From: Rhodothermales bacterium
GTDB taxonomy: Bacteria; Bacteroidota; Rhodothermia; Rhodothermales; Bin80
Assembly: GCA_022821385.1 (NCBI GenBank)
Contig: JAJEDR010000023.1
Span: forward strand, 1-63,799
DNA: 63,799 nt
Direction of reading: 5' to 3'
The stretch's first letter is position 1, and every line of letters starts with the position of its first letter. The notes beneath the pieces were generated by a model. The model was given only the letters and a program-made list of their open reading frames with translations, made no database searches and had not been told where the DNA came from. The translations under genes and the position numbers were made by a program. Of this stretch, positions 1-63,799 are shown piece by piece.

Positions 1-2808
1 TGGTTTGTGGAATATACAAACCTGAGTTAAAGGCATTATGGTAATTGAATAACTGGTCAGATCCTCGGCGTATAGACCCCGGTAGGTCTGTCCATCGATC
101 GTAAGATCATAGGGTCCCGCATCAGGCAGCCCCTCGATCCGAATCTCCACGGGATAGGGCTCCTCATACGGCGAGGGCAGTTCGGACATCAACTTTGCGA
201 TGTCAATGGTGAGAGTGCGACCTTCCAGGTCATAGCCCTCAATGGCCAGTCCATCCACGCCTACGGCGATATCTCGAGCTACATCAATGTAAACGCTTCC
301 CAGCTGTTTTAGCACATCTGCCGCGGCCATGAGACCGCCCACCTCTGCCCAACTTGGCCCTGAACGTAGCGGGGTCTGGGGAAAGCCTTCATGGTCAATA
401 TTCTCCGGCCCCAGTCCGAAGGGAAACGTGGGTGCATTGTAGATTCCATTGGCCGTATGGCGGGGGTGCGTAACCAGCGTCAGGGATGAGCGGGCCGCCG
501 CGACGCCGCGTTCAATGAGATCCTGGCGACCGGTCAGCAGTCCCAGACGTACCAGAATCCCCGCGAATCGGTGATCCCGCTGGTCAAGCCATTCAGCATC
601 TCCAATCTGTGACGTGAAACCGCCAAACGGATAGGCCGTGATGATATAATGCGGCGCCCAAACCGTCTGGAGCAGCACTGCGTAATCCGCAACCGCCTCT
701 GCTGCATCCAGGTATTGGGGGTCTCCGGTTGTTTCATACATTGAAACGAAGCCCTGCAGCGCCCATGACATAGCCATAGCATTGCGTGGCGGCTGCCCGG
801 TCCGATCATCATGGAAGGTTTCGGCCTTCACCGCGCACGAGTAAAGTGCCTCGAAGTCAACCCAACGCTGCGTAGGCAGCACTTCCGTAATGAGAAATCC
901 TGCTGCTCGCCTGGCCGCGTCCAAGTAAAGGGTATCTTTCGTTGCACGAAAAAGCTCACTGAGCACCCATACATTCGCCCCTCCTTCCGCATTCCACCGC
1001 ATGGACAACCGTGGCTCCAGGTTGACATCAAACCAAGAGGGCACCGAGCCGTCGGGGGCCATTTGTTCTAGCAAAAAATCCCCAAATCGCTGCGCAAACG
1101 CCAGAATGCGCGGATCTTCCCGACCGAGACGATAGAATTCCATCAGGTAGCCGACCGTAACAGCTGCCGCGGCCGTGTGGTAATCCGAGGTCTCCCAGTC
1201 CCAGTAGTTGCGTGTCTCATTCGGATCGTAATCCTCCCTGGGAAAGCGCCAGAGGCTGCGCTGCCAGGACTTCTTGTCCAGATCATACAGGGACGGAAAC
1301 ATCCCCTGTTGCTGCGGGGCATCCAGAACCAGGTTGATAATCCGGTCAACCTTCGCCCCGAATGATGCATCAGACAACGTTTCCCCCCAATAAGACAACC
1401 CCAGCGCATCGGCGACATTGTTCCACCAGGCTGTGATGTAGGTTAGATGAAACCATTGGGGCGCTGTCAGCCGCAACATGCCCATTTCCTGCCCGTCCGT
1501 CTCCCACTCCTGCCAGGACGTCCAAGCCTGTGGCCCGTCCTGGGATCTTTGGACCATTACCGGCTGATTGTTCTCAAATTCCACCGTATATCCCTTGTAG
1601 TCAAAGCTCGCCGGATAGAGGGCTCTGGCATATTCGGCAAATGGAAGTGCCTGTGGTCGTGGCTTCTGAAAATAGTGCTGACCATAGTTTTCCCATAGAA
1701 ACTGGGACACACGCTGGTAGCCGCGGTGCGAGGGTGCATCGGAAGCTAGGAGGAGATCCATGCCGTACTGCAACTCGTGGCCGGAAAGAGTGCGTACAAA
1801 CGTGCCTCCGGCGTTAACATGGCGCCAGTACACGTGCTGCTCCGCGATTACATCCATCAGGCCGTAGGCCAACAGGGGTTGACTGGTCATCCCGGAGACA
1901 AGCTCGAGGTCCAGTACGGCTGGCAATGTTATTCTGGACGAATCAATCGGCACTCCAAAAATCCAACGATGCCACTGTGGGCGTGCCCGTTCCGCATAGA
2001 CCCTGTGCTCATTAATCAGATTCAGGTCCGGTACGATGGCAGCGACCTGCCCGCCGGTCTGCACCATTACTGTCGGCGCAAAAAAGACACGGTCCGCAAT
2101 GACATCACCAGGAGAACGCTTGTATGCTGGCGCATGACTGAATTCCGGAGTACCTCCTTCTGCAAATGCGATGGGGGAAAGCAGGTATTCCAATTGTGGC
2201 GGGTCACCCTTTAGCTCGGCCAGCACATTGATGTGCACCGAACCCGCGCCGCTGCGCAGTGTCAACGACTGCTCTATGTCAGCGATCGGTGTACTTCCCG
2301 ACAGCGTTACAGTCACCTGATCATCGTCCTGTCCCGCAATTGCAAACGTACTGAGCACCTCCGGCACGATGATACGGTAGTCATCCGCCACTTCGAGCGC
2401 CCGACCGTGCTCATTGGACCGATCCAAATACAGCTCGGTCGTGTTCACAGGTCGCGGGGATGGCGGCCTGAAGGCCTCTGCCACCTCCACCCATATCCCG
2501 TCCCTGGCGGCAAAATAGTGCTGACTGACTCCAAACTCATCTTTCTCAATGACAACCCTGACCTGCTGGTTGGAGAATTCCAAACCGTTTTCGGTGTGAT
2601 GTACACTGACCTGTGCCGATGACCCTGTAGCCAGGATGATCATCCACAGTAGGACTATGGCGCAGCGCACGGGGGTACAGATCCTAGCGGTTTTGGCACG
2701 AATAATGGCGGCTATCGCCCGACCCATTGCGGAGAGTTGAGGCGTGTAGGCGGCCCCGGCAGGCCTGCCTAGCGGGCTGATCAGGGGTATTGTAGCGTTA
2801 GTTCCCAT
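1..2808 (-). CDS. Large secreted glycosidase-like protein, 3' end cut by window edge
   Basis: One minus-strand frame stays open from an ATG at 2808 to base 1, giving 936 residues with no stop in the window. A second in-frame ATG at 2727 gives a more usual signal peptide: a basic stretch, a hydrophobic core ending in ATGSSA, then QVSVHH. The N-terminal half is beta-rich. The middle (about 410-780) is rich in Trp/Tyr/His and made of helical pairs, including WDWETSDYHTAAAA, SMRWNAEGGANVWV and NAMAMSWALQGFVSMYETTG. This resembles the (alpha/alpha)6 toroid glycosidases. The visible C-terminal part returns to beta strands. It is the last gene of the minus-strand locus, 54 bp after a sulfatase, so a glycan-processing role is likely. 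I cannot name the GH family, and the C-terminus is unseen. Confidence 0.75.
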   Translation of the reverse strand, partial: MGTNATIPLISPLGRPAGAAYTPQLSAMGRAIAAIIRAKTARICTPVRCAIVLLWMIILATGSSAQVSVHHTENGLEFSNQQVRVVIEKDEFGVSQHYFAARDGIWVEVAEAFRPPSPRPVNTTELYLDRSNEHGRALEVADDYRIIVPEVLSTFAIAGQDDDQVTVTLSGSTPIADIEQSLTLRSGAGSVHINVLAELKGDPPQLEYLLSPIAFAEGGTPEFSHAPAYKRSPGDVIADRVFFAPTVMVQTGGQVAAIVPDLNLINEHRVYAERARPQWHRWIFGVPIDSSRITLPAVLDLELVSGMTSQPLLAYGLMDVIAEQHVYWRHVNAGGTFVRTLSGHELQYGMDLLLASDAPSHRGYQRVSQFLWENYGQHYFQKPRPQALPFAEYARALYPASFDYKGYTVEFENNQPVMVQRSQDGPQAWTSWQEWETDGQEMGMLRLTAPQWFHLTYITAWWNNVADALGLSYWGETLSDASFGAKVDRIINLVLDAPQQQGMFPSLYDLDKKSWQRSLWRFPREDYDPNETRNYWDWETSDYHTAAAAVTVGYLMEFYRLGREDPRILAFAQRFGDFLLEQMAPDGSVPSWFDVNLEPRLSMRWNAEGGANVWVLSELFRATKDTLYLDAARRAAGFLITEVLPTQRWVDFEALYSCAVKAETFHDDRTGQPPRNAMAMSWALQGFVSMYETTGDPQYLDAAEAVADYAVLLQTVWAPHYIITAYPFGGFTSQIGDAEWLDQRDHRFAGILVRLGLLTGRQDLIERGVAAARSSLTLVTHPRHTANGIYNAPTFPFGLGPENIDHEGFPQTPLRSGPSWAEVGGLMAAADVLKQLGSVYIDVARDIAVGVDGLAIEGYDLEGRTLTIDIAKLMSELPSPYEEPYPVEIRIEGLPDAGPYDLTIDGQTYRGLYAEDLTSYSITIMPLTQVCIFHKP

Positions 2809-2862
2809 TGTTCTTTTAAGTCTTAACTGACCGATCGTTGGCACCTCACCCTTCGAATGGAC

Positions 2863-4356
2863 CTATTCTTTTGGGAGATCACGACCCATTGCCTGGTGAT
2901 CCTGTTGCGAACGCAGATGCCGCAGACTCCGGCGATCGTCCATCAAGTGCGTGATCGGGAGTTGATCTGTCCCGGTCTTATCCCATGAGCCCAACTCGGC
3001 CCGTGCACGCGCAGCCTCTGCCATCAATCGTTCCACTATTTCCGGATGGGCGGAAGCGAGATCCTGAGTTTCTCTGGGGTCTGCTTGCAAGTCATACAGC
3101 AACGGTTCTTCAAGTTCGCGAAGCCCCGACTCCCACCAGACCAGCATCTGCGGACTGCGAGGGAGGTGCAGCTTCCAGCGACCCTCGCGGACTGCCTGCA
3201 GGTTCACACCGTTGTAGTAGTAGAATACGCGATTGTCTATCCCTTGAATCCCTTCTCCGAATAGAAGAGGAGACAAATCTCTGCCATCCACTTTGCGATC
3301 GGTAGGCAGAGCGGCCCCGGCAAGACTGGAAATTGTAGGCAGCAGGTCCATAGCATTGACCATCGCGTCGCTTACGGTTCCCGCGTCAATACGACCAGGC
3401 CAGCGCATAATGCAGGGCACACGCATACCCCCTTCAAATGTGGTGCCCTTCCCGCCTCTGAAAGGCCCACTAGAACCGTTGGGCCCAGGTCCGTTGTCTG
3501 AGGTGAATATCACCAGTGTATCGGCTGCTAGACCGGACTCAGCAAGTGCGTCCAAGATCCGGCCGGCACTCCAGTCTACTTCCTCAACCATGTCACCGTA
3601 CACGCCGGCAGGCGAATTCCCTGCGAACCTTGGATTAGGCATCCAAGGCGCATGGGGACGCGTGTGCGACAGGTATATCAGGAACGGGCGGCGACGATCC
3701 GCCAGCATAAACTCGATGGCACGTTGCGTAAAGTGCTCCGTGATCGTGGTTATATGGGCATCTGGATCCACCACTTCATCGTTTTCCAGCAATGGCGTAG
3801 AGCCATCTGGGCTCGAATTGCCGACCATGCCGTAGAACAGGTCGAACCCGTGCCGGGTGGGATGAAATTCCGATCGCGCAGTGAACCCTTCATGCGTCTT
3901 AAAGTCAAAGTCTCGCGGAATGCCCAGGTGCCATTTGCCGACGCAGGCCGTCCTGTAGCCTTGAGCTCTGACCAGTTCGGCCACGGTCACTTCACTTTCC
4001 TGAAGCCCCAGATCGCTGTAGACCCCACCCAACGCGAACGGTACCCCGCATCGCGAGGGATACCGCCCTGTCAGCAATGCGGCGCGTGAAGGGCTGCAAA
4101 CCGAACAAAGGGACCGGAAATCGGTGAATCGAATGCCTTCTGCAGCGAGGCGATCCAGATAAGGCGTTCTGATCGTTTCGGATCCATAGCAGCCAAGGTC
4201 ACCGTATCCCAGATCATCGGCAAAGATGAGGACTATATTGGGACCCTTAGCATTCGACTTCCGACAGCCGGCTCCATGGATGGCCGCAGCAAAGGTGGTC
4301 AGCAGGATGAATTCCCGCCTTGTCAAAGCAACATTTCCAGGAGAGGACTGCATCAT
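2863..4356 (-). CDS. Sulfatase, Tat-signal lipoprotein type
   Basis: Arylsulfatase A-like hydrolase of 497 residues, predicted to remove sulfate esters from a glycan. The FGly motif is C87-S-P-S-R91 followed by AALLTG, where Cys87 would be converted to formylglycine by an anaerobic- or FGE-type maturase not seen here. The metal-binding DD lies at 47-48 (IFADDLGYGD) and a SDNG motif lies further on. The N-terminus has TRREF (Arg13-Arg14) and a hydrophobic stretch ending at a lipobox-like HGAGC (Cys31), which suggests Tat export, possibly as a lipoprotein. The start ATG overlaps the stop of the ankyrin gene by four bases (ATGA), so translation is probably coupled. The C-terminus has the usual sulfatase YDLQADPRETQDLA block. 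Confidence 0.93.
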   Translation of the reverse strand: MMQSSPGNVALTRREFILLTTFAAAIHGAGCRKSNAKGPNIVLIFADDLGYGDLGCYGSETIRTPYLDRLAAEGIRFTDFRSLCSVCSPSRAALLTGRYPSRCGVPFALGGVYSDLGLQESEVTVAELVRAQGYRTACVGKWHLGIPRDFDFKTHEGFTARSEFHPTRHGFDLFYGMVGNSSPDGSTPLLENDEVVDPDAHITTITEHFTQRAIEFMLADRRRPFLIYLSHTRPHAPWMPNPRFAGNSPAGVYGDMVEEVDWSAGRILDALAESGLAADTLVIFTSDNGPGPNGSSGPFRGGKGTTFEGGMRVPCIMRWPGRIDAGTVSDAMVNAMDLLPTISSLAGAALPTDRKVDGRDLSPLLFGEGIQGIDNRVFYYYNGVNLQAVREGRWKLHLPRSPQMLVWWESGLRELEEPLLYDLQADPRETQDLASAHPEIVERLMAEAARARAELGSWDKTGTDQLPITHLMDDRRSLRHLRSQQDHQAMGRDLPKE

Positions 4357-4958
4357 TCGCCGGACTCTTTCAAGTGTGCATCCAATAACTCCACGATGTG
4401 GTCGTGGCCGTAGTGCATTGCCAGTTCCTTCGGGGTCAGGCCACCTCCCGGATTAGCCTTCGCATCCGCCCCGGCCAAAAGAAGGGCCTCGGCGAGCGCG
4501 TGGCTGCCGCTGAATGCCGCCCAATGCAAGGGGGTCCATTGTTGAGCACCATTGGCTGTTCTGAGATCTGCACCTGCAGTAATCAGTAGTCGGCCCGTGC
4601 CTTCTTGGCCTTTCATGGCGGCTCGCATAAGTGGTGTCCATCCGTCAATGCCTACCGCCTCAACATTGGCGCCCCACTCCAGGAGCAGTGATGTAATCGC
4701 CTCGTGGCCAAGTTTAGCAGCTCGGTGCAGTGGGGTCCAGCCAGCAGCCCCGACCTGTTCTAACTCCGCTCCAGCCTCCAATAGTATCTGCACCATGGTG
4801 CTGTCACCTGTTGCTGCGGCACGGTGCAACGGCGCCCAATCGCCGTATATGCCATTTATGTCGGCTCCTGCAGCCAGGGCCGCTTGAACAGCCGTCAGGT
4901 CACCGGCCTCAATGGCACGATGCAAATCATTGGTGGTCTGTTGTGTGGTCCTGCTCAT
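4353..4958 (-). CDS. Ankyrin-repeat protein between two sulfatases
   Basis: A 201-residue protein built almost entirely of ankyrin repeats: about six units carrying TPLHRAA-, TPLMRAA- or TPLHWAA-type helices and LLLEAGA- or LLLEWGA-type loops. No signal peptide or membrane segment is visible, so it should stay in the cytoplasm. It begins 3 bp after the stop of the upstream sulfatase (4962) and overlaps the start of the downstream sulfatase by 4 bp. It is therefore a fully embedded operon member, made together with both enzymes. Ankyrin proteins bind other proteins. A chaperone or holding role for the sulfatases before Tat export, or for their maturase, is a reasonable inference without direct evidence. 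Confidence 0.93.
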   Translation of the reverse strand: MSRTTQQTTNDLHRAIEAGDLTAVQAALAAGADINGIYGDWAPLHRAAATGDSTMVQILLEAGAELEQVGAAGWTPLHRAAKLGHEAITSLLLEWGANVEAVGIDGWTPLMRAAMKGQEGTGRLLITAGADLRTANGAQQWTPLHWAAFSGSHALAEALLLAGADAKANPGGGLTPKELAMHYGHDHIVELLDAHLKESGE

Positions 4959-4961
4959 TGA

Positions 4962-6656
4962 CTATTCAAATACCTGGTCAGGGTGATCCACATACCACTG
5001 CCATTCAAGCTTTTCGCGCGCGTCGAGTGTGTCTTCACGACTCAGCAACTGAAAGCGGTACTTTCGAAAAGCGCGCATATCCTCCTGCATGGCGCTAGAC
5101 GTCGCTTCCCAGTGCGGACTGCCCAGCCATTCGTGGGGTACTGGATAGTCAGGATGGGCTGATCCGGTGGGCCGAACACCTCGGCCAGGCTGGCCGTAGT
5201 CACCGAGTTCAGCACGCGCTTCATCCGCCAATGCTGACAGGCGGACCACAATATCTGGATACTGGACGGCCACATTCCTGGTCTCACCTGGATCCTCGTG
5301 CAGATTGTAGAGCTCCGGCTGTTCCATAATGGTCGTATTTACCGCAAGCCACGGTGCACATTCACCGTAGATGCCCTCGCGCGACTCTGGGCGCGCAAGG
5401 TGCAGCTTCCATTCCCCCGCCCGCAGGGCCTGCAGCCAGGTCCCGGCGTAGTAGTAGTACACTTCATGCGGACTCTTTGCTTCCGCAGATGCCTGCATCA
5501 GAGGCCACAGGCTTTTGCCATCTATGGCGCCATTGTGCGGCAGGGAAGCGCCTGACAGATCTGCGATTGTCGGCATGATATCCATGATGGTGACCAACTC
5601 GCTACAGATTGTGCCGGCCGGGATATTGTTGGGCCATCGCATGATGCAGGGTACACGTACACCCCCTTCCCATGTGGTCAGTTTGCCACCTCGGAGTGGT
5701 TCTGCCGAACCGGACTGATCTCCGAAGCCCAGCCATGGCCCGTTGTCCGAGGTATAAATAACCAGGGTGTGCTCGTCAAGGCCCAGCGACAACAAGTGAT
5801 CCAGAATCAGCCCCGTACACCAGTCAATCTCTTCCACCGCATCTCCGTATAGCCCGGCATCGGAAACTCCTTGGAACTCCTTGCCGGGATATATGGGGAT
5901 ATGCGGCATCGGATGCGCCAGATACAGCAGAAACGGCTGATGCTGACTGCGCTCAATAAACTGGATTGCTTCACGGGTGAAATCCTCCGTGAAACGGAAA
6001 TGGTTTGGACGTTCAGTGATCTTTCGATCGTTGTAATAAAGCGGCACTGCAAAATTCTCGAATGGCTGTGTGCCATTAACGATGCGGATTCCATAGAAAT
6101 GGTCAAAGCCCTGTCGGTTTGGAGCAAATTTGTCGTCCTGGCCCAAGTGCCATTTGCCTATGCAGGCGGTGGAATAGCCCAATGGCTTGAGCATATCCGC
6201 AATCGTAGTCTCGTCGGGGCTGAGTCCGAAGGGGGCATCGTACAAATGTACATCGGGCATGCCGACCCGTACAGGGTAGCTTCCAGTAAGCAGCGCCGCA
6301 CGCGAGGGACTACAGATCGGACTGACATAAAAGTCCGTAAAGCGCATGCCTTCGGCCGCCATACGATCAATGCGCGGGGTCCGAATATTGGGCGATCCAT
6401 AGATACCTAGGTCATTGTAGCCCTGGTCGTCAGTAAAGATGATCACGAAATTCGGCGGCTGCCCACGCGCCGTCCGGCAGGCGGGCAGCCCACCGGCCAT
6501 TCCGAACAATGCCGCTGCCTGACCTACCACCTGCAGGAATTGGCGTCGATGCCAGGATCCAAACCCCAGCCGGGCATCAGTCCCGCCATGAGGGCCCGGT
6601 TTGGGACAACAGGTGCCGGGAAAACGCATGAGGCCACCAAAGTCTGCAACGCCCAA
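4962..6656 (-). CDS. Sulfatase, Tat-signal type
   Basis: Sulfatase of 564 residues. The FGly motif C115-S-P-S-R119 is followed by AALLTG. The metal-binding DD is at 76-77 (IFTDDQGYND) and SDNG comes later. The N-terminus has HRRQF (Arg37-Arg38), a hydrophobic stretch and a possible lipobox GLPAC (Cys60), arguing for Tat export after cytoplasmic formylglycine formation. The first residues before the Tat motif look unstructured, so the in-frame ATG at residue 10 (6629) is an alternative start. The C-terminal part is longer than in the neighbour at 2863 and ends with a Trp-rich tail. The gene starts 5 bp after the PorV-like gene and sits directly before the ankyrin gene, in the same transcription unit. 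Confidence 0.93.
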   Translation of the reverse strand: MGVADFGGLMRFPGTCCPKPGPHGGTDARLGFGSWHRRQFLQVVGQAAALFGMAGGLPACRTARGQPPNFVIIFTDDQGYNDLGIYGSPNIRTPRIDRMAAEGMRFTDFYVSPICSPSRAALLTGSYPVRVGMPDVHLYDAPFGLSPDETTIADMLKPLGYSTACIGKWHLGQDDKFAPNRQGFDHFYGIRIVNGTQPFENFAVPLYYNDRKITERPNHFRFTEDFTREAIQFIERSQHQPFLLYLAHPMPHIPIYPGKEFQGVSDAGLYGDAVEEIDWCTGLILDHLLSLGLDEHTLVIYTSDNGPWLGFGDQSGSAEPLRGGKLTTWEGGVRVPCIMRWPNNIPAGTICSELVTIMDIMPTIADLSGASLPHNGAIDGKSLWPLMQASAEAKSPHEVYYYYAGTWLQALRAGEWKLHLARPESREGIYGECAPWLAVNTTIMEQPELYNLHEDPGETRNVAVQYPDIVVRLSALADEARAELGDYGQPGRGVRPTGSAHPDYPVPHEWLGSPHWEATSSAMQEDMRAFRKYRFQLLSREDTLDAREKLEWQWYVDHPDQVFE

Positions 6657-6661
6657 TTAAT

Positions 6662-7708
6662 CTATAGCCCGAATGCCACGGAGACAACATGCACCGACCC
6701 AAGCAGGCCAAATTCCCAGAATGCGTACCCCAGATTGAGCGTATAGTCACTGAGACCTACATTGACACCGCTGCCCAGAGTAAATCCTTCCTCGTCGTAA
6801 TTGAAGCGGTACCCGCCACGGATCGACAACAGGTTGCGAAAGGTGTACTCGGTCCCGAAGTTCACCTTCTCGGGGCCATCATTGGGGTGTACAAACTCTG
6901 CAGCTATCGTCAAGTGATGCAGACCGCCAGCATCGGCTTCAATTAGGTCATAGGCCGCACCAAAGCTGAAATTGACCGGCATACGGATATCGGCTGGTTC
7001 GTACCCGATGCGCTCGTCAAAGGAAGCAATCTGCGTATCGGGACCGATGTTGCGACCTACCATAGTGACGCGCAGACTTCGAATGCCCGTATGGAACACC
7101 GTGCCGATGTCCACTGCCCAAGCGCCGACAGTTGCGTCGTCCAGGGTTTCTGAAATGTATTTGATGTTGACGCCGAAATGTAACTGCTCTGTCACCCTGC
7201 GGGCGTAGCTGACCCCCACGGCAAGGTCCCGAGCAGTCACGGTTCCCAGATTCGTAAGCACCTCCGAGCGTCCGGTGGGAATGTCATCCAGTAGGATCGG
7301 CCTGTTTTCGGTACGCGGCATGTCGCCGTAGTCCAAAAACACCAGGTTTACACCGATAATGCCGATTCCCTCAAAGTTCCGGGCAGCAGCCGCGCTGTAG
7401 TAATTGATGTCGGCAATCCAGCGCACGTTTGAGAGTCCGATGTCAAGACCGGTAACATCCACCAGCGAGGCAGGATTAGTGAGCGACGATGCCGCATCGC
7501 CACGCCCCAGTGATGAGATGACTCCGCCCATTCCTGCTTGGCGTGCGTTGGTGGGCAGTTTAAGGAACTGGAATCCCGACTGCCCTACACGGTTGAAGTC
7601 TGTGGGAGGAAGCCCGGTACCAGGGTCCGGGGTGAATTGAGCATACACGGGGGCCAGGCTGGCGGTCAAGAAAGCCAAGCAGGCCAATAGGAAAGTCAGT
7701 CGCTTCAT
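6662..7708 (-). CDS. PorV/PorQ-type outer-membrane beta-barrel protein
   Basis: A 348-residue protein whose start is set at the ATG that gives a clean signal peptide (MKRLTFLLACLAFL to VYAQ). Starting 45 bases upstream would add an implausible hydrophilic leader. The mature part matches the PorV/UPF0164-like family: an early GxxFLKLPTNARQAGMGG segment, then many alternating aromatic/hydrophobic beta strands ending in ...VVSVAFGL. PorV-type proteins act in the T9SS as outer-membrane shuttles or acceptors for cargo with C-terminal sorting domains. The preceding gene (7750-9726) encodes just such a cargo 41 bp upstream, so this may be a dedicated partner rather than the housekeeping PorV. The exact paralogue is not determined. 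Confidence 0.8.
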   Translation of the reverse strand: MKRLTFLLACLAFLTASLAPVYAQFTPDPGTGLPPTDFNRVGQSGFQFLKLPTNARQAGMGGVISSLGRGDAASSLTNPASLVDVTGLDIGLSNVRWIADINYYSAAAARNFEGIGIIGVNLVFLDYGDMPRTENRPILLDDIPTGRSEVLTNLGTVTARDLAVGVSYARRVTEQLHFGVNIKYISETLDDATVGAWAVDIGTVFHTGIRSLRVTMVGRNIGPDTQIASFDERIGYEPADIRMPVNFSFGAAYDLIEADAGGLHHLTIAAEFVHPNDGPEKVNFGTEYTFRNLLSIRGGYRFNYDEEGFTLGSGVNVGLSDYTLNLGYAFWEFGLLGSVHVVSVAFGL

Positions 7709-7749
7709 GAGATTACTCGGTAAGTGGGTACGGGCAGGATTAATTACCA

Positions 7750-9726
7750 TCATTTGACGATCAGGAACTTGCCTATGCTTGACTCTCCTTCATGTCCTTG
7801 CACATGCGATTCGATATGGTAGATATAAACACCCGGTTGTACGTTTTGGAAGAAGCGCGTCAGAAGGTAATCCCCGTGCATCGCCGAGCCCCAGGCCTCT
7901 TCTCCGAAGCCATCGTTGTGCTCTATGGTGCGCACGAGCTCCCCAGCAACAGTGTAAATGCGGATGGTGCATTGGCCAGGGATGTTCAGAAAGCTGATTC
8001 GCTTCTCCTCTGACGGATCAGAAAGCCCGCTAACCTGACGGAACGGATTCGGGATCACCAGTACTTCGGACAGATCGTTGCTCGGTGCCGGCTTGGCCGC
8101 CAGAGCGTGGAACGTATAGGCGGTGAATCCGCTCTCATTGCCATCCGAATCGTAAGAGGTAACCCAATGACGGTACGGAATTCCTGGTTCGGCAGGAAGG
8201 CGGAAGGTCACCTTCCCCCCGGCGGTAAGCCCCTCCGCTTCAGCGCGTGCCAGGTCAGCGGCTTCGATCCATGGTCCTTCAATCCTTGACTCAGACCGGT
8301 ATACTTTGTATCCGGCAAAGTCATTGGTGCCCGTGATGGGATCCCGGTAGCCGGGAGGTACCGCTGTCCAGGTAAGCTCAAATCCCTGTGTACCCAGTTC
8401 TGTGTCAACGTAGAGCTCAACCTGCAACTCGTCGTCATTGCTGGCAAACGGAGCATCGCCGACCGTTGGAGGCGGAAACGCGGAGATGCCCTCATTCCAG
8501 TTGCCTGTCCGTCTGAATCCGTCTACAATATCCAGCGCTGCCTGCCAATTCGCCTTCAGATTAACCAGTCCCTGCGACAGATAGTTTTGGGTGGCATTGA
8601 GACCCCCTAACTCACTGACATTGCGGTCCATTTCGCCGAGGGCAACTACACGAATGAGCTCTACCGAATCTCCAGGCGCAATATCATAGGGTCCGATCCC
8701 CAGGTTGAACGAAGGAACACGTTCATACAGATTTCCATCTATGGTGCCGCCATCTGTATTGGCGTCCCGCCAGCTCATGCGGGCCTGCTGGGCCGTCATG
8801 CGGGTAAAGACGTACGTCGGATCCTGATTGGTCGGCTGCCAGAACTCTTCATCAGGTGCTCCGGGGTTCTCATTCAGGATGCGGTGGAAAATGCCCTGAT
8901 AAACCATCGTCTCACCATGCTTATTGGGCGTGACATAGACAATATTGTCCGTGAAGAGCTGCGGAGAGTACAGGCGGCGGTCAATCGAATTCTGGATTGT
9001 GATATTGCCGGGATCACCACGATCACCGGTCTGATCGCCCGGGGAAATATCATAGGCCACCGGCGTCTGGTTGGGCGGCATTGACGTGTCGTCATAGAAC
9101 ACGAAATTGCCCTGCTCCATGCGAAAATTGCCGAACCCCGGATCCCACAGGTATTCGTCGTCAAAGGACACGCTGTACGGGATGCCCAGGCTAATATTGA
9201 GGCCGTAGGCGACGCTGTAGTACCAGTTGGTGATCTGCTCACTGCTCTGGTTGGTAAACACCTCCCGATGGATAATAAAGTCGTCATATTTCGGCAGACT
9301 CCACACCATTCGCTTGCGCGAAACTGTCAGGGGAATGACCGGGACTTCAGACCCGGCTGGGTCCACAGAGGTGACGGTCTCGTACGAGTATTCTTCGGCC
9401 TCAGTCAGGCTTTCTACAAAATTGTAGTTCTTTACCTGCGTGTGATGGACGATGTTGAAGCCTGGCCACCCACCGGTAATATGCTGCGTGCCATCCACTT
9501 CGCCCGCCCAGTAGCTGAGGGTATTGAACCAGTTGGATGGCGCTTCAAAATAGCCGGGATACGAGGCCAGCCAGATCGGCGGATTGGGCACCGATTCACT
9601 GATGACCGTCCAGAACTTGCCCCGTGTAAAGGTGTGATCAGTGCTGCTTTGGCCAGTGACCGCTGTGCAGGGCAGAACTACGATAAGGACCGCGACCAGG
9701 GTGCTGTGAATTGTATGGGATTTCAT
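7750..9726 (-). CDS. Secreted protein with T9SS type A C-terminal sorting domain
   Basis: A 658-residue protein with an N-terminal signal peptide (ALVAV-type core ending CTAVTGQ). The first two thirds are rich in Trp, Tyr and Asn and I do not recognise a family. Residues about 430-540 look like a fibronectin-III-type module (LTWTAVPPGYRDP, YKVYRSESRI). The last roughly 90 residues are a typical T9SS type A sorting domain: VIPNPFR, then IYTVAGELVRTIEH, QPGVYIYHIES and a final GKFLIVK. The protein should therefore cross the outer membrane by the T9SS and end up on the cell surface or outside. It lies between the TonB receptor and the PorV-like gene, so it is probably the surface-exposed cargo of this locus. 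The substrate is unknown. Confidence 0.85.
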   Translation of the reverse strand: MKSHTIHSTLVAVLIVVLPCTAVTGQSSTDHTFTRGKFWTVISESVPNPPIWLASYPGYFEAPSNWFNTLSYWAGEVDGTQHITGGWPGFNIVHHTQVKNYNFVESLTEAEEYSYETVTSVDPAGSEVPVIPLTVSRKRMVWSLPKYDDFIIHREVFTNQSSEQITNWYYSVAYGLNISLGIPYSVSFDDEYLWDPGFGNFRMEQGNFVFYDDTSMPPNQTPVAYDISPGDQTGDRGDPGNITIQNSIDRRLYSPQLFTDNIVYVTPNKHGETMVYQGIFHRILNENPGAPDEEFWQPTNQDPTYVFTRMTAQQARMSWRDANTDGGTIDGNLYERVPSFNLGIGPYDIAPGDSVELIRVVALGEMDRNVSELGGLNATQNYLSQGLVNLKANWQAALDIVDGFRRTGNWNEGISAFPPPTVGDAPFASNDDELQVELYVDTELGTQGFELTWTAVPPGYRDPITGTNDFAGYKVYRSESRIEGPWIEAADLARAEAEGLTAGGKVTFRLPAEPGIPYRHWVTSYDSDGNESGFTAYTFHALAAKPAPSNDLSEVLVIPNPFRQVSGLSDPSEEKRISFLNIPGQCTIRIYTVAGELVRTIEHNDGFGEEAWGSAMHGDYLLTRFFQNVQPGVYIYHIESHVQGHEGESSIGKFLIVK

Positions 9727-9776
9727 CTGTTCAGACTCTTTCAGTTTATTGGTTGACTACATGATTCCGGGCGCCC

Positions 9777-12700
9777 TTAGAAGGTCACCTCGAGTCCGAA
9801 ATAAACCTGCCTTGGCAGGAGACCTTGGTTGTACCAGTCCCATTCGTTTTCCTCCCCCGTGGTCGGATTGACCGGCAGAGTTCCTTGTTCGTGATAGGTC
9901 TCCAGCGCATTGCCGGTCAGGAAGTTGAGCCGCTTGGAATTGAACACATTGTGGACATCAATGCTGAATTTCATCTCTTCAACACCTGGCATACCAATCG
10001 CTTTAGAAAGGCGCAGATTGGTATTGCGGTGTGGCTTCCAGCGCCGGTTGTTGGGTTCGGTGGAGAAATCTCCCGGCGAGTGGTAGGTATAGCGGTGTCC
10101 ACTCGCATATACATAGTAGGCATTGAGGCGCCAGCCGCCAAGCGGATGAAAGAAGCCGAGAGCAGGTCCAAATTCCGATGGCGAGAAGAGGTCCACGATC
10201 ACCTTAACACTGGTAGTGGGATTCCACGTGTCGCTGTTGGTGCCCGACAGACCCTTATCGGTCAGGCTCACGCCGTGCAGCGTATGGGGCCGAACGGGGT
10301 TGCCCTCTTCATCCGTGACGAAGACCTGCCGGAAGCCATACTGCCCAGAGCGCACGAAGGACCTGTTGAAAATGATTCGTGCACGGGCATGCTCCAGGAA
10401 CAGGGAGTGCAGGGACAGCTCTAGGCCGCGTACATCTACATACCCCCCGTTGGAAGTGACGCGGCTACGGCCACCGCCCGGCGCAAACCCGAACGTGTTC
10501 GCCGCATCAGGGTGCACTTCCGTAGTTACCGACCCACCGACGCCGAAGAGGTTGTCGCCGATATTGTTGGGCGACTGCCGCACTCCCAGCGAGGTCAGAT
10601 TCTTTCCATCACGGTAATAAACCGTGACATCCAGATTTGCAACGCCCGGAATATGTTGGTCAAATCCGAGTTCGTACTGGATGATCTTTTCAAAACTGAG
10701 GTCAGGATTGCCCGTGTTGGTGTTCGGGTGATAGAACACAAACGTGTACTGCGCCGTGTCCGGCGAAGCATGCGGAGCACCGGCGGACGAGCCAAAGATG
10801 TGAAAGATGGTAGGCCCGCCACCAATGAGCTGCCAGGCCGGACGCTGGTTGAAGTGCCCGTAGGAAAAATGGAGTACCGTATTTTCGGTGATCGGGTGAG
10901 AAATACCGAAACGCGGTGAGAGGATAGCCTTGGTTTCGGTATCCACGCCGTGCTCTTCATCGGAATACGTGACAATTTCATTGGGCGCTACACCGACCAT
11001 GTTGGTGATCAAGGCCGGATCGAGTATGGACGGGGCCACTTTCGTGTTGGCATTGAACGCATCTAGGCGCAGTCCAGCGTTGATCACCATACCATTGACC
11101 TCAATTTTTCCCTGCACGTACGCAGCGGCGTCCCAGGGATTGAAGTCTGGGCGGGTCGCATGATTGGAGTAAATGGCACCGGGCATGGCGCCTGCCTTGA
11201 ACCGCTTGGAGACGTACTGCGGCGAATACATCGCTCCAGTCTTAAGCTGGAAAAAACGGTTGATCTGATTGGTGTAAGCGGCCTTGAACAACCAGGCATC
11301 TGACTCCGCGGTGAGCTGAAAAATGCCGGGGTGACCCCGATGAAAAATCGGCGGCAGCAGAAATAGCGGATTGCCGGGAATCATGGTCTCGTCCCACTGC
11401 GTTCCGAATTCTTCGGAGTCTGGATCGTACGTGTCGCTGGCTTCCAGCTGCCTGAAGTTGTTGCGGTCCAAGTCCATTGATGTGTAGCTCGCCTGGACAT
11501 CCAGGAAGGAAGCAGGATTGAATACGTGGGTCCATTTCAGTTGCCCGCTCTTGAGTCGCATATATTCCGGAGGGGAAGGCAACTGAAAAATGTGTGATGT
11601 ACCGTACGGCCAATACTTGAAAGTGGAGTAGCCCGAATAGTAGAATGGCGCTGGCCCCCAGAGCCCCGCAATAAACGAATCTTCACTGGACCAGTAGCTC
11701 AGCCGGGGACCCTCGGTATTGTTGAATCCCTGAACCATCCCCGACAATTCCAGTCGGTTGCTGCGGGAGAGCTGATAGTCAAACTTTCCCTGATAATTCC
11801 AGTCTTTGGAATAGGGCAGATAGGCTGGGAACTCCGGGGCATCCTTGAGGTACTTGCCGGACAGCAAGAAGCTGAGTCTTTCGGTGATCGGTCCGTAGAT
11901 GGTAGCTTCGGTTTCCCAGGTTGCGCGCTCGGTGTATTGCTGCATACGTCTTGACGGTTCCCCGAAAAGATCTCCAGAAATAAAGTTCATCCAAGCATCC
12001 AGTCGTTCCTGGGGCGTTCTGTTGACCCATTCGCCTCCACCGGTATTCTCCGTCCAGTAATCCAGGGTCCCCATAGTTGCCCATTCGTAATTCTCCCGGC
12101 TGTAAATATTTCGGCCCCAGTGGTACTTGCCAGCGGGCCGCAGACGCGCACGAACCGTTCCGTGCAGGCGATCCATCGCCGACTTAGTAACGATATTGAT
12201 GATGGCCCCCATCGCGCGACCGTATTCTGCATTCCAGCCCCCTGAGAGGACTTCAAGCTCAGATATGGCCGTGGTGTTGACACTGGTGAGATTGCCACCG
12301 GAAACATTATCTCGCAGGCTGAGCCCGTCCATGTAGTAATTGTCCTCCAGACCGAAGCCGCCGCGAATGCCTCCGTTAATGTTGGTGGCTGCCTGGATTT
12401 CTATAGCCTCAAGGACTGTATTAGCCCAGCTGTTGGCCAATTCCTCGCCACTCATGCGCTCCTTGCTGCCGGTCAGGTCAACCTCCACGGGCGGACGCTC
12501 GGCCGTCACTACAAGTTCGCCGGTTTCGAGGACCGCCTCGGCCAGTTCGAAGTCCACCGGAGTTGTCTGATCTATGAATATCCGGGCGTCCGTCTTCGTG
12601 ACAGACGCAAATCCGAGGAGGGATGCCTGAATGCTATGCAGTCCAGGCGGCACCCGCAAAATGAAGTAGTTGCCGTCCACATCGGCGGACGCCCCCAGGC

Positions 12701-12857
12701 CCGTCCCGACCACAACGACATTGGCACCCGGCAAAGGCTCGCCCGTGCTGGCATCGGTAACTGTTCCTGCGATTTTGCCCGTCTGCGACTGGGCCAGTGC
12801 CACACCCTGACTGGCCAAAAGGAGGGCGATTAGGAGGGTAGGTAGTCGAGTAGGCAT
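9777..12857 (-). CDS. TonB-dependent receptor with carboxypeptidase-regulatory-like domain
   Basis: A 1026-residue outer-membrane receptor. The signal peptide ends ...GVALAQ and is nearly the same as in the SusC gene at 15531. Residues about 27-110 form a CarboxypepD_reg-like domain (GKIAGTVTDASTGEPLPGAN, VDGNYFILRVPPG). The plug domain follows (YYMDGLSLRDN, ISELEVLSGGWNAEYGRAMG, INIVTKS), then a 22-strand type barrel ending in the aromatic-terminal GLEVTF. The plug lacks the SusC signature GxRGxxS/ASAxAIYG block, so this is a different receptor subtype without its own SusD. A predicted promoter and a roughly 130-base leader precede it. Its role is probably uptake of a large glycan product or another ligand linked to the T9SS cargo gene that follows it. 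Confidence 0.92.
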   Translation of the reverse strand: MPTRLPTLLIALLLASQGVALAQSQTGKIAGTVTDASTGEPLPGANVVVVGTGLGASADVDGNYFILRVPPGLHSIQASLLGFASVTKTDARIFIDQTTPVDFELAEAVLETGELVVTAERPPVEVDLTGSKERMSGEELANSWANTVLEAIEIQAATNINGGIRGGFGLEDNYYMDGLSLRDNVSGGNLTSVNTTAISELEVLSGGWNAEYGRAMGAIINIVTKSAMDRLHGTVRARLRPAGKYHWGRNIYSRENYEWATMGTLDYWTENTGGGEWVNRTPQERLDAWMNFISGDLFGEPSRRMQQYTERATWETEATIYGPITERLSFLLSGKYLKDAPEFPAYLPYSKDWNYQGKFDYQLSRSNRLELSGMVQGFNNTEGPRLSYWSSEDSFIAGLWGPAPFYYSGYSTFKYWPYGTSHIFQLPSPPEYMRLKSGQLKWTHVFNPASFLDVQASYTSMDLDRNNFRQLEASDTYDPDSEEFGTQWDETMIPGNPLFLLPPIFHRGHPGIFQLTAESDAWLFKAAYTNQINRFFQLKTGAMYSPQYVSKRFKAGAMPGAIYSNHATRPDFNPWDAAAYVQGKIEVNGMVINAGLRLDAFNANTKVAPSILDPALITNMVGVAPNEIVTYSDEEHGVDTETKAILSPRFGISHPITENTVLHFSYGHFNQRPAWQLIGGGPTIFHIFGSSAGAPHASPDTAQYTFVFYHPNTNTGNPDLSFEKIIQYELGFDQHIPGVANLDVTVYYRDGKNLTSLGVRQSPNNIGDNLFGVGGSVTTEVHPDAANTFGFAPGGGRSRVTSNGGYVDVRGLELSLHSLFLEHARARIIFNRSFVRSGQYGFRQVFVTDEEGNPVRPHTLHGVSLTDKGLSGTNSDTWNPTTSVKVIVDLFSPSEFGPALGFFHPLGGWRLNAYYVYASGHRYTYHSPGDFSTEPNNRRWKPHRNTNLRLSKAIGMPGVEEMKFSIDVHNVFNSKRLNFLTGNALETYHEQGTLPVNPTTGEENEWDWYNQGLLPRQVYFGLEVTF

Positions 12858-12993
12858 GATTCACCTTTTTCTGATGACAAGATTATCCCTTGCGGAGCAC
12901 GAGGCACCAGGATAGTCTGCACAGCAGATACCTACTTCATCACTAAGTCCCACTACTGTCTGCCACCACCGAACTACCCAAGCCGCCGACTTT

Positions 12994-13022
12994 ATATTAA
13001 ACAACTAAGTAACAATTGTCAA
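12994..13022 (-). promoter_or_regulatory. Putative promoter of the TonB receptor operon
   Basis: Read on the minus strand, a perfect TTGACA (13022-13017) is followed after 17 bases by TAATAT (12999-12994). The region is strongly AT-rich in otherwise mixed DNA, and it aligns with the AT-rich tract upstream of the paralogous SusC gene. The start of transcription would be near 12987, giving a leader of roughly 130 bases. Bacteroidota often use a different consensus (TTTG near -33 and TAnnTTTG near -7), so the sigma-70-like match is suggestive only. Confidence 0.45.
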
Positions 13023-13520
13023 TAGGGTCGGTACAAAACTGCCATGCGATACAATTCATGAGTAATTCTGAATTATTTCATGATTTTCCGTGATTCCGGA
13101 CTGAGTTGAACCCACGGAGCAAGGTATCTAACTGGAGAGCGAATCAGCCCAACTGAGTTGAGCACATTTTGCAGGTTCAAAGGGCTCTGGAGGAAATTCA
13201 TGGCTGAGGCATCATTGTTAGCCTGAATTCCCATGTATGTGAAATCTTCGTACCGATACTGTCAAGATTCCGTGAATTCTATTGTCCGATTGTTCTGGCC
13301 GCTGTATTAAACAGCGATGACTGTAATTGGGGGGTGATGCAGTGAGGGCGTCGAAGGCTTTTCCTGTTTGACAGCTACTCCTTCGGTACGGCTGCGATGC
13401 TGACTGACCACAGTTGAATCTCTGGACTTCCCCGGCTGAGTTCCGCAATGCTAATCTCCTGAACCTTGTCTGGCCGAAAAAAATGGCCAAATGCCAGCGT
13501 GCCAAGTCTTGACAGACACT

Positions 13521-13841
13521 ACTGCATTTCCTGTCGCTCCATAATGAAAGTGGAGGCTTCGTCGCAAGGATATTTGCGCCCATCAGAGAACATCGCCTAT
13601 TCATAGCGGCGCAGCACAATTGCTTGAGTTCAACGGGGTCATTGGCCGGGTAAATTTCCTTGCCATCCGCGCTCCGCCGCCGAAAATAGCTAGGTTGCCG
13701 TACTGGTAACCCCTAGGCCTTGAGTGGAAACCCGGCCTTGGATTGAATTACCCGCGAACTTCAGATGTAGTGTACTGAGAACTCGTGCAGTCCAGGAGCC
13801 CCGCCCAAGCGTCCGCACATATCGGTGGCCGTAGTTGTCAA
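13521..13841 (-). pseudogene. Decayed 3' end of a GH116-like gene
   Basis: This stretch aligns with the last roughly 330 bases of the intact GH116-like gene (19384-19710), in the same orientation. Conserved blocks are the C-terminal ...EAST(x3)ERQEM end, the shared DNA run catttcctg(t/c)cgctcca, tgccgtactggta, gggccttggattga or its close variant, and atatcggtggccgta. The matching protein pieces fall in different frames and include a stop inside the VLRRYE segment. It is therefore not translated as a unit. It is a scar of the duplication that produced two receptor genes with homologous leaders. Confidence 0.85.
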
Positions 13842-13968
13842 CTCCCCAATTTGGATCACAGGCTACACCCCGTTGGCTCAATAAACCTGAGCATTCTTAA
13901 ACAACAACCAGACCCACCGTTATCCAGGAACTTGGACCGTTACATTTGGCAATTCACAGCGGGTTCCG

Positions 13969-15519
13969 CTAATGTCCGGGGTTCTGCGTTACCACGCCAC
14001 CGGAAATATCAATTTCCAATTGCGGAATCGGATACAGGAGACGTTCCGGCGTTAAGCTGAAGCTTGTTGGCCCACCGTAATTGGTGATCCTCTGGAACGT
14101 GGTCTGCTGGGCCCCCAACTGCGCGTTCATTATTGCGATAGTTTGAGCCTCCGGAAGTCTGACCAGATCGAACCAACGGTGCATTTCAAAGGCAAACTCC
14201 AGCCTACGCTCCTTCATCAGCTTTTCCATGAAGCTGCCGGGCGTGTCGGGGCCAATATCCGCAAGACCCGCACGGCTTCGTACCTCATTTATAAGGGCAT
14301 AGGCCTCGCCACCCTCTCCCAGCGACTCTGCAAGCGACAACAGCACATCGGCATGGCGCAACAGGACAAGATTGACGTCAGCTCCGTCTGACTCCGCGCT
14401 TGTATCTATGAACTTGGTGATATATCCCCCGGGCTCACGGCCCTCGATTGTGCCAAACGTGTACGGAATCCGTAGATCATTCGGATCATCAAAGGCATCA
14501 ATCAAGTCCTGAGTGACAAACGGAAAGAGAATCTCACGTGTCGAGCCTCCAGCAACAATGCCCAGTTCGTCTGCAACACTCTGAGGAATAAAGTGCTGGC
14601 GGAACAACCCCGTCTGATTCGCTGGGTTAAAACTGACTTCAAAAATGGACTCAGCCGAATTGTCATTGCCGGGGCTATGGATCATCCCGTAGTCGCTGAG
14701 GAGCGAATACCTGTTGACTACCTGACGTAGTGCGGCTGTCGCAGCCCCCGCATTTCCCCGCTGCAATTCTACTTTTCCCAGCAACGTCAGAGCGGCTGAG
14801 TTGGTAGCCCTGCCGACTTCATGGCCGGAACTGCCATCGTAGGTTTCGGGAAGCACGGCGGCTGCCTCCGTCAGATCTCGTACTATCTGATCGTAGACCT
14901 CGGCCTCCGAGGACCGCGCTATGGCAGTTTCCTCAAAATCTTCCGTAGGGGTTACTCTCAGCGGTGTGCCTCCCCAGAGATTGACCATATGGTAGTAAGT
15001 GAATGCGCGTACGAATTTGGCTTCTCCCACAATGCGCGCAATCAGTGCTGCATCTCCGTCGGCATCGGGACCTCGGACGATGACCGTGTTGGCGAGATTA
15101 ATGCAGTTATACATCGCGGCCCACGTGATATCCAACAGCAGATTACCCGGTACCTCCGCAAATATGTCTATCTCGACACGCTCCGCCTGGTCCGTATGGT
15201 CCAAGCCGGTATTATCTGACCTTCCCTCAATAATGTTGTAAATAGTCCCGCTCCCGTAAATGGATCTTTGCGCGGCGTACACGCCGTTCATCCCGATCAG
15301 GAGCTCCTGATCCGTCGAGAAAAATGAAGGAGCATCAATCCGGTCAACGGGTTCCACATCTAGGAAACTGTCACACGATATCCCGACTAGCGAAGCCATT
15401 AGTACAAATATCACGACCCTAAGCCCGTTTGCCGTTAAGCATTGCCGATGGCTTTTCCGTAAGGGAGCACCACCACCCGCGGGCCCCGATAGCAATTTTT
15501 CGTTATTCCACGATTTCAT
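13969..15519 (-). CDS. SusD/RagB-family glycan-binding lipoprotein
   Basis: A 516-residue SusD homologue that caps the SusC pore and binds oligosaccharide at the cell surface. The start is set at an ATG 11 bp after the SusC stop; a longer reading overlapping SusC is less likely. The lipobox VGISC (Cys49) follows a hydrophobic stretch and leads into SFLDVEPVDRIDAPSFFST, the classical mature SusD start. TPR-like helices follow, such as EAKFVRAFTYYHMVNLWG and YDQIVRDLTEAAAVLPETY. The C-terminal part has NEVRSRAG, MKERRLEFAFEMHRWFDLVR and a LYPIPQLEI closing segment, all typical of the family. It forms the SusCD pair with 15531-18680. The ligand cannot be read from the sequence. Confidence 0.96.
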   Translation of the reverse strand: MKSWNNEKLLSGPAGGGAPLRKSHRQCLTANGLRVVIFVLMASLVGISCDSFLDVEPVDRIDAPSFFSTDQELLIGMNGVYAAQRSIYGSGTIYNIIEGRSDNTGLDHTDQAERVEIDIFAEVPGNLLLDITWAAMYNCINLANTVIVRGPDADGDAALIARIVGEAKFVRAFTYYHMVNLWGGTPLRVTPTEDFEETAIARSSEAEVYDQIVRDLTEAAAVLPETYDGSSGHEVGRATNSAALTLLGKVELQRGNAGAATAALRQVVNRYSLLSDYGMIHSPGNDNSAESIFEVSFNPANQTGLFRQHFIPQSVADELGIVAGGSTREILFPFVTQDLIDAFDDPNDLRIPYTFGTIEGREPGGYITKFIDTSAESDGADVNLVLLRHADVLLSLAESLGEGGEAYALINEVRSRAGLADIGPDTPGSFMEKLMKERRLEFAFEMHRWFDLVRLPEAQTIAIMNAQLGAQQTTFQRITNYGGPTSFSLTPERLLYPIPQLEIDISGGVVTQNPGH

Positions 15520-15530
15520 TGTAGTAGGGA

Positions 15531-18500
15531 TCAATAGGTTAGGTGGATGCCGAAGGTCCATACGCGCGGCAGCGGTAGGTGCGGTGGACTCGTCAGTCCG
15601 ATTTCTCTGCCGTCCGCTACGCCGGGAATCCTGGATCCGCCGAACAGCGACGGACCGCCGGCCGAATTCCGCCGCCCTTCAGGATTGCCGCCAATGAAGC
15701 TGGTCCACATGTGGACGTTCTCCATAGACGTATAGATTCTCCCGCGTGCACCCCGGACGCCGATTCCCTGAAGCAGCCTTTGGGGCAGGTTATAGGTCAG
15801 CGTTATGTTGCGGAGTCTGAGAAAATCGGTATCCTGAATACCAAGGCTCGAAACGGCTCCAATCCCGGTATCAAATCCTGAGGCGCTCGGCGTCTTGCCA
15901 TCGCCAGGTTCACTTTCCGAAATGTACCGGCCATCGTACCAGAATTCCCTGGACAGATTGACCCGGCGGAACGGTGCGCCGATCTGAATGATATATAGAT
16001 CCAGAACGGAGGCACCGGCCTGTCCGTTGAACCGGACATTAAGCTCGAAGTCCTTGTAGCGAACATCGGTGTAGAATCCATAGATGTAGTCCAGATTCGT
16101 TCCCTCCAAGTTAACGCCATCAGGCCCTAGGAAATTACTGATCGAACCATCGCCATCGGCATCTCTGTAGAGCATCGTACCCGGTTCCGCCCCCGGCTGC
16201 GCCGGATGTGTTTCCCCTTCCCTCACGATGCCCACATGCTCTACAACATGAATGTTCTGCAGTTCTCCGCCAACCGTGCGGCGTAGCGCCCCGAAGAAAT
16301 TTCTAATCTCTTCATCGCCTCCCAAATCCAGAATCTCCTGATTGTTGTTCGTCACATTGCCGCCCACAACCAAGTCGAAATCACTTGTCTCCATCACAGC
16401 AACACTGGCTGACAGCTCAATGCCATCGTTGCGCATGCTGCCGATATTAGTAAGGAAGCCCCCATAGCCAGACGACGCCACGATATTCCGCGATAAGAGC
16501 AAGCTAGTGGTGACATTATTGTAGTAATCCAGCACCACGCTGTAGCGGCCATCGAATAGAATCAGATCAAGGCCAATATCAAGTTGCTCGGATGTCTCCC
16601 AGGTCAAACCGGGGTTACCCGGATCACCAATGGCAACGCCAGTCAATTGAGCGGCTCCGAGCGAGTGATTGACGGGTCGCAGGCTCGGCCTCGCAATGAA
16701 GTCTGGAATTGCATTGCTGCCTGTGGAGCCGTAGGACACCCGAAGCTTCGCATCGTTGACAAAACCCAGCTCCTTAACGAAGTCCTCTTCGGATAGGCGC
16801 CAGCCGAGAGCGAATGAGCCGAACGTTTGGTAGCGATTATTGGCCCCGAACCTTGAACTCCCGTCCCGCCGTACGGTGGCTGTCAGTAGGTATCGGTCCT
16901 TGAACGAATAGTTGAGCCGTCCGAGAATAGAGGCGAGTGCGTTTTCGCCGAATCCATTGTTGGAGGTAAGGGTCTCCGAGTCACCGATAGACAGAATCCT
17001 CGCTCCCGGAATCTGCAGTCCTGCTACGTTGGAGGACACGAACTCGACTCGGTCTCGTTGCAGGGTAAAGCCGGCCAGCACATCAAAGAAGTGATCCCGT
17101 CTAAATTGCCTGCGGAAGTTGACCGTGTTTTCGTTCAGCCATCCCCGCCGCCACACTTGCCCTACATTAAGGGTACTGACCGACGGATAGGAAAATCGGG
17201 GCGGGCCGGCGGGAGCGTCGTAGAGCGATTCGTTCTTGTCAGATCCGATATTAGTGGACAGAACCGACTTGAACGTAATGCCTGGAAACGCCTCCACCTC
17301 CATGCTTACTCCACCCAGCATCCTGAACAGATCATGCGTGCGCTTGAACTGGTTGACGGTCTGCAGGGGATTCCCAATCGGAAAATTGCCCGGCACATAA
17401 CTTCCGATGGCATATTCACCATCGGAATCAAAGACCGGGATAATGGGTGGCAACAGAATGGCTTGTGCCCATGCAGATCTCCAGTCACTGCCATCTTCGC
17501 TGGGCCGACTGGACTTCGTGATCTTGGACACGCTCGGAGCCACATTCAGCCCGAAAGTGATTCTGTTGCTGGGCCGATAGTCCAGTTTAACGCGGGCTCC
17601 GATCTTATTGAATCCCTCGCCGGGTATGACTCCCGATTCCTGCGTATAGCTGCTTGAAAGCAGGTAGGAGACTTTTTCGGTTCCCCCGTGTGCAGAAAGG
17701 GACCAGCTGTGGAAGGGAGCAGTCTCGTAGAGCTCATCCTGCCAGTCCGTGTCCGTGGACCCATCCCAAACGGAGGAAATCCACGTGGGCGTTGTACCGC
17801 CATTCTGCTCAGTATGAAATTGAACATACTCCTGAGCATTCAGCATCTTGAAGCGTGAGGCCTGCGTGATGTTTGATATCCCGGCGTTCATAGCCAAATT
17901 GATCTGAGCGGTCCCGATATGTCCAGACTTTGTGGTGACGATAATCACGCCGTTGGCTCCCCGGGACCCGTAAATGGCCGTTGCCGAGGCATCCTTGAGC
18001 ACATCAATTGATTCAATATCCGCGGGGTTAAGCATTTGGGCATTCCGCTGGTCGGTCGGAAACCCATCAATTACCCAGAGAGGCTCGTAGCCGGCGGACA
18101 GAGAACCGATGGCGCGGATTGAGATCTGAGCCAGATCACCTGGGTTGGCACTTCGATCAGCTACATTGATGCCCGGAACCAGACCCTGCAGGGCCTTTTC
18201 CACTGAAGCAACCGGTCGCGAAGCCAGGTCCGCAGCCGAAACTGAGGCAATGGATCCGGTGACATCCTTACGCAACTGGGTACCGTAACCCGTAACGATA
18301 ATTTCCTCAAGTCCCGCCGTGTCCTCCTCCATCATCACATCAATGACCGTCCGACCTTCAATAGCCACTTCCTGCGTAACGAAGCCCACGAACGAGAACA
18401 CGAGAATAGTTGCGTCGTCGGGGACGATTAGCTCATAGTTGCCATCTACATCGGTAGCCGTCCCGATAAAGGATTCTGGGACGCGCACTGTCGCGCCGCC

Positions 18501-18680
18501 CAAGGGATCTCCATTGACATCGGTTACAGTGCCCGTGATGGTCACATCTGGTTGCAAACCAAATGAGCCCCACGAGCCGTGGGGCTCTCCCGCGCTGGGG
18601 GCCAACTGGGACTGGGCCAGCACTACACCCGGGCAGGCCAGCAGCAGCGCAACGATGAGGGTAGGCAGTCGCGTAAGCAT
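15531..18680 (-). CDS. SusC/RagA-family TonB-linked outer-membrane transporter
   Basis: A 1049-residue SusC homologue that imports glycan oligomers with its SusD partner immediately downstream. The signal peptide MLTRLPTLIVALLLACPG...VLAQ is nearly identical to that of the receptor at 9777. Residues about 48-120 are the CarboxypepD_reg-like domain (TITGTVTDVNGDPLGGA). The SusC signatures then follow: EEIIVTGYGTQLRKDVTGSI, the RPVASVEKALQGLVPG plug region, IRAIGS, WVIDGFP and DVLKDASATAIYGSRGANGV. The barrel closes with the aromatic-ended WTFGIHLTY. The duplicated signal peptide and leader show common descent of the 5' end with the other receptor, although the plug and barrel differ strongly. 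Confidence 0.97.
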   Translation of the reverse strand: MLTRLPTLIVALLLACPGVVLAQSQLAPSAGEPHGSWGSFGLQPDVTITGTVTDVNGDPLGGATVRVPESFIGTATDVDGNYELIVPDDATILVFSFVGFVTQEVAIEGRTVIDVMMEEDTAGLEEIIVTGYGTQLRKDVTGSIASVSAADLASRPVASVEKALQGLVPGINVADRSANPGDLAQISIRAIGSLSAGYEPLWVIDGFPTDQRNAQMLNPADIESIDVLKDASATAIYGSRGANGVIIVTTKSGHIGTAQINLAMNAGISNITQASRFKMLNAQEYVQFHTEQNGGTTPTWISSVWDGSTDTDWQDELYETAPFHSWSLSAHGGTEKVSYLLSSSYTQESGVIPGEGFNKIGARVKLDYRPSNRITFGLNVAPSVSKITKSSRPSEDGSDWRSAWAQAILLPPIIPVFDSDGEYAIGSYVPGNFPIGNPLQTVNQFKRTHDLFRMLGGVSMEVEAFPGITFKSVLSTNIGSDKNESLYDAPAGPPRFSYPSVSTLNVGQVWRRGWLNENTVNFRRQFRRDHFFDVLAGFTLQRDRVEFVSSNVAGLQIPGARILSIGDSETLTSNNGFGENALASILGRLNYSFKDRYLLTATVRRDGSSRFGANNRYQTFGSFALGWRLSEEDFVKELGFVNDAKLRVSYGSTGSNAIPDFIARPSLRPVNHSLGAAQLTGVAIGDPGNPGLTWETSEQLDIGLDLILFDGRYSVVLDYYNNVTTSLLLSRNIVASSGYGGFLTNIGSMRNDGIELSASVAVMETSDFDLVVGGNVTNNNQEILDLGGDEEIRNFFGALRRTVGGELQNIHVVEHVGIVREGETHPAQPGAEPGTMLYRDADGDGSISNFLGPDGVNLEGTNLDYIYGFYTDVRYKDFELNVRFNGQAGASVLDLYIIQIGAPFRRVNLSREFWYDGRYISESEPGDGKTPSASGFDTGIGAVSSLGIQDTDFLRLRNITLTYNLPQRLLQGIGVRGARGRIYTSMENVHMWTSFIGGNPEGRRNSAGGPSLFGGSRIPGVADGREIGLTSPPHLPLPRVWTFGIHLTY

Positions 18681-19383
18681 GATTCACCTTGTTCTGGTGG
18701 CAGGATCATCCGTGAGGCAGCATGTACGGCTTCGCGCCAGATGCATGCATCCTCACTGGGTCCCACTTCCTGCAAACTGGCCGACTGCCGATGCGACCAA
18801 TTTCAATATAAAACAATACCTAACAACAATTTTGAAGATTTTCTGATCTTTTTTTTGACGAGACGGCAAGTCTGATCACCTCGTGCACCGTGGATGTCAT
18901 CGTCGTTCCCATTCAGACTCCGCGCCTTCAATTGTATGGCAGTTCGGCATTCCGCGCTCTCCGGCGACAGAAAAAGCAATCCCTCACTGGATCTTCGCCG
19001 AACGCGAAGAAGATGACCACCAGAAACATTCAAACGAGGCGCCGCTTGCTGCCATCTGGCGGACCGCGCAAGCCACCCGGTTCCGTAATAGAAGCCCGAG
19101 CGATTATTGTGAAAAATTCACTGGGTCAATTCCCGTGGCCGCTGCACCATGCCGGGGAAGGCCATGATTGGATGCTGGAACTGCGATGGGTGCACTGTAA
19201 TCGCACTGGTCCTGCCTTGCCGATTGCCTAATCGTATTCCCGCGATTGCTCTGGCCCAGTTTCAGATGCGGGCTGAACACGAATGAAATCACCCCGCCGA
19301 CCGGCCTGGATTCGCTGCGTTCGCTGGCTCGTTTCCCGGCTGGCTCAAAGCCAACTGGTAGGTCAGCACTCTGAGATACTCCG
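18681..19383. other. Intergenic region upstream of SusC
   Basis: No gene is supported here. The 160 bases next to SusC are homologous to the leader of the receptor at 9777. They carry an AT-rich tract that may hold the promoter (18808-18836). The rest (about 18840-19383) shows only short shadow frames and no hairpin followed by a T-run that I would call a terminator for the GH116 gene. Confidence 0.6.
18808..18836 (-). promoter_or_regulatory. Weak putative promoter of SusC, paralogous to 12994-13022
   Basis: Aligning the two receptor leaders puts TTCAAA (18836-18831) at the place of TTGACA and TTTTAT (18813-18808) at the place of TAATAT, with the same 17-base spacer. An alternative -10, TTATAT, overlaps it. 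The hexamers are poor matches; the support comes from position and homology, not from the consensus. Confidence 0.3.
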
Positions 19384-21984
19384 CTACATTTCCTGCCGCT
19401 CCACAACGACCGTTGAGGCTTCTCCCTGCGAAAATGTTCGCCCGTCAATAAACTCCGCTTCCCCGTAGCCGTGCAGTACAAGCCGATTCAACTCAATGGA
19501 ACCATTGGCGGGATGTAATTCAACGGACATCTGTGATCCGCCGCCAGCAATAGTTACACTGCCGTACTGGTATCCGTTAGACCAGAAGTAGGTACCGGGC
19601 CTTGGATTGAACCCCATGCGATTTTCTACCGCCGAGTACTGAAAACCCGTGTAAGCCAGCAGCCCGGCCCACGCGGCCATAGCCCGTGAATATCGGTGGC
19701 CGTACTCACCTTCATTGAACGGATTGCGCTTGCGGCCATCATAGCGGTCCCGAATAGCCCGAAACACCTTCAGGCCCGCATCCTCCTGGCCTTCATAGAT
19801 CATGTGGGCCGCGGTACTGTACTCAAAGCCGGTCATGATTTCCGTGTAATATGGGAAGGGGAAATCCAGCAACTCTCCGCGCGGATAGCTGGCCATGAGT
19901 AAACCTGCCTCGCTGCCCAGGCCAAAGCTCCGAAAGGTGTTGAAGTGCTCGTTGAAGTTGTCAATGTAGTTGTACTTCATGATGCTGCGCAGCGTGGTCT
20001 GCACGTTGTCCCTGTTCAGGAGATACCCCAGGCCTGCTGTGTGCGCCAGGTATTGTCCGACCAGTTGGTCTACCAAGCACCCCTTGCCTAACTGTGCCAC
20101 GGTGCTGGTTCCTTCCGGTATGTGATGCTCGTAGTATTCACCGTTGAAGATGTTGTTATCTATCCAGGCACTGCCCTGCTCAAACAGCTCTCTGGTTTCC
20201 TGTGCAAAAGCATCATCTCCCAAGTACCGCGCCATTTCCTCTGAGGCCCGCAGTGCACCCAGATACCAGCCAGCCATCTGTGGATTCGGCCCCAGATAGT
20301 TGATGTCCATGGTGTTGTGCTGGCTACCTTCCATCACTCCATCCTTGTCCTGATCCCAAATACCCGTCCAGGCAAAACTCATGGACTTACGGATGTTGGG
20401 CCACATCCGGCGGAGCATCTCATCATCCCCTGACAGCTGCCAGTCGCGATATACCTTGATCAGCGTTCCCATCTGCCCGTCGGCCGCCCAGCGTTGGAAG
20501 CTCCGGGCCCGAAGTTCAATGGGAAGTCCGACGCGATGACTCATGGCTCCATCGTCGTTGACTGAATGCACGAATTCCACCTCCCGGAACCACTTGGACA
20601 GATCCCCGAACAAAAATGGGACGGTAGACTCGTAATTCCACACGTGAAAGCATGTGCCGAACCCCCATCCAGAACTGCGGGATGCTCCGATCTTCGTTCC
20701 GTTGATGCTCCCGGTTCCCTCAAAGCCGTACGGAAGTCCATCGGCAGTTCTGAAAACCGTCTGGCTCCGCAGGTGGTTGAGATTAAAGAGTCCCGCCTCT
20801 TTGAGTACCTCTGGAGCATCGCTGTCTACCAGCATACGTACAAAACTTACAGTTTCCGCCTCCAGGTTGTCCAGTGCCGAGGCGGTGCGCACGGCGACAT
20901 CCCAGGCGTCTTCATACAGCGTCGTGTAGTAATTACCAACGATTTCGGGACCGCCAAATTCTCCGGCGTGATGAACCCCATGATCCCATGCACGCCGATT
21001 CGGGAAATGCCAGGTCAGCATGAATGCGATTGCACGTGTCTCGCCTGGCGCGAGCTCAACTTTAGCGGCAAGGGTCGCCGGCGGGGTCTGAATGACATGG
21101 GCGGTGTCGGGATGATCGGTAAGCTCACCATCTTCAATAAAATCATCCCAGAATTCGCGGAACGTCCAGTTCCAGGCCAATGGATCCCAAGAGGTACGGT
21201 AAGTGACCGGACTGGCCGTGGTCGCCAGAGCCATGGTGCCCCAGTTTACATCCAAAGAATCAACACCGTCCGATGTCATGTAAACGCCTCGGATGCCCCC
21301 ATCTGTACGAAACGAGTTCACATTCCTGTCCGGTGCACCGGTCCAGCCATCCGCTCCAATGTAATTGGGTACCATGCCGACCACGGCCGCCTCCACCGAA
21401 TCCTGGGTCGGATTGGCTAGCACATAACGAAGAACCGCCACAGGAATACCACTTTGCTCGGCATCGCCAACAAGTAGCGGATTGAATGCTTCTAGGCGTA
21501 CTTCCAGTGGTACGTTTTTATGCTCAAACGACACCTGTGCCAACGGGTAGGCGGCCTCAAATGTCGTGGACTCAAAACGAGGGAAACCCGAATTGACGGC
21601 ATCCGCACCCCAGTCACCGCTGTGCTCCTTTGGTGATACGGGACCCTCCAGCACGCGAACCTGACCCGGGGTGTCCGGTGTCCGATAATAGAGTGCAAAG
21701 AACGGCCCGTTTGCAATGGTTGGCTGGACGAGCTTAAAGGCCGGCAGGTAGCCCAGCGCTCCGCGATTCATGATTTCCCAGTCCCGCAGGTCTCCGCGCC
21801 CTCCGAGGGATACCGTCCCGGTCCCAATACCCCCCAGTGGCATCGCAACTTCGTCCAGATAGGCCCCCGAATATGTCTTCAGCACTGGCCAGCCGGTCTG
21901 AGCATCCGGCCGAGAGCAGGCGGCTACGGCTACCAGCAGGAAAAGAGCAATCCAAGGTGCAGGCTTTATCGTTGTAAAAGGCAT
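19384..21984 (-). CDS. GH116-like glycosidase (GBA2/DUF608 family) lipoprotein
   Basis: An 866-residue protein with lipobox VAVAAC (Cys23) after a short hydrophobic signal, so it should be a membrane-anchored periplasmic or surface enzyme. The early segment [20 protein letters not shown] is the hallmark N-terminus of the GBA2-type non-lysosomal glucosylceramidase/GH116 group. An N-terminal beta domain (to about 390) precedes an (alpha/alpha)6 catalytic domain with [38 protein letters not shown] and [15 protein letters not shown]. Characterised members hydrolyse beta-glucosides, beta-xylosides or related linkages; the specificity here is unknown. It is the first gene of the minus-strand locus. 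A broken copy of its 3' end lies at 13521-13841. Confidence 0.85.
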
Positions 21985-22703
21985 AGCGATGAAAATGTGC
22001 TGGTATATTCAAATGCCGGGATCCAAGTTACGCGCGGGACTCAGAGTCAAAATATCGCAGGGGTCTGCGATAATTGCAAAGGCGGTGAGTATCGGTACGA
22101 ATGTCCCATGCAATATAATGTATCCGTGATCATGAATTTTTGCACGTTTTTCCCCGGTTGGGGACAAAGATGAACGCCTGGAGCAAGAGATCAATATTGG
22201 TAAACGGATCATGATAGCCACTGAGTAAAATAGCGTGCCGATACGATGTAGAAGTCAATGAAGCGCGTGACGAAGGACAGGCGGGTATGATCCTGGGCGA
22301 GCATTTAATCCCGGCGAATACCCATGACAGCAAGGACTTAGTGCCCCATATCAATAGGATGTGAAAAAAGCACAGCCAAGCGGTATTTGCGGAGAAGAAG
22401 TAAAAATGCAAAGAGAGCGAAGGATATTTTAGCCGCTTATGGTAGCTGTTCACGGCGCAATCCTATGGAATCGTTTCGAGTTGTGCGCGACCGCCTCCAG
22501 TAGATACCCTGCATCTGCCTTCTGAAATCCATTCAATCGCGTACCCCCCTGAAGAGCTTTCATGCTGTGGTAACGGCGGAATCGCGTCTAAAATCTTTGC
22601 AGAAATCAATATTGACCCTTGTAGTAATTTCGTCCGAGATCTTAAGCGCCTTTTTTCGACAGTCTCATACTATATTTCCAGACCCAAAATCTCTCAAAAC
22701 GTT
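21985..22703. other. Divergent intergenic region, 719 bases
   Basis: This separates the minus-strand glycan locus from the plus-strand SbcD/YhaN pair and must hold both promoters. The short open frames on both strands have no family features, signal peptide or good start context. I see no clear promoter hexamers, operator palindrome or RNA gene. Confidence 0.5.
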
Positions 22704-23966
22704 TTGATCAAGTTATTATGCCTCGGAGATGCACACCTAGGGCGGTATCCGTCCAGGGTTCCTTCTGGTGATAAATCTCTTTCGGTGCGTGCGGTCTGGG
22801 AGCGGGCGGTTTCAACTGCCATTGAAGAACGGGTTGATGCCGTAATTCTTACCGGGGATTTGGCCGACAACAAGAATGCATATTTCGAAGCTTATGGGGC
22901 CCTTCGAAGGGGAATTACCCAACTTAATCAAGAACGTATCTCTGTCGTAGCCATTGCCGGAAATCACGATTATGACGTCTTTCCTCAACTTGCAGAATCA
23001 ATGCCTGAGGATAATTTCATATTTCTTGGGCGTGACGGCACTTGGGATGAAACGGTATTGAGGACGCATTCTGGCCGAAGCCTACGATGTGTAGGATGGT
23101 CATTTCCAAGCTCCCACTATGATCGTTCGCCCTTGGATTCGCTTGGTCTCAATCAAAGCAAAGACTTCACGATTGGTATTGTACATGGAGATCTAGATAC
23201 GCAAAGCAAATACGCCCCACTTACCACACAGAATCTGATCAATCAACCGGTGAATCTATGGCTGCTCGGGCATGTACATGCCCCCAAGCTTCATGATGAC
23301 CACCAAATCCCCATACTCTATCCCGGATCACCTCAACCCCTGGACCCGGGAGAACCCGGTGTTCATGGACCCTGGATGATTACAGTCAGCCAGGACAATC
23401 AAATTAGAGCTGTACAGCTGCCATTTGCTTCCGTGCGGTATGAAACCATTCCGGTTGACGTATCTGCTGCAGCACAAATCAGCGAAGTAAAAATCTTGGT
23501 CGCTGAACAGCTTGAGGAATGCGGCAGTGAATTGATCAATAGCCATCCGAATCTTCAATACCTATCGTGCCGCCCTGTTCTAAAAGGACAAACACGGCTT
23601 CACCGCACGCTTTCAATCGAGGGACTACCTGATGTTGATGATCTTGACGTCCAAGTGAACGAATGCAGCATCACTGTCGATAAAGTATATGTTGAGACCT
23701 CGCCAACCCGAGACCTAGAAGAGATCGCACAACTCAATAACGCTCCACCGGGTATTCTTGCGCGGTGGATCCTGGATCTCAAGAGTGGTGGAGATCACGC
23801 ATTGCTTGATACTGCTCGTAAATCTGCTGCCTCGGTATACAAGAGTGCTGGATTTAAGAGTCTGGGTGAACAGGAGCCCGATACAGCAACACTCTCCAAA
23901 TTGGTGATTCAGCAGAGTATGCTTCTTCTTGACGAACTTCTCGCACAGAAAGAGGAAAATGGCTGA
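22704..23966 (+). CDS. SbcD/YhaO-type metallophosphoesterase (Mre11-like nuclease)
   Basis: A 420-residue calcineurin-like phosphoesterase, the nuclease half of an Mre11-Rad50-like pair. The motifs are in order: GDAHLGR (residues 8-14), ILTGDLADNKN, AIAGNHDYD and LLGHVHAP. These give the D-x-H, GD, GNHD and GHxH metal ligands. The C-terminal third (about 240-420) would be the capping and ATPase-binding part. The start is a TTG; no upstream ATG fits the conserved MIKLLCLGD opening. Its stop overlaps the start of the next gene by 8 bases, so the pair is cotranslated. It probably acts in processing of DNA ends or blocked forks. Confidence 0.88.
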   Translation: MIKLLCLGDAHLGRYPSRVPSGDKSLSVRAVWERAVSTAIEERVDAVILTGDLADNKNAYFEAYGALRRGITQLNQERISVVAIAGNHDYDVFPQLAESMPEDNFIFLGRDGTWDETVLRTHSGRSLRCVGWSFPSSHYDRSPLDSLGLNQSKDFTIGIVHGDLDTQSKYAPLTTQNLINQPVNLWLLGHVHAPKLHDDHQIPILYPGSPQPLDPGEPGVHGPWMITVSQDNQIRAVQLPFASVRYETIPVDVSAAAQISEVKILVAEQLEECGSELINSHPNLQYLSCRPVLKGQTRLHRTLSIEGLPDVDDLDVQVNECSITVDKVYVETSPTRDLEEIAQLNNAPPGILARWILDLKSGGDHALLDTARKSAASVYKSAGFKSLGEQEPDTATLSKLVIQQSMLLLDELLAQKEENG

Positions 23967-26721
23967 GTCACTGCTCTTCAAGGAGGTCCGGATTGATCGG
24001 ATGTATGGATTACACTTTGACCTATATCTCTCAGGACTGTCCCCAAACCTCAATATCATATTTGGCCCAAATGGATCGGGGAAGACCACCATCGCCAATG
24101 CACTAAATGGCCTGCTTCTGCCAAGTGCCGCGCGTGCGGTGAAACTATACGGGCAAGCAAATCTGGGTTTTGGCAATCAGATACTCTCTTTGGACGCGAA
24201 AGGGACGCGTACGAAGTGTCGAATCAATGCGAGAACGGTCGATCACAGCCAGTTCTCGCAGTTCCTGCGACCCAAAAGCTATCACTTATCCTTACAGGAA
24301 CTGCTCCCCGAAAAAAATGATGATAACGAACTTGCCCGGGAAATTATCAAGCAAGCCAATGGTGGGTTTGACATTGTAGCTGCGGGCAGGACGCTTGGTT
24401 TTAAACTCCAGAGAAGCTACGGCCAAACAAATGAAACCAAAGAGTTTGAAGCGATCAACAAAAAACTGCAATCCGTTATTCAAGAACAAAGCAGTCTTCA
24501 GCAGCAGAAGAATCACCGTGCAAACCTCAGGCAGAAACTTGACCTAAGCCTGGAAGCCGGCCGTCGCGCAGAACTGATCGGAAAAATAATACGGTGGCGC
24601 AACGCTGAAGCCGAATACCAAAAAGCCCACGCCGTCGCAGAATCCTACCCTCGTGTTATCCGATCCAGTCAAAGCCTAGCTAATGCTGTAATGAACGCGC
24701 AGGAGCTAGCCAAGACAATTGACCGCCTGGAAAGAGAGGCGGATGAAGGGCGCCGAACTATTGAACGCGTACAAAAAAATCTAGAAGAAAACCACCTCTC
24801 ACCGAATGGTCTCGAACCGGGTGCACTGCAGCTGCTGATTGCCCAAGTTCGTGATTTTTCCGAAAAACACCGGAAGCTTGAAGAACTGAATGAAACGCAC
24901 CAGGCCGCTGAAAAACAGGCCCTGAATGCTTGGAGAAGGTTGAACGGTCTCTTGCCGAAAGGATGGCAACCGACATTTACGCGCGAAGATCTCTTAAGGC
25001 TGCAAGGCTATGCGAAGAACTTTGCTTCGCATACCCAGGAGAAAAAAGCACTGGAAGAATTAAAGATCCTGCTTGGAGTCGATAAGGCCAATAATGGCAA
25101 TGCTGAAAGCAACAAACTTCGTGATGCTCAACGGGATATTTTACAATGGATCCTGGCCCTGAGAGATGAGACGCCCCAACAAAAGAGGACGCGAAATATT
25201 CTCCTGACTACGGCTATTGTTTCCGCAGCTATGGCCCTGTGGTTCGGGATTGCGATCCATCCCAGCGGATATCTAGGGCTGGTTATCAGCCTGCTGATTG
25301 GATGGACATATATCCTTCTACGATCGGGATATCGACCACAAATATCCCCTTCGCAAAAAGACAGTATTAAGCGCCTCCTTCCCGAATTGCCCGAAAATCC
25401 AGAGCCGGACGCCCTGCAATCGGGGCTTGATCAACTGACCGAGGAACGCTCCCATGCGCAGTTAGACTCGCTCAAAAGGAACGAATCCCATCGGATAGAG
25501 CGATCCCTTGAGAGTGTGTCCGGGCAACAATCCAAATTGGAAGAACAGAAAGAAGAACTAATAAGGACAATTAATCTTGACCCGCCAAACGATATTACAT
25601 CCCTGATTGAACTTGTTGGCAGCATCCTGAACTGGCAGGAGCTAGATGATAAAGCAAAAGAGCTGGCAAACAGATGCGAACAAGTATCTGCAACCTACCG
25701 CACCCTTTTGGAAACTGTAGGCAGCACCTTTGAGCAGTACGGATACGAAAAACCAGCAAATCCACATGATGCCGAGCGATTCCTTGATATCGTTAGAAAT
25801 GACGATGATGCGGCCAAACGCGATCATACCAGACTGAAACAGGAAAAAAGAGGGGTGGAAACAACGCAACGCAACCTTGAAGAACAAGTATCCCAGCATG
25901 CAAATCTATTCAAGGACTTGGAGCTTGAAATAGGGGATTTATCCGGTCTGGCGGCCTGCGCAAGGCAATATGCCGAATGGGAAAGAGCTAATTCCCATAG
26001 GAATAACCTAAAGGTCCGAGCGAACACATTGCGCCCTTCACCAGAGGATCTGCGCGAAAATGAATCACTCGTGGAACTCGAAAATATTGAGGATGAACTG
26101 GCGGCTGCACAGAGTCAGTCTGCAGAAGCGAGTGGTTTACAAGAGCGTCTCACCAGGCTCGACTTGGAGATCGGGCGTACCGAAGAGGGACGTTCACTGG
26201 AAGATGCTTTAGCAGAAAAAGAGAACAAGCGCTTAGAGCTTGAGAACGTACGAAGCGAAAAAGCGGCAAAGGCTGTTGGCCAGGCCATACTGGATACCCT
26301 CCGCGACAGTGCGATAAAGAATGCCCCTCCGGTATTTCAGCGCGCACAAGAGAATTTTGAACGGGTTACCGGCAACCGCTATACCCTCCGCATCCCCGAA
26401 GACAATACCTTCGGAGCGAGGGATAACCAACTTGAGCGAGACTTTGACCTAACCAAGTTATCCAGCGCTACGAGAGTGCAACTACTCCTGTCTGTGCGCC
26501 TCGCATTCGTAGAGACTCAGGAAACCAGTTACCGGTTACCACTCACCTTGGACGAAACATTGGCCAATAGCGACGATCCGCGTGCGCAGGCTATCATCAA
26601 GACCATGTCAACTCTGGCGGCCAACCGCCAGATTTTCTACTTCACGGCCCAGGAAGATGAAGTGAATAAGTGGAAAGATTACGTCCCTGCTAAGCTGTTG
26701 CATGTACACCGTATTGGTTAG
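23959..26721 (+). CDS. YhaN/SbcC-like ATPase with coiled coils and central membrane hairpin
   Basis: A 920-residue SMC/Rad50-like ATPase, partner of the preceding nuclease. The ATG at 23959 follows AGAGGAAA and is preferred over an upstream in-frame start. Walker A GPNGSGKT is at 36-43, and the C-terminal lobe has the SSATRVQLLLSVRLA signature region and LPLTLDETLANSDD (Walker B/D-loop). Between them lie long charged coiled coils. Instead of a CxxC zinc hook there is a hydrophobic pair of segments at about 413-457 (VSAAMALWFGIAI and LGLVISLLIGWTYILL). This places it in the YhaN (AAA_27) group rather than classical SbcC and suggests a membrane-tethered complex. Confidence 0.85.
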   Translation: MAESLLFKEVRIDRMYGLHFDLYLSGLSPNLNIIFGPNGSGKTTIANALNGLLLPSAARAVKLYGQANLGFGNQILSLDAKGTRTKCRINARTVDHSQFSQFLRPKSYHLSLQELLPEKNDDNELAREIIKQANGGFDIVAAGRTLGFKLQRSYGQTNETKEFEAINKKLQSVIQEQSSLQQQKNHRANLRQKLDLSLEAGRRAELIGKIIRWRNAEAEYQKAHAVAESYPRVIRSSQSLANAVMNAQELAKTIDRLEREADEGRRTIERVQKNLEENHLSPNGLEPGALQLLIAQVRDFSEKHRKLEELNETHQAAEKQALNAWRRLNGLLPKGWQPTFTREDLLRLQGYAKNFASHTQEKKALEELKILLGVDKANNGNAESNKLRDAQRDILQWILALRDETPQQKRTRNILLTTAIVSAAMALWFGIAIHPSGYLGLVISLLIGWTYILLRSGYRPQISPSQKDSIKRLLPELPENPEPDALQSGLDQLTEERSHAQLDSLKRNESHRIERSLESVSGQQSKLEEQKEELIRTINLDPPNDITSLIELVGSILNWQELDDKAKELANRCEQVSATYRTLLETVGSTFEQYGYEKPANPHDAERFLDIVRNDDDAAKRDHTRLKQEKRGVETTQRNLEEQVSQHANLFKDLELEIGDLSGLAACARQYAEWERANSHRNNLKVRANTLRPSPEDLRENESLVELENIEDELAAAQSQSAEASGLQERLTRLDLEIGRTEEGRSLEDALAEKENKRLELENVRSEKAAKAVGQAILDTLRDSAIKNAPPVFQRAQENFERVTGNRYTLRIPEDNTFGARDNQLERDFDLTKLSSATRVQLLLSVRLAFVETQETSYRLPLTLDETLANSDDPRAQAIIKTMSTLAANRQIFYFTAQEDEVNKWKDYVPAKLLHVHRIG

Positions 26722-26814
26722 TCCGTATCTTCTCCATCAGGAACTGCCAAAGAACAAATCCCGAGTTTGGTGTTGGAAATATAGAGGCCACTGCTATTTG
26801 CATGAGTGACTAAA

Positions 26815-29493
26815 ATGATTAGAATTGCTACTATTGCTCTTTTTGCCGGATTCCTTGTATCCGGCTGCGTTTCACCGTCAACAACCAATGTCACGCTTGA
26901 CCTCCCTGACGGTCTTGAGCGTGTGTGGATCGGATCCGATTTCTATGCTAACCGCCTGATGGATTGGCGTTATGCCAACGGCCGCATTGAGTGCATTGAG
27001 GGCAGGAGCGCCAAACCAATGAGAACACTTCATTTGCTCACCCATTATCTGGGCGCCGAGGCAGGAGAATTGTCGATGTCAGTTCGGACGGGAGCATTAT
27101 CACCGACAGACAGTGCACATAGTAGTACGTGGTCAGGTTTTCTGCTTGGTGCGGGGGGGCCAGACGTGGATTGGAGGATTTCGAGCCTTGTTCACCACTG
27201 GCCCGCCGAAGATGGGGGGCTGATCGTAGGAGTAGACGGTCAGGGACAGATCATTGTCCGGTCCAATACCAATGCAGATGCCCCGAAAGGCCCACGCGCC
27301 AATATTACCGTTGAGGCGTGGCCGCTCATTGAACCCGAGACCTCTACGGGTAGCTTGTCGGCGGGTGATCCTGTAAAGTTGAGCATACAGGCCAGCGCGG
27401 CTGGAGACAACTACGAATTAATTGTTACTGCCTCAGATCCGGTTACCGAGGAAGTATTGGCAGAGGCACGATACAGTGGGTTGCCTCACGAGTATTTTGA
27501 GGGCAATGTAGCACTGGTGAGTCATAACAGTCCCCTTATGGAAGGGGAAGGCTATTGGTTTGACGACTGGACGATTGGGGGATCGAAATTCCAGTATGAT
27601 GAAGCGCGGGCATTCGGCCCCATACTGGCGGCTCAGTATACCGTAAGCGACGGAACGCTGAAAATGACGGCACAAATGCCACCGATTGGGGAAGACGATA
27701 CGCCTACAGTTGGGCTAGAGCTCATGCTCAATGGAGACTGGGTGCACTCAGCGAGCACTACAATCATTCCTGATAGCTATACCGCCCCTCTCCGCGTGGA
27801 CGATTTTGAGGCGAACACCGACGTGCCTTACCGGCTGACCTACGATCTGCGCACTGCAAACGGCACCGAGCGCGTACACTTTCCAGGCACGGTACGTATG
27901 GCACAGGTTGAGGATGATGAGTTTGTCCTGGCCTCACTGAATTGCCAAAATATTTCCCAGGGGCGGGATCTGGTGTGGAATCACAGTACAATCTGGTACC
28001 CTCACAGTGAACTCACAGCCGCTGTGGCCTACCATGATCCTGACTTACTCTTTTTCGCCGGGGATCAGATCTATGAAGGCGGGCTTGCAGGCATAATTCG
28101 TTCGCCCCTTGACAAGACTTTCCTGGACTATCACTACCACTGGTACAGGTTCCTTTGGGCTTTCAGGGACTTAATGCGTGATCGCCCCACCGTGGCGATC
28201 CCGGATGACCACGACGTATATCATGGCAACATCTGGGGGCATGGTGGCAAGAAAGCTGAGGGACCGTGGCGGCCACAGTCCGACAACGGTGGCTACATCA
28301 TGGATGCCCGTTTTGTCAACGCTGTCCACAATACACAGGTCTCCCACTTGCCCGATCCTTTTGACCCCACGCCCATTGAGCAGGATATCAGCGTATACTA
28401 TACGAACCTGACCTATGGTGATATCAGCTTCGCCGTTGTGGCAGATCGTATGTGGAAATCAGCTCCCCGCCTGGTCCTTCCAGAGGCACAGGTACGCAAT
28501 GGTTGGCCAGAAAACCGGGAATATGACGCTACCTCAGTAACAGAAGCGCACCTCCTGGGGCCGCGACAACTCAAGTTCCTGAACCAGTGGGCCCACCAGT
28601 ACCCTGATAATGTCTGGATGAAAGTGATGCTCTCCCAGACGTTGTTCAGCAACCTAGCCACACTGCCCAGCGGGTCATTTGACGATCGCGTCGTTCCACA
28701 AATGAGATATGCCGAGCCAGGGGAATACATGAGCGACGACCATCTAGGCACAGACATGGACTCTAATGGTTGGCCACAGAGTGGACGCAACCGTGCATTA
28801 AACGCCATTCGGAAAGGGTTCGCATTTCATGTAGCCGGTGATCAGCATCTGGGTAGTTTCGTGCAGTATGGCATCGCCGAGTTTGGGGATGGCCCCAATG
28901 CCTTCATATCACCCGCAATCGCCAATGTGTGGCCTCGGCGCTGGTTTCCGCCGGAGCCCGGCGGCAATCGTAAACCAGGAGCTCCGGCCTATACTGGTGA
29001 TCACTTGGACGGCTTTGGGAATCACATGACGGTACACGCCGTAGCCAATCCAGTGAAGAGCGGCCGCACACCGGAGGCACTCTATGATCGTGTACCTGGT
29101 TATGGAATCATTCGTTTTAATCGGGATTCCCGTACGATTACTGCTGAGGCATGGCCTCGCTGGGTCGATCCGGCGAGTGAGGATGCCTATCAGTATTCTG
29201 ACTGGCCGGTTACGGTCACCCAGGAAAGCAATTATGGCCGACAGGCAGCCGGATATTTGCCCCCTATCAATGTCGAGGGGCTAACCGAGCCCGTATTTAC
29301 ACTGATTAATGAAACCACAATGGATACACTTTACACGCTCCGCCTTTCGACGCTACCATTCAGAGCAAAAGTATTTGATACCAGCAGTTCATATACGGCC
29401 GTAATTGGAGATCAATCCGTGCATGAGGCGCGGCTGACCGGACTGCAGGTGGATGCAATGGAAAACCCCGAAACACTAGTAGTCACATTTTGA
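26815..29493 (+). CDS. PhoD-like metallophosphatase lipoprotein
   Basis: An 892-residue exported protein. The ATG at 26815 is preferred; a GTG nine bases upstream is also open. Lipobox LVSGC follows the hydrophobic signal MIRIATIALFAGF. The N-terminal 230 residues resemble a concanavalin-type beta sandwich (YFEGNVALVSHNSP, GYWFDDWTIGG). The C-terminal half carries PhoD-type metallophosphatase motifs: DLLFFAGDQIYEG, VAIPDDHDVYHGN and HVAGDQHLGS. PhoD enzymes cleave phosphomono- or diesters in the periplasm. The stop overlaps the next gene, a sulfatase, by four bases, so phosphate- and sulfate-ester hydrolysis appear to be made together. Confidence 0.85.
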   Translation: MIRIATIALFAGFLVSGCVSPSTTNVTLDLPDGLERVWIGSDFYANRLMDWRYANGRIECIEGRSAKPMRTLHLLTHYLGAEAGELSMSVRTGALSPTDSAHSSTWSGFLLGAGGPDVDWRISSLVHHWPAEDGGLIVGVDGQGQIIVRSNTNADAPKGPRANITVEAWPLIEPETSTGSLSAGDPVKLSIQASAAGDNYELIVTASDPVTEEVLAEARYSGLPHEYFEGNVALVSHNSPLMEGEGYWFDDWTIGGSKFQYDEARAFGPILAAQYTVSDGTLKMTAQMPPIGEDDTPTVGLELMLNGDWVHSASTTIIPDSYTAPLRVDDFEANTDVPYRLTYDLRTANGTERVHFPGTVRMAQVEDDEFVLASLNCQNISQGRDLVWNHSTIWYPHSELTAAVAYHDPDLLFFAGDQIYEGGLAGIIRSPLDKTFLDYHYHWYRFLWAFRDLMRDRPTVAIPDDHDVYHGNIWGHGGKKAEGPWRPQSDNGGYIMDARFVNAVHNTQVSHLPDPFDPTPIEQDISVYYTNLTYGDISFAVVADRMWKSAPRLVLPEAQVRNGWPENREYDATSVTEAHLLGPRQLKFLNQWAHQYPDNVWMKVMLSQTLFSNLATLPSGSFDDRVVPQMRYAEPGEYMSDDHLGTDMDSNGWPQSGRNRALNAIRKGFAFHVAGDQHLGSFVQYGIAEFGDGPNAFISPAIANVWPRRWFPPEPGGNRKPGAPAYTGDHLDGFGNHMTVHAVANPVKSGRTPEALYDRVPGYGIIRFNRDSRTITAEAWPRWVDPASEDAYQYSDWPVTVTQESNYGRQAAGYLPPINVEGLTEPVFTLINETTMDTLYTLRLSTLPFRAKVFDTSSSYTAVIGDQSVHEARLTGLQVDAMENPETLVVTF

Positions 29494-30899
29494 AGTTTAG
29501 TCCCCTCTTACTGCTCCCGTTCCTCCTGATGGCCTGTAGGCTGGCCCAGCCGAACGTAATTTTGATTCTGGTTGATGACCTTGGATGGATGGATACCGGT
29601 GTATATGGAAGCACATTCTATCATACGCCCAATATAGATCGCCTAGCAGCTTCAGGCACACGATTTACACAGTTTTATGCATCCAGCTCGGTTTGCTCTC
29701 CCACGCGTGCCAGTATTATGACAGGAAAGCATCCGGCAAGGCTTCAAATAACCAATTGGATTGGAGGAGCCGCGAACGGACAACTCCTCCAGGCTGAGTA
29801 CCGCCGCGCACTACCACTTGAAGAAACCACTCTTGGGGAGACATTCGCGCAGGCCGGATACAGTACCGCATATATCGGCAAATGGCATTTGGGCACTGGA
29901 CTTTTTCGTCCTGAAAATCAGGGATTCGACAAGGTGTTTGCATCCAATGATGCCGGACAACCCGGATCATTCTTTGCACCCTACATCAATACGAATTTTC
30001 CAGCTTCAAATGTGCCTGGACTGGAAACGGATGCGGACAGCACATACCTCACCGATCGCCTAACCGATCTTGCCATAGACTTTATTGAGACCAATCGTGG
30101 AACCCCATTTCTCCTTGTGCTCTCTCATTACGGTGTCCATACACCGCTACAGGCCAAAGAACAGGACATTGAACGGTTCAGGACATCCGAGCCTGCTACG
30201 ATGTTTGAACAGGAGCAGTTTGGAGGTGCAACACGCCTGACACAAGATCACGCAGTTTACGCGGCTATGATCGCTTCGGTGGACGAGAGTGTGGGACTCG
30301 TCCTGCAGGCATTAGAAGCTGCTGAACTTCACGATAACACGATTGTCGTATTTACTTCAGACAACGGCGGGCTATCAACGCTCAGCCAAGGACGTACCTG
30401 GGCACCAACCTCCAATCAGCCATTCCGTGCAGGTAAGGGCTGGCTGTACGAGGGAGGGATACGTATACCTCTCATAGTGAGCGGTATATCGCGTGAGCCA
30501 ACGATCATAGATGTACCTGGTACGACGGATGACCTGCTACCAACCATAACTTCATTGGCAGGCCTGCCCAATCCTATTGATGTTGATGGCCTCGACTTGT
30601 TTGCGCAACCAGCCCCCGAAAGGGAACTTTACTGGCATTTTCCCCACTACCACGGCTCTGCCAATCGTCCGTCTGGAGCCGTTCGTCAAGGACGATACAA
30701 GGCTATTGAATGGTTCGAGACGAACTCAGTAGAGCTCTACGACCTTGACTCAGATCCAGGCGAAACCACCGATATCAGTACTTTCGAACCTGCCAAAACC
30801 CAGGAACTCCTGCATAAGATGCAATCCTGGCGGGACTCGGTCGGTGCGCGTATGCCCCGCCCTAATCCAGACTATTCTGCCCCACCAAGCGATAGCTGA
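29490..30899 (+). CDS. Sulfatase lipoprotein with TTG start
   Basis: A 469-residue sulfatase with FGly motif C69-S-P-T-R73 followed by ASIMTG, DD at 29-30 (ILVDDLGWMD) and a SDNGG motif. The start is a TTG overlapping the PhoD stop (TTGA), with a short signal MKFSPLLLLPFLL and lipobox LMAC (Cys16), so this one uses Sec/Lsp rather than a clear Tat signal. It resembles the choline/N-acetylgalactosamine-6-sulfatase-like branch in its WIGGAANGQLLQAEYRRALP insertion, but the substrate is not known. Its 3' end overlaps the convergent gene at 30862-32370 by 38 bases. Confidence 0.93.
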   Translation: MKFSPLLLLPFLLMACRLAQPNVILILVDDLGWMDTGVYGSTFYHTPNIDRLAASGTRFTQFYASSSVCSPTRASIMTGKHPARLQITNWIGGAANGQLLQAEYRRALPLEETTLGETFAQAGYSTAYIGKWHLGTGLFRPENQGFDKVFASNDAGQPGSFFAPYINTNFPASNVPGLETDADSTYLTDRLTDLAIDFIETNRGTPFLLVLSHYGVHTPLQAKEQDIERFRTSEPATMFEQEQFGGATRLTQDHAVYAAMIASVDESVGLVLQALEAAELHDNTIVVFTSDNGGLSTLSQGRTWAPTSNQPFRAGKGWLYEGGIRIPLIVSGISREPTIIDVPGTTDDLLPTITSLAGLPNPIDVDGLDLFAQPAPERELYWHFPHYHGSANRPSGAVRQGRYKAIEWFETNSVELYDLDSDPGETTDISTFEPAKTQELLHKMQSWRDSVGARMPRPNPDYSAPPSDS

Positions 30900-32370
30900 C
30901 AAAAGCAAAATGCCGGCTATCCGGGCTCCAGGACGGTACATTTATCGTCCCTTGTCCGCCAAACAAATGGGCAATTATCCTTGGATCTTCGGTTTCGTCT
31001 GTGGGCATGATCCGTAATTTTACGTTCTTGTTCGCTGGGTGCCCCTCTACGGATTTATCGTAGGACAGAAATACAATCCAGCGACCATCAGGAGATGGGT
31101 GTGCAAACCAATCCCCAAATTCATCCTGCTGCGTAACCTGTGTCTGGTTGCCGCCATCCGCATCCATTCGCCAGATTTTCATCTGCCCCGTACGTACAGA
31201 ATTGAAATAAATCGTCTGACCATCCGGAGAATATTCCGGCCCATCATCAAGCCCCTCTGCATCCGTCAACCGCACTTCCTCTCCACCATTTCGTCCAATC
31301 GCATAGACGTCATAATTATCACCACGACGGGCGCAGTAAACGAGCTTCTGCCCATCCGGTGACCAGCCATGCCAGTAAGAGGGACCAAGTTCAGTGACCA
31401 ATCGGGGTTCTCCGCCCGTAGCAGGCATGATATAGATCAACGATCCCTTGTCTTCCGTATTGTGGCTGATAGCAAGTTCTGTACCATCAGGGGAGTATCC
31501 ATGGTCATTGTTGCAACGATCAGCAAACTGTGTGTCAAGCATAACAGGTTCGCCCCCGGTAGAAGGCATATGATACAGATGCCCACCACTGTTATAGAGC
31601 AGTGTTAACGAATCCGGCGACCAGTTGGGAGCTTCAAAATGCGTCTGGGCCTGATGGACAACCTGGCGTTCACCAGTCTGGCTGTCAATGATTTCGAGGG
31701 TGCTCTCTACTACCCGCTCCCCGGTCACAGTCTTCTCCTGCAAATGAACATTGGTAAAAACGGCTGTCTCCCGAACTTCGGCATCATGGGCACAAACAAC
31801 GAGACCCGCATAGGCCGAGTCTGGCAGCGCCACTGTGATGTTCCCTACAACTGTCGTTCGCTCCCCTGGCCTGTCCAGATAAAGTGTGAACAGGTTTTCT
31901 GTACGTTCAAGTCGAAGTGAGGCAGGAGCGCGCACAGGAGTCGTCACCTCACGGGTTGGACCTCCTGTTTCCGAACGCCATTGCAGTGCAATCAGCCCAT
32001 CAGCATGTACCAAGGCATCCACATAAGCGGCATCTGCTTCCAAACTCTCCCGAACCATCCACCCCGCCTTGCGATACTGGTGCCCCGTAGTGTCTTCAAA
32101 TTCAACATCTGTCTGTAACACCAGGTCACCGGCAACTTCTTTCCAGACGAAGAAGAATTCATCGCTGGCTCCATAGATATCCGCGCCGCTGCCGGTAACA
32201 ATGTACGTTTCCGTATTCCGATCAAATAACATACCTCCCCCCAAAGGGGCATCGCCCACATTGGTAGTTCCTTCAAAAATCCCCAACGGATCGGGGGTTG
32301 TGCAGGACATCGGGATAATAATCGCAACTAACACAGACCATTTAAGTCTATCGAGTATGTAGTAACTCAT
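30862..32370 (-). CDS. PD40 (TolB-like) beta-propeller lipoprotein with sandwich domain
   Basis: A 502-residue protein with lipobox IPMSC (Cys23). Residues about 40-210 look like a DUF1349/concanavalin-type sandwich (AGWMVRESLEADAAYVDALV, PASLRLERTENLFTLYLDRPG). The rest is a WD40-like PD40 propeller: repeats of NWSPDSLTLLYNSGG, YSPDGTELAISHN, GWSPDGQKLVYCARR, YSPDGQTIYFNSVRTG and SWSPDSRHFAFVSYR. Such proteins are common in the periplasm of Bacteroidota and bind protein or glycan; no catalytic residues are recognisable. It is convergent with the sulfatase and 207 bp downstream of the Nif3-like gene on the same strand. Confidence 0.88.
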   Translation of the reverse strand: MSYYILDRLKWSVLVAIIIPMSCTTPDPLGIFEGTTNVGDAPLGGGMLFDRNTETYIVTGSGADIYGASDEFFFVWKEVAGDLVLQTDVEFEDTTGHQYRKAGWMVRESLEADAAYVDALVHADGLIALQWRSETGGPTREVTTPVRAPASLRLERTENLFTLYLDRPGERTTVVGNITVALPDSAYAGLVVCAHDAEVRETAVFTNVHLQEKTVTGERVVESTLEIIDSQTGERQVVHQAQTHFEAPNWSPDSLTLLYNSGGHLYHMPSTGGEPVMLDTQFADRCNNDHGYSPDGTELAISHNTEDKGSLIYIMPATGGEPRLVTELGPSYWHGWSPDGQKLVYCARRGDNYDVYAIGRNGGEEVRLTDAEGLDDGPEYSPDGQTIYFNSVRTGQMKIWRMDADGGNQTQVTQQDEFGDWFAHPSPDGRWIVFLSYDKSVEGHPANKNVKLRIMPTDETEDPRIIAHLFGGQGTINVPSWSPDSRHFAFVSYRLVGQNSLD

Positions 32371-32577
32371 GAGAAATTTTGGGAAATGACAACAGCTTGT
32401 AAGGTAACCCCAAGCGACGAGAAAACGTAATCATAGAAGTGGTCTCGCTTCCGTTTCACTGGGATGGATTCCTGAATAATCACACCGAACCACTGTTGGA
32501 ACCAAGTCATCGAAACGCACCTCCTGTATCCAGAACCTATCTCGTTTGAAAAATACGTTCCAGGTGTATCTCCTCTT

Positions 32578-33432
32578 CTACACAAAGTAGAATGGGTCTC
32601 CGCTTTCCTGGTGCACCACTATCGTGCCAGGTAGCCTGGGCGTCAACCATTCAGCAAGCCACTCCATACCCGGCTCTTCACTGAGTGCGTGCCCGATTAC
32701 AATCAAGCCCATCTGTCTGTCGCCCTGCCAGTTCGCATCACGAACATACTCGGTTGTTTCCCACTCTCGAACTTCACCCACAACAAGAACGTCAACCTCA
32801 GACAGCATCTCAATTTGACGCTGCCCACTTGCCGCACCAACCAGAAGGCCTACCCGGCTACACGGCATGTCCGCACTTCCCATAACACGGATCCGCTCCG
32901 CCCCAAAACGATCCTTCATGAATCGGGAAAGCTCGCCAAGCGGTACAGAGGGAATCTGGCATATCTGGGGTTGATCCGGTTGCGCGTACGCTTCCCAGCC
33001 AAGACGCTTAAGAACCCCCGTCGCAACGCCATCTGGCCTGTGAGCATGCCAGTAGTCATGAAAACGCCACACAACAATTCCGTTGTCTTCCAGCGTCTTG
33101 CGCTTCTTCTGATAGACCGGGTCATTTTCGAGCCATGAGGTTTCATCCAGATGGTTGTAGTAAGTCGGTTCATGCGTAATGATGAGATTCACACCGTGAC
33201 GCGCGGCATAGTCAATGGTCCGCTGTGTAGCCAAGAAGGTTGTAAGGACAGCCCGCACCGGCTGCGTCACGTCTCCCGATTTAACCGTATCAACCGTCGG
33301 TTCCCACGGAGCACCGGGAATCTCCTCCATGATCAGATTGATGACATCCTGGATTGTGGGAATTTTTTTATGCAAGCCTGCCAAGAGGATACCTCCCCCG
33401 GACTGCGCAAGGAATGCTCTTCTCGTAACCAT
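32578..33432 (-). CDS. Nif3-like dinuclear metal protein with Tat-type signal
   Basis: A 284-residue member of the Nif3/YbgI (GTP cyclohydrolase I type 2-like) family. The metal motif LIITHEPTYYNHLDE (about 77-91) and a later VLVVGEVREWETTEYVRDA segment match the family. It is unusual in opening with MVTRRAFLAQSGGGILLAG, a twin-arginine signal of the kind seen on exported metalloenzymes. Ordinary Nif3 proteins are cytosolic hexamers. This exported type probably handles a small metabolite outside the cytoplasm near glycan enzymes, but no reaction can be assigned. Confidence 0.85.
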   Translation of the reverse strand: MVTRRAFLAQSGGGILLAGLHKKIPTIQDVINLIMEEIPGAPWEPTVDTVKSGDVTQPVRAVLTTFLATQRTIDYAARHGVNLIITHEPTYYNHLDETSWLENDPVYQKKRKTLEDNGIVVWRFHDYWHAHRPDGVATGVLKRLGWEAYAQPDQPQICQIPSVPLGELSRFMKDRFGAERIRVMGSADMPCSRVGLLVGAASGQRQIEMLSEVDVLVVGEVREWETTEYVRDANWQGDRQMGLIVIGHALSEEPGMEWLAEWLTPRLPGTIVVHQESGDPFYFV

Positions 33433-33529
33433 GAATAATTCTGCCTATTATGTTGTAAAGATAACAATGTCACCCGCGACGATGCATTGATTATCTTATA
33501 CTTTGCTACTCAACCAAGCGCTTTTTACT

Positions 33530-34930
33530 ATGCTGCGTGCAATTGTGCTCACACTCCTTACGTTCGGACTCACAGCCACCAGCTTTGGTCAGGAATGGAA
33601 GTTTCTTGTCGAAGGGGACGACCTCTCCGAATGGGAGCGAATGGGGGGAGATGCGACCTATACAGCCTCCAACGGTGAGGTTATCGGCACTACGGTTGCA
33701 AATACCCCAAATACGTTTTTAGCTACAAAGCGACCCTACGGCGATTTTGCCCTTAATCTCGAAGTACGGGTGGATCCCGCAATCAATTCCGGCATTCAGA
33801 TTCGGAGTGAATCCAAACCGGATTACTTGAACGGCAGGGTGCACGGATATCAGATTGAAATTGATCCCAGCCCTCGTGCCTGGAGCGGAGGAGTCTACGA
33901 CGAGGCCCGCCGAGGCTGGTTGTATCCCTTGTCTGCGAATGAGGACTGCCGCGTGGCCTTTAACCCCGACGGCTGGAATCATTACTACATTGAAGCGATC
34001 GGACCATTAATCCGCACTTGGGTTAACGATGTAGCCTGTGCGGCCCTTTACGATGACATGACTTCCTCGGGCTTCATCGCACTCCAGGTTCATAGCGTAC
34101 CTCGGGAAGATCTGGCTAACCGCAACGTTCGCTGGCGTAACATCCGGGTGTGGGAGGAAAATGTAGCCCCTCGCCCATGGACCAGCAACTATGTAATTAA
34201 TCTTGTCCCCAACTCACTCAGTCAGCAGGAAATTGCTCAGGGATACTCCCTGCTCTTTGATGGAGAAACTACCCGAGGTTGGCGTGGAGCAGGCAAGGAG
34301 TCTTTCCCTGAAAAAGGTTGGCGTGTCGAGGACGGAATACTTATCGTTGAATCATCTGGAGGAGCTGAAGCAGCCTATGGTGGTGATATCGTTACCGTTG
34401 ATGAGTATTCGACTTTCGAATTCAGTCTGGACTTCAAACTCACGGAGGGGGCGAACAGTGGTATCAAATACTTTATAACGGAGTCCTATGGCAGCGATGC
34501 ATCAGCCATCGGCCTGGAGTACCAATTATTGGATGATGACCGTCACCCCGATGCAACTCAAGGTGCAGCCGGCAACCGAACCTTAGGATCGCTCTACGAC
34601 CTGATCCCGGCAGACGAAGGAAAAACTGTTCGAGAGCCAGGGAAATGGAATCGCGCCCGTATCGTCGTAACTGGCAAAAGATTGGACGAGCGTGTCTTAG
34701 GCAGCCGTATGGAACAATCTGAGTTCCAGGGAGCACATGTTGAGCATTGGCTCAACGATCGCAAAGTCGTGGAATATGAGCGCGGTACCCCAGTCTTTGG
34801 CGCACTAGTAGCCCGCAGCAAGTACGTTGTATGGGAAGGTTTTGGGTACTGGCCTCAAGGCCATATCCTGCTGCAGGATCATGGCGACGAAGTTCATTTT
34901 CGCAGTATCAAGGTCCGCCGGATTGATTAG
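33530..34930 (+). CDS. Secreted protein with two DUF1080 domains
   Basis: A 466-residue exported protein. The chosen ATG gives signal MLRAIVLTLLTFGL...SFGQ; a start 27 bases upstream is less likely. It contains two copies of the DUF1080 (3-keto-disaccharide hydrolase) fold. The first covers about 17-215 (WKFLVEGDDLSEW, NSGIQIRSESKPDY, YQIEIDPSP). The second covers about 235-465 (YSLLFDGETTRGWRG, ANSGIKYFITES, LEYQLLDDDRHPDA, HVEHWLNDRKVVEYE). The family includes hydrolases of oxidised disaccharides and carbohydrate-binding members. The 3' end overlaps the convergent sugar-kinase gene by 23 bases. Confidence 0.9.
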   Translation: MLRAIVLTLLTFGLTATSFGQEWKFLVEGDDLSEWERMGGDATYTASNGEVIGTTVANTPNTFLATKRPYGDFALNLEVRVDPAINSGIQIRSESKPDYLNGRVHGYQIEIDPSPRAWSGGVYDEARRGWLYPLSANEDCRVAFNPDGWNHYYIEAIGPLIRTWVNDVACAALYDDMTSSGFIALQVHSVPREDLANRNVRWRNIRVWEENVAPRPWTSNYVINLVPNSLSQQEIAQGYSLLFDGETTRGWRGAGKESFPEKGWRVEDGILIVESSGGAEAAYGGDIVTVDEYSTFEFSLDFKLTEGANSGIKYFITESYGSDASAIGLEYQLLDDDRHPDATQGAAGNRTLGSLYDLIPADEGKTVREPGKWNRARIVVTGKRLDERVLGSRMEQSEFQGAHVEHWLNDRKVVEYERGTPVFGALVARSKYVVWEGFGYWPQGHILLQDHGDEVHFRSIKVRRID

Positions 34931-36326
34931 GCTGGAAAATTTCCGTTACTACACTGGTCGCTGACGCTTCACGAATTGAGCTGTCCACGGGCAAACGGCT
35001 CATGGCCTTTGCCTGAATGAGCAGGTTTCCGAGTGCCGTCGCCTCGGAAGGGCCCGCAATGACTGGTAAACCGCAGCGGTCTGCCGTCCATTGATTGAGC
35101 AATCTATTACGACTACCCCCGCCGACAACATGCAGACAATCAAAATGCCTCCCCAGTAAAGTTGAGAGTGACCCAAGTGTTGTACGATATACTTCGGCCA
35201 GACTTTCCAGTATGAGCCGTACGATATCCCCACGTTCGCTTACTACAGGCCTCCTGTGTTCTCTGCACCAATCTGCAATGCGCTGGGGCATATTTCCGGG
35301 CGTGGAGAATCTCGGGTCGTTGAAATCAATGGTATACTCAGGGGGCTCTGCCCGGCTTGCCTCATCCAGCAGTCCGGTATAGTCGAAGTTCATTCCTGCC
35401 TCCCGCCAGACGCGCTCGCACTCCTGTAGCACCCAAAGCCCGGTCAGGTTTTTCAGGAATCGGATAGTCCCCCCATACCCCACCTCGTTCGTAAAACCAG
35501 CCTCCATTGCAGCAGGAACACAGATTGGTGTAGGAGTTTCTGCACCAAGAAGCGACCAGGTCCCACTGCTAAGAAAAGCCCAGGACGAATACTCACCCGC
35601 TGGAATCGCCGCAACTGCGCAAGCCGTATCGTGCGAACAGCTTGCGATAACAGCCACATTGGGATTATCTGGCACAGGGCCAAGTACAGTGCCCGATGGT
35701 ACGACCCGGGGCCACGTAACTGGATCAATTTGTAAAGCCTGCATAGCCTCAACAGACCATGAACGCGAGTTCGCACTCAGAAGCTGCGTTGTGCTTGCCA
35801 AGGATTCCTCTGCTACTGGGCGATCACAAAAACGCCAGTTCATATAGTCGGCAATGAGTAGTCTACAACACGTAGCGGCATGACGCTGTGGCGTCATCTG
35901 CTCATCCGCCAAAACCTGAAACAATGTGTTGATTGGATGTGAAGCCACACCTGTCATACCGTACAGCTCCTCTCGCGCAACCCGTTGCCAGGCAAGCGCT
36001 TCACCCGAAGCCGACCTAGGATCCCTGTAGACATGGGCGCGCCGCAGAGGCTGCATCGTGCTGTCCATGGGCACATAATCAACACCCCACGAGTCAACAC
36101 TCAGACTGCACAGATCAGGGGCCTCCTTAAGAGCAATCGCCAACCCCTCCTGCATAGAACTCCACACTGCATCCAGATCCCAATAGAGTCGCTCTTCCTC
36201 AACTTCGATTGGTGTGTCCCAACGATGCACCTCCTGCATTTCCATACGATTCCCTTCGAGCCTGCCCAAGACAGCGCGACCGCTGGACGCTCCTAAGTCA
36301 AAAGCCAGATGTACAGATGCCTGCAT
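34908..36326 (-). CDS. rhaB: Rhamnulokinase-type FGGY sugar kinase
   Basis: A 472-residue cytosolic FGGY kinase. The opening LAFDLGASSGRAVLGRLEG, the SVDSWGVDYVPMD segment (about 78-90), HDTACAVAAIP, SSGTWSLLG and the C-terminal HVVGGGSRNRLLNQWTADR are those of L-rhamnulose kinases (RhaB) rather than xylulokinases or glycerol kinases. It would phosphorylate L-rhamnulose, though L-fuculose is possible in this branch. No rhamnose isomerase or aldolase lies next to it. It is on the opposite strand to its left neighbour and 31 bp downstream of the HNH-type lipoprotein gene. Confidence 0.85.
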   Translation of the reverse strand: MQASVHLAFDLGASSGRAVLGRLEGNRMEMQEVHRWDTPIEVEEERLYWDLDAVWSSMQEGLAIALKEAPDLCSLSVDSWGVDYVPMDSTMQPLRRAHVYRDPRSASGEALAWQRVAREELYGMTGVASHPINTLFQVLADEQMTPQRHAATCCRLLIADYMNWRFCDRPVAEESLASTTQLLSANSRSWSVEAMQALQIDPVTWPRVVPSGTVLGPVPDNPNVAVIASCSHDTACAVAAIPAGEYSSWAFLSSGTWSLLGAETPTPICVPAAMEAGFTNEVGYGGTIRFLKNLTGLWVLQECERVWREAGMNFDYTGLLDEASRAEPPEYTIDFNDPRFSTPGNMPQRIADWCREHRRPVVSERGDIVRLILESLAEVYRTTLGSLSTLLGRHFDCLHVVGGGSRNRLLNQWTADRCGLPVIAGPSEATALGNLLIQAKAMSRLPVDSSIREASATSVVTEIFQPNQSGGP

Positions 36327-36357
36327 TTGTGTTTAACCTTTTAATTTGCAATGCGCA

Positions 36358-37116
36358 TCAACCGCAAATCCAGCCATCCAGGTTTGCGTCCAGTTCTGTC
36401 TCATACGCGCAGTGATGATGCGATACACCTTCTGGATAGGATTTACGAAGTTCTGTACAGTTTGCAAAAGGTCCACACCCTACTGAGCTGTCCGTCAGAA
36501 AACTTGGATAGAGTGTAGGTGTAATCTCCAATTCAAACGAATCACACGCATTGATTTTATCTGCTAGGGAGCTCTTCTCCTCAGGATCAACCGAGAGTTG
36601 ATAGGCCTTACGCACCGCTATGATCTGCCGTGCAAACCAGCATTGATTATGGGGTGGCCACCACTGCCCAGCATCCCGGGCTCCCTTGCTCCGGTTGACT
36701 GAACTGTTTACCAAAACCAGATTGAGTGTGTCGTTGGCAAATTGCTCGCGGATATCTCCGTCTATGCTATCACTGCACAACCCGCTGGCGTGAGCTTCAC
36801 GCGTTGCTACAATGTGTTCTATGTCCACAGAGTCTCTCGAGTCGTACCAGCGCAGCTCATAAGGATCATATATGCCACCATACCTCAGAATTAATCTGTT
36901 TTCGAGAGATTGGGAATGCGTATAATCGCTGCGATCATATACGCAGGAATTTGACTCCGGTGCAACCTTGAGGCTGTCCAATGACCTCAGTATCTGGGCA
37001 CGGGAAGATATCGTTACTGATTCTTCTTTGTAATCAGTCTTTCTAGATGATGCACACCCTTGCATTAACAGAGGAGCAAGGAGACCAAAAACAAGGCCTG
37101 CTCTTACACTATCCAT
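36358..37116 (-). CDS. HNH (DUF1524-like) nuclease lipoprotein with Excalibur domain
   Basis: A 252-residue protein with lipobox LMQGC (Cys21). Residues about 55-190 carry a DUF1524/GmrSD-like HNH core: DIEHIVATREAHASG, then NLVLVNSSVNRSKG. The terminal 35 residues match the Excalibur calcium-binding motif: FANCTELRKSYPEGV, a Cys/His cluster, and a DANLDGWIC loop in place of the usual DxDxDGxxC. A lipid-anchored nuclease outside the cytoplasm fits degradation of extracellular DNA or defence at the envelope. The DNA substrate and activity are inferred from the family only. Confidence 0.85.
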   Translation of the reverse strand: MDSVRAGLVFGLLAPLLMQGCASSRKTDYKEESVTISSRAQILRSLDSLKVAPESNSCVYDRSDYTHSQSLENRLILRYGGIYDPYELRWYDSRDSVDIEHIVATREAHASGLCSDSIDGDIREQFANDTLNLVLVNSSVNRSKGARDAGQWWPPHNQCWFARQIIAVRKAYQLSVDPEEKSSLADKINACDSFELEITPTLYPSFLTDSSVGCGPFANCTELRKSYPEGVSHHHCAYETELDANLDGWICG

Positions 37117-37325
37117 GCCTTAGTGCAATGAAGAATTTCATTTTGTCTTAAACTACGGTCAATCAGTTTAACCGTGGTATTTTCTCGGGCGCCACACGCA
37201 ATTACCGTAAATCTACTGCCATGGTTTACATCACTCAAGTCGCGCTTTCCATCAGCAAATTGGACGGTAACTTCGGTATGATCAAAGTAAGGTACCACTG
37301 ACATCATCGCAGGAATGAATAGCAA
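37104..37325 (-). CDS. Possible small protein upstream of HNH lipoprotein
   Basis: A 73-residue open frame whose end overlaps the start of the HNH lipoprotein by 13 bases. Sequence such as TEVTVQFADGKRDLSDVNH and RFTVIACGARENTTV looks like real beta-rich protein, but there is no signal peptide, no recognised family and no good ribosome binding site. Its first bases overlap the divergent oxidoreductase gene. It could be a small gene coupled to the nuclease or a chance frame. Confidence 0.3.
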   Translation of the reverse strand: MLFIPAMMSVVPYFDHTEVTVQFADGKRDLSDVNHGSRFTVIACGARENTTVKLIDRSLRQNEILHCTKAWIV

Positions 37326-38310
37326 AAAACTTCACTGGGGAATAATGTCGAGCGCCCGCATAGCTCGGCAAAAGGTCATACCCGCCATACAAAAGAGTCA
37401 ACACGGAAAGGTAATAGCCATTGCCTCCAGAAATGTTGATGTGGCGCGCCAAGTCGCCCAAACACATCAAATCCCTGTAATCTGCCCTTCATACGAGGAT
37501 CTGATTAATCTGAGAGAGATTGATGCTGTATATATCCCGTTACCCAACCATCTACATGTTGAATGGGCCTCCCGGGCCATAGAAACAGGGAAGCATGTAC
37601 TCTGCGAAAAACCCTTGGGGATGAATAAGATGGAGGTAACACAACTCGAGCATATCTCCAGGCAGTATCCAAAGCAACTGATCTCGGAGGCATTTATGTA
37701 TCGATACCATCCTCAGTGGAGGCGTACACGCCAGTTCATTCGCTCCAAAAGCATCGGAGAGCTTCAAAGCATCCATGTTCATTTTTCCTATGACAATAAG
37801 GACCCGAACAATATTCGGAACAAGTTGGCGCTTGGGGGAGGTGCCTTGATGGATATTGGCTGTTACGGAATCTCCGTTGCGCGCTGGTTGTTTGAAGGCG
37901 AACCACGGCGTGTCTGTGCACACATGGTACGGCATCCCGAATTCGGAACAGACACTTTTACTACAATCCTCCTGGATTTTCCACAAGGAAGTGCTACCGT
38001 CGTGTGTGCGACACAAATGAAGCGCTACCAACGTGTCACCCTGGTAGGCAGCCATGGTCAAATAACCTTACACACACCTTTCAATGCACCGCCAGACGAA
38101 ACCGTGCGTATAGACTGCCAAGATGATTACGAGCACAGCACCCATGAGATTGGACCAATAGATCAGTATGCAGAGCAGTGTGATCGCTTCGCTGCAGCTG
38201 CGATTGATGGCGAACCCCTGGTTACCCCCATTTCTGACGCTGTGTGCAACATGCATGTAATAGACGCATGTTTCCAGAGCGAACAAAAAGATGCCTGGGT
38301 GGACTGCTGA
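37315..38310 (+). CDS. Gfo/Idh/MocA-family oxidoreductase
   Basis: A 331-residue cytosolic NAD(P)-dependent sugar oxidoreductase. The N-terminal Rossmann part reads LHWGIMSSARIARQKVIPAI, followed by NVDVARQVAQTHQI and YIPLPNHLHVEWASRAIETG. The catalytic EKPLGMN (Lys in the EKP motif) is at about 97-103, and the C-terminal alpha/beta domain has LGGGALMDIGCYGISVARWLF. The subgroup with SSARIA and DIGCYG includes glucose-fructose oxidoreductase- and dihydrodiol dehydrogenase-like enzymes. The substrate is unknown; in this setting it probably oxidises or epimerises a sugar from the degraded glycan. Confidence 0.9.
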   Translation: MNSKKLHWGIMSSARIARQKVIPAIQKSQHGKVIAIASRNVDVARQVAQTHQIPVICPSYEDLINLREIDAVYIPLPNHLHVEWASRAIETGKHVLCEKPLGMNKMEVTQLEHISRQYPKQLISEAFMYRYHPQWRRTRQFIRSKSIGELQSIHVHFSYDNKDPNNIRNKLALGGGALMDIGCYGISVARWLFEGEPRRVCAHMVRHPEFGTDTFTTILLDFPQGSATVVCATQMKRYQRVTLVGSHGQITLHTPFNAPPDETVRIDCQDDYEHSTHEIGPIDQYAEQCDRFAAAAIDGEPLVTPISDAVCNMHVIDACFQSEQKDAWVDC

Positions 38311-38575
38311 AAACGATAGCTGGATAGCTGGCTCGATCTGTTCTCCCCGTCCTCGCCCGATTAGACTGTCGCATTCCCCAAACGAAACTTGAGGCTATTG
38401 GAAAAAGGCGTTCCAGTATTGGTGGAGAATACTTCAAGGAGCAATATTCATCTTGTGGAAATTTTGGACGTGATTCCGCCATTACCGCTGTCTGAAAGAG
38501 CTCTTTGAGGAGGAAAAACAGATGCCTCTTTTTATCCTCGGATTTGATCCCATTGACGCAATAATCTCGGGAAAT

Positions 38576-38851
38576 CTATTCAATTGTGTGCTCTATTAGT
38601 TCGGGAATCTCCGCAAGGTTTGCATAACCACATGTCAAAGAGCCTATATACACCATCACAAGTTCCCGAGCCCGTTTGATATCATTGTCAGACACCTATT
38701 GATCTACTACCGCCAAACTATTGGGCCAACGAATATCGATCGATAGCAGAGAAAAGAAATCTGCCATACCTACTACAAAAGCGATTAAGGTAGCGAAAAC
38801 AATCTCTACAACCAACGCACGATCAAAGGGAGGCGTCGAGGAATCTTTCAC
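38576..38851 (-). pseudogene. Small ORF interrupted by one TAG, coupled to propeller lipoprotein
   Basis: A GTG at 38851-38849 overlaps the stop of the propeller lipoprotein (GTGA). It opens a 51-residue frame with one membrane segment (ALVVEIVFATLIAFVVGM) that ends at a TAG (38698-38696). The next codon is GTG and the same frame continues for 39 residues that look protein-like (DNDIKRARELVMVYIGSL) to another TAG. The two parts may be a broken gene, two tiny coupled genes, or chance. No family is recognised. Confidence 0.3.
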
Positions 38852-40056
38852 GGCAGTACTTCCTTGCGGTGGTATATCCCAATTTGGGGAAACGGACTAA
38901 ATGCCATCGTGTAAACGCGCTCCGTATCAAGTGCTCTTAATATGGGATACTCGGATAAATCAATATCAGTATTCTGTCCCAGATAACTTCCCTGACCGGT
39001 CTGCACTTCCACATTGAAATAATGCCGTGTGCCACTAGGCATTTCGGTTAAACTGTTGAAGTCAGAAACAGTGAAATAAGTAAAAAGAAACGAGTCTTCT
39101 GTGTTCGATAATAACAGATTCGCTAAGCTGTCTCCTGACTTGGGCGCTAGTCTAGTAACCGAAGGCGCCCCTTCAGAAGTTACTCCCTCCTCCATCTTCG
39201 TAGGATTAAAGTCAGCCAACTTAACCTGCCAGATAAGAGATCCGGTATCCGTATATCCTGCAAGAACAGGGATATTGTCATTCACATGGCCTACAACTCC
39301 ATATTTCTCATTACACTCTAGGCTTCCTTCTGGAGCTAACATCCTGCGAAGTAACTCGAAGGATGTCTCGTAGATCGCCCCAAATGACGTGACATACTCT
39401 CCTGAAATGGTGTACTTATGAATAATACCATCCAACTCTTCTAAGTCAGATAACCCGAGTGTATATACATGATCGTTCATCACACAGATATCTCCACCAT
39501 AGAGAGAGTCCGGTACACGAAATGTAAATTCCAGCGCATATGTGGAATCCCGCTGTCGGAATACCTGAACTCGTGTACCTTGGTCTAATACCGCCAATAT
39601 CTCGCCGTCATCCGAAACTGACAACTTGTCAAGCTGCTGGAGTTCTCCCGGACCAGGCCCAGGAGAGCCAACTGTACCTATAGAAGAACCAAACTGATCG
39701 TAGATTCGCACCTCACCGTATTCACTATCAGCATAGTAAAACGTATTCTTGCTGATAGCGACATCCGTTATATCCCCTATCATTTCCGCACTCGACCCCT
39801 CCATGACCCCTATCAAATGTCCGTTCGCACCGGATATGTCTAGAAACGGCTTCGTCTCCGCAGGCTTTTCCTCATATAAGACGAAGCGAGAATCGGTGAT
39901 TACTGGGATATTGTCTTCCGTGGGATGAAGTGTCCCTGGTCCTGATTGCTCCTCGCCATGATCCTTTTGAGAGGAACAAGAGAGGAGTATCGTAAGCAAG
40001 AATAACACGCACAAACCACTTTGCCACTTTGGGAGGCAACAACTCACCAGAATCAT
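38848..40056 (-). CDS. 6-bladed beta-propeller lipoprotein
   Basis: A 402-residue protein. The in-frame ATG at 40056 gives signal CVLFLLTILLSC with lipobox ILLSC. The mature part is an NHL-like 6-bladed propeller: FYYADSEYGEVRIYDQFG, GTVGSPGPGPGELQQL, LAVLDQGTRVQVFRQRD and VYTLGLSDLEELDG. Homologues are abundant in Bacteroidota next to transporter or peptide genes, and their function is unknown. The protein is a distant paralogue of the GC-rich propeller at 49933-51090; both share the gxGPGEyxxL blade motif. This copy has the ordinary base composition of the neighbourhood. Confidence 0.82.
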   Translation of the reverse strand: MILVSCCLPKWQSGLCVLFLLTILLSCSSQKDHGEEQSGPGTLHPTEDNIPVITDSRFVLYEEKPAETKPFLDISGANGHLIGVMEGSSAEMIGDITDVAISKNTFYYADSEYGEVRIYDQFGSSIGTVGSPGPGPGELQQLDKLSVSDDGEILAVLDQGTRVQVFRQRDSTYALEFTFRVPDSLYGGDICVMNDHVYTLGLSDLEELDGIIHKYTISGEYVTSFGAIYETSFELLRRMLAPEGSLECNEKYGVVGHVNDNIPVLAGYTDTGSLIWQVKLADFNPTKMEEGVTSEGAPSVTRLAPKSGDSLANLLLSNTEDSFLFTYFTVSDFNSLTEMPSGTRHYFNVEVQTGQGSYLGQNTDIDLSEYPILRALDTERVYTMAFSPFPQIGIYHRKEVLP

Positions 40057-40072
40057 CTTCCGGCGGAATAAC

Positions 40073-40297
40073 CTAATTCTCATAGCGACATCCCAAATTC
40101 ATCCTTTTGTATACCAACTGCGGGGGTAACCTGTACATCCTCCCCCCTTCAAGCAATTTGCACCCTGATTGAGGATCCCCTTCCGGTAAAACGCAATGAC
40201 CTAGGACGGGATCCTCAGTCGCTAAACCACAAAAATGCCGTGCAGAAAGCATATCCCATACATATAGCTCAAGCTCCCGACACGATAATTTCTGCAA
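40073..40297 (-). CDS. Possible small Cys-containing ORF before propeller gene
   Basis: A 74-residue frame with a TTG start directly after a TAA, ending 16 bp before the propeller start. It has five Cys, including CGLATEDPVLGHC and SGCKLLEGG. Propeller genes of this kind in Bacteroidota often follow short Cys-rich peptide genes, which is why I list it. There is no signal peptide and no confident match. Confidence 0.22.
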   Translation of the reverse strand: MQKLSCRELELYVWDMLSARHFCGLATEDPVLGHCVLPEGDPQSGCKLLEGGRMYRLPPQLVYKRMNLGCRYEN

Positions 40298-40647
40298 TTA
40301 ACCCACCAAAAGTACCTTTGACAACAAGAACGGACAATACGCCTTCTGACCTCGAGGCCGCTCCCCCAAGGGATCGATCTCCAACGGCAGCTACGCAACA
40401 GATTCTCAGTTTATTACCTTGTTAAACTCCACATAGAAGGACTGCTTTGCGGCAACCGCATCCTTAATAATACTGACTATTATTCATCAGAACGGTATAG
40501 GGCCTTAAATGACGAGGCATGCATCCATACAACAAAATGGACCGCACAAATCCAACAAAAATCGATAGTTCTGTTCAATAGCCTCAACTGTTCAAACGTA
40601 AAGACGACTATTCGTAGATTGTAGATTACACATTCTCCCAAACCGAC
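40298..40647. other. Intergenic region between propeller and aminotransferase genes
   Basis: A divergent region of about 350 bases. The short frames on either strand lack family features. I see no clear promoter hexamers or hairpin; it should contain the promoters of both flanking genes. Confidence 0.45.
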
Positions 40648-41748
40648 ATGTCTATCAGCCGCCGTGACTGGCTCCGCCTTAGTGCTGCAGGCGCAGCACT
40701 GCCATTCATACCTGGTTTTGCAATGCGAAGGAGTGACGATCCGATTCGCCTGCACAGCAATGAAAACCCTTATGCACCTGCACAGTCAGCACGTACCGCC
40801 GTCCTAGAAGCCTTGGACGAAACCAACCTGTACACTGGACCCGCTATCGCTCGTAATCTGGAAGCCATGATTGCAGCGCGCGAGGGGCTGAGGCCTGAGC
40901 ATGTAGTCCTTGGAGCCGGATCTACCGAAGTCCTTCGCATGGCGGCGCTGGCGTACGGGCTCAGTGGCGGTGAGGTCGTTACGGGTTATCCGACCTATGA
41001 GGGTATGGAGGAATCGGCGAAATCCATCGAAGCACGCGTGCATCGTGTGCCACTCAAGACCGACAAGAGCCTTGACCTGTCCGCCATGGACATGCGGACA
41101 ACTAAGGATGTGAAACTGGTGTTCGTATGCAACCCCAATAACCCAACGGGTAGTATCTGCGAAAAAGAGGAGCTTAATGACTTTTGTATGGAAGTCTCCA
41201 AACGATGCACAATTCTCGTTGATGAAGCCTATTACGAACTGGTCAACCACCCCAGATATAGCAGTGCAGTACCTCTTGTAAAGGCAGGCGCCAATATCAT
41301 TGTCTCCAGAACTTTCTCGAAAGTGTATGGCTTGGCCGGATTGCGTGTGGGATACGCAATTGCACGTCCCGATATTGCAGAGCGACTTCGTACACATCGT
41401 ACTCCCATGGCCGTTAATCTCCTGGGGCTACGGGCTGCAATTGCCTCTCTTAATGACGAACGCTTTTTGCATTACAGCAAGACACAACTTGCAGCCAGTC
41501 GTAACCAGATCACAGCTACTCTTCGCGGCTGGGGACATGAAGTCATTGAGTCACACACAAACTTTGTATTCTTCCATCTTGGCCGAGAGATAGGGGGATT
41601 TCAGCGATCCATGGCCTCCCAAGGTATTCTGGTTGGACGTCCATTCCCTCCATACCTGGACTGGTGTCGCCTCAGTATTGGGAACGAGGAGGAGATGGCA
41701 CGATTTACGGAAGTCTTCCCACAAGTTATGAGTACACCATCACGTTAG
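40648..41748 (+). CDS. HisC-like PLP aminotransferase with Tat signal
   Basis: A 366-residue class I/II aminotransferase related to histidinol-phosphate aminotransferase. Fold-type I features are the LHSNENPYAPAQSAR start, GAGSTEVLRMAAL, VFVCNPNNPTGSIC, ILVDEAYYELV (Asp for the pyridine nitrogen) and RTFSKVYGLAGLRVGYAIA with the Schiff-base Lys. It opens with MSISRRDWLRLSAAGAALPF, a twin-arginine signal with a hydrophobic core, so the folded PLP enzyme is probably exported. Normal HisC is cytosolic and sits in his operons; no his gene is near. The DUF4159 gene starts 20 bp downstream. A periplasmic amino-sugar or amino-acid substrate is possible but unproven. Confidence 0.87.
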   Translation: MSISRRDWLRLSAAGAALPFIPGFAMRRSDDPIRLHSNENPYAPAQSARTAVLEALDETNLYTGPAIARNLEAMIAAREGLRPEHVVLGAGSTEVLRMAALAYGLSGGEVVTGYPTYEGMEESAKSIEARVHRVPLKTDKSLDLSAMDMRTTKDVKLVFVCNPNNPTGSICEKEELNDFCMEVSKRCTILVDEAYYELVNHPRYSSAVPLVKAGANIIVSRTFSKVYGLAGLRVGYAIARPDIAERLRTHRTPMAVNLLGLRAAIASLNDERFLHYSKTQLAASRNQITATLRGWGHEVIESHTNFVFFHLGREIGGFQRSMASQGILVGRPFPPYLDWCRLSIGNEEEMARFTEVFPQVMSTPSR

Positions 41749-41768
41749 CAGCAAATACTGCGGAGAAT

Positions 41769-42518
41769 ATGCTCAACCGGACCCTGTCTGTATCATCAGC
41801 CCTGCTGCTGCTGAGCACTGCCTGGTTGGTACCGGCAAGCGGGCAGGATTCGGGCTTTCAATTTGCAAGAGTCTGGTACGAAAGTCATCCGGGATTTAGA
41901 AACAATGCCTGGGCCACAGACTATCCAACTGCGGAATACAATCTGCACGAAGCAATTAGCCGGACAACCGGACTTCGGCTAGAGGGCCCGCCGATCGTCG
42001 TCGCACTGACAGATGACCGAATTTTCGAGTACGCTGTGTTGTACTTGACTGAACCCGGATATTGGCGCACCAACGAAGAAGAAGTGGCCAACCTGCGCCG
42101 CTACCTTGATCGCGGTGGATTTCTAATTATTGATGATTTCCACGACTATGGCCGTGGACATGTCGGGCCGCAGTGGAATAACATGTACGACAACATCAAG
42201 CGGGTTTACCCGGATCGTGAACCTGTGGAATTAACTGCCGATCATCCAATCTGGCAGATCTACTACGATGTTGACCCGGATGCTGCAATTTCAACAAAGA
42301 ATGGCGGTTCCTGGCGATGGGGTGGCATGCGCTTCTCCCCGGAAGATGATATCTACTATGCAGTATTTGATGATGCTGGTCGGCCCGCAATCGTCATCTG
42401 CTACAACCAAGACATTGGCGATGGATGGGAATGGCCCGGCGGCCGTAACCTGGGATCTGCTTCAACCGTGAGTTTTCAGATGGCCATTAATTTCATCTTC
42501 TACACACTCACGCATTAG
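41769..42518 (+). CDS. Secreted DUF4159 protein
   Basis: A 249-residue protein. The start is the ATG at 41769, preceded by CGGAG and giving signal MLNRTLSVSSALLLLSTAWL...ASGQ; the longer reading overlaps the aminotransferase. The mature part matches DUF4159: QFARVWYESHPGFRNNAWAT, DYPTAEYNL, FEYAVLYLTEPGYW, LRRYLDRGGFLIIDDFHDY, and a C-terminal GRNLGSASTVSFQMAINFI. The fold is related to the class I glutamine amidotransferase-like/ThuA group, but its function is unknown. It is probably cotranslated with the Tat aminotransferase. Its stop codon marks the left breakpoint of the 671-bp tandem duplication. Confidence 0.85.
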   Translation: MLNRTLSVSSALLLLSTAWLVPASGQDSGFQFARVWYESHPGFRNNAWATDYPTAEYNLHEAISRTTGLRLEGPPIVVALTDDRIFEYAVLYLTEPGYWRTNEEEVANLRRYLDRGGFLIIDDFHDYGRGHVGPQWNNMYDNIKRVYPDREPVELTADHPIWQIYYDVDPDAAISTKNGGSWRWGGMRFSPEDDIYYAVFDDAGRPAIVICYNQDIGDGWEWPGGRNLGSASTVSFQMAINFIFYTLTH

Positions 42519-42692
42519 AACCTGCCCCAATCAGATTCACGGCTCAAAGCATTCCTACTCAGTGAAACGTATGGCGTCACAGGAATGCCCCTGCATTACG
42601 CCTTTTCGACCATCTTGATACTTGTGTTAGATGCTGACAGGAACATACCCAAATAAAACACATTCCAGCTGTAGGCACGGCCAGAAAAATAA

Positions 42693-42962
42693 ATGCAGAT
42701 TGCATTATTGATCCTGGTTTTTATTACCCTACTGGGTGCGCTCGCGTGGCACGGTGGGCGTGATCTATGGACGCAAAGGGATTCTCCAAAATCTAAGCTC
42801 TATTACGCCATGGCCGGTGCTTTGGGTATGGCTATGCTTTTCACCATAAAAATGGTAACGTCTCCTGAAACACCAACAAACCTCATCCTTTTTATGTATG
42901 TAGTTTTCACGGCAGGCATATCCAACCACTACCGGATATACAAACAACAAAACCCAGTCTGA
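42693..42962 (+). CDS. Small membrane protein, copy 1
   Basis: An 89-residue protein with three hydrophobic segments: ALLILVFITLLGALAW (4-19), MAGALGMAMLFTIKM and NLILFMYVVFTAGIS. A conserved cytosol-like loop HGGRDLWTQRDSPKSKLYY lies between the first two. Its paralogue at 43363 keeps this loop almost unchanged and the C-terminal QQNPV exactly, while the third segment differs. Conservation of the frame in both copies, despite divergence of the flanking DNA, supports a real protein. No family is recognised. The upstream 180 bases are duplicated too, so both copies keep the same promoter region. Confidence 0.75.
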   Translation: MQIALLILVFITLLGALAWHGGRDLWTQRDSPKSKLYYAMAGALGMAMLFTIKMVTSPETPTNLILFMYVVFTAGISNHYRIYKQQNPV

Positions 42963-43009
42963 GTCTGCTACGTGTGGTTGCCCTGCCATACCAGTGAGGC
43001 CTGCAGATA

Positions 43010-43186
43010 TCATCCGTTCCGGTGCGTCTTAATAGCTTCTAGTGCCCGCTGCCTAGTAGTTCTCAGGTCATTGATTCGGCGAGATACGTTTGATCTGGCG
43101 TCAGGGCCACGACTTGAATACAGCTTCAAAATAATACAACGCACTTGGATGAGGCGGCCTGCGATCCCCGACAAGAGGCCTATCCC
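43010..43186 (-). pseudogene. Duplicated photolyase 3'-end fragment
   Basis: On the minus strand this repeats the last roughly 57 codons of the photolyase gene (43677-43856). The terminal RQRALEA segment is still readable. Two single-base deletions, at gcgagatacg versus gaggatacg and cagggccacg versus cagggcccacg, shift the frame. The fragment begins at the duplication breakpoint and has no start. It is dead DNA left between the two small membrane-protein genes. Confidence 0.88.
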
Positions 43187-43856
43187 TAGAACCTGCTCCC
43201 ATCAGATTCACGGCTCAGAGCAATCCTACTCAATGAGGCATACAGCGTCATCGGAATGCCCCTACATCACGCATTTCTGACCATCTTGATTCTTGCGGTG
43301 GATGCTGACCGGAACATCCCGAAATAAAACACATTCCAGCTGTAAGCACAGCCAGAAAACAAATGCAGATTGCAATACTGATCCTGGTTTTTATTGCTCT
43401 ATTGGGTGCACTTGCTTGGCACGGTGGGCGTGATTTATGGACGCAAAGAGAATCCCCAAAATCCAAGCTCTATTACACCATGGCAGCTGCTTTGGGTTTT
43501 GTTTTGCTTTTCTCCATCAAGATGGTCACATCTCCCGAAATGCCTACAGACCTCCTTGTAATGGGTGTAATTTTCGTGGGTGGTTTATCCCGCCAATACA
43601 GGCTATTCCGACAACAAAATCCAGTCTGAGTCTGCTGTATCTGGTTACCCTGCCATACCAGTGAGACCTGCAGATATCATTTGTTCCTGTACTGCCTATA
43701 AGCTTCTAGTGCCCGCTGCCTACCAGTACTCAGGTCAATGATCGGACGAGGATACGTTTGACCTGGCGTCAGGGCCCACGACTTGGGTACAGCTTTAAAA
43801 TAATTCAATGCATTCGGATGAGGCGGCCTACGACCCTCGGCAAGATACTTATCCCT
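43187..43856. repeat. Tandem duplication, copy 2
   Basis: Copy 2 of the unit described for 42516-43186. It contains the second small membrane-protein gene and ends inside the intact photolyase gene at the shared TATCCCT, beyond which the two copies diverge (gtaccgcc versus agaacctg). The short match at the junction (CCCTA/CCCTG) may be the microhomology used in the duplication. Confidence 0.92.
43363..43629 (+). CDS. Small membrane protein, copy 2
   Basis: An 88-residue paralogue of 42693-42962, with hydrophobic segments AILILVFIALLGALAW, MAAALGFVLLFSIKM and LLVMGVIFVGGLS, and the same HGGRDLWTQRESPKSKLYY loop and QQNPV end. Changes in the membrane segments are conservative (Ile/Leu/Val/Phe), as expected under selection for a membrane protein. 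It lies 47 bp from the 3' end of the convergent photolyase gene. Its function is unknown. Confidence 0.75.
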   Translation: MQIAILILVFIALLGALAWHGGRDLWTQRESPKSKLYYTMAAALGFVLLFSIKMVTSPEMPTDLLVMGVIFVGGLSRQYRLFRQQNPV

Positions 43857-45119
43857 GTACCGCCTATCCGCATCAAACTTCTTGGCCTGGAGCTCAGGAT
43901 TGAAGATCCTGAAGTAAGGAGCAGCATCAGGGCCCGACCCGGCAACCCACTGCCATCCCATAGCATTGGACGCGATATCCCAGTCAATCAAACACTCTCG
44001 GAACCACGCCTCCCCAACCCACCACCCGGTCATCAAATGCTTGGTTAAGTAACTGCCTACCAACATGCGGGCCCGATTGTGCATAGTGCCTGTTGTATAC
44101 ATTTCGCGCATACCTGCATCCACGATCTCAATTCCTGTCATTCCACGCCGCCAGGCTTCTGCATCCTCGTTATCATCCCGCCACGGAAAATTATCCCAAT
44201 CGGAACGCCAGTTCTTATCAATAATGCGCGGAGTATGATAGAGAAGATGATAGGCGAATTCCCTCCACGCTATCTCTCGCAGAAAGTACGAGACCTCTGC
44301 ATTACGTTTACCCTCCATGGCATTCTGTGCTGCATACCAGAGCCTACGCGGTGATATTTCTCCATAGGTCAGATTTTCTGAAAGCTTTGAGGTTGAATCC
44401 AGCCCCAGATAGTCCCTCTCGGACTTGTAGGACCCTATCCCGCGTACAATAAAGCGATCAAGCCGCTCACTGGCCGCATGCTCTCCCACATTTGCGTAGC
44501 GGGAAACAATGGCTGCTCCACGGCCCATTTTAGCACCAAGGCGCCAATCAGAAAGGCTATCGCTCGCGGGCCAATTGTCAGGCGGAGAAAGATCACCCGG
44601 GGAACCTAATGGCTGCCCGATATCCCTGTGCTGCACTGCATTCCAAAATGGTGTGTAAACTCCGTAGAACCGCCCCTGCTGCGTCGCAACCGTCCAAGGC
44701 TCAAATAACAGACTGGAGTTGACCTCCAAAACCTTAATGCCCTGGGCATTCAATCCCGATCTCGTTTCCTTGTCCCGGCCAATTGACATGGAATCATAGA
44801 GTCTAGACCACACAACGCATCGTGCTCCAGTCTCCGCAATCAAGGACCGTAGGACCTTCAACGGATCTCCGCTGCGAAGCACCAGTCGACTCTTTTGCTT
44901 TTTGAGACTACTTGCTAGCGACCGCAGACTTTCTCCCAATCTCCACTTTGGAGCTGCGCCGTAGGTCTCTTCAATGAGCGAATCAAGAATAAAAACCGGC
45001 CAAACTGGGCCACCTTCTTCGAGTGCTGCCCTCCATGCAGGCTGATCCCGCAGCCGGAGATCCCGACGCAGCCATAAAACGGTACCCCCTTCTTGAGTAT
45101 CGCACATACTCCTTCCCAT
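43677..45119 (-). CDS. phrB: Deoxyribodipyrimidine photolyase (cryptochrome/photolyase family)
   Basis: A 480-residue FAD enzyme that repairs UV pyrimidine dimers with blue light. The N-terminal photolyase domain has TVLWLRRDLRLRDQPAW and VWPVFILDSLIEE. The FAD-binding C-terminal part has FLREIAWREFAYHLLYHTP, GIEIVDAGMREMYTTGTMHN, RMLVGSYLTKHLMTGWWVGE and DWDIASNAMGWQWVAGSGPD, with the Trp/Asp pattern of class I CPD photolyases. An in-frame ATG four codons later (45107) may be the real start. Its 3' end was copied in the tandem duplication to its left, and the gene itself stayed intact. Confidence 0.93.
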   Translation of the reverse strand: MGRSMCDTQEGGTVLWLRRDLRLRDQPAWRAALEEGGPVWPVFILDSLIEETYGAAPKWRLGESLRSLASSLKKQKSRLVLRSGDPLKVLRSLIAETGARCVVWSRLYDSMSIGRDKETRSGLNAQGIKVLEVNSSLLFEPWTVATQQGRFYGVYTPFWNAVQHRDIGQPLGSPGDLSPPDNWPASDSLSDWRLGAKMGRGAAIVSRYANVGEHAASERLDRFIVRGIGSYKSERDYLGLDSTSKLSENLTYGEISPRRLWYAAQNAMEGKRNAEVSYFLREIAWREFAYHLLYHTPRIIDKNWRSDWDNFPWRDDNEDAEAWRRGMTGIEIVDAGMREMYTTGTMHNRARMLVGSYLTKHLMTGWWVGEAWFRECLIDWDIASNAMGWQWVAGSGPDAAPYFRIFNPELQAKKFDADRRYRDKYLAEGRRPPHPNALNYFKAVPKSWALTPGQTYPRPIIDLSTGRQRALEAYRQYRNK

Positions 45120-45287
45120 GCATTTTGAAGCGTCTCAATTCTCCGATTCTCCAAATAGAATAAATCTACAGGGTTCACAGCCGGACAGTTGAGCCAACAA
45201 TACCACGCCTCGACCAGACGAGCATATGAGGCTGAATCCATAATCAGCGCAGATATACTCCAAACTGGCAGAGCGATCTAGGTAATG

Positions 45288-45743
45288 CTACTCAACCGTT
45301 ATCGTAACCGGCTCTGATACTACAGGGGGATCGTGTGGTATATGGGCAAAATCCCCCAGAACCAGTTGAAATGTGTACGTACCCGGGCTTAGATCCAATG
45401 TGGTTTCTGTCTGACCAAGGCCAAAATGGAGGTGGGCCGAGTCCGTAGGAACGGGCATATCCATATGCGGTAGTTCTTCGACATTAACCAATAGATGATG
45501 ATGCCCCGAATTGTCAAATTCTATACCGGCCGGTGCAACTCCCATCCCAGACAGTCCAAATTTGACCGTAACCGCCCCACTCTGTACAACAGATCCATCC
45601 TCCGGTGCGATGATGTACACGGCTGCCCCCTCCGCAGATGTAGAAGGCATATACGCCTCCGCCTGTGTAGATTCCACGGGAGCTTCAACTTCTACCTGAC
45701 AGGCGGCAAATATCAGTAACACGATAATCCAATTCCACTTCAT
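45288..45743 (-). CDS. DUF4399 lipoprotein
   Basis: A 151-residue protein. The ATG at 45743 gives signal MKWNWIIVLLIFAAC with lipobox IFAAC, better than the ATG four codons earlier. The mature part is a DUF4399 domain: VKFGLSGMGVAPAG, SGHHHLLVNVEELP, HLHFGLGQTETTLDLSPG and LVLGDFAHIPHDPPVVSEP. The many His residues (HHH, HLHF, HIPH) suggest metal binding, possibly copper, but the family function is not known. It is 168 bp upstream of photolyase on the same strand. Confidence 0.88.
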   Translation of the reverse strand: MKWNWIIVLLIFAACQVEVEAPVESTQAEAYMPSTSAEGAAVYIIAPEDGSVVQSGAVTVKFGLSGMGVAPAGIEFDNSGHHHLLVNVEELPHMDMPVPTDSAHLHFGLGQTETTLDLSPGTYTFQLVLGDFAHIPHDPPVVSEPVTITVE

Positions 45744-45904
45744 CGAGATATGCATTCGTAATGGTTGTCTGTTAAGATACGCCAGTCAACGCAATCTCAG
45801 TAGCTGAACGGGCAACCGCATATTATTATCAGCGTTGTACAGTTGCTCAGAATTCTGTACGACTGGTTACTCTTCTAACTTTCGACCCCAAAGAAACCCA
45901 AGCC

Positions 45905-46351
45905 TTGGGTCACTGGATTGGCGCACGATTGCCCGACGGTGCTGTTGTTGGTCTGGATGGCCCCGTGGGGTCAGGCAAGACCTGTTTCGTGCAAGGCATC
46001 GCGCGTGGGCTTGGTATCCCTGAGGGTACCCACATAACCAGCCCTGCTTACAATCTGATCCAAACGTATACGATCGGTCAACAGAAACTCACACATATTG
46101 ATTTTTATAGACTCTCAGGCCTCACAACGGACGATTTTATGCTGTTTGAAGAGGCCTTCTCCGGACCGCGAAATGTCGTGGTTGCTGAATGGGCATCAGG
46201 GTTTATTGAGGAATTTGTACCGGAGTTTCTGCACGTTATGATCTCAAAAGAGTCCGAAGACAATATGCGGCGTATCGATGTATCTTCCCCCTCTTTTGCC
46301 TACGCGCAGTTGCTCAATGGACTGTCCGATTATGCGAACATTGATACTTGA
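45905..46351 (+). CDS. tsaE: TsaE, tRNA t6A ATPase (start uncertain)
   Basis: P-loop ATPase that drives the TsaBD complex making threonylcarbamoyl-adenosine at tRNA A37. Visible motifs are Walker A GPVGSGKTCF, the switch segment THITSPAYNLIQTY, HIDFYRLSG and VVAEWASGF. The listed start is a TTG, giving 148 residues, but the conserved family N-terminus continues upstream in frame (TFDPKETQA). There is no ATG, GTG or TTG upstream before the stop at 45773; a CTG at 45863 is the best extended start. The 3' end overlaps tsaB by 20 bases. Confidence 0.88.
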   Translation: MGHWIGARLPDGAVVGLDGPVGSGKTCFVQGIARGLGIPEGTHITSPAYNLIQTYTIGQQKLTHIDFYRLSGLTTDDFMLFEEAFSGPRNVVVAEWASGFIEEFVPEFLHVMISKESEDNMRRIDVSSPSFAYAQLLNGLSDYANIDT

Positions 46352-46979
46352 TACGTCAGGCCCGTTCACGACGGTTCTGGTTGCCACAGAAACCGGCATA
46401 AGTTATGCCTCCATTCTGCATGGACGCCCCGCTGAACATTTGCATGAGCAAATTCAGACCTCTTTCTCCTGCCTGCATATTGAACCCTCGGACCTGGATC
46501 GCATCGCAGTCGTCGTAGGACCAGGTTCGTGGACTGGTCTCAACATTGGAGTAACCGCCGCAAAGACACTCGCACAGGTATTGAAAGTACCCCTCTCACC
46601 GATACATACGCTTGATGCATTGGTCGCCGGCCATTCGGAGCCTATCTGGGCTCTCATGAACGCAGGGCGGGGACAATGCTATTATCTACACTGTACACGC
46701 TCGACGTACGGCGAAAAACCGGCAATGGCAGTGGCTCCACTAGATACAGTTTCCACCCAAATTAGGACTGACACCAGCGCGGTCGCCATCCTTGAGTATG
46801 GCAATACCTTTGAGAAGCAGTTTTGCGGAGACCACAGATATCAATCCGTAGCACGCCTGCTGCCCGAATCATTGATTTCTACTTTGAATCAATCCCCCCT
46901 CATGGAAGGAGATGCTCTCAAAGTACTCAAACCGGTCTACCTCCAGCCTGCTCTTGCAGAACATCATACAATTGGTTAA
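46332..46979 (+). CDS. tsaB: TsaB, t6A complex scaffold subunit
   Basis: A 215-residue ASKHA-fold protein, the inactive partner of TsaD. The ATG at 46332 gives the normal MRTLILDTSGPFTTVLVA start; the longer frame is an artefact of the overlap with tsaE. The signature VVVGPGSWTGLNIGVTAAKTLAQ is at about 57-79, followed by LSPIHTLDALV. The C-terminal third is divergent, as usual. It lies between tsaE and tsaD with a 20-base overlap and a 9-base gap, so the three are one transcription unit. Confidence 0.92.
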   Translation: MRTLILDTSGPFTTVLVATETGISYASILHGRPAEHLHEQIQTSFSCLHIEPSDLDRIAVVVGPGSWTGLNIGVTAAKTLAQVLKVPLSPIHTLDALVAGHSEPIWALMNAGRGQCYYLHCTRSTYGEKPAMAVAPLDTVSTQIRTDTSAVAILEYGNTFEKQFCGDHRYQSVARLLPESLISTLNQSPLMEGDALKVLKPVYLQPALAEHHTIG

Positions 46980-46988
46980 TGGTCCTCA

Positions 46989-48023
46989 ATGCTGATCCTT
47001 GGTATAGATACTTCTTGTGATGATACTGCCGCGGCTGTGGTGCGCGATGGACATGAGGTATTGTCTAATGTTATTGCATCACAACACAAAGCTCATGACC
47101 GATTCGGAGGTATCGTACCTGTTATTGCAGCACGAGAGCACACCGCCAAGATCAATTTCATTCTCGAGTCCGCATTAGAAGAAGCGGACGTCTCATTTGC
47201 GGACCTTGATGCGGTCGCTGTTTCACATCATCAAGGTCTTCTTCTTGCGCTTGTCGTTGGGGTTTCGGCTGCAAAATCAATTGCACTGGCCTGCAACATT
47301 CCTTTGATTGGCATCCATCACCTGGAAGGACATATCTATTCCAACCTGATGGGACGCTCCAAAGTGCTCAAGTTTCCGTTTCTCTGTCTCACGGTCGCGG
47401 GAGGTCACACTCTCCTGCTGAAAGTGGTCTCTCACGGCACTTATGAACTACTCGGCCATACGCGTGATGACGCCGCGGGTGAGGTGTTCGACAAGGTAGC
47501 GCGGCACCTGGGATTAGGGTATCCGGGAGGTGCCGCCATTGAAAAACTGGCTGAGAAAGGCAACCCCGAAGCCTACAACTTCCCACGTCCCCTCATCAAC
47601 CGGACCGATGGTGAATTCAGCTTTAGTGGTCTCAAAACGGCAGTAATTGCCGCAATTGACCGAGATCCCAACCTGAACAAGGCTGATCTTTGCGCCAGCT
47701 TCCAACAGGCCATCGTGGACCTGCTTATCTCAAAAACCATGCGCATGGCCGACGATCATCAGTTGCAGCAGATTACATTGGCGGGAGGAGTAGCGCTTAA
47801 TTCCCCTCTGAGAACGGCGCTTAAACACGCTGCTGACGATCACGGCTATCAGATCTTTACGCCACGAAATGATCTGTGTATGGATAACGGCGCCATGGTA
47901 GCTGGCGCGGCCTATTTTCTTTATCAGGAGCGCGGTCCAGACCCTATTGGTATTGATACTCGCGCCAACGCTCCGCTCGGATCAATGGGCATTCGCTATC
48001 GCCATGACAGCAAGTACAGGTAA
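46989..48023 (+). CDS. tsaD: TsaD, tRNA threonylcarbamoyltransferase
   Basis: A 344-residue Kae1/Qri7/TsaD catalytic subunit that moves threonylcarbamoyl from TC-AMP to tRNA A37. Motifs are LILGIDTSCDDTAAAVV (1-17), GGIVPVIAAREHTAK, the metal-binding HHLEGHIYSN (His pair at about 108-113), TVAGGHTLLL, GEVFDKVARHLGLGYPGG, FSFSGLKTAV, ITLAGGVALN and CMDNGAMVAGAA with a metal Asp. It is complete and of usual length. It is the last gene of tsaE-B-D and stops 4 bp from the convergent xylulokinase gene, leaving no room for an intergenic terminator. Confidence 0.97.
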   Translation: MLILGIDTSCDDTAAAVVRDGHEVLSNVIASQHKAHDRFGGIVPVIAAREHTAKINFILESALEEADVSFADLDAVAVSHHQGLLLALVVGVSAAKSIALACNIPLIGIHHLEGHIYSNLMGRSKVLKFPFLCLTVAGGHTLLLKVVSHGTYELLGHTRDDAAGEVFDKVARHLGLGYPGGAAIEKLAEKGNPEAYNFPRPLINRTDGEFSFSGLKTAVIAAIDRDPNLNKADLCASFQQAIVDLLISKTMRMADDHQLQQITLAGGVALNSPLRTALKHAADDHGYQIFTPRNDLCMDNGAMVAGAAYFLYQERGPDPIGIDTRANAPLGSMGIRYRHDSKYR

Positions 48024-48027
48024 CCGG

Positions 48028-49518
48028 CTATGTCCGATAAAAGTCCTTCAGCCTTGGGTACAGCCCCTTGAACTGCTCATACAAGACTGAATACCTGGAT
48101 TCAGACTCCCCCGGCACGGACAGTTCACGCGTACATACTGTGGCATCGCATGCTTCCTGTACAGAAGACCAAATACCTCTTCCGGTTCCTGCCAGCAGCG
48201 CGGCGCCCATCGCCGCGCCTTCGGTTACTTCAACCACATTCAGGGGATATCCCATTATATCTGCCAGTATCTGTCTCCACAATGTACTCTTCGCACCTCC
48301 GCCGGAAATCCTGATCCTTTCGGGTGCAGGTAATCCCGAGGCACGGAGCAGAAGAAGGTTATCTCTCAAACCGTAAGCAACGCCTTCCAGGACAGCCCTC
48401 GTAAGATGGCCCCGGCCATGACGGGAGGTGAGTCCGATAAAACTGCCCCGAACCAGTGGATCAGCATGTGGGGTACGCTCACCGCTGAGATACGGTGAAA
48501 AGAATAATCCCTCGCTGCCAGGCGCAACATCTGCTGCCTCTGAGAGCAGTTCGTCATAAGAAGTACCGCCCGCAAACGTATCACGGTACCACTGGAGACT
48601 GCCTGCTGCACTCAACATGACCCCCATCATATGCCAGGTCTCCGGAAGCGCATGCGGAAATGCATGCGCTCGCCCAAGCGAGTCTATGCGCGGATGATCG
48701 CATGGCGCGAACACAACCCCTGAGGTTCCCAGTGTAACTGCCCAGGTACTTGGATGTATGGCCCCTACCCCGACTGCCTGTGCTGCTTGATCCCCACCCC
48801 CAGCATAAATAGGTATCCCCTCCGGCAGCCCAGTTTCCGATGCGCAGGTACGGCTCACCGTTCCTGTGCTTGCAGTGCCCTCATTTGTAGGGGGAAGCCA
48901 TGCTTCAGGAATATTCAATTCCTTGAGTAAATCTGAGGCCCAGGTACGCGATGCTAGATCCAGCATCAGAGTTCCACCTGCACCTGCCTTGTCAGCAGCA
49001 TAATTACCGCTCAGCTGCCAACGGATGTAGTCCTTGGGTAACAAAACCTGGGCGATCCTGTCAAAGTAATCCGGCTCATGCTCACGAACCCACAAGAGCT
49101 TGGGGGCTGTGAACCCAGTGAATGCATCATTGCCCGTAATAGCAACTAGACGCTCAAGGCCAATCTGTGCCCGAATTGCTTCGCACTGCGCCCCGGCCCT
49201 TCCGTCATTCCACAACATAGCCGGTCGCAGGACCTTGCTATCTGAATCCAGGATCACCAGGCCATGCATTTGTCCAGTTAACCCAATCGCCTGCACAGCT
49301 CTTGCATCCACCGATGGCAACGCCAAGACGCCTTGAATACTCTTGCACATTGCCCGCCACCAACCCTCAGGGTCCTGTTCTCGCCAAAGTGGATGAGGGC
49401 TTGACAGCGTATGAGACGTTGCAGATTGTCCAAGTAAGCTGCCTTGAGCATCTATACAAACGGCCTTAGAGGCCGTCGTAGATACATCAAGTCCGAGGAT
49501 GCATGGAGCGGATGTCAT
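48028..49518 (-). CDS. xylB: Xylulokinase
   Basis: A 496-residue FGGY kinase that phosphorylates D-xylulose. The ATG at 49518 gives MTSAPCILGLDVSTTASKA; the longer frame has no family support. Features typical of XylB are AIGLTGQMHGLVILD, RPAMLWNDGRAG, FTAPKLLWVREHEPDYF, LPKDYIRWQLSG, YAGGGDQAAQAVG, LGTSGVVFA and ISGGGAKSTLWRQILAD. No xylose isomerase lies next to it. Like rhaB and kdgK in this window it suggests use of sugars released from a mixed polysaccharide. Confidence 0.93.
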   Translation of the reverse strand: MTSAPCILGLDVSTTASKAVCIDAQGSLLGQSATSHTLSSPHPLWREQDPEGWWRAMCKSIQGVLALPSVDARAVQAIGLTGQMHGLVILDSDSKVLRPAMLWNDGRAGAQCEAIRAQIGLERLVAITGNDAFTGFTAPKLLWVREHEPDYFDRIAQVLLPKDYIRWQLSGNYAADKAGAGGTLMLDLASRTWASDLLKELNIPEAWLPPTNEGTASTGTVSRTCASETGLPEGIPIYAGGGDQAAQAVGVGAIHPSTWAVTLGTSGVVFAPCDHPRIDSLGRAHAFPHALPETWHMMGVMLSAAGSLQWYRDTFAGGTSYDELLSEAADVAPGSEGLFFSPYLSGERTPHADPLVRGSFIGLTSRHGRGHLTRAVLEGVAYGLRDNLLLLRASGLPAPERIRISGGGAKSTLWRQILADIMGYPLNVVEVTEGAAMGAALLAGTGRGIWSSVQEACDATVCTRELSVPGESESRYSVLYEQFKGLYPRLKDFYRT

Positions 49519-49574
49519 AAGCGTCTGAGTACAGTTAACTATTCGTAACGCGTTATTCTCGGGAAATATGCATT

Positions 49575-49800
49575 GTACCAAGTCCTTGCAATTTTGAAAC
49601 TTTTTGGTACAGTTTTATGGGGTACAAAAGCGTTTTGATTGTACCGATGAAAGACTATACTTAGCGTTTCAGAGTTCTACAAGAAGTTTCCCGGTGAAAA
49701 TACGTGCCGGAGCTGTACGGCGCAACAGTGCTGGGAAAGTGAACCTTTTTGTCCTCGCTGTCGCAATACTTGGGTTGGCAAATCAACCGCTGTAGTACAA
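49575..49800 (+). mobile_element. IS1595-type element, 5' end remnant
   Basis: Only the left end and first part of the transposase remain. In the correct frame (not the longest one) the DNA reads EFYKKFPGENTCRSCTAQQ, then EPFCPRCRNTW, the N-terminal zinc-ribbon region of IS1595-family transposases. The preceding bases (ccttgcaattttgaaactttt) match the outer end of the inverted copy at 51160-51945 nearly base for base. Homology between the two stops at ggcaaatca near 49790, where this copy is cut off. Confidence 0.8.
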
Positions 49801-49932
49801 TTAGATAAGTGATCCCCCATTATTTAGCTCTCTATCCTTAGCTTGGCAGTACTGCTCATTCTGCCCAACCCGATGAATAACCACGTAGTGAACACGTCCT
49901 CCGCCAATGCAAGGATTGTGCTGTATAGAGCC

Positions 49933-51090
49933 ATGACCCGAGTGATCATTTACGGGTTGTTAATGCCCGCCACAACGCTCGCCGCTCAAACGATAGTCGA
50001 GAGTGAATATCCAGGTCACCCTGACCTGATCCTGTCGGACGAACCGTTAGTGAGTATCGGTGTCCTTGAAGGTCCGATGGAATACATGTTCGGCGAGGTA
50101 ACCGGCGCGATTCGGCTCGAAGATGGGAGCGTTGTTGTGGCGGATGAGCAGAGCTACGAAGTTCGGATGTTCGATGCCGGTGGTCAGCACATGTGGACGA
50201 GCGGGAGTCAAGGCGAGGGACCGGGCGAGTACGGGGGACTCCGGATGCTGCGAGCCTGCCCGGGAAGCGCGATCACGGTTTTCGACTGGCATCTGGATCG
50301 AATCACCGAACTCGACGCGGAGGGCAATGTGACCGACACACGGAGGCTCGGCGAGGTCGGAGTAAATTCGTATAGCGAGCCTGTGTGCGCGCCCGATGCA
50401 AGCTTAGTCTTTACACCTTGGCCGGAAACGGACTACGCATCTTTGACGGTGGGCGAGATCTACCGCTGGAGCATGTCGCTGAACTGGGCGCGGAATGACA
50501 CCGTGACGATCCTGCGATCCGGGATACCCGGTGTGGAGCGTTTCTTTTATGGTGGGGGCACAGGACCGAGGGAGTGGGGAAAGGCCATGGTCTTCGCGGC
50601 GACTGGCACCGGCGTGTGGTACGGGTCGGGAGACGACTACGAACTTGAACATGTCGACTGGAGTGGTCGTGTCACGCGTATCGCGCGGTGGATCGGGCCG
50701 GACCAGGACGTGACAACCGAGCATCTCGACCGGTATCTGAGTGCCTACCTCGCCCGGTACGACACACCTGCGGAGCGCCAGCGCTTCGAGAGCGAGCGCT
50801 GGCCGGACATTCGGAATGACCTGCCGAAGCAGTTCCCCGCCTTTGAAGCGGACGGGCTCATGGCGCTGCCGGACGGTAGTCTATGGGTCACCACCTTCGG
50901 CTGGCGGTCGCCGGACCAGGAACTCCATCTGCTTCACCCAAGCGGCAGTTGGGTGGCTCGCCTCGTTATCCCTGCGCGCTCGACGCTGTTGGACGCTGGG
51001 CCGGACTGGGTGCTCCTGCGGGAGCGTGGCGAATTCGGCGAGCACAGCGTCGCCGTGTACGAATTGGTGGAGGCGGACGATGCCGATTAG
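49933..51090 (+). CDS. GC-rich 6-bladed beta-propeller protein between IS ends
   Basis: A 385-residue secreted protein. The ATG at 49933 gives signal MTRVIIYGLLMPATTLAAQ; longer starts (TTG 49843, ATG 49873) add no useful sequence. The mature part is an NHL-like propeller: IRLEDGSVVVADEQSYEVRM, GSQGEGPGEYGGLRML, DWHLDRITELDAEG, and a late ALPDGSLWVTTFGW. It is distantly related to 38848-40056. Base composition is very different: the lines at 50221 and 50881 hold 43 and 38 G+C of 60, and third codon positions are mostly G or C. With broken IS1595 ends on both sides, it looks acquired from a high-GC donor. Confidence 0.85.
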   Translation: MTRVIIYGLLMPATTLAAQTIVESEYPGHPDLILSDEPLVSIGVLEGPMEYMFGEVTGAIRLEDGSVVVADEQSYEVRMFDAGGQHMWTSGSQGEGPGEYGGLRMLRACPGSAITVFDWHLDRITELDAEGNVTDTRRLGEVGVNSYSEPVCAPDASLVFTPWPETDYASLTVGEIYRWSMSLNWARNDTVTILRSGIPGVERFFYGGGTGPREWGKAMVFAATGTGVWYGSGDDYELEHVDWSGRVTRIARWIGPDQDVTTEHLDRYLSAYLARYDTPAERQRFESERWPDIRNDLPKQFPAFEADGLMALPDGSLWVTTFGWRSPDQELHLLHPSGSWVARLVIPARSTLLDAGPDWVLLRERGEFGEHSVAVYELVEADDAD

Positions 51091-51159
51091 CTCGGATGGT
51101 CGGATCGGGCTTGTCACCAATCGGAAAACCGAATGGGAGCTCTCTCCCCTTTATTACCG

Positions 51160-51945
51160 GGACATCGTACTCACCTGCGGTATGTTTGACGGCATAGTGA
51201 TCAAACGCCATACTCAGCCCAGTGTACGCTCTGTGTTCATCAGTTTAAACGGATAAACCTTCCACTACGGTCTCCTCAATGATCGGATGTAACGTAGCCT
51301 CACCCGTCTTGTCTACGTGCATAGCAACAACGGCCCCGCTGCGCTCCCGCAATCCGATCACTGCTGATTTGCCAACGGTGCTTATACCAGCGTTTTGACG
51401 CTAGCATATGTACTTGTTCTTCTCGTTGCCTCAAAAATAGATTTCGTCTATTTCCACCTTACCAGTCGGCATCGTGTTTTCTGTATTGCAAGCCTTACGG
51501 ATGCGATGCTCCGTGAACCACCCTGTTTTCTGGATAACACCCACTTCCTTTGTAGACTGGATACTGGAGAGTCCTTTCCGTGCAGTAGTCATCAGGTAGA
51601 TTGGAACAGCCACTTCTGCTATGATGCCCTGGGCTTCTCTATGACCATACTGGTCCATACGCTGAACCTGCTTGTGCTGTCTGGATAATCCCCAGCTTTT
51701 GTACAGCATCCCGCCCGTGATTTGCCAAACCCAAATACTGCCACAGCGAGGACAAACGGATTCACTCCCCCAGCGCTGTTGCCTAATATAGCTCCGGCAC
51801 GTATTTTCACCGGGAATCTTCTTGTAGAATCCTTAATCGCCAAGAAAGCCCTTTATCGATACAGTTAATTGCTTTTGCACCACGTTAAATTGTACCAGAA
51901 AGTTTCAAAATTGTAAGGATTTGGTAAAGTCAAGTATGCATTTCC
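51160..51945 (-). mobile_element. IS1595-type element remnant, inverted copy
   Basis: Read on the minus strand, the outer end (near 51945) is followed by a broken IS1595 transposase: EFYKKIPGENTCRSYIRQQR, ESVCPRCGSIWVWQI, then after frameshifts AVPIYLMTTARKGLSSIQ, QKTGWF and GKVEIDEIYF with the first catalytic Asp. The frame continues through TGA, TAG and TAA stops to TVGKSAVIGLRERSG, TDEHRAYTGL (second Asp) and HYAVKHTAGEYD. The final part with the catalytic Glu and the right end is missing; homology stops near 51160. It cannot make an active transposase. Confidence 0.88.
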
Positions 51946-51962
51946 CTTAATTTTGCTCAATC

Positions 51963-53459
51963 ATGAATAAAGAGCCGCCATACGGATTACGACAACGCGT
52001 AGGGCTTTTCCTGGGGCCATTTTGGCTGTTGTTGGTGGTTGTGCTTCCTCCCCCGAGCGGACTGGAACTCGAAGCCTGGTACACAGCAGGCGCGGCTCTC
52101 TTGATGGCCACGTGGTGGATCGCTGAATCTATCCCGATTCCCGCTACCTCCCTTCTCCCGCTGATCCTGTTTCCGATCATGGGTGTGAACAACATACAGG
52201 ATACCGCAGCGCCCTATGCCCATCCTATCATTTTTCTGTTTATGGGAGGCTTCATCATCGCACTTGGAATGATGCGATGGGATTTGCACCGGCGCATCGC
52301 AATCTGGATTATTTCACGCGCGGGTACGGGGCCACGGGCCCTGATTGCCGGATTCATGGCAGCGACCGCGGGACTTAGCATGTGGGTCAGCAATACCGCA
52401 ACGACCCTGATGATGCTGCCCGTTGCACTCTCTGTCATCACTTTGGCCGATGCTGAGGGAACAGTGGAGCGGTTCAAGCACCATTTTGCAGTTGCTTTAC
52501 TCTTGGGCGTCGCTTATGCAGCCAATATTGGAGGGATGGGAACGCTCATCGGCACAATTCCAAACGCATTTATCAGCGCATTCTTCGAAAGTGAGTACGG
52601 ATACACCATAACCTTCATAAAATGGCTCTCGGTTGGTGTACCAGTTGTACTCGTTGGTGTACCCTTGGTATTCTTCGCGATCACCCGACTACTTTACTCA
52701 TTTGACAAACAGGATCTGATTGGAAGTAAATCAATCATCGCAAAGGAACAGCAAAAACTTGGTCCTATGAAGAAGGGCGAGAAAATTGTAGCCACAGTGT
52801 TCACCATTACCGCACTGCTCTGGATCACACGTCCATTACTCGCTCCAATAATCCCCGGGCTGACCGATGCAAATATCGCAATGCTCGGAGGATTATCACT
52901 GTTTCTAATCCCGGTGGATTTCAAGCGTGGCATCTTCGCGCAGGATTGGGAAACCGCCAAGAAGCTTCCGTGGGGGGCACTCATCCTGATTGGAGGCGGC
53001 CTGAGCCTCGCGGGCGCTGTTTCCGGTAGTGGTCTTGCTGCGTGGCTCGGTGAATCACTCCACCCGCTTCAACAGTTTCCCACGATCCTTATCGTCCTCG
53101 TTACAACGGGCGTCATTGTATTTCTTACGGAGATTACCAGCAATACTGCTACAACAGCAACGTTCCTGCCGGTGCTTGCTGCTCTTGCCCTGGCCGTTGG
53201 CGAGAGCCCCCTGCTACTGGCTGTGCCTGCCGCCCTGGGGGCCAGTTGTGCATTCATGCTGCCTGTTGCTACACCCCCCAATGCAATCGTTTATGGCAGT
53301 GGACGCGTAACAGTCTTCGAAATGGCACGTGCAGGCTTTTTGCTAAACTTTGCATTACTTATAGTGATCACCGTTTGTGCATACTCTGTTGTGCTCTGGG
53401 TATTTGGAATTGATGTCGGAGTAATTCCAGACTGGGCAGCGCAAAGCGCCTCGCCATAA
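51963..53459 (+). CDS. DASS/SLC13-family sodium-coupled anion transporter
   Basis: A 498-residue inner-membrane transporter with about 11-12 hydrophobic segments. The two family motifs are SNTATTLMMLP (about 144-154) and TSNTATTATFLPVL (about 387-400), the paired substrate/sodium-binding SNT loops of the divalent anion:sodium symporters. The opening PPSGLELEAWYTAGAALLMA and WWIAESIPIPATSLLPLILF are also typical. Substrates in the family are dicarboxylates, citrate or sulfate. In a sulfatase-rich region, sulfate export or dicarboxylate uptake is possible, but the sequence does not decide. It starts 17 bp outside the inverted IS end. Confidence 0.93.
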   Translation: MNKEPPYGLRQRVGLFLGPFWLLLVVVLPPPSGLELEAWYTAGAALLMATWWIAESIPIPATSLLPLILFPIMGVNNIQDTAAPYAHPIIFLFMGGFIIALGMMRWDLHRRIAIWIISRAGTGPRALIAGFMAATAGLSMWVSNTATTLMMLPVALSVITLADAEGTVERFKHHFAVALLLGVAYAANIGGMGTLIGTIPNAFISAFFESEYGYTITFIKWLSVGVPVVLVGVPLVFFAITRLLYSFDKQDLIGSKSIIAKEQQKLGPMKKGEKIVATVFTITALLWITRPLLAPIIPGLTDANIAMLGGLSLFLIPVDFKRGIFAQDWETAKKLPWGALILIGGGLSLAGAVSGSGLAAWLGESLHPLQQFPTILIVLVTTGVIVFLTEITSNTATTATFLPVLAALALAVGESPLLLAVPAALGASCAFMLPVATPPNAIVYGSGRVTVFEMARAGFLLNFALLIVITVCAYSVVLWVFGIDVGVIPDWAAQSASP

Positions 53460-53506
53460 CATTAAACGTACATGCATGTCATTATCAAAACAAAATTAGA
53501 TCATAA

Positions 53507-54541
53507 ATGAAACGCTGTGTCACATTTGGCGAAATCATGCTGCGACTGTCCCCGCCCGGGTTCCAGCGATTCGTGCAGGCCTCCTCCTTTGAAGTGCGCT
53601 ATGGTGGAGCCGAAGCGAATGTTGCGGCTTCACTGGCCGGATTTGGGATTCCCGTTCAATTTGTCTCACGCGTACCCTCGAATGAGTTAGGGACCAGTGC
53701 AGTGCAAGCTGTACGTTCACTCGGAATCGGAACACAATTCATCCAGCGCGGAGGCGAGCGCCTAGGAATCTACTTCCTGGAAACCGGCGCATCTGCACGT
53801 GCGAGCAAGGTTCTTTATGACCGCGCATACTCGGGTATCGCTTCCATAGAACCGGGAATGATCAACTGGGATGACGTCTTTGCAGGAGCAGGCTGGTTTC
53901 ACTGGACTGGAATCACACCAGCGGTTTCCGAGGGGGCAGCATTGGCTGTAGAAGAAGCCCTCACGGCGGCAAGGCGTCACAACGTGACGGTCTCCGTAGA
54001 TCTTAATTATCGTGGCAATTTGTGGAAGTGGGGAAAGCCTGCTGCAGAAGTAATGCCCAATCTGGTTGCTTCATGCGATGTTATCGTAGGTAATGAGGAG
54101 GATGCCCATAAGGTCTTCGGCATTCACCCTGAGGGGGTTGAGGTAAAGAGCGGCCATCTGGATGCTTCTGCCTATGAATCCGTTGGCCGGCAGCTTATGG
54201 AACGATTTCCGCGCTGCCAACGAGCTATCATTACACTGCGCAGTTCTATCAATGCTTCACACAATGCCTGGTCCGGCATCCTATGGGACGGATCAGAACT
54301 ATTGTACGGGCCCGAGTACGATATCACGCATATCGTTGACCGTGTGGGAGGGGGAGACTCCTTCGTAGGTGGCTTAATCTATGGACTCCTAGCCTTTGAT
54401 GGTGATAACCAAAAAGCATTGAACTTTGCTGTGGCCGCTTCCTGTCTCAAACACACTATACCCGGGGATTTCAACCTGGTGAGCGTGGCTGAGGTAAATA
54501 AACTGCTCTCTGGAGATGCCTCCGGCAGGGTTACACGCTAG
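53507..54541 (+). CDS. kdgK: 2-keto-3-deoxygluconate kinase (PfkB family)
   Basis: A 344-residue PfkB-type kinase. The opening VTFGEIMLRLSPPGFQRFVQ, then RYGGAEANVAASLAGFG, TGASARASKVLYDRAYSGI and VSVDLNYRGNLWKWGK are those of KDG kinases, which phosphorylate 2-keto-3-deoxygluconate from uronic acids. The ATP-binding/catalytic motif is GGGDSFVGGLIYGL with the base Asp (usual GAGD replaced by GGGD). The unusual DGSELLYGPEYDITHIVDRV segment precedes it. It follows the transporter by 47 bp on the same strand, so the two are probably cotranscribed. Confidence 0.88.
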   Translation: MKRCVTFGEIMLRLSPPGFQRFVQASSFEVRYGGAEANVAASLAGFGIPVQFVSRVPSNELGTSAVQAVRSLGIGTQFIQRGGERLGIYFLETGASARASKVLYDRAYSGIASIEPGMINWDDVFAGAGWFHWTGITPAVSEGAALAVEEALTAARRHNVTVSVDLNYRGNLWKWGKPAAEVMPNLVASCDVIVGNEEDAHKVFGIHPEGVEVKSGHLDASAYESVGRQLMERFPRCQRAIITLRSSINASHNAWSGILWDGSELLYGPEYDITHIVDRVGGGDSFVGGLIYGLLAFDGDNQKALNFAVAASCLKHTIPGDFNLVSVAEVNKLLSGDASGRVTR

Positions 54542-54595
54542 TACCTCAACTTTTTCAATCAGAATCCTGGGTCGTTAGCACCCGGAGATCCATGG

Positions 54596-55393
54596 ATGTT
54601 AACCAAAATCATGAGAGCAAGCCATTTAGCTCCAACGTCTGAAATTGGTTTTGGAGGAAGCTCTAAGTATTCCACTATAAACCAGACCCCACAACAATCA
54701 ATTGGAGAAAGCAAGGGCAAGGTCTGCGCTCACAACGGACCGAAATACCCATGTGACCGACCAGTATACGTGAAAGGATATTGCTCAATGCACTATCACA
54801 GGCTGAACCGGGGCAGCACTATGGACGCCCGGCCCGCGTGCATAAACAAAGGCAAGATATGCTCTCACGACGGACCGAAATACCCATGTGACCGACCGGC
54901 GAAATCTAAAGGGTACTGCGTGACGCACGTGCTGAGGCTCTACTACGGCAAGCCGATGGACGCCCCGCACCAGATGAAAAACAAGGGCAAGACATGTTCC
55001 CACGATGGCCCGAATTACCCGTGTGATCAGCCGGCGAGAGCCAAAGGATATTGCCAAGTGCACCGTAAACGACAGTGCGGTGGCAAACCGATGGACGCCC
55101 CAATCAGGATCAGAGGCGAAACCAAGGGCAAGACATGTGCTCACGACGGACCGAAGTACCCGTGTGACTGGCCAGTGACGGCCAAAGGATACTGCACAGC
55201 ACACTATAATCGGCAGTACCAAGGCTCCCCGATGGATGCCCCGATCAGAAGCGAAAGCGGAGACAAAATATGTGCCCACGACGGACCGAAATACCCGTGC
55301 AATCGGCCGGCGAAAGCCAAAGGATATTGCCAAATGCACCGTAAACGACAACGCGAAGGCAGACCGATGGATGCCCCACGAAGAAGGACCTAA
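54596..55393 (+). CDS. Protein of five tandem Cys/His zinc-finger-like repeats
   Basis: A 265-residue basic protein with an unstructured first 39 residues followed by five units of about 45 residues. Each has the pattern C-x-H-x6-C-x9-C-x2-H: C44/C53/C63/H66, C89/C98/C108/H111, C134/C143/C153/H156, C181/C190/C200/H203 and C226/C235/C245/H248. Invariant text within units includes GP(K/N)YPC, KGYC and MDA(P/R). The core resembles the short CxxxGCxRPxxAxGLCxxHYxR modules of HNH nucleases, sigma factors and phage proteins, so nucleic-acid binding is a fair guess. No signal peptide or membrane segment. A GGAG eight bases before the ATG supports the start. The multi-repeat form is not one I know. 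Confidence 0.85.
   Translation: MLTKIMRASHLAPTSEIGFGGSSKYSTINQTPQQSIGESKGKVCAHNGPKYPCDRPVYVKGYCSMHYHRLNRGSTMDARPACINKGKICSHDGPKYPCDRPAKSKGYCVTHVLRLYYGKPMDAPHQMKNKGKTCSHDGPNYPCDQPARAKGYCQVHRKRQCGGKPMDAPIRIRGETKGKTCAHDGPKYPCDWPVTAKGYCTAHYNRQYQGSPMDAPIRSESGDKICAHDGPKYPCNRPAKAKGYCQMHRKRQREGRPMDAPRRRT
54713..55390 (+). repeat. Five in-frame DNA repeats of about 135 bases
   Basis: Units begin near 54713, 54848, 54983, 55124 and 55259, with periods 135, 135, 141 and 135. They are similar at the DNA level (for example gacggaccgaaatacccgtg and aaaggatattgc recur) but not identical. They encode the Cys/His units of the protein above. The 141-base unit carries a two-residue insertion (GET). Such repeats can expand or contract by recombination. 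Confidence 0.9.
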
Positions 55394-56192
55394 AACGGCT
55401 TGTTGGATTAGTGCCAACCATACCGGCCTCGCGAGACTGAGCGAATGCAGTGCGTCCTGTACTGCAACCGGACAACCGTACTCCTAGCGGCGACTTCTCC
55501 ACGTGTTTACGTCGCCGGCAAAGGCCAGTGCCTTGCAAATCCACTAGGGAAGCCCCGCGATGTAGTAGTAACGGTACTGAACCCACGCGAAGGCAATGCC
55601 TCGAGTACCGCTCCTCCTTCCCGAGGCACTAGGCGACTCAACTGCGCTGAACGTGGAAGATCGAGGCCGCTGAAAGCGTGTTATCGTGGATCGCATTCCC
55701 CGGACGAATAACGGACGTCCGGCGAGAAGCGAAACCAATTCCTCTCGGAGTTCAGTGATCCAGGCCTGAACCCGACACGCCGCAGGAACACCAATATAGA
55801 AAATCGCTCCCTTGCCGATCAATTAGTTCTGGAGCAACGCACAAGCAAGCACCCTAAACCATTGCCTCTACAGCCAACGCCACAGGCCTCACCTTCCGGT
55901 CCGCTGCTCCATCCTGAGCTCTACGCCTTACGCCCTCGTTGCATGTTGGCCACAGGAAGAGATTGTCGCTACCAGATTTCGCATGCCGCAAGACACAGAG
56001 AATGCGAAAAATAAGGATGCCGCGTACAATGCTCGAAAAAACTGCGCAAATTATCGCACCCAACCAGCCGATAAATAAAGAAATGGAGGCCAAGTTTCTG
56101 GGTAAGACCGCATTGTCCAGTATTTCTTGAGTATACGGGGCAACGCTGGGCAATGCGCGCAATTGGCGGTGGTATGCAGAATCCACCGATTG
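55394..56192. other. Intergenic region with no confident gene
   Basis: About 800 bases between the Cys/His repeat gene and the tRNA. Minus-strand frames at 55544-55822 (92 residues) and 55854-56186 (110 residues, with hydrophobic stretch ISLFIGWLGAIICAVF) are open, but have no family match, ribosome binding site or signal. They may be remnants of an inserted element. I see no RNA gene other than the tRNA. Confidence 0.4.
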
Positions 56193-56267
<75 letters not shown>

Positions 56268-56314
56268 CTAGAACGAACTCTGCTACCCTATTAACTCAAT
56301 GCTGTTCCAGGATT

Positions 56315-57370
56315 GTGGAAAAACCTAGTTTCGATGTAGTTGTTGCCGGTGCCGGACTAGGCGGCACATGTGCAGCTTTGTGGCTCTCCACTTCCAACCG
56401 TGTATTACTGTTGTCGGGGACTGCCTCGGCTGCGTCCGGGATTGCGGCGGGGCTGGTCAACCTGTTTGCCGGACAGCGCGTTGTCCCCGTCTGGCATGCT
56501 GACCTTGCATACAAAGACCTTCTAGATACGCTTGCGCACGCTGATGCAACCGATACTTATAACACTAGTGGTATTTTGCGACCGGCCCTGAACGAGGAAC
56601 AGGCTGTACGTCTGCGCACACTTGCCTTGGAGCACGCCGACTCATTCACCTGGCTATCGCGTGATGAGACACACGCCCGCTATCCGTATGTGTCCGCCCC
56701 TTTTGGTGCTGCAGTTACGACGGGTGGAGTAGTTGATACACCTACAATGCTGGAGTACACACATACGACGATCGCGTCTCGCTGTACTGTGCTGTCGTCT
56801 GATCTTGTTGGTTGGGAAGACTCCGGATCGGGAGTGACCGTTGCGCTCAAATCAGGACCTTCCCTCCATGCCTCAAAACTAGTCCTTGCGCTCGGTGCAG
56901 GTTACAGGTCCTTTCCTGTACTTTCTGCATTAAACCTGCATTGTCTCAAAGGCCAGATCGTTCGCGTACGTGCTCCGGAGTATCCTTCATGTTCCATTCC
57001 GGTGAGTGGATATGGATACGTAGTTCCTCTGCGAGACAAATTAATTCTCGGGACCACGTATGAGCATTCCTATCAGGATGATCAACCCACAAGACTGGGA
57101 TCCAAAAACATTCTCGCGCTAACACAGCAAATGGTACCCTGTTTAGAGGCAGCAGACATTCTTGATACAGCAGCGGGAATTAGAGTCGGTGTTCCCGGAA
57201 CCCGATTGCCGATGGTTGGTCCATTGTCTGGAAATGTATGGGTACTGACCGGACTTGGATCAAAGGGATTATTGTTTGGTGCACACATCGGCCGCAATAT
57301 AGCAAACTGGATATCCAATCCTGAGCACGTTCCCTACGAACTACGTTTGCAGAAAAAACGACGGATTTGA
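56315..57370 (+). CDS. FAD-dependent oxidoreductase (DAO family)
   Basis: A 351-residue flavoprotein. The dinucleotide-binding motif VVVAGAGLGGTCAALWLS (about 8-25) is followed by SAASGIAAGLVNLFAGQRV, a region like that of the glycine oxidase/D-amino-acid oxidase/MnmC-C group. The middle HLH-type KGQIVRVRAPEYPS and GYVVPLRDKLILGTTYE, and the C-terminal AAGIRVGVPGTRLPMVGPL with TGLGSKGLLFGAHIGRNIA, fit the DAO fold. It probably oxidises an amine or amino acid; no N-terminal methyltransferase half is present. The start is a GTG at 56315. It is divergent from the tRNA. Confidence 0.85.
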   Translation: MEKPSFDVVVAGAGLGGTCAALWLSTSNRVLLLSGTASAASGIAAGLVNLFAGQRVVPVWHADLAYKDLLDTLAHADATDTYNTSGILRPALNEEQAVRLRTLALEHADSFTWLSRDETHARYPYVSAPFGAAVTTGGVVDTPTMLEYTHTTIASRCTVLSSDLVGWEDSGSGVTVALKSGPSLHASKLVLALGAGYRSFPVLSALNLHCLKGQIVRVRAPEYPSCSIPVSGYGYVVPLRDKLILGTTYEHSYQDDQPTRLGSKNILALTQQMVPCLEAADILDTAAGIRVGVPGTRLPMVGPLSGNVWVLTGLGSKGLLFGAHIGRNIANWISNPEHVPYELRLQKKRRI

Positions 57371-57461
57371 GTAACCTTTCCCACCGAATAGTCGTTGAAC
57401 GCTCGGATTCTCCTTAATTCGGAAATCTGTAATTTTCGCAACCTAACCTACAAGTACGACC

Positions 57462-58541
57462 ATGGCTGAAGTTATGAGCACCGACACCGCTGCTATACTC
57501 GAAGATTCTGCAGAAAATCTCTTAACGCATAAGTGCGAAACTCTCCCGCGCGAAAACCTGCATTTACCCGGCCCAAACTTTGTAGATGATGTTTGGGCAG
57601 CATCCGATCGCACCCCTCGTGTACTGCGTTCGCTCCAGACCCTTTTCGATTCGGGCCGACTCTCTGGAACAGGCTACGTATCCATTCTTCCTGTTGACCA
57701 GGGAATTGAGCACTCTGCCGGTGCCTCCTTTGCCAAGAACCCCATTTACTTTGATCCCGAGAATATCGTCCGCCTGGCTATCGAAGGGGGATGTAATGGA
57801 GTTGCCTCAACCTATGGTGTACTGGGATCCATCGCACGCAAGTTCGCGCACAAGATCCCCTTCATCTTGAAATTCAACCATAACGAATTGTTAAGCTATC
57901 CCAACTCACACGATCAGGTACCCTTTGCGAGCATTCAAAATGCATGGGACATGGGTTGCGTTGGGGTAGGAGCCACCGTCTATTATGGCTCGGAAAACTC
58001 CAACCGTCAGCTACAGGAAGTTTCAGAGGCGTTTGCCCTTGCACATGAGCTTGGCATGCTAACGATCCTGTGGTGCTACGTGCGCAACAGCGCCTTCAAG
58101 GTTAACGGCGTAAACCACGAGGCTTCTGCGGATCTCACCGGACAGGCCAATCATCTGGGTGTGACCATAGAAGCGGATATCATCAAACAAAAGCAGCCCA
58201 CTTCAAATGGAGGTTACCGTGCCCTGAATTATGGCGGCTCCAGTTATGGTAAGTTTGATGAACGTATTTATACGCATCTGGCAAGCGACCATCCGATTGA
58301 TCTGACCAGATATCAGGTAGCCAACTGCTATATGGGGCGTTGTGGACTAATCAATTCTGGCGGTGCTTCGGGTTCGAACGACTTGCAACAGGCGGTGAAA
58401 ACAGCTGTAATCAACAAGCGAGCCGGCGGAATGGGCCTGATCTCCGGGCGCAAGGCCTTCCAGCGCCCGATGAAAGACGGTGTTGGTATCCTTAATGCTA
58501 TTCAAGATGTCTACCTTGACAAATCTGTAACCGTCGCGTAG
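57462..58541 (+). CDS. fbaB: Class I fructose-bisphosphate aldolase, DhnA/FbaB type
   Basis: A 359-residue aldolase of the archaeal/DhnA type, acting in glycolysis and gluconeogenesis through a Schiff-base lysine. Features are [68 protein letters not shown], the [12 protein letters not shown] segment with the probable Schiff-base Lys, and [18 protein letters not shown]. Length and motif order are normal. The ATG at 57462 gives a short hydrophilic extension before the conserved part. It is convergent with the transglutaminase block. Confidence 0.95.
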
Positions 58542-58652
58542 GACCATCAGACAGCCGTTGTAACGCTGTGAGGGTAGACCTGTAGCCCTATTCTTTAATA
58601 GAAAAGCGTGCGCCGAAAACGCTCGCATATCCGCTCGAAAAAGAGGGACAAC

Positions 58653-58675
58653 GCAATCCTGCCTGGAAGGATTGC
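58653..58675. terminator. Hairpin between convergent genes, possible bidirectional terminator
   Basis: GCAATCCT (58653-58660) and AGGATTGC (58668-58675) form a perfect 8-bp stem with a 7-base loop in the 194-base gap between the aldolase and the transglutaminase gene. No clear T-run follows on either strand, so intrinsic termination is plausible but not strong. Confidence 0.4.
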
Positions 58676-58735
58676 ATGGGAAGGGGGGCAGTTTGAACCT
58701 GCATCCCGGTTTAGCAAGAGCGGATTGGAAACGAT

Positions 58736-59596
58736 TCAACTCGGTTCATGCCGAACTACTTCCACGTGAGTGGCAAGCTCGGATTTTAATGCGCCACTGA
58801 ATACCCCGCGTACTGGGGGGACATCACCATAATCCCTTCCGATTGCAACACGGATATGGCGCTCATCGCAATCATCATCGTTGACGGGATCCACACCAAA
58901 CCATCCTGCATCCGGCAGCCAGCACTCAACCCATGCGTGACTCTCATTGTGTTCGACAGCATTGCTGTCTGGTCCGAGGTATCCTGACACGTAACGCGAG
59001 GGAATACCCCAACTCCGCAGTATTGAAATCATCACATGAGCATAGTCCTGACACACGCCCCGACCACCTTCAAGTATGTGATCAATCGGCGACTGCGCAG
59101 AGGTGCTCCCGGGCGCATAGACAAAGGCCGCGCGTAGTGCCGCTTTTAGGTCTCGGATACTGTTCAAGGGAGTTCTGCCTTTATCAATCCCGAATTCATT
59201 CATGAAACGCTTCAACATGGCCGACGATGGTCGTGCAAAGTGACTGGGCTGGAGCATCATCCACTGTTGCGGGGCACGTATAGCAGACTCAAGCGATGTC
59301 CAGCTTAGGGCGTCTAAAGATTTGGGCAGCGGAGGTTGGCGCACCACATCAACTTCAGAGAGCGCTCGGATGCGCAGTTCGCGATGTGGACTGGGTCGGT
59401 CGAAAAAATGCCCCCGGTTACCGTAAGGGCCGATAAAAGTAAAGATGGCTCCCCCTGGATCAGTGCCAAGCGAAAAGCTGCGAACCAATTGGCTAAGATT
59501 GCGAGCGGGTGCCAGAAAAAGCGTAATCACCGACCCGGTCACTGCACTTTCGTACGTGAATTTAAGCTCGTGGCGTATTGTATAACGGGCAGTCAT
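58736..59596 (-). CDS. Transglutaminase-like cysteine protease-fold protein
   Basis: A 286-residue protein. The ATG at 59596 is chosen because it overlaps the stop of the alpha-E gene (ATGA) and begins the conserved MTARYTIRHELKFTYE; the longer frame has no support. The N-terminal beta domain (Bact_transglu_N-like) is followed by the transglutaminase core with the catalytic triad: Cys in GRGVCQDYAHVMISILRSWG, His in ESHAWVECWLP and Asp in WFGVDPVND. It belongs to the conserved cluster with alpha-E and circularly permuted ATP-grasp proteins, where a peptide-tagging or peptide-ligase pathway has been proposed. It probably acts as peptidase or transamidase on that product. Confidence 0.92.
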   Translation of the reverse strand: MTARYTIRHELKFTYESAVTGSVITLFLAPARNLSQLVRSFSLGTDPGGAIFTFIGPYGNRGHFFDRPSPHRELRIRALSEVDVVRQPPLPKSLDALSWTSLESAIRAPQQWMMLQPSHFARPSSAMLKRFMNEFGIDKGRTPLNSIRDLKAALRAAFVYAPGSTSAQSPIDHILEGGRGVCQDYAHVMISILRSWGIPSRYVSGYLGPDSNAVEHNESHAWVECWLPDAGWFGVDPVNDDDCDERHIRVAIGRDYGDVPPVRGVFSGALKSELATHVEVVRHEPS

Positions 59597-60561
59597 GATG
59601 GTAGTCCCCGCTCCAAGGGGTAATCCACATATTCTGCGATGATCAGGTTGTGCATTTCGCGGCAATCCTCAGCAAAATCTGCCAGGAAATCCCATGTATC
59701 CACATGCTCGATAGGGACCTGCAAATCGGTCTCAATTGCTGCGGCCAAGCGCAATGCATGGCGGTGCGGCGCTCTTAGCGGATACCGTCCACCCGCGGGA
59801 TCTATACCCGACAGCAAAGACTGAACGCGCCGAATCGCGAAACTTAAAGAATGCGGAATCTCAGGATTGGATAACAGGAATGCACGAACATGTGCAGGCC
59901 GAACAACCATAGAATGCTTTCGGCAATAGGCCTCGTAGGCAGCACATACTTCTAGCAGTCCTGTCCACATTTGATAATCCCCATCTGAAGGACGGGACCA
60001 TGATTGCAATAGGGATGTCTGACGCTGCAGCCGCTCGACAAAACGGCCAAGCACAAGAAACCGCCAAGCATCGTCTCTTGACATCCTAGCTTCAATGACA
60101 CCGGACAAAAGCCGCAGTCGCTCTATGACCCCTGCCGGCAGCCTGTTGGGCCCTCGAGCCCAATACTCCGAAAAGTCACAATCCCGAAGCCAGAAAAAGC
60201 CGTCGTTGAGGCATGTCCAAACTCGAACCGGTAGCCATGGACGAAGCTGCTTGGCATTGTCGCGTGCGTTGATCCAGCTCTGTATGATTGCATTCGGGTT
60301 TGCAGGGTCCTCAATGAGGTAAGCGGCAAGCGCAAAGGCATCAGCAACCAAAAAGGCTTCTGCATCGTCAGTTACGGTGAGAGAGACCGGAGGCGGCTGT
60401 CCGAGCGCTGCGTATAAGGCCTGCCAGCCATGTGCTAGCACGTCAGCCGGCGTATCAACCAGGCGTGCAAGATGATAGTCCAGCAAGCGCGCCGTGTGCT
60501 CAGCACGCTCGAAATATCGACCCATCCAGTAAAAATCCGCAGCGGCTCTAGCCAGCATCAC
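59593..60561 (-). CDS. Alpha-E (DUF403) domain protein
   Basis: A 322-residue, almost fully helical protein of the alpha-E family. It begins MLARAAADFYWMGRYFERAEHTARLL, the family hallmark, and continues with WINARDNAKQLRPWLPVRVW, MSRDDAWRFLVLGRFVERLQRQ and PHSLSFAIRRVQ. The function is unknown; these proteins are nearly always encoded with a circularly permuted ATP-grasp and a transglutaminase, as here. It overlaps both neighbours by four bases, so the three are translated as a coupled unit. Confidence 0.95.
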   Translation of the reverse strand: MMLARAAADFYWMGRYFERAEHTARLLDYHLARLVDTPADVLAHGWQALYAALGQPPPVSLTVTDDAEAFLVADAFALAAYLIEDPANPNAIIQSWINARDNAKQLRPWLPVRVWTCLNDGFFWLRDCDFSEYWARGPNRLPAGVIERLRLLSGVIEARMSRDDAWRFLVLGRFVERLQRQTSLLQSWSRPSDGDYQMWTGLLEVCAAYEAYCRKHSMVVRPAHVRAFLLSNPEIPHSLSFAIRRVQSLLSGIDPAGGRYPLRAPHRHALRLAAAIETDLQVPIEHVDTWDFLADFAEDCREMHNLIIAEYVDYPLERGLPS

Positions 60562-62132
60562 ATATCCCTTTTCTCCTCGTTAATCACCCATAAGTCCTTG
60601 CAGCCTCCACCCTGACTCGAGTTAACAACCAGGCTTCCCCGCCGAAGCGCCACGCGGCAGAGACCTCCCGGTGCTATCCAGGTGTCATTTTTTCCTTGCA
60701 GCACAAATGGACGGACATCCACATGGCGTGGCTCCAGCTTTCCGTCGGTAAAGCACGTTGCACGGGAAAGTGCGAGCGTTGGCTGAGAAATGAAATTCGC
60801 CGGGTCGGTTCGCAGCTGTTCGGCAAAATCCTCCTTCTCCTTTGCAGATGCATGTGGTCCGACCAACATCCCGTACCCCCCGGATCCCCCAACCTCCTTC
60901 ACAACCAATTTGTCAAGATTTTCCAGCGTATAGGTTAACCCCTCGGCGGTCCTGCAGAGGTAAGTCTCGACATTGTCAAGAATCGGGTCCTCCGCAAGAA
61001 AATACCGAATGAGGTCGGGTACGTAGGCATAAAGCGCCTTATCATCAGCCACGCCAGTACCAGGAGCATTTGCAATTACAACGTTACCCGCCCTGTACGC
61101 ATGAAAAAGGCCTGGTACTCCCAAGAGAGAATCACTACGAAAAGTCACTGGATCCAGAAAGTCGTCATCCACCCTTCGGTAGATCACATCAATTCTCTTA
61201 AGTCCCGTGACGGTTCGCATGAATACCAGACCATCATGCACGACCAGGTCGCGTCCTTCAACGAGCTCGGCGCCCATCTCACCCGCGAGAAAGGCATGTT
61301 CGTAGTATGCTGAGTTGTACTGGCCTGGGGTCAGCACGGCTACCCGCGGCGTCTGTGTCCAAGTCACGAGTGAGGCTAGTTGGGAGTAAAGTCGCGCTGG
61401 ATATGGAAGAACCTCCCGCACGTTATGTGCCCGGTACAGTCGTGGCATTGCCTGCTTTATTGCAGCACGACAGGCGAGCATGTAAGAGACCCCAGACGGG
61501 ACACGAAGGTTGTCCTCGAGAACGGCAAATCCGTCATGGGTACGGACTATGTCGGTGCCGCACACGGACACATAAGCATCGTGGGGTACCTTTGTGCCCA
61601 ACATCTCCATGCGATACTGAGGGCATCCCAAGACCAAGTCGTGGGGTACGATACCGTCGCGCAACGACCACCCCTCATGGTAGATATCTTTCAGGAACAG
61701 GTTGAGTGCACGCAAGCGCTGTCGAAGCCCCCGATCAATATGGTCCCATTCAGAAGCAGTTATGACCCGCGGCACACAGTCAATAGGGATAATCTGCTCG
61801 GCAGCTTCTTCTGCACCGATGACAGTGAACGTGATCCCCTCGTGAAGGAATTGCCGCCGAACACCATCCTGAAGCTGCATCAACTGCTCCGGAGTGGCGT
61901 TGTTAAGAGCCGTGCCTAATTGTTCCGTTGCCGTCCGCAACGTTCCGTCGCTGCGAAACATCTCGTCACGAAAACGGCTGTCTATCGAATAATGGGTAAA
62001 AGCCCCCGCGCCGGCAACAGCGGGACTGGCCACGCTTGGCCTTGCGCGATCGAAAGACAGGTGCGCCGTGGTGCCCAAATTACCCGGGCTCGGTGTGGGT
62101 GCCGTCACTGATGTATCTGCTTTCGACACCAT
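60558..62132 (-). CDS. Circularly permuted ATP-grasp protein
   Basis: A 524-residue member of the DUF404/DUF407 circularly permuted ATP-grasp family, predicted to form amide bonds between amino acids or peptides. Features are SEWDHIDRGLRQRLRALNLF, FLKDIYHEG, YVSVCGTDIVRTHDG, VLEDNLRVPSGVSYMLACR, AVLTPGQYNSAYYEHAFLAG, DVIYRRVDDDFLDPVTFR, VVIANAPGTGVADDKALYAY and VVKEVGGSGGYGMLVGP. It is the first gene of the three-gene block. The Thr/Ser/Pro-rich first 35 residues are poorly conserved, so the start may lie a little downstream. Confidence 0.94.
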   Translation of the reverse strand: MVSKADTSVTAPTPSPGNLGTTAHLSFDRARPSVASPAVAGAGAFTHYSIDSRFRDEMFRSDGTLRTATEQLGTALNNATPEQLMQLQDGVRRQFLHEGITFTVIGAEEAAEQIIPIDCVPRVITASEWDHIDRGLRQRLRALNLFLKDIYHEGWSLRDGIVPHDLVLGCPQYRMEMLGTKVPHDAYVSVCGTDIVRTHDGFAVLEDNLRVPSGVSYMLACRAAIKQAMPRLYRAHNVREVLPYPARLYSQLASLVTWTQTPRVAVLTPGQYNSAYYEHAFLAGEMGAELVEGRDLVVHDGLVFMRTVTGLKRIDVIYRRVDDDFLDPVTFRSDSLLGVPGLFHAYRAGNVVIANAPGTGVADDKALYAYVPDLIRYFLAEDPILDNVETYLCRTAEGLTYTLENLDKLVVKEVGGSGGYGMLVGPHASAKEKEDFAEQLRTDPANFISQPTLALSRATCFTDGKLEPRHVDVRPFVLQGKNDTWIAPGGLCRVALRRGSLVVNSSQGGGCKDLWVINEEKRDM

Positions 62133-62179
62133 CTCACGTTCTGCAAAAGTTGCTCTTTGAGACCGTTACACAAAAGCGT

Positions 62180-62419
62180 TCAGCAGTCCCTAACTTGAAA
62201 GCTTTGATGCCAATGTAAACCACGTTGAAATACAACAGGACTCAAGACCAAAAACATAAGTCCTACACCTATACTAGGGAAGCCTGAAAAACTCCAAACG
62301 AGCGAGATACAGATGACTGATGCGGCCAATGTTACGAAGAATTTATCTCGCTCGGACGCAGGGTTTACGAACTTAACCCATAAAAACCAAGCCACAATTA
62401 AAACAGCTGATAAAAACAT
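62180..62419 (-). CDS. Small membrane protein
   Basis: A 79-residue protein with three hydrophobic segments: MFLSAVLIVAWFLWVKF, FFVTLAASVICISLVW and IGVGLMFLVLSPVVF. The ATG at 62419 is preceded by TTGAGGTG six bases away, one of the best ribosome binding sites in the window, which makes this a likely real gene. No family is recognised. It lies 47 bp upstream of the ATP-grasp gene on the same strand and is divergent from the AAA gene. Confidence 0.6.
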   Translation of the reverse strand: MFLSAVLIVAWFLWVKFVNPASERDKFFVTLAASVICISLVWSFSGFPSIGVGLMFLVLSPVVFQRGLHWHQSFQVRDC

Positions 62420-62763
62420 TTTTCACCTCAACTCACAGTCTCTTTTATTATTCTGGGCCAATCGGCGTTGGGTTCCCTTAATTTAGTCATTTCGGTATGA
62501 CCATTTCTGAATCCCTCTGAGCCAGCTAAAGGTCACGCAAAGTGATATACAAGGGTTGACGTATCCATTGGTGTTATCTTAGCCTGTTGACGGATCAGAC
62601 CCGCCAGAATGCTTGATTCTGGACGGTCTACTGGGTACACTGAATCGGTTTCAGGAGATGAACGCTCCTGACAATGGATCATGTAACAATTGGCACGCTG
62701 AGCTGTTATGTATCCTTGGCAACTGGGAACCGTACCAAGGCCTTAGACTGATAAGAGTGCTAA
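62420..62763. other. Divergent intergenic region with palindrome
   Basis: A 344-base region between the small membrane-protein gene and the AAA gene. It holds the palindrome at 62604-62622 and presumably both promoters. The only longer frame (62613-62837) has no family features and runs into the AAA gene in another frame. Confidence 0.5.
62604..62622. promoter_or_regulatory. Palindrome, possible operator or RNA hairpin
   Basis: CCAGAAT (62604-62610) and ATTCTGG (62616-62622) form a perfect 7-bp inverted repeat around GCTTG. Outside a two-base mismatch, GACC and GGTC extend it. There is no T-run, and it lies about 140 bases before the AAA start, so an operator or leader hairpin is more likely than a terminator. 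Confidence 0.4.
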
Positions 62764-63799
62764 ATGCAGACAAACCAGAAATCAGACCTCGACCAGCACA
62801 CGTCGCATTTGCCGCGGTGGGCCCGGACGCTTGCTAGAAAATACTTCACCAAGACACTATCCCAGTTTGTTCTTCACGGTAATGTCCGAGACCTCGTTCG
62901 ATATGAGAAACCTGGTTCAGACCAGATAACCTATATAGGCCTGACGCATTTCCTGGCGAAGGAATTATTTGCCGCGAGAGATATCGTGCTGTTCTATGAC
63001 CGGGCAGCAGGGATTCATTTTTTGGACCACCAAGAGGCGCAAAAGGATTTCAATCTTGCCTTGACCGGATACGACAGTGCATTTGGGACTGAGTACGCCG
63101 GTAAACGCCCACGAAACCCTTCTCAGGTACTTCCCCTTTTGGATAATTACTTCCGTTTACGCTTGCGCTCGGGAAAAAGGATCGCCTGTATCATTGACTA
63201 CGCGGAAACGATTATCCCGATGGCCGAAGCATCAATGTACTCGGCCGAAGATCGCAGCGCCTTGATCAGTCTGCAACGCTGGGCGCATGATCCGCTGTTC
63301 TTACGGCATGATTTTACCGTTTGTCTGATCGCGGAAAACCTGAATGACCTCAACCAACAGCATGTGCAAAGCCCCTGGACCGCAGAAATAGATATCCCAC
63401 TGCCCAACGAGAAAGATCGCCTAGCCTTTACCCAGTGGTCAGTCAAGGGTCGGGAATCACTCTTTGACCAACATTCTGATCTCAGCTGCGAACATTTGGC
63501 ACAGCAAACTCCAGGTCTTGGATTCACACAGTTACGCACCATACTGGCGGATACGCTGGAAAACAAAACGCATCTCAGCTTCCAGCATATGTCAACCCTC
63601 AAGAAATCCCTGATTGAGGAGGCGGCATTCGGGATGCTGGAGTTTGTGGAGTCTAAAAATGGGCTTGATGATGTAGCAGGACATTCGGAAGCCAAAAATC
63701 ACCTTCGCCACGCAGCCCATGCATTGCGTCACGGAATACACGATGTAATGCCAATGGGGTATCTGGTGAGCGGACCGGTCGGTACCGGGAAAACATTTC
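62764..63799 (+). CDS. Double AAA-type ATPase, cut by window edge
   Basis: The ATG at 62764 opens a frame of 345 visible residues that runs off the right end. The first about 290 residues are a degenerate AAA-like domain: SQFVLHGNVRDLV (33-45), DYDR and FYDR segments, and RIACIIDYAETIIPMAE (139-155) resembling a Walker B strand without a recognisable Walker A. A classical AAA module then starts with LDDVAGHSEAKNHL (301-314), the FtsH/AAA-type linker, and Walker A GPVGTGKT (337-344) at the edge. HGNVRDL-type AAA proteins are found in many phyla, often in accessory regions, with unknown roles. No signal or membrane segment is seen. Confidence 0.82.
   Translation, partial: MQTNQKSDLDQHTSHLPRWARTLARKYFTKTLSQFVLHGNVRDLVRYEKPGSDQITYIGLTHFLAKELFAARDIVLFYDRAAGIHFLDHQEAQKDFNLALTGYDSAFGTEYAGKRPRNPSQVLPLLDNYFRLRLRSGKRIACIIDYAETIIPMAEASMYSAEDRSALISLQRWAHDPLFLRHDFTVCLIAENLNDLNQQHVQSPWTAEIDIPLPNEKDRLAFTQWSVKGRESLFDQHSDLSCEHLAQQTPGLGFTQLRTILADTLENKTHLSFQHMSTLKKSLIEEAAFGMLEFVESKNGLDDVAGHSEAKNHLRHAAHALRHGIHDVMPMGYLVSGPVGTGKTF

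Follow-up and report, generated by a model that had tools for sequence, protein, structure and literature searches.

The window analysed here, a 63,799-nucleotide stretch of a Rhodothermales genome (contig JAJEDR010000023.1, genome G000), contains at positions 54596-55393 an open reading frame whose translation is largely made up of five consecutive Cys/His units. This locus raises the question whether the frame is a genuine gene, from where its units originate and what a protein built as such an array may do in the cell. A sequence-only reading of the window had suggested a possible new zinc-array family that binds DNA or RNA.

Organization of the array protein

The forward-strand frame encodes 265 aa. 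An N-terminal region of about 40 residues (54596-54715) is followed by unit 1 (54716-54850; putative ligands C44, C53, C63 and H66), unit 2 (54851-54985; C89, C98, C108, H111), unit 3 (54986-55126; C134, C143, C153, H156), unit 4 (55127-55261; C181, C190, C200, H203) and unit 5 (55262-55390; C226, C235, C245, H248), all in the same orientation. The first cysteines (residues 44, 89, 134, 181 and 226) are spaced by 45, 45, 47 and 45 residues, and all five units display the pattern C-x8-C-x9-C-x2-H with an additional histidine two residues past the first cysteine, which adds up to 20 core putative ligands and five extra histidines. The motif C-x-H-x6-C-x9-C-x2-H and the spacing of about 45 residues had thus been read correctly, and in 20,000 shuffles of the array protein not even two C-x8-C-x9-C-x2-H motifs occurred together. 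Of three motifs that had been called invariant, KGYC is kept in every unit, while GPKYPC reads GPNYPC in unit 3 and MDAP reads MDAR in unit 1. The protein is basic, as had been noted earlier (pI 9.7; 49 K+R vs 19 D+E).

The array frame is a real gene that is kept under selection

An ortholog of the same length and with 74% identity was found at the same site in G009, Rhodothermaceae bacterium bin80 (contig MPNB01000006.1). The names bin80 and Rhodothermaceae appear in a paper on binning of the Aplysina aerophoba sponge microbiome (PMC5649159), and the array-bearing bacterium is sponge-associated.

Comparison of the two orthologs yielded a dS of 0.46, a dN of 0.15 and a dN/dS of 0.33 (Fisher p 8e-9), and the differences are distributed over codon positions 1, 2 and 3 as 32, 48 and 65. 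The non-array frames of the same stretch gave dN/dS values of 0.4-1.6 and/or contained stops, and this frame-specific selection rules out an artefact or shadow ORF. For the neighbouring pfkB, the same species pair showed an equal dS of 0.46 and a dN/dS of 0.07, demonstrating that the array gene is less constrained than pfkB. None of the 20 core ligands has changed between the two species, as compared to 59 of 225 differing residues (P 0.0017), and the five extra histidines are unchanged as well. In the N-terminal 40 codons, dN and dS are similar and both low (about 0.15), and this region is predicted to be disordered; it may be a tail or a partly untranslated leader. Translation may actually start at the ATG at 54611, since the sister species has TTG in place of the ATG at 54596.

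The units resemble a Cys3His module of phage HNH nucleases

As judged from profile matches, the units are copies of a Cys3His module that stands in one to five copies in front of HNH or endonuclease-VII-like nucleases (PHROG 5351, 1271 and 19978). A profile built from 73 phage, viral-contig and plasmid modules, none of them from this genus, matched every unit of the array (E 2e-42, as compared to 0.05 for the best of 1000 shuffles). PHROG families annotated as HNH endonuclease also matched strongly (PHROG 5351, E 3e-27), in agreement with the earlier remark that single units resemble a module of HNH nucleases and phage proteins. These matches do not extend beyond what the array has in common with the N-terminal modules of the relatives, whose HNH_3 or HNH Pfam domain follows further towards the C-terminus. 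The array units share with the PHROG modules the tandem arrangement, the general pattern C-x(n)-C-x9-C-x2-H with a G-[YF]-C core and, more broadly, the K/R-G-[YLWF]-C-x2-H core; an MDAP-like tail is likewise present in actinophage modules (GRPMDAPI in Redno2, GKPLDAPI in Wamburgrxpress). The relatives range from a protein with one module and a possible helix-turn-helix (L057) to proteins with four or five modules and HNH, e.g., gp149 of Gordonia phage ClubL (four modules, HNH) and a plasmid ORF of Streptomyces sp. NBC_01298 (five modules, HNH_3), and include proteins annotated as endonuclease VII.

Three features set the window protein apart from the PHROG 5351, 1271 and 19978 proteins. The first spacing is C-x8-C and not C-x4-C, the units resemble each other far more closely, and the protein has no nuclease domain: within the array ORF, no HNH family was detected by Pfam, and PHROG matched only the module part. 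Tblastn with 24 phage and plasmid tails against the region 3' of the array yielded no convincing HNH remnant (best E 0.013, in a tiny target). Within the sensitivity of the scans, the four-residue-longer first knuckle (HDGPKYP) was not seen beyond the two carrier species. When 394 genomes of the phylum Bacteroidota were searched with profiles of one unit and of three units, modules were detected only in this genus and in a one-module protein of G109, and a genome-collection scan with the unit alignment identified the C-x8-C form solely in Rhodothermaceae bin80; a second weak locus in that scan lacked a module ORF.

The earlier reading had named a known domain array with assigned function as the outcome that would contradict it, and half of this was found. 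The whole array protein reaches 33.2 bits with Pfam DUF5763 (cut-off 26.3), a score summed over the repeats, and its best individual stretch spans no more than 17 positions (13-29 of the 39-position profile); for Zf_WRKY19, the protein remains below the cut-off (13 vs 27 bits). Both families share a short C...C...GxC-x2-H pattern with the window units, however, DUF5763 has no assigned function and neither family offers one that could be transferred.

Nuclease-free arrays also occur elsewhere

A free-standing array had been regarded as new, which did not hold. Three plasmids carry ORFs that comprise modules and no other recognised domain, namely WJV31846.1 of Rossellomorea sp. AcN35-11 (four modules), an unannotated ORF of Cytobacillus oceanisediminis (four) and WP_114594871.1 of Euzebya pacifica (three). 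The free-standing state is therefore uncommon, but not unique. Unlike the window array, these are plasmid-borne and consist of three to four diverged units with C-x4-C spacing.

In G000, G004 and G008, a paralog with three C-x4-C units (122-124 aa), also nuclease-free, is flanked by rpsA and a gene for an aldehyde dehydrogenase (L013:5863-6237, minus strand; L014:6670-7038, minus; L015:7981-8355, plus). It is matched by the same 73-module profile (E 6e-32) and evolves at a dN/dS of 0.10-0.15. In G009, this paralog has shrunk to a one-unit remnant in which one Cys is replaced by Tyr (L071, about 3491-3616, minus strand).

As free-standing arrays exist elsewhere, the claim of a new zinc family had to be lowered: the array is a variant arrangement of a widespread and poorly curated module. 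What is new here is the C-x8-C spacing, the homogeneous expansion to five units and the chromosomal retention under selection.

Two side observations concern the plasmids. The Rossellomorea protein (L092:1860-2351) passes the Zf_WRKY19 cut-off (38.6 vs 27 bits), a hint that finger arrays of bacteria and eukaryotes may be connected. In addition, the plasmid gene table, which is incomplete, lists no gene for the Streptomyces ORF (L090:2025-3071) or the Cytobacillus ORF (L093:1758-2375).

The array is cargo of a pfkB/tRNA-Arg hotspot

The array gene lies on an insert of about 1.6 kb (54542-56145, ends approximate) that reaches from the stop codon of a pfkB-family kinase gene (53507-54541, plus strand) to the 3' side of a tRNA-Arg(ACG) gene (56192-56266, minus strand), beyond which a gene for an FAD-dependent oxidoreductase follows (56315-57370, plus strand). 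Short near-repeats are present at its ends (ACGCTAG at 54535, ACGCTGG near 56143). Among ten genomes of the genus, only G000 and G009 share this insert. The site is empty in five (G001, G002, G004, G006 and G008; some 170-190 bp between the flanks) and carries other cargo in three (loci L039-L041), namely a SocA/Panacea antitoxin-type gene in G003 and G005 and, in G007, a glucose/sorbosone dehydrogenase gene together with a degenerate fragment of tRNA-Arg at the far end. The intergenic region between pfkB and tRNA-Arg is a hotspot for cargo.

The insert contains no integrase, toxin or partner gene, and neither an integrase nor an att duplication of the tRNA end, the marks of a tRNA-borne integrative element, was found; a tRNA fragment at the far end was seen in G007 only and not in G000 or G009. 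Downstream of the array (55394-56145), no gene, HNH remnant or RNA family could be recognised, and Rfam matches in these roughly 750 bp were insignificant apart from the tRNA. Promoter and terminator scans remained at chance level, no operator-like site was found, and the only repeat detected elsewhere in the genome was a 47-bp match. As a side observation, the downstream stretch of about 750 bp is conserved between G000 and G009, and a 175-codon minus-strand frame within it is open in G009 and broken in G000.

The array probably expanded and was lost in a sublineage

Over the shared core, the identity between units of one array is 0.55-0.58 in the window protein and 0.23-0.42 in those arrays of phages, plasmids and the paralog that were compared. 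As its own units are more alike than those in phage arrays, the array has probably expanded rather than only eroded, and this similarity is consistent with an expansion that started from a single C-x8-C unit. Units 1, 2, 4 and 5 are one-to-one orthologous between G000 and G009. By contrast, the middle of window unit 3 matches unit 5 with an identity of up to 97% and its G009 ortholog with 60% or less, marking a conversion tract from unit 5. It had been proposed that DNA repeats allow the unit number to vary. Recombination between units did occur, and the reduction of the paralog from three units to one in G009 demonstrates that the number can change in such genes; the array itself, however, has five units in both carrier species.

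In a tree of pfkB and the oxidoreductase, the species branch as (G009,(G000,(G004,G008))), with support of 0.98 and 1.0. Given this tree and the equal dS of array and pfkB, the history is most simply explained by a single gain that predates the four species and a single loss that predates G004/G008. The array was thus probably gained once and then lost in the G004/G008 sublineage, two separate gains being less likely. Such a loss in G004 and G008 indicates that the array is dispensable.

Predicted structure

In AlphaFold2 models from alignments of 10 and 6 rows, the five units are predicted to be small and separate from each other; every one contains short strands and a helix of nine residues that starts at C-x2-H. 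Overall pLDDT was moderate (75 and 63), mostly 70-84 inside the units; pTM was 0.38 and 0.27 and the inter-unit confidence was low, so that the models would suit flexible beads on a string. Relatives of the module with solved structure were found neither by sequence nor by fold. The top Foldseek matches were ribosomal proteins and insignificant (E above 3, probability 0.01).

Possible function and alternatives

We propose that the array is a nuclease-free string of five Cys3His zinc modules that acts as a DNA-binding regulator by occupancy, a reading to which we give an even chance. Each module would fold around one zinc and comprise short strands and a basic helix that begins at C-x2-H, and five of them on flexible basic linkers would bind an extended stretch of DNA. 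Since no cutting domain is present, binding itself would be the function. Occupancy of the site may regulate or repress, and its target would probably be the array gene itself or else a phage or mobile element that makes use of the tRNA-Arg site. The gene would have arrived as accessory hotspot cargo in the ancestor of the four species, would have grown by duplicating a single C-x8-C unit and would have been lost in one sublineage.

Zinc binding, DNA binding and repression are what we infer. In T5orf172 homing endonucleases, arrays of zinc modules constitute the DNA-binding part; they are described as a beads-on-a-string arrangement whose repeats recombine, and CapR, a nuclease-free protein with a finger homologous to those of T5orf172 enzymes, represses phage capsid expression (PMC10448857). 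The window array resembles these systems in its beads-on-a-string modules typical of mobile nucleases, in repeat recombination and in the existence of a nuclease-free member. However, the CapR finger is CxxC...CxC, as opposed to the C-x8-C-x9-C-x2-H read directly from the window protein, and the likeness is one of analogy, not of homology. A zinc finger in such enzymes need not be a DNA reader either, as in the counter-case I-TevI the finger is a distance-measuring linker (PMC10448857, PMC2988022). The papers searched yielded no module member with measured DNA binding, and we encountered no solved structure and no dedicated function for the phage module; binding of RNA or protein would fit the same sequence.

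The array may also be a drifting remnant of a phage HNH homing endonuclease, namely the DNA-binding half left after loss of the nuclease. The modules do belong to HNH proteins, the paralog in G009 is decaying, the array has disappeared from G004 and G008, and dN is close to dS in the N-terminal codons. Yet over a dS of 0.46 neither species acquired a stop, all ligands were retained and the frame remained under selection, no HNH trace lies downstream, and the mutual similarity of the units points to expansion, which renders such a relic rather unlikely. Alternatively, the array could be an accessory of a mobile element or defence island that recognises foreign or satellite DNA in trans and possibly recruits another protein. 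The antitoxin-type gene at the site in two species, the tRNA-Arg fragment in another and the phage and plasmid relatives would be in line with this. We nevertheless hold it unlikely, as no defence-system model matched, the insert lacks an integrase, toxin or partner gene and only two of ten genus genomes carry the array.

Similarly, the basic units may bind structured RNA, possibly tRNA or rRNA, as suggested by their high charge, by the nearby tRNA gene and the paralog adjoining rpsA, and by the ribosomal proteins that headed the Foldseek matches. These matches were far from significance, however, the tRNA side is a cargo hotspot occupied by unrelated genes in other species, and the relatives are DNA-cutting enzymes; we therefore regard an RNA- or ribosome-associated zinc protein as quite unlikely.

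If the proposed occupancy regulator does bind DNA, it would be a natural example of a modular bacterial zinc array that is assembled from a widespread phage module. It would also illustrate how selfish nucleases can have their DNA-reading half put to new use in the absence of the cutter, for which CapR provides a hint with a different type of finger. As a small and tractable protein, it would lend itself to learning the recognition rules of the module. More speculatively, and with considerable doubt on our side, nuclease-free multi-unit DNA readers may have arisen repeatedly from phage nuclease modules and may have been adopted by chromosomes as regulators or anti-mobile-element factors whose specificity is altered by unit recombination, the C-x8-C array being a lineage-specific example.

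Other observations in the window

A second candidate array at 45495-45719 turned out to be a chance regex match. Three ORFs at 2863-6656 and 29490-30899 appeared sulfatase-like when their translations were inspected by eye and occur near outer-membrane receptor-like ORFs (9777-18680), as expected of a polysaccharide-degrading symbiont. At 22704-26721, overlapping ORFs resembling a phosphoesterase and a long coiled-coil ATPase are, also by eye, reminiscent of an SbcD/SbcC-type pair.
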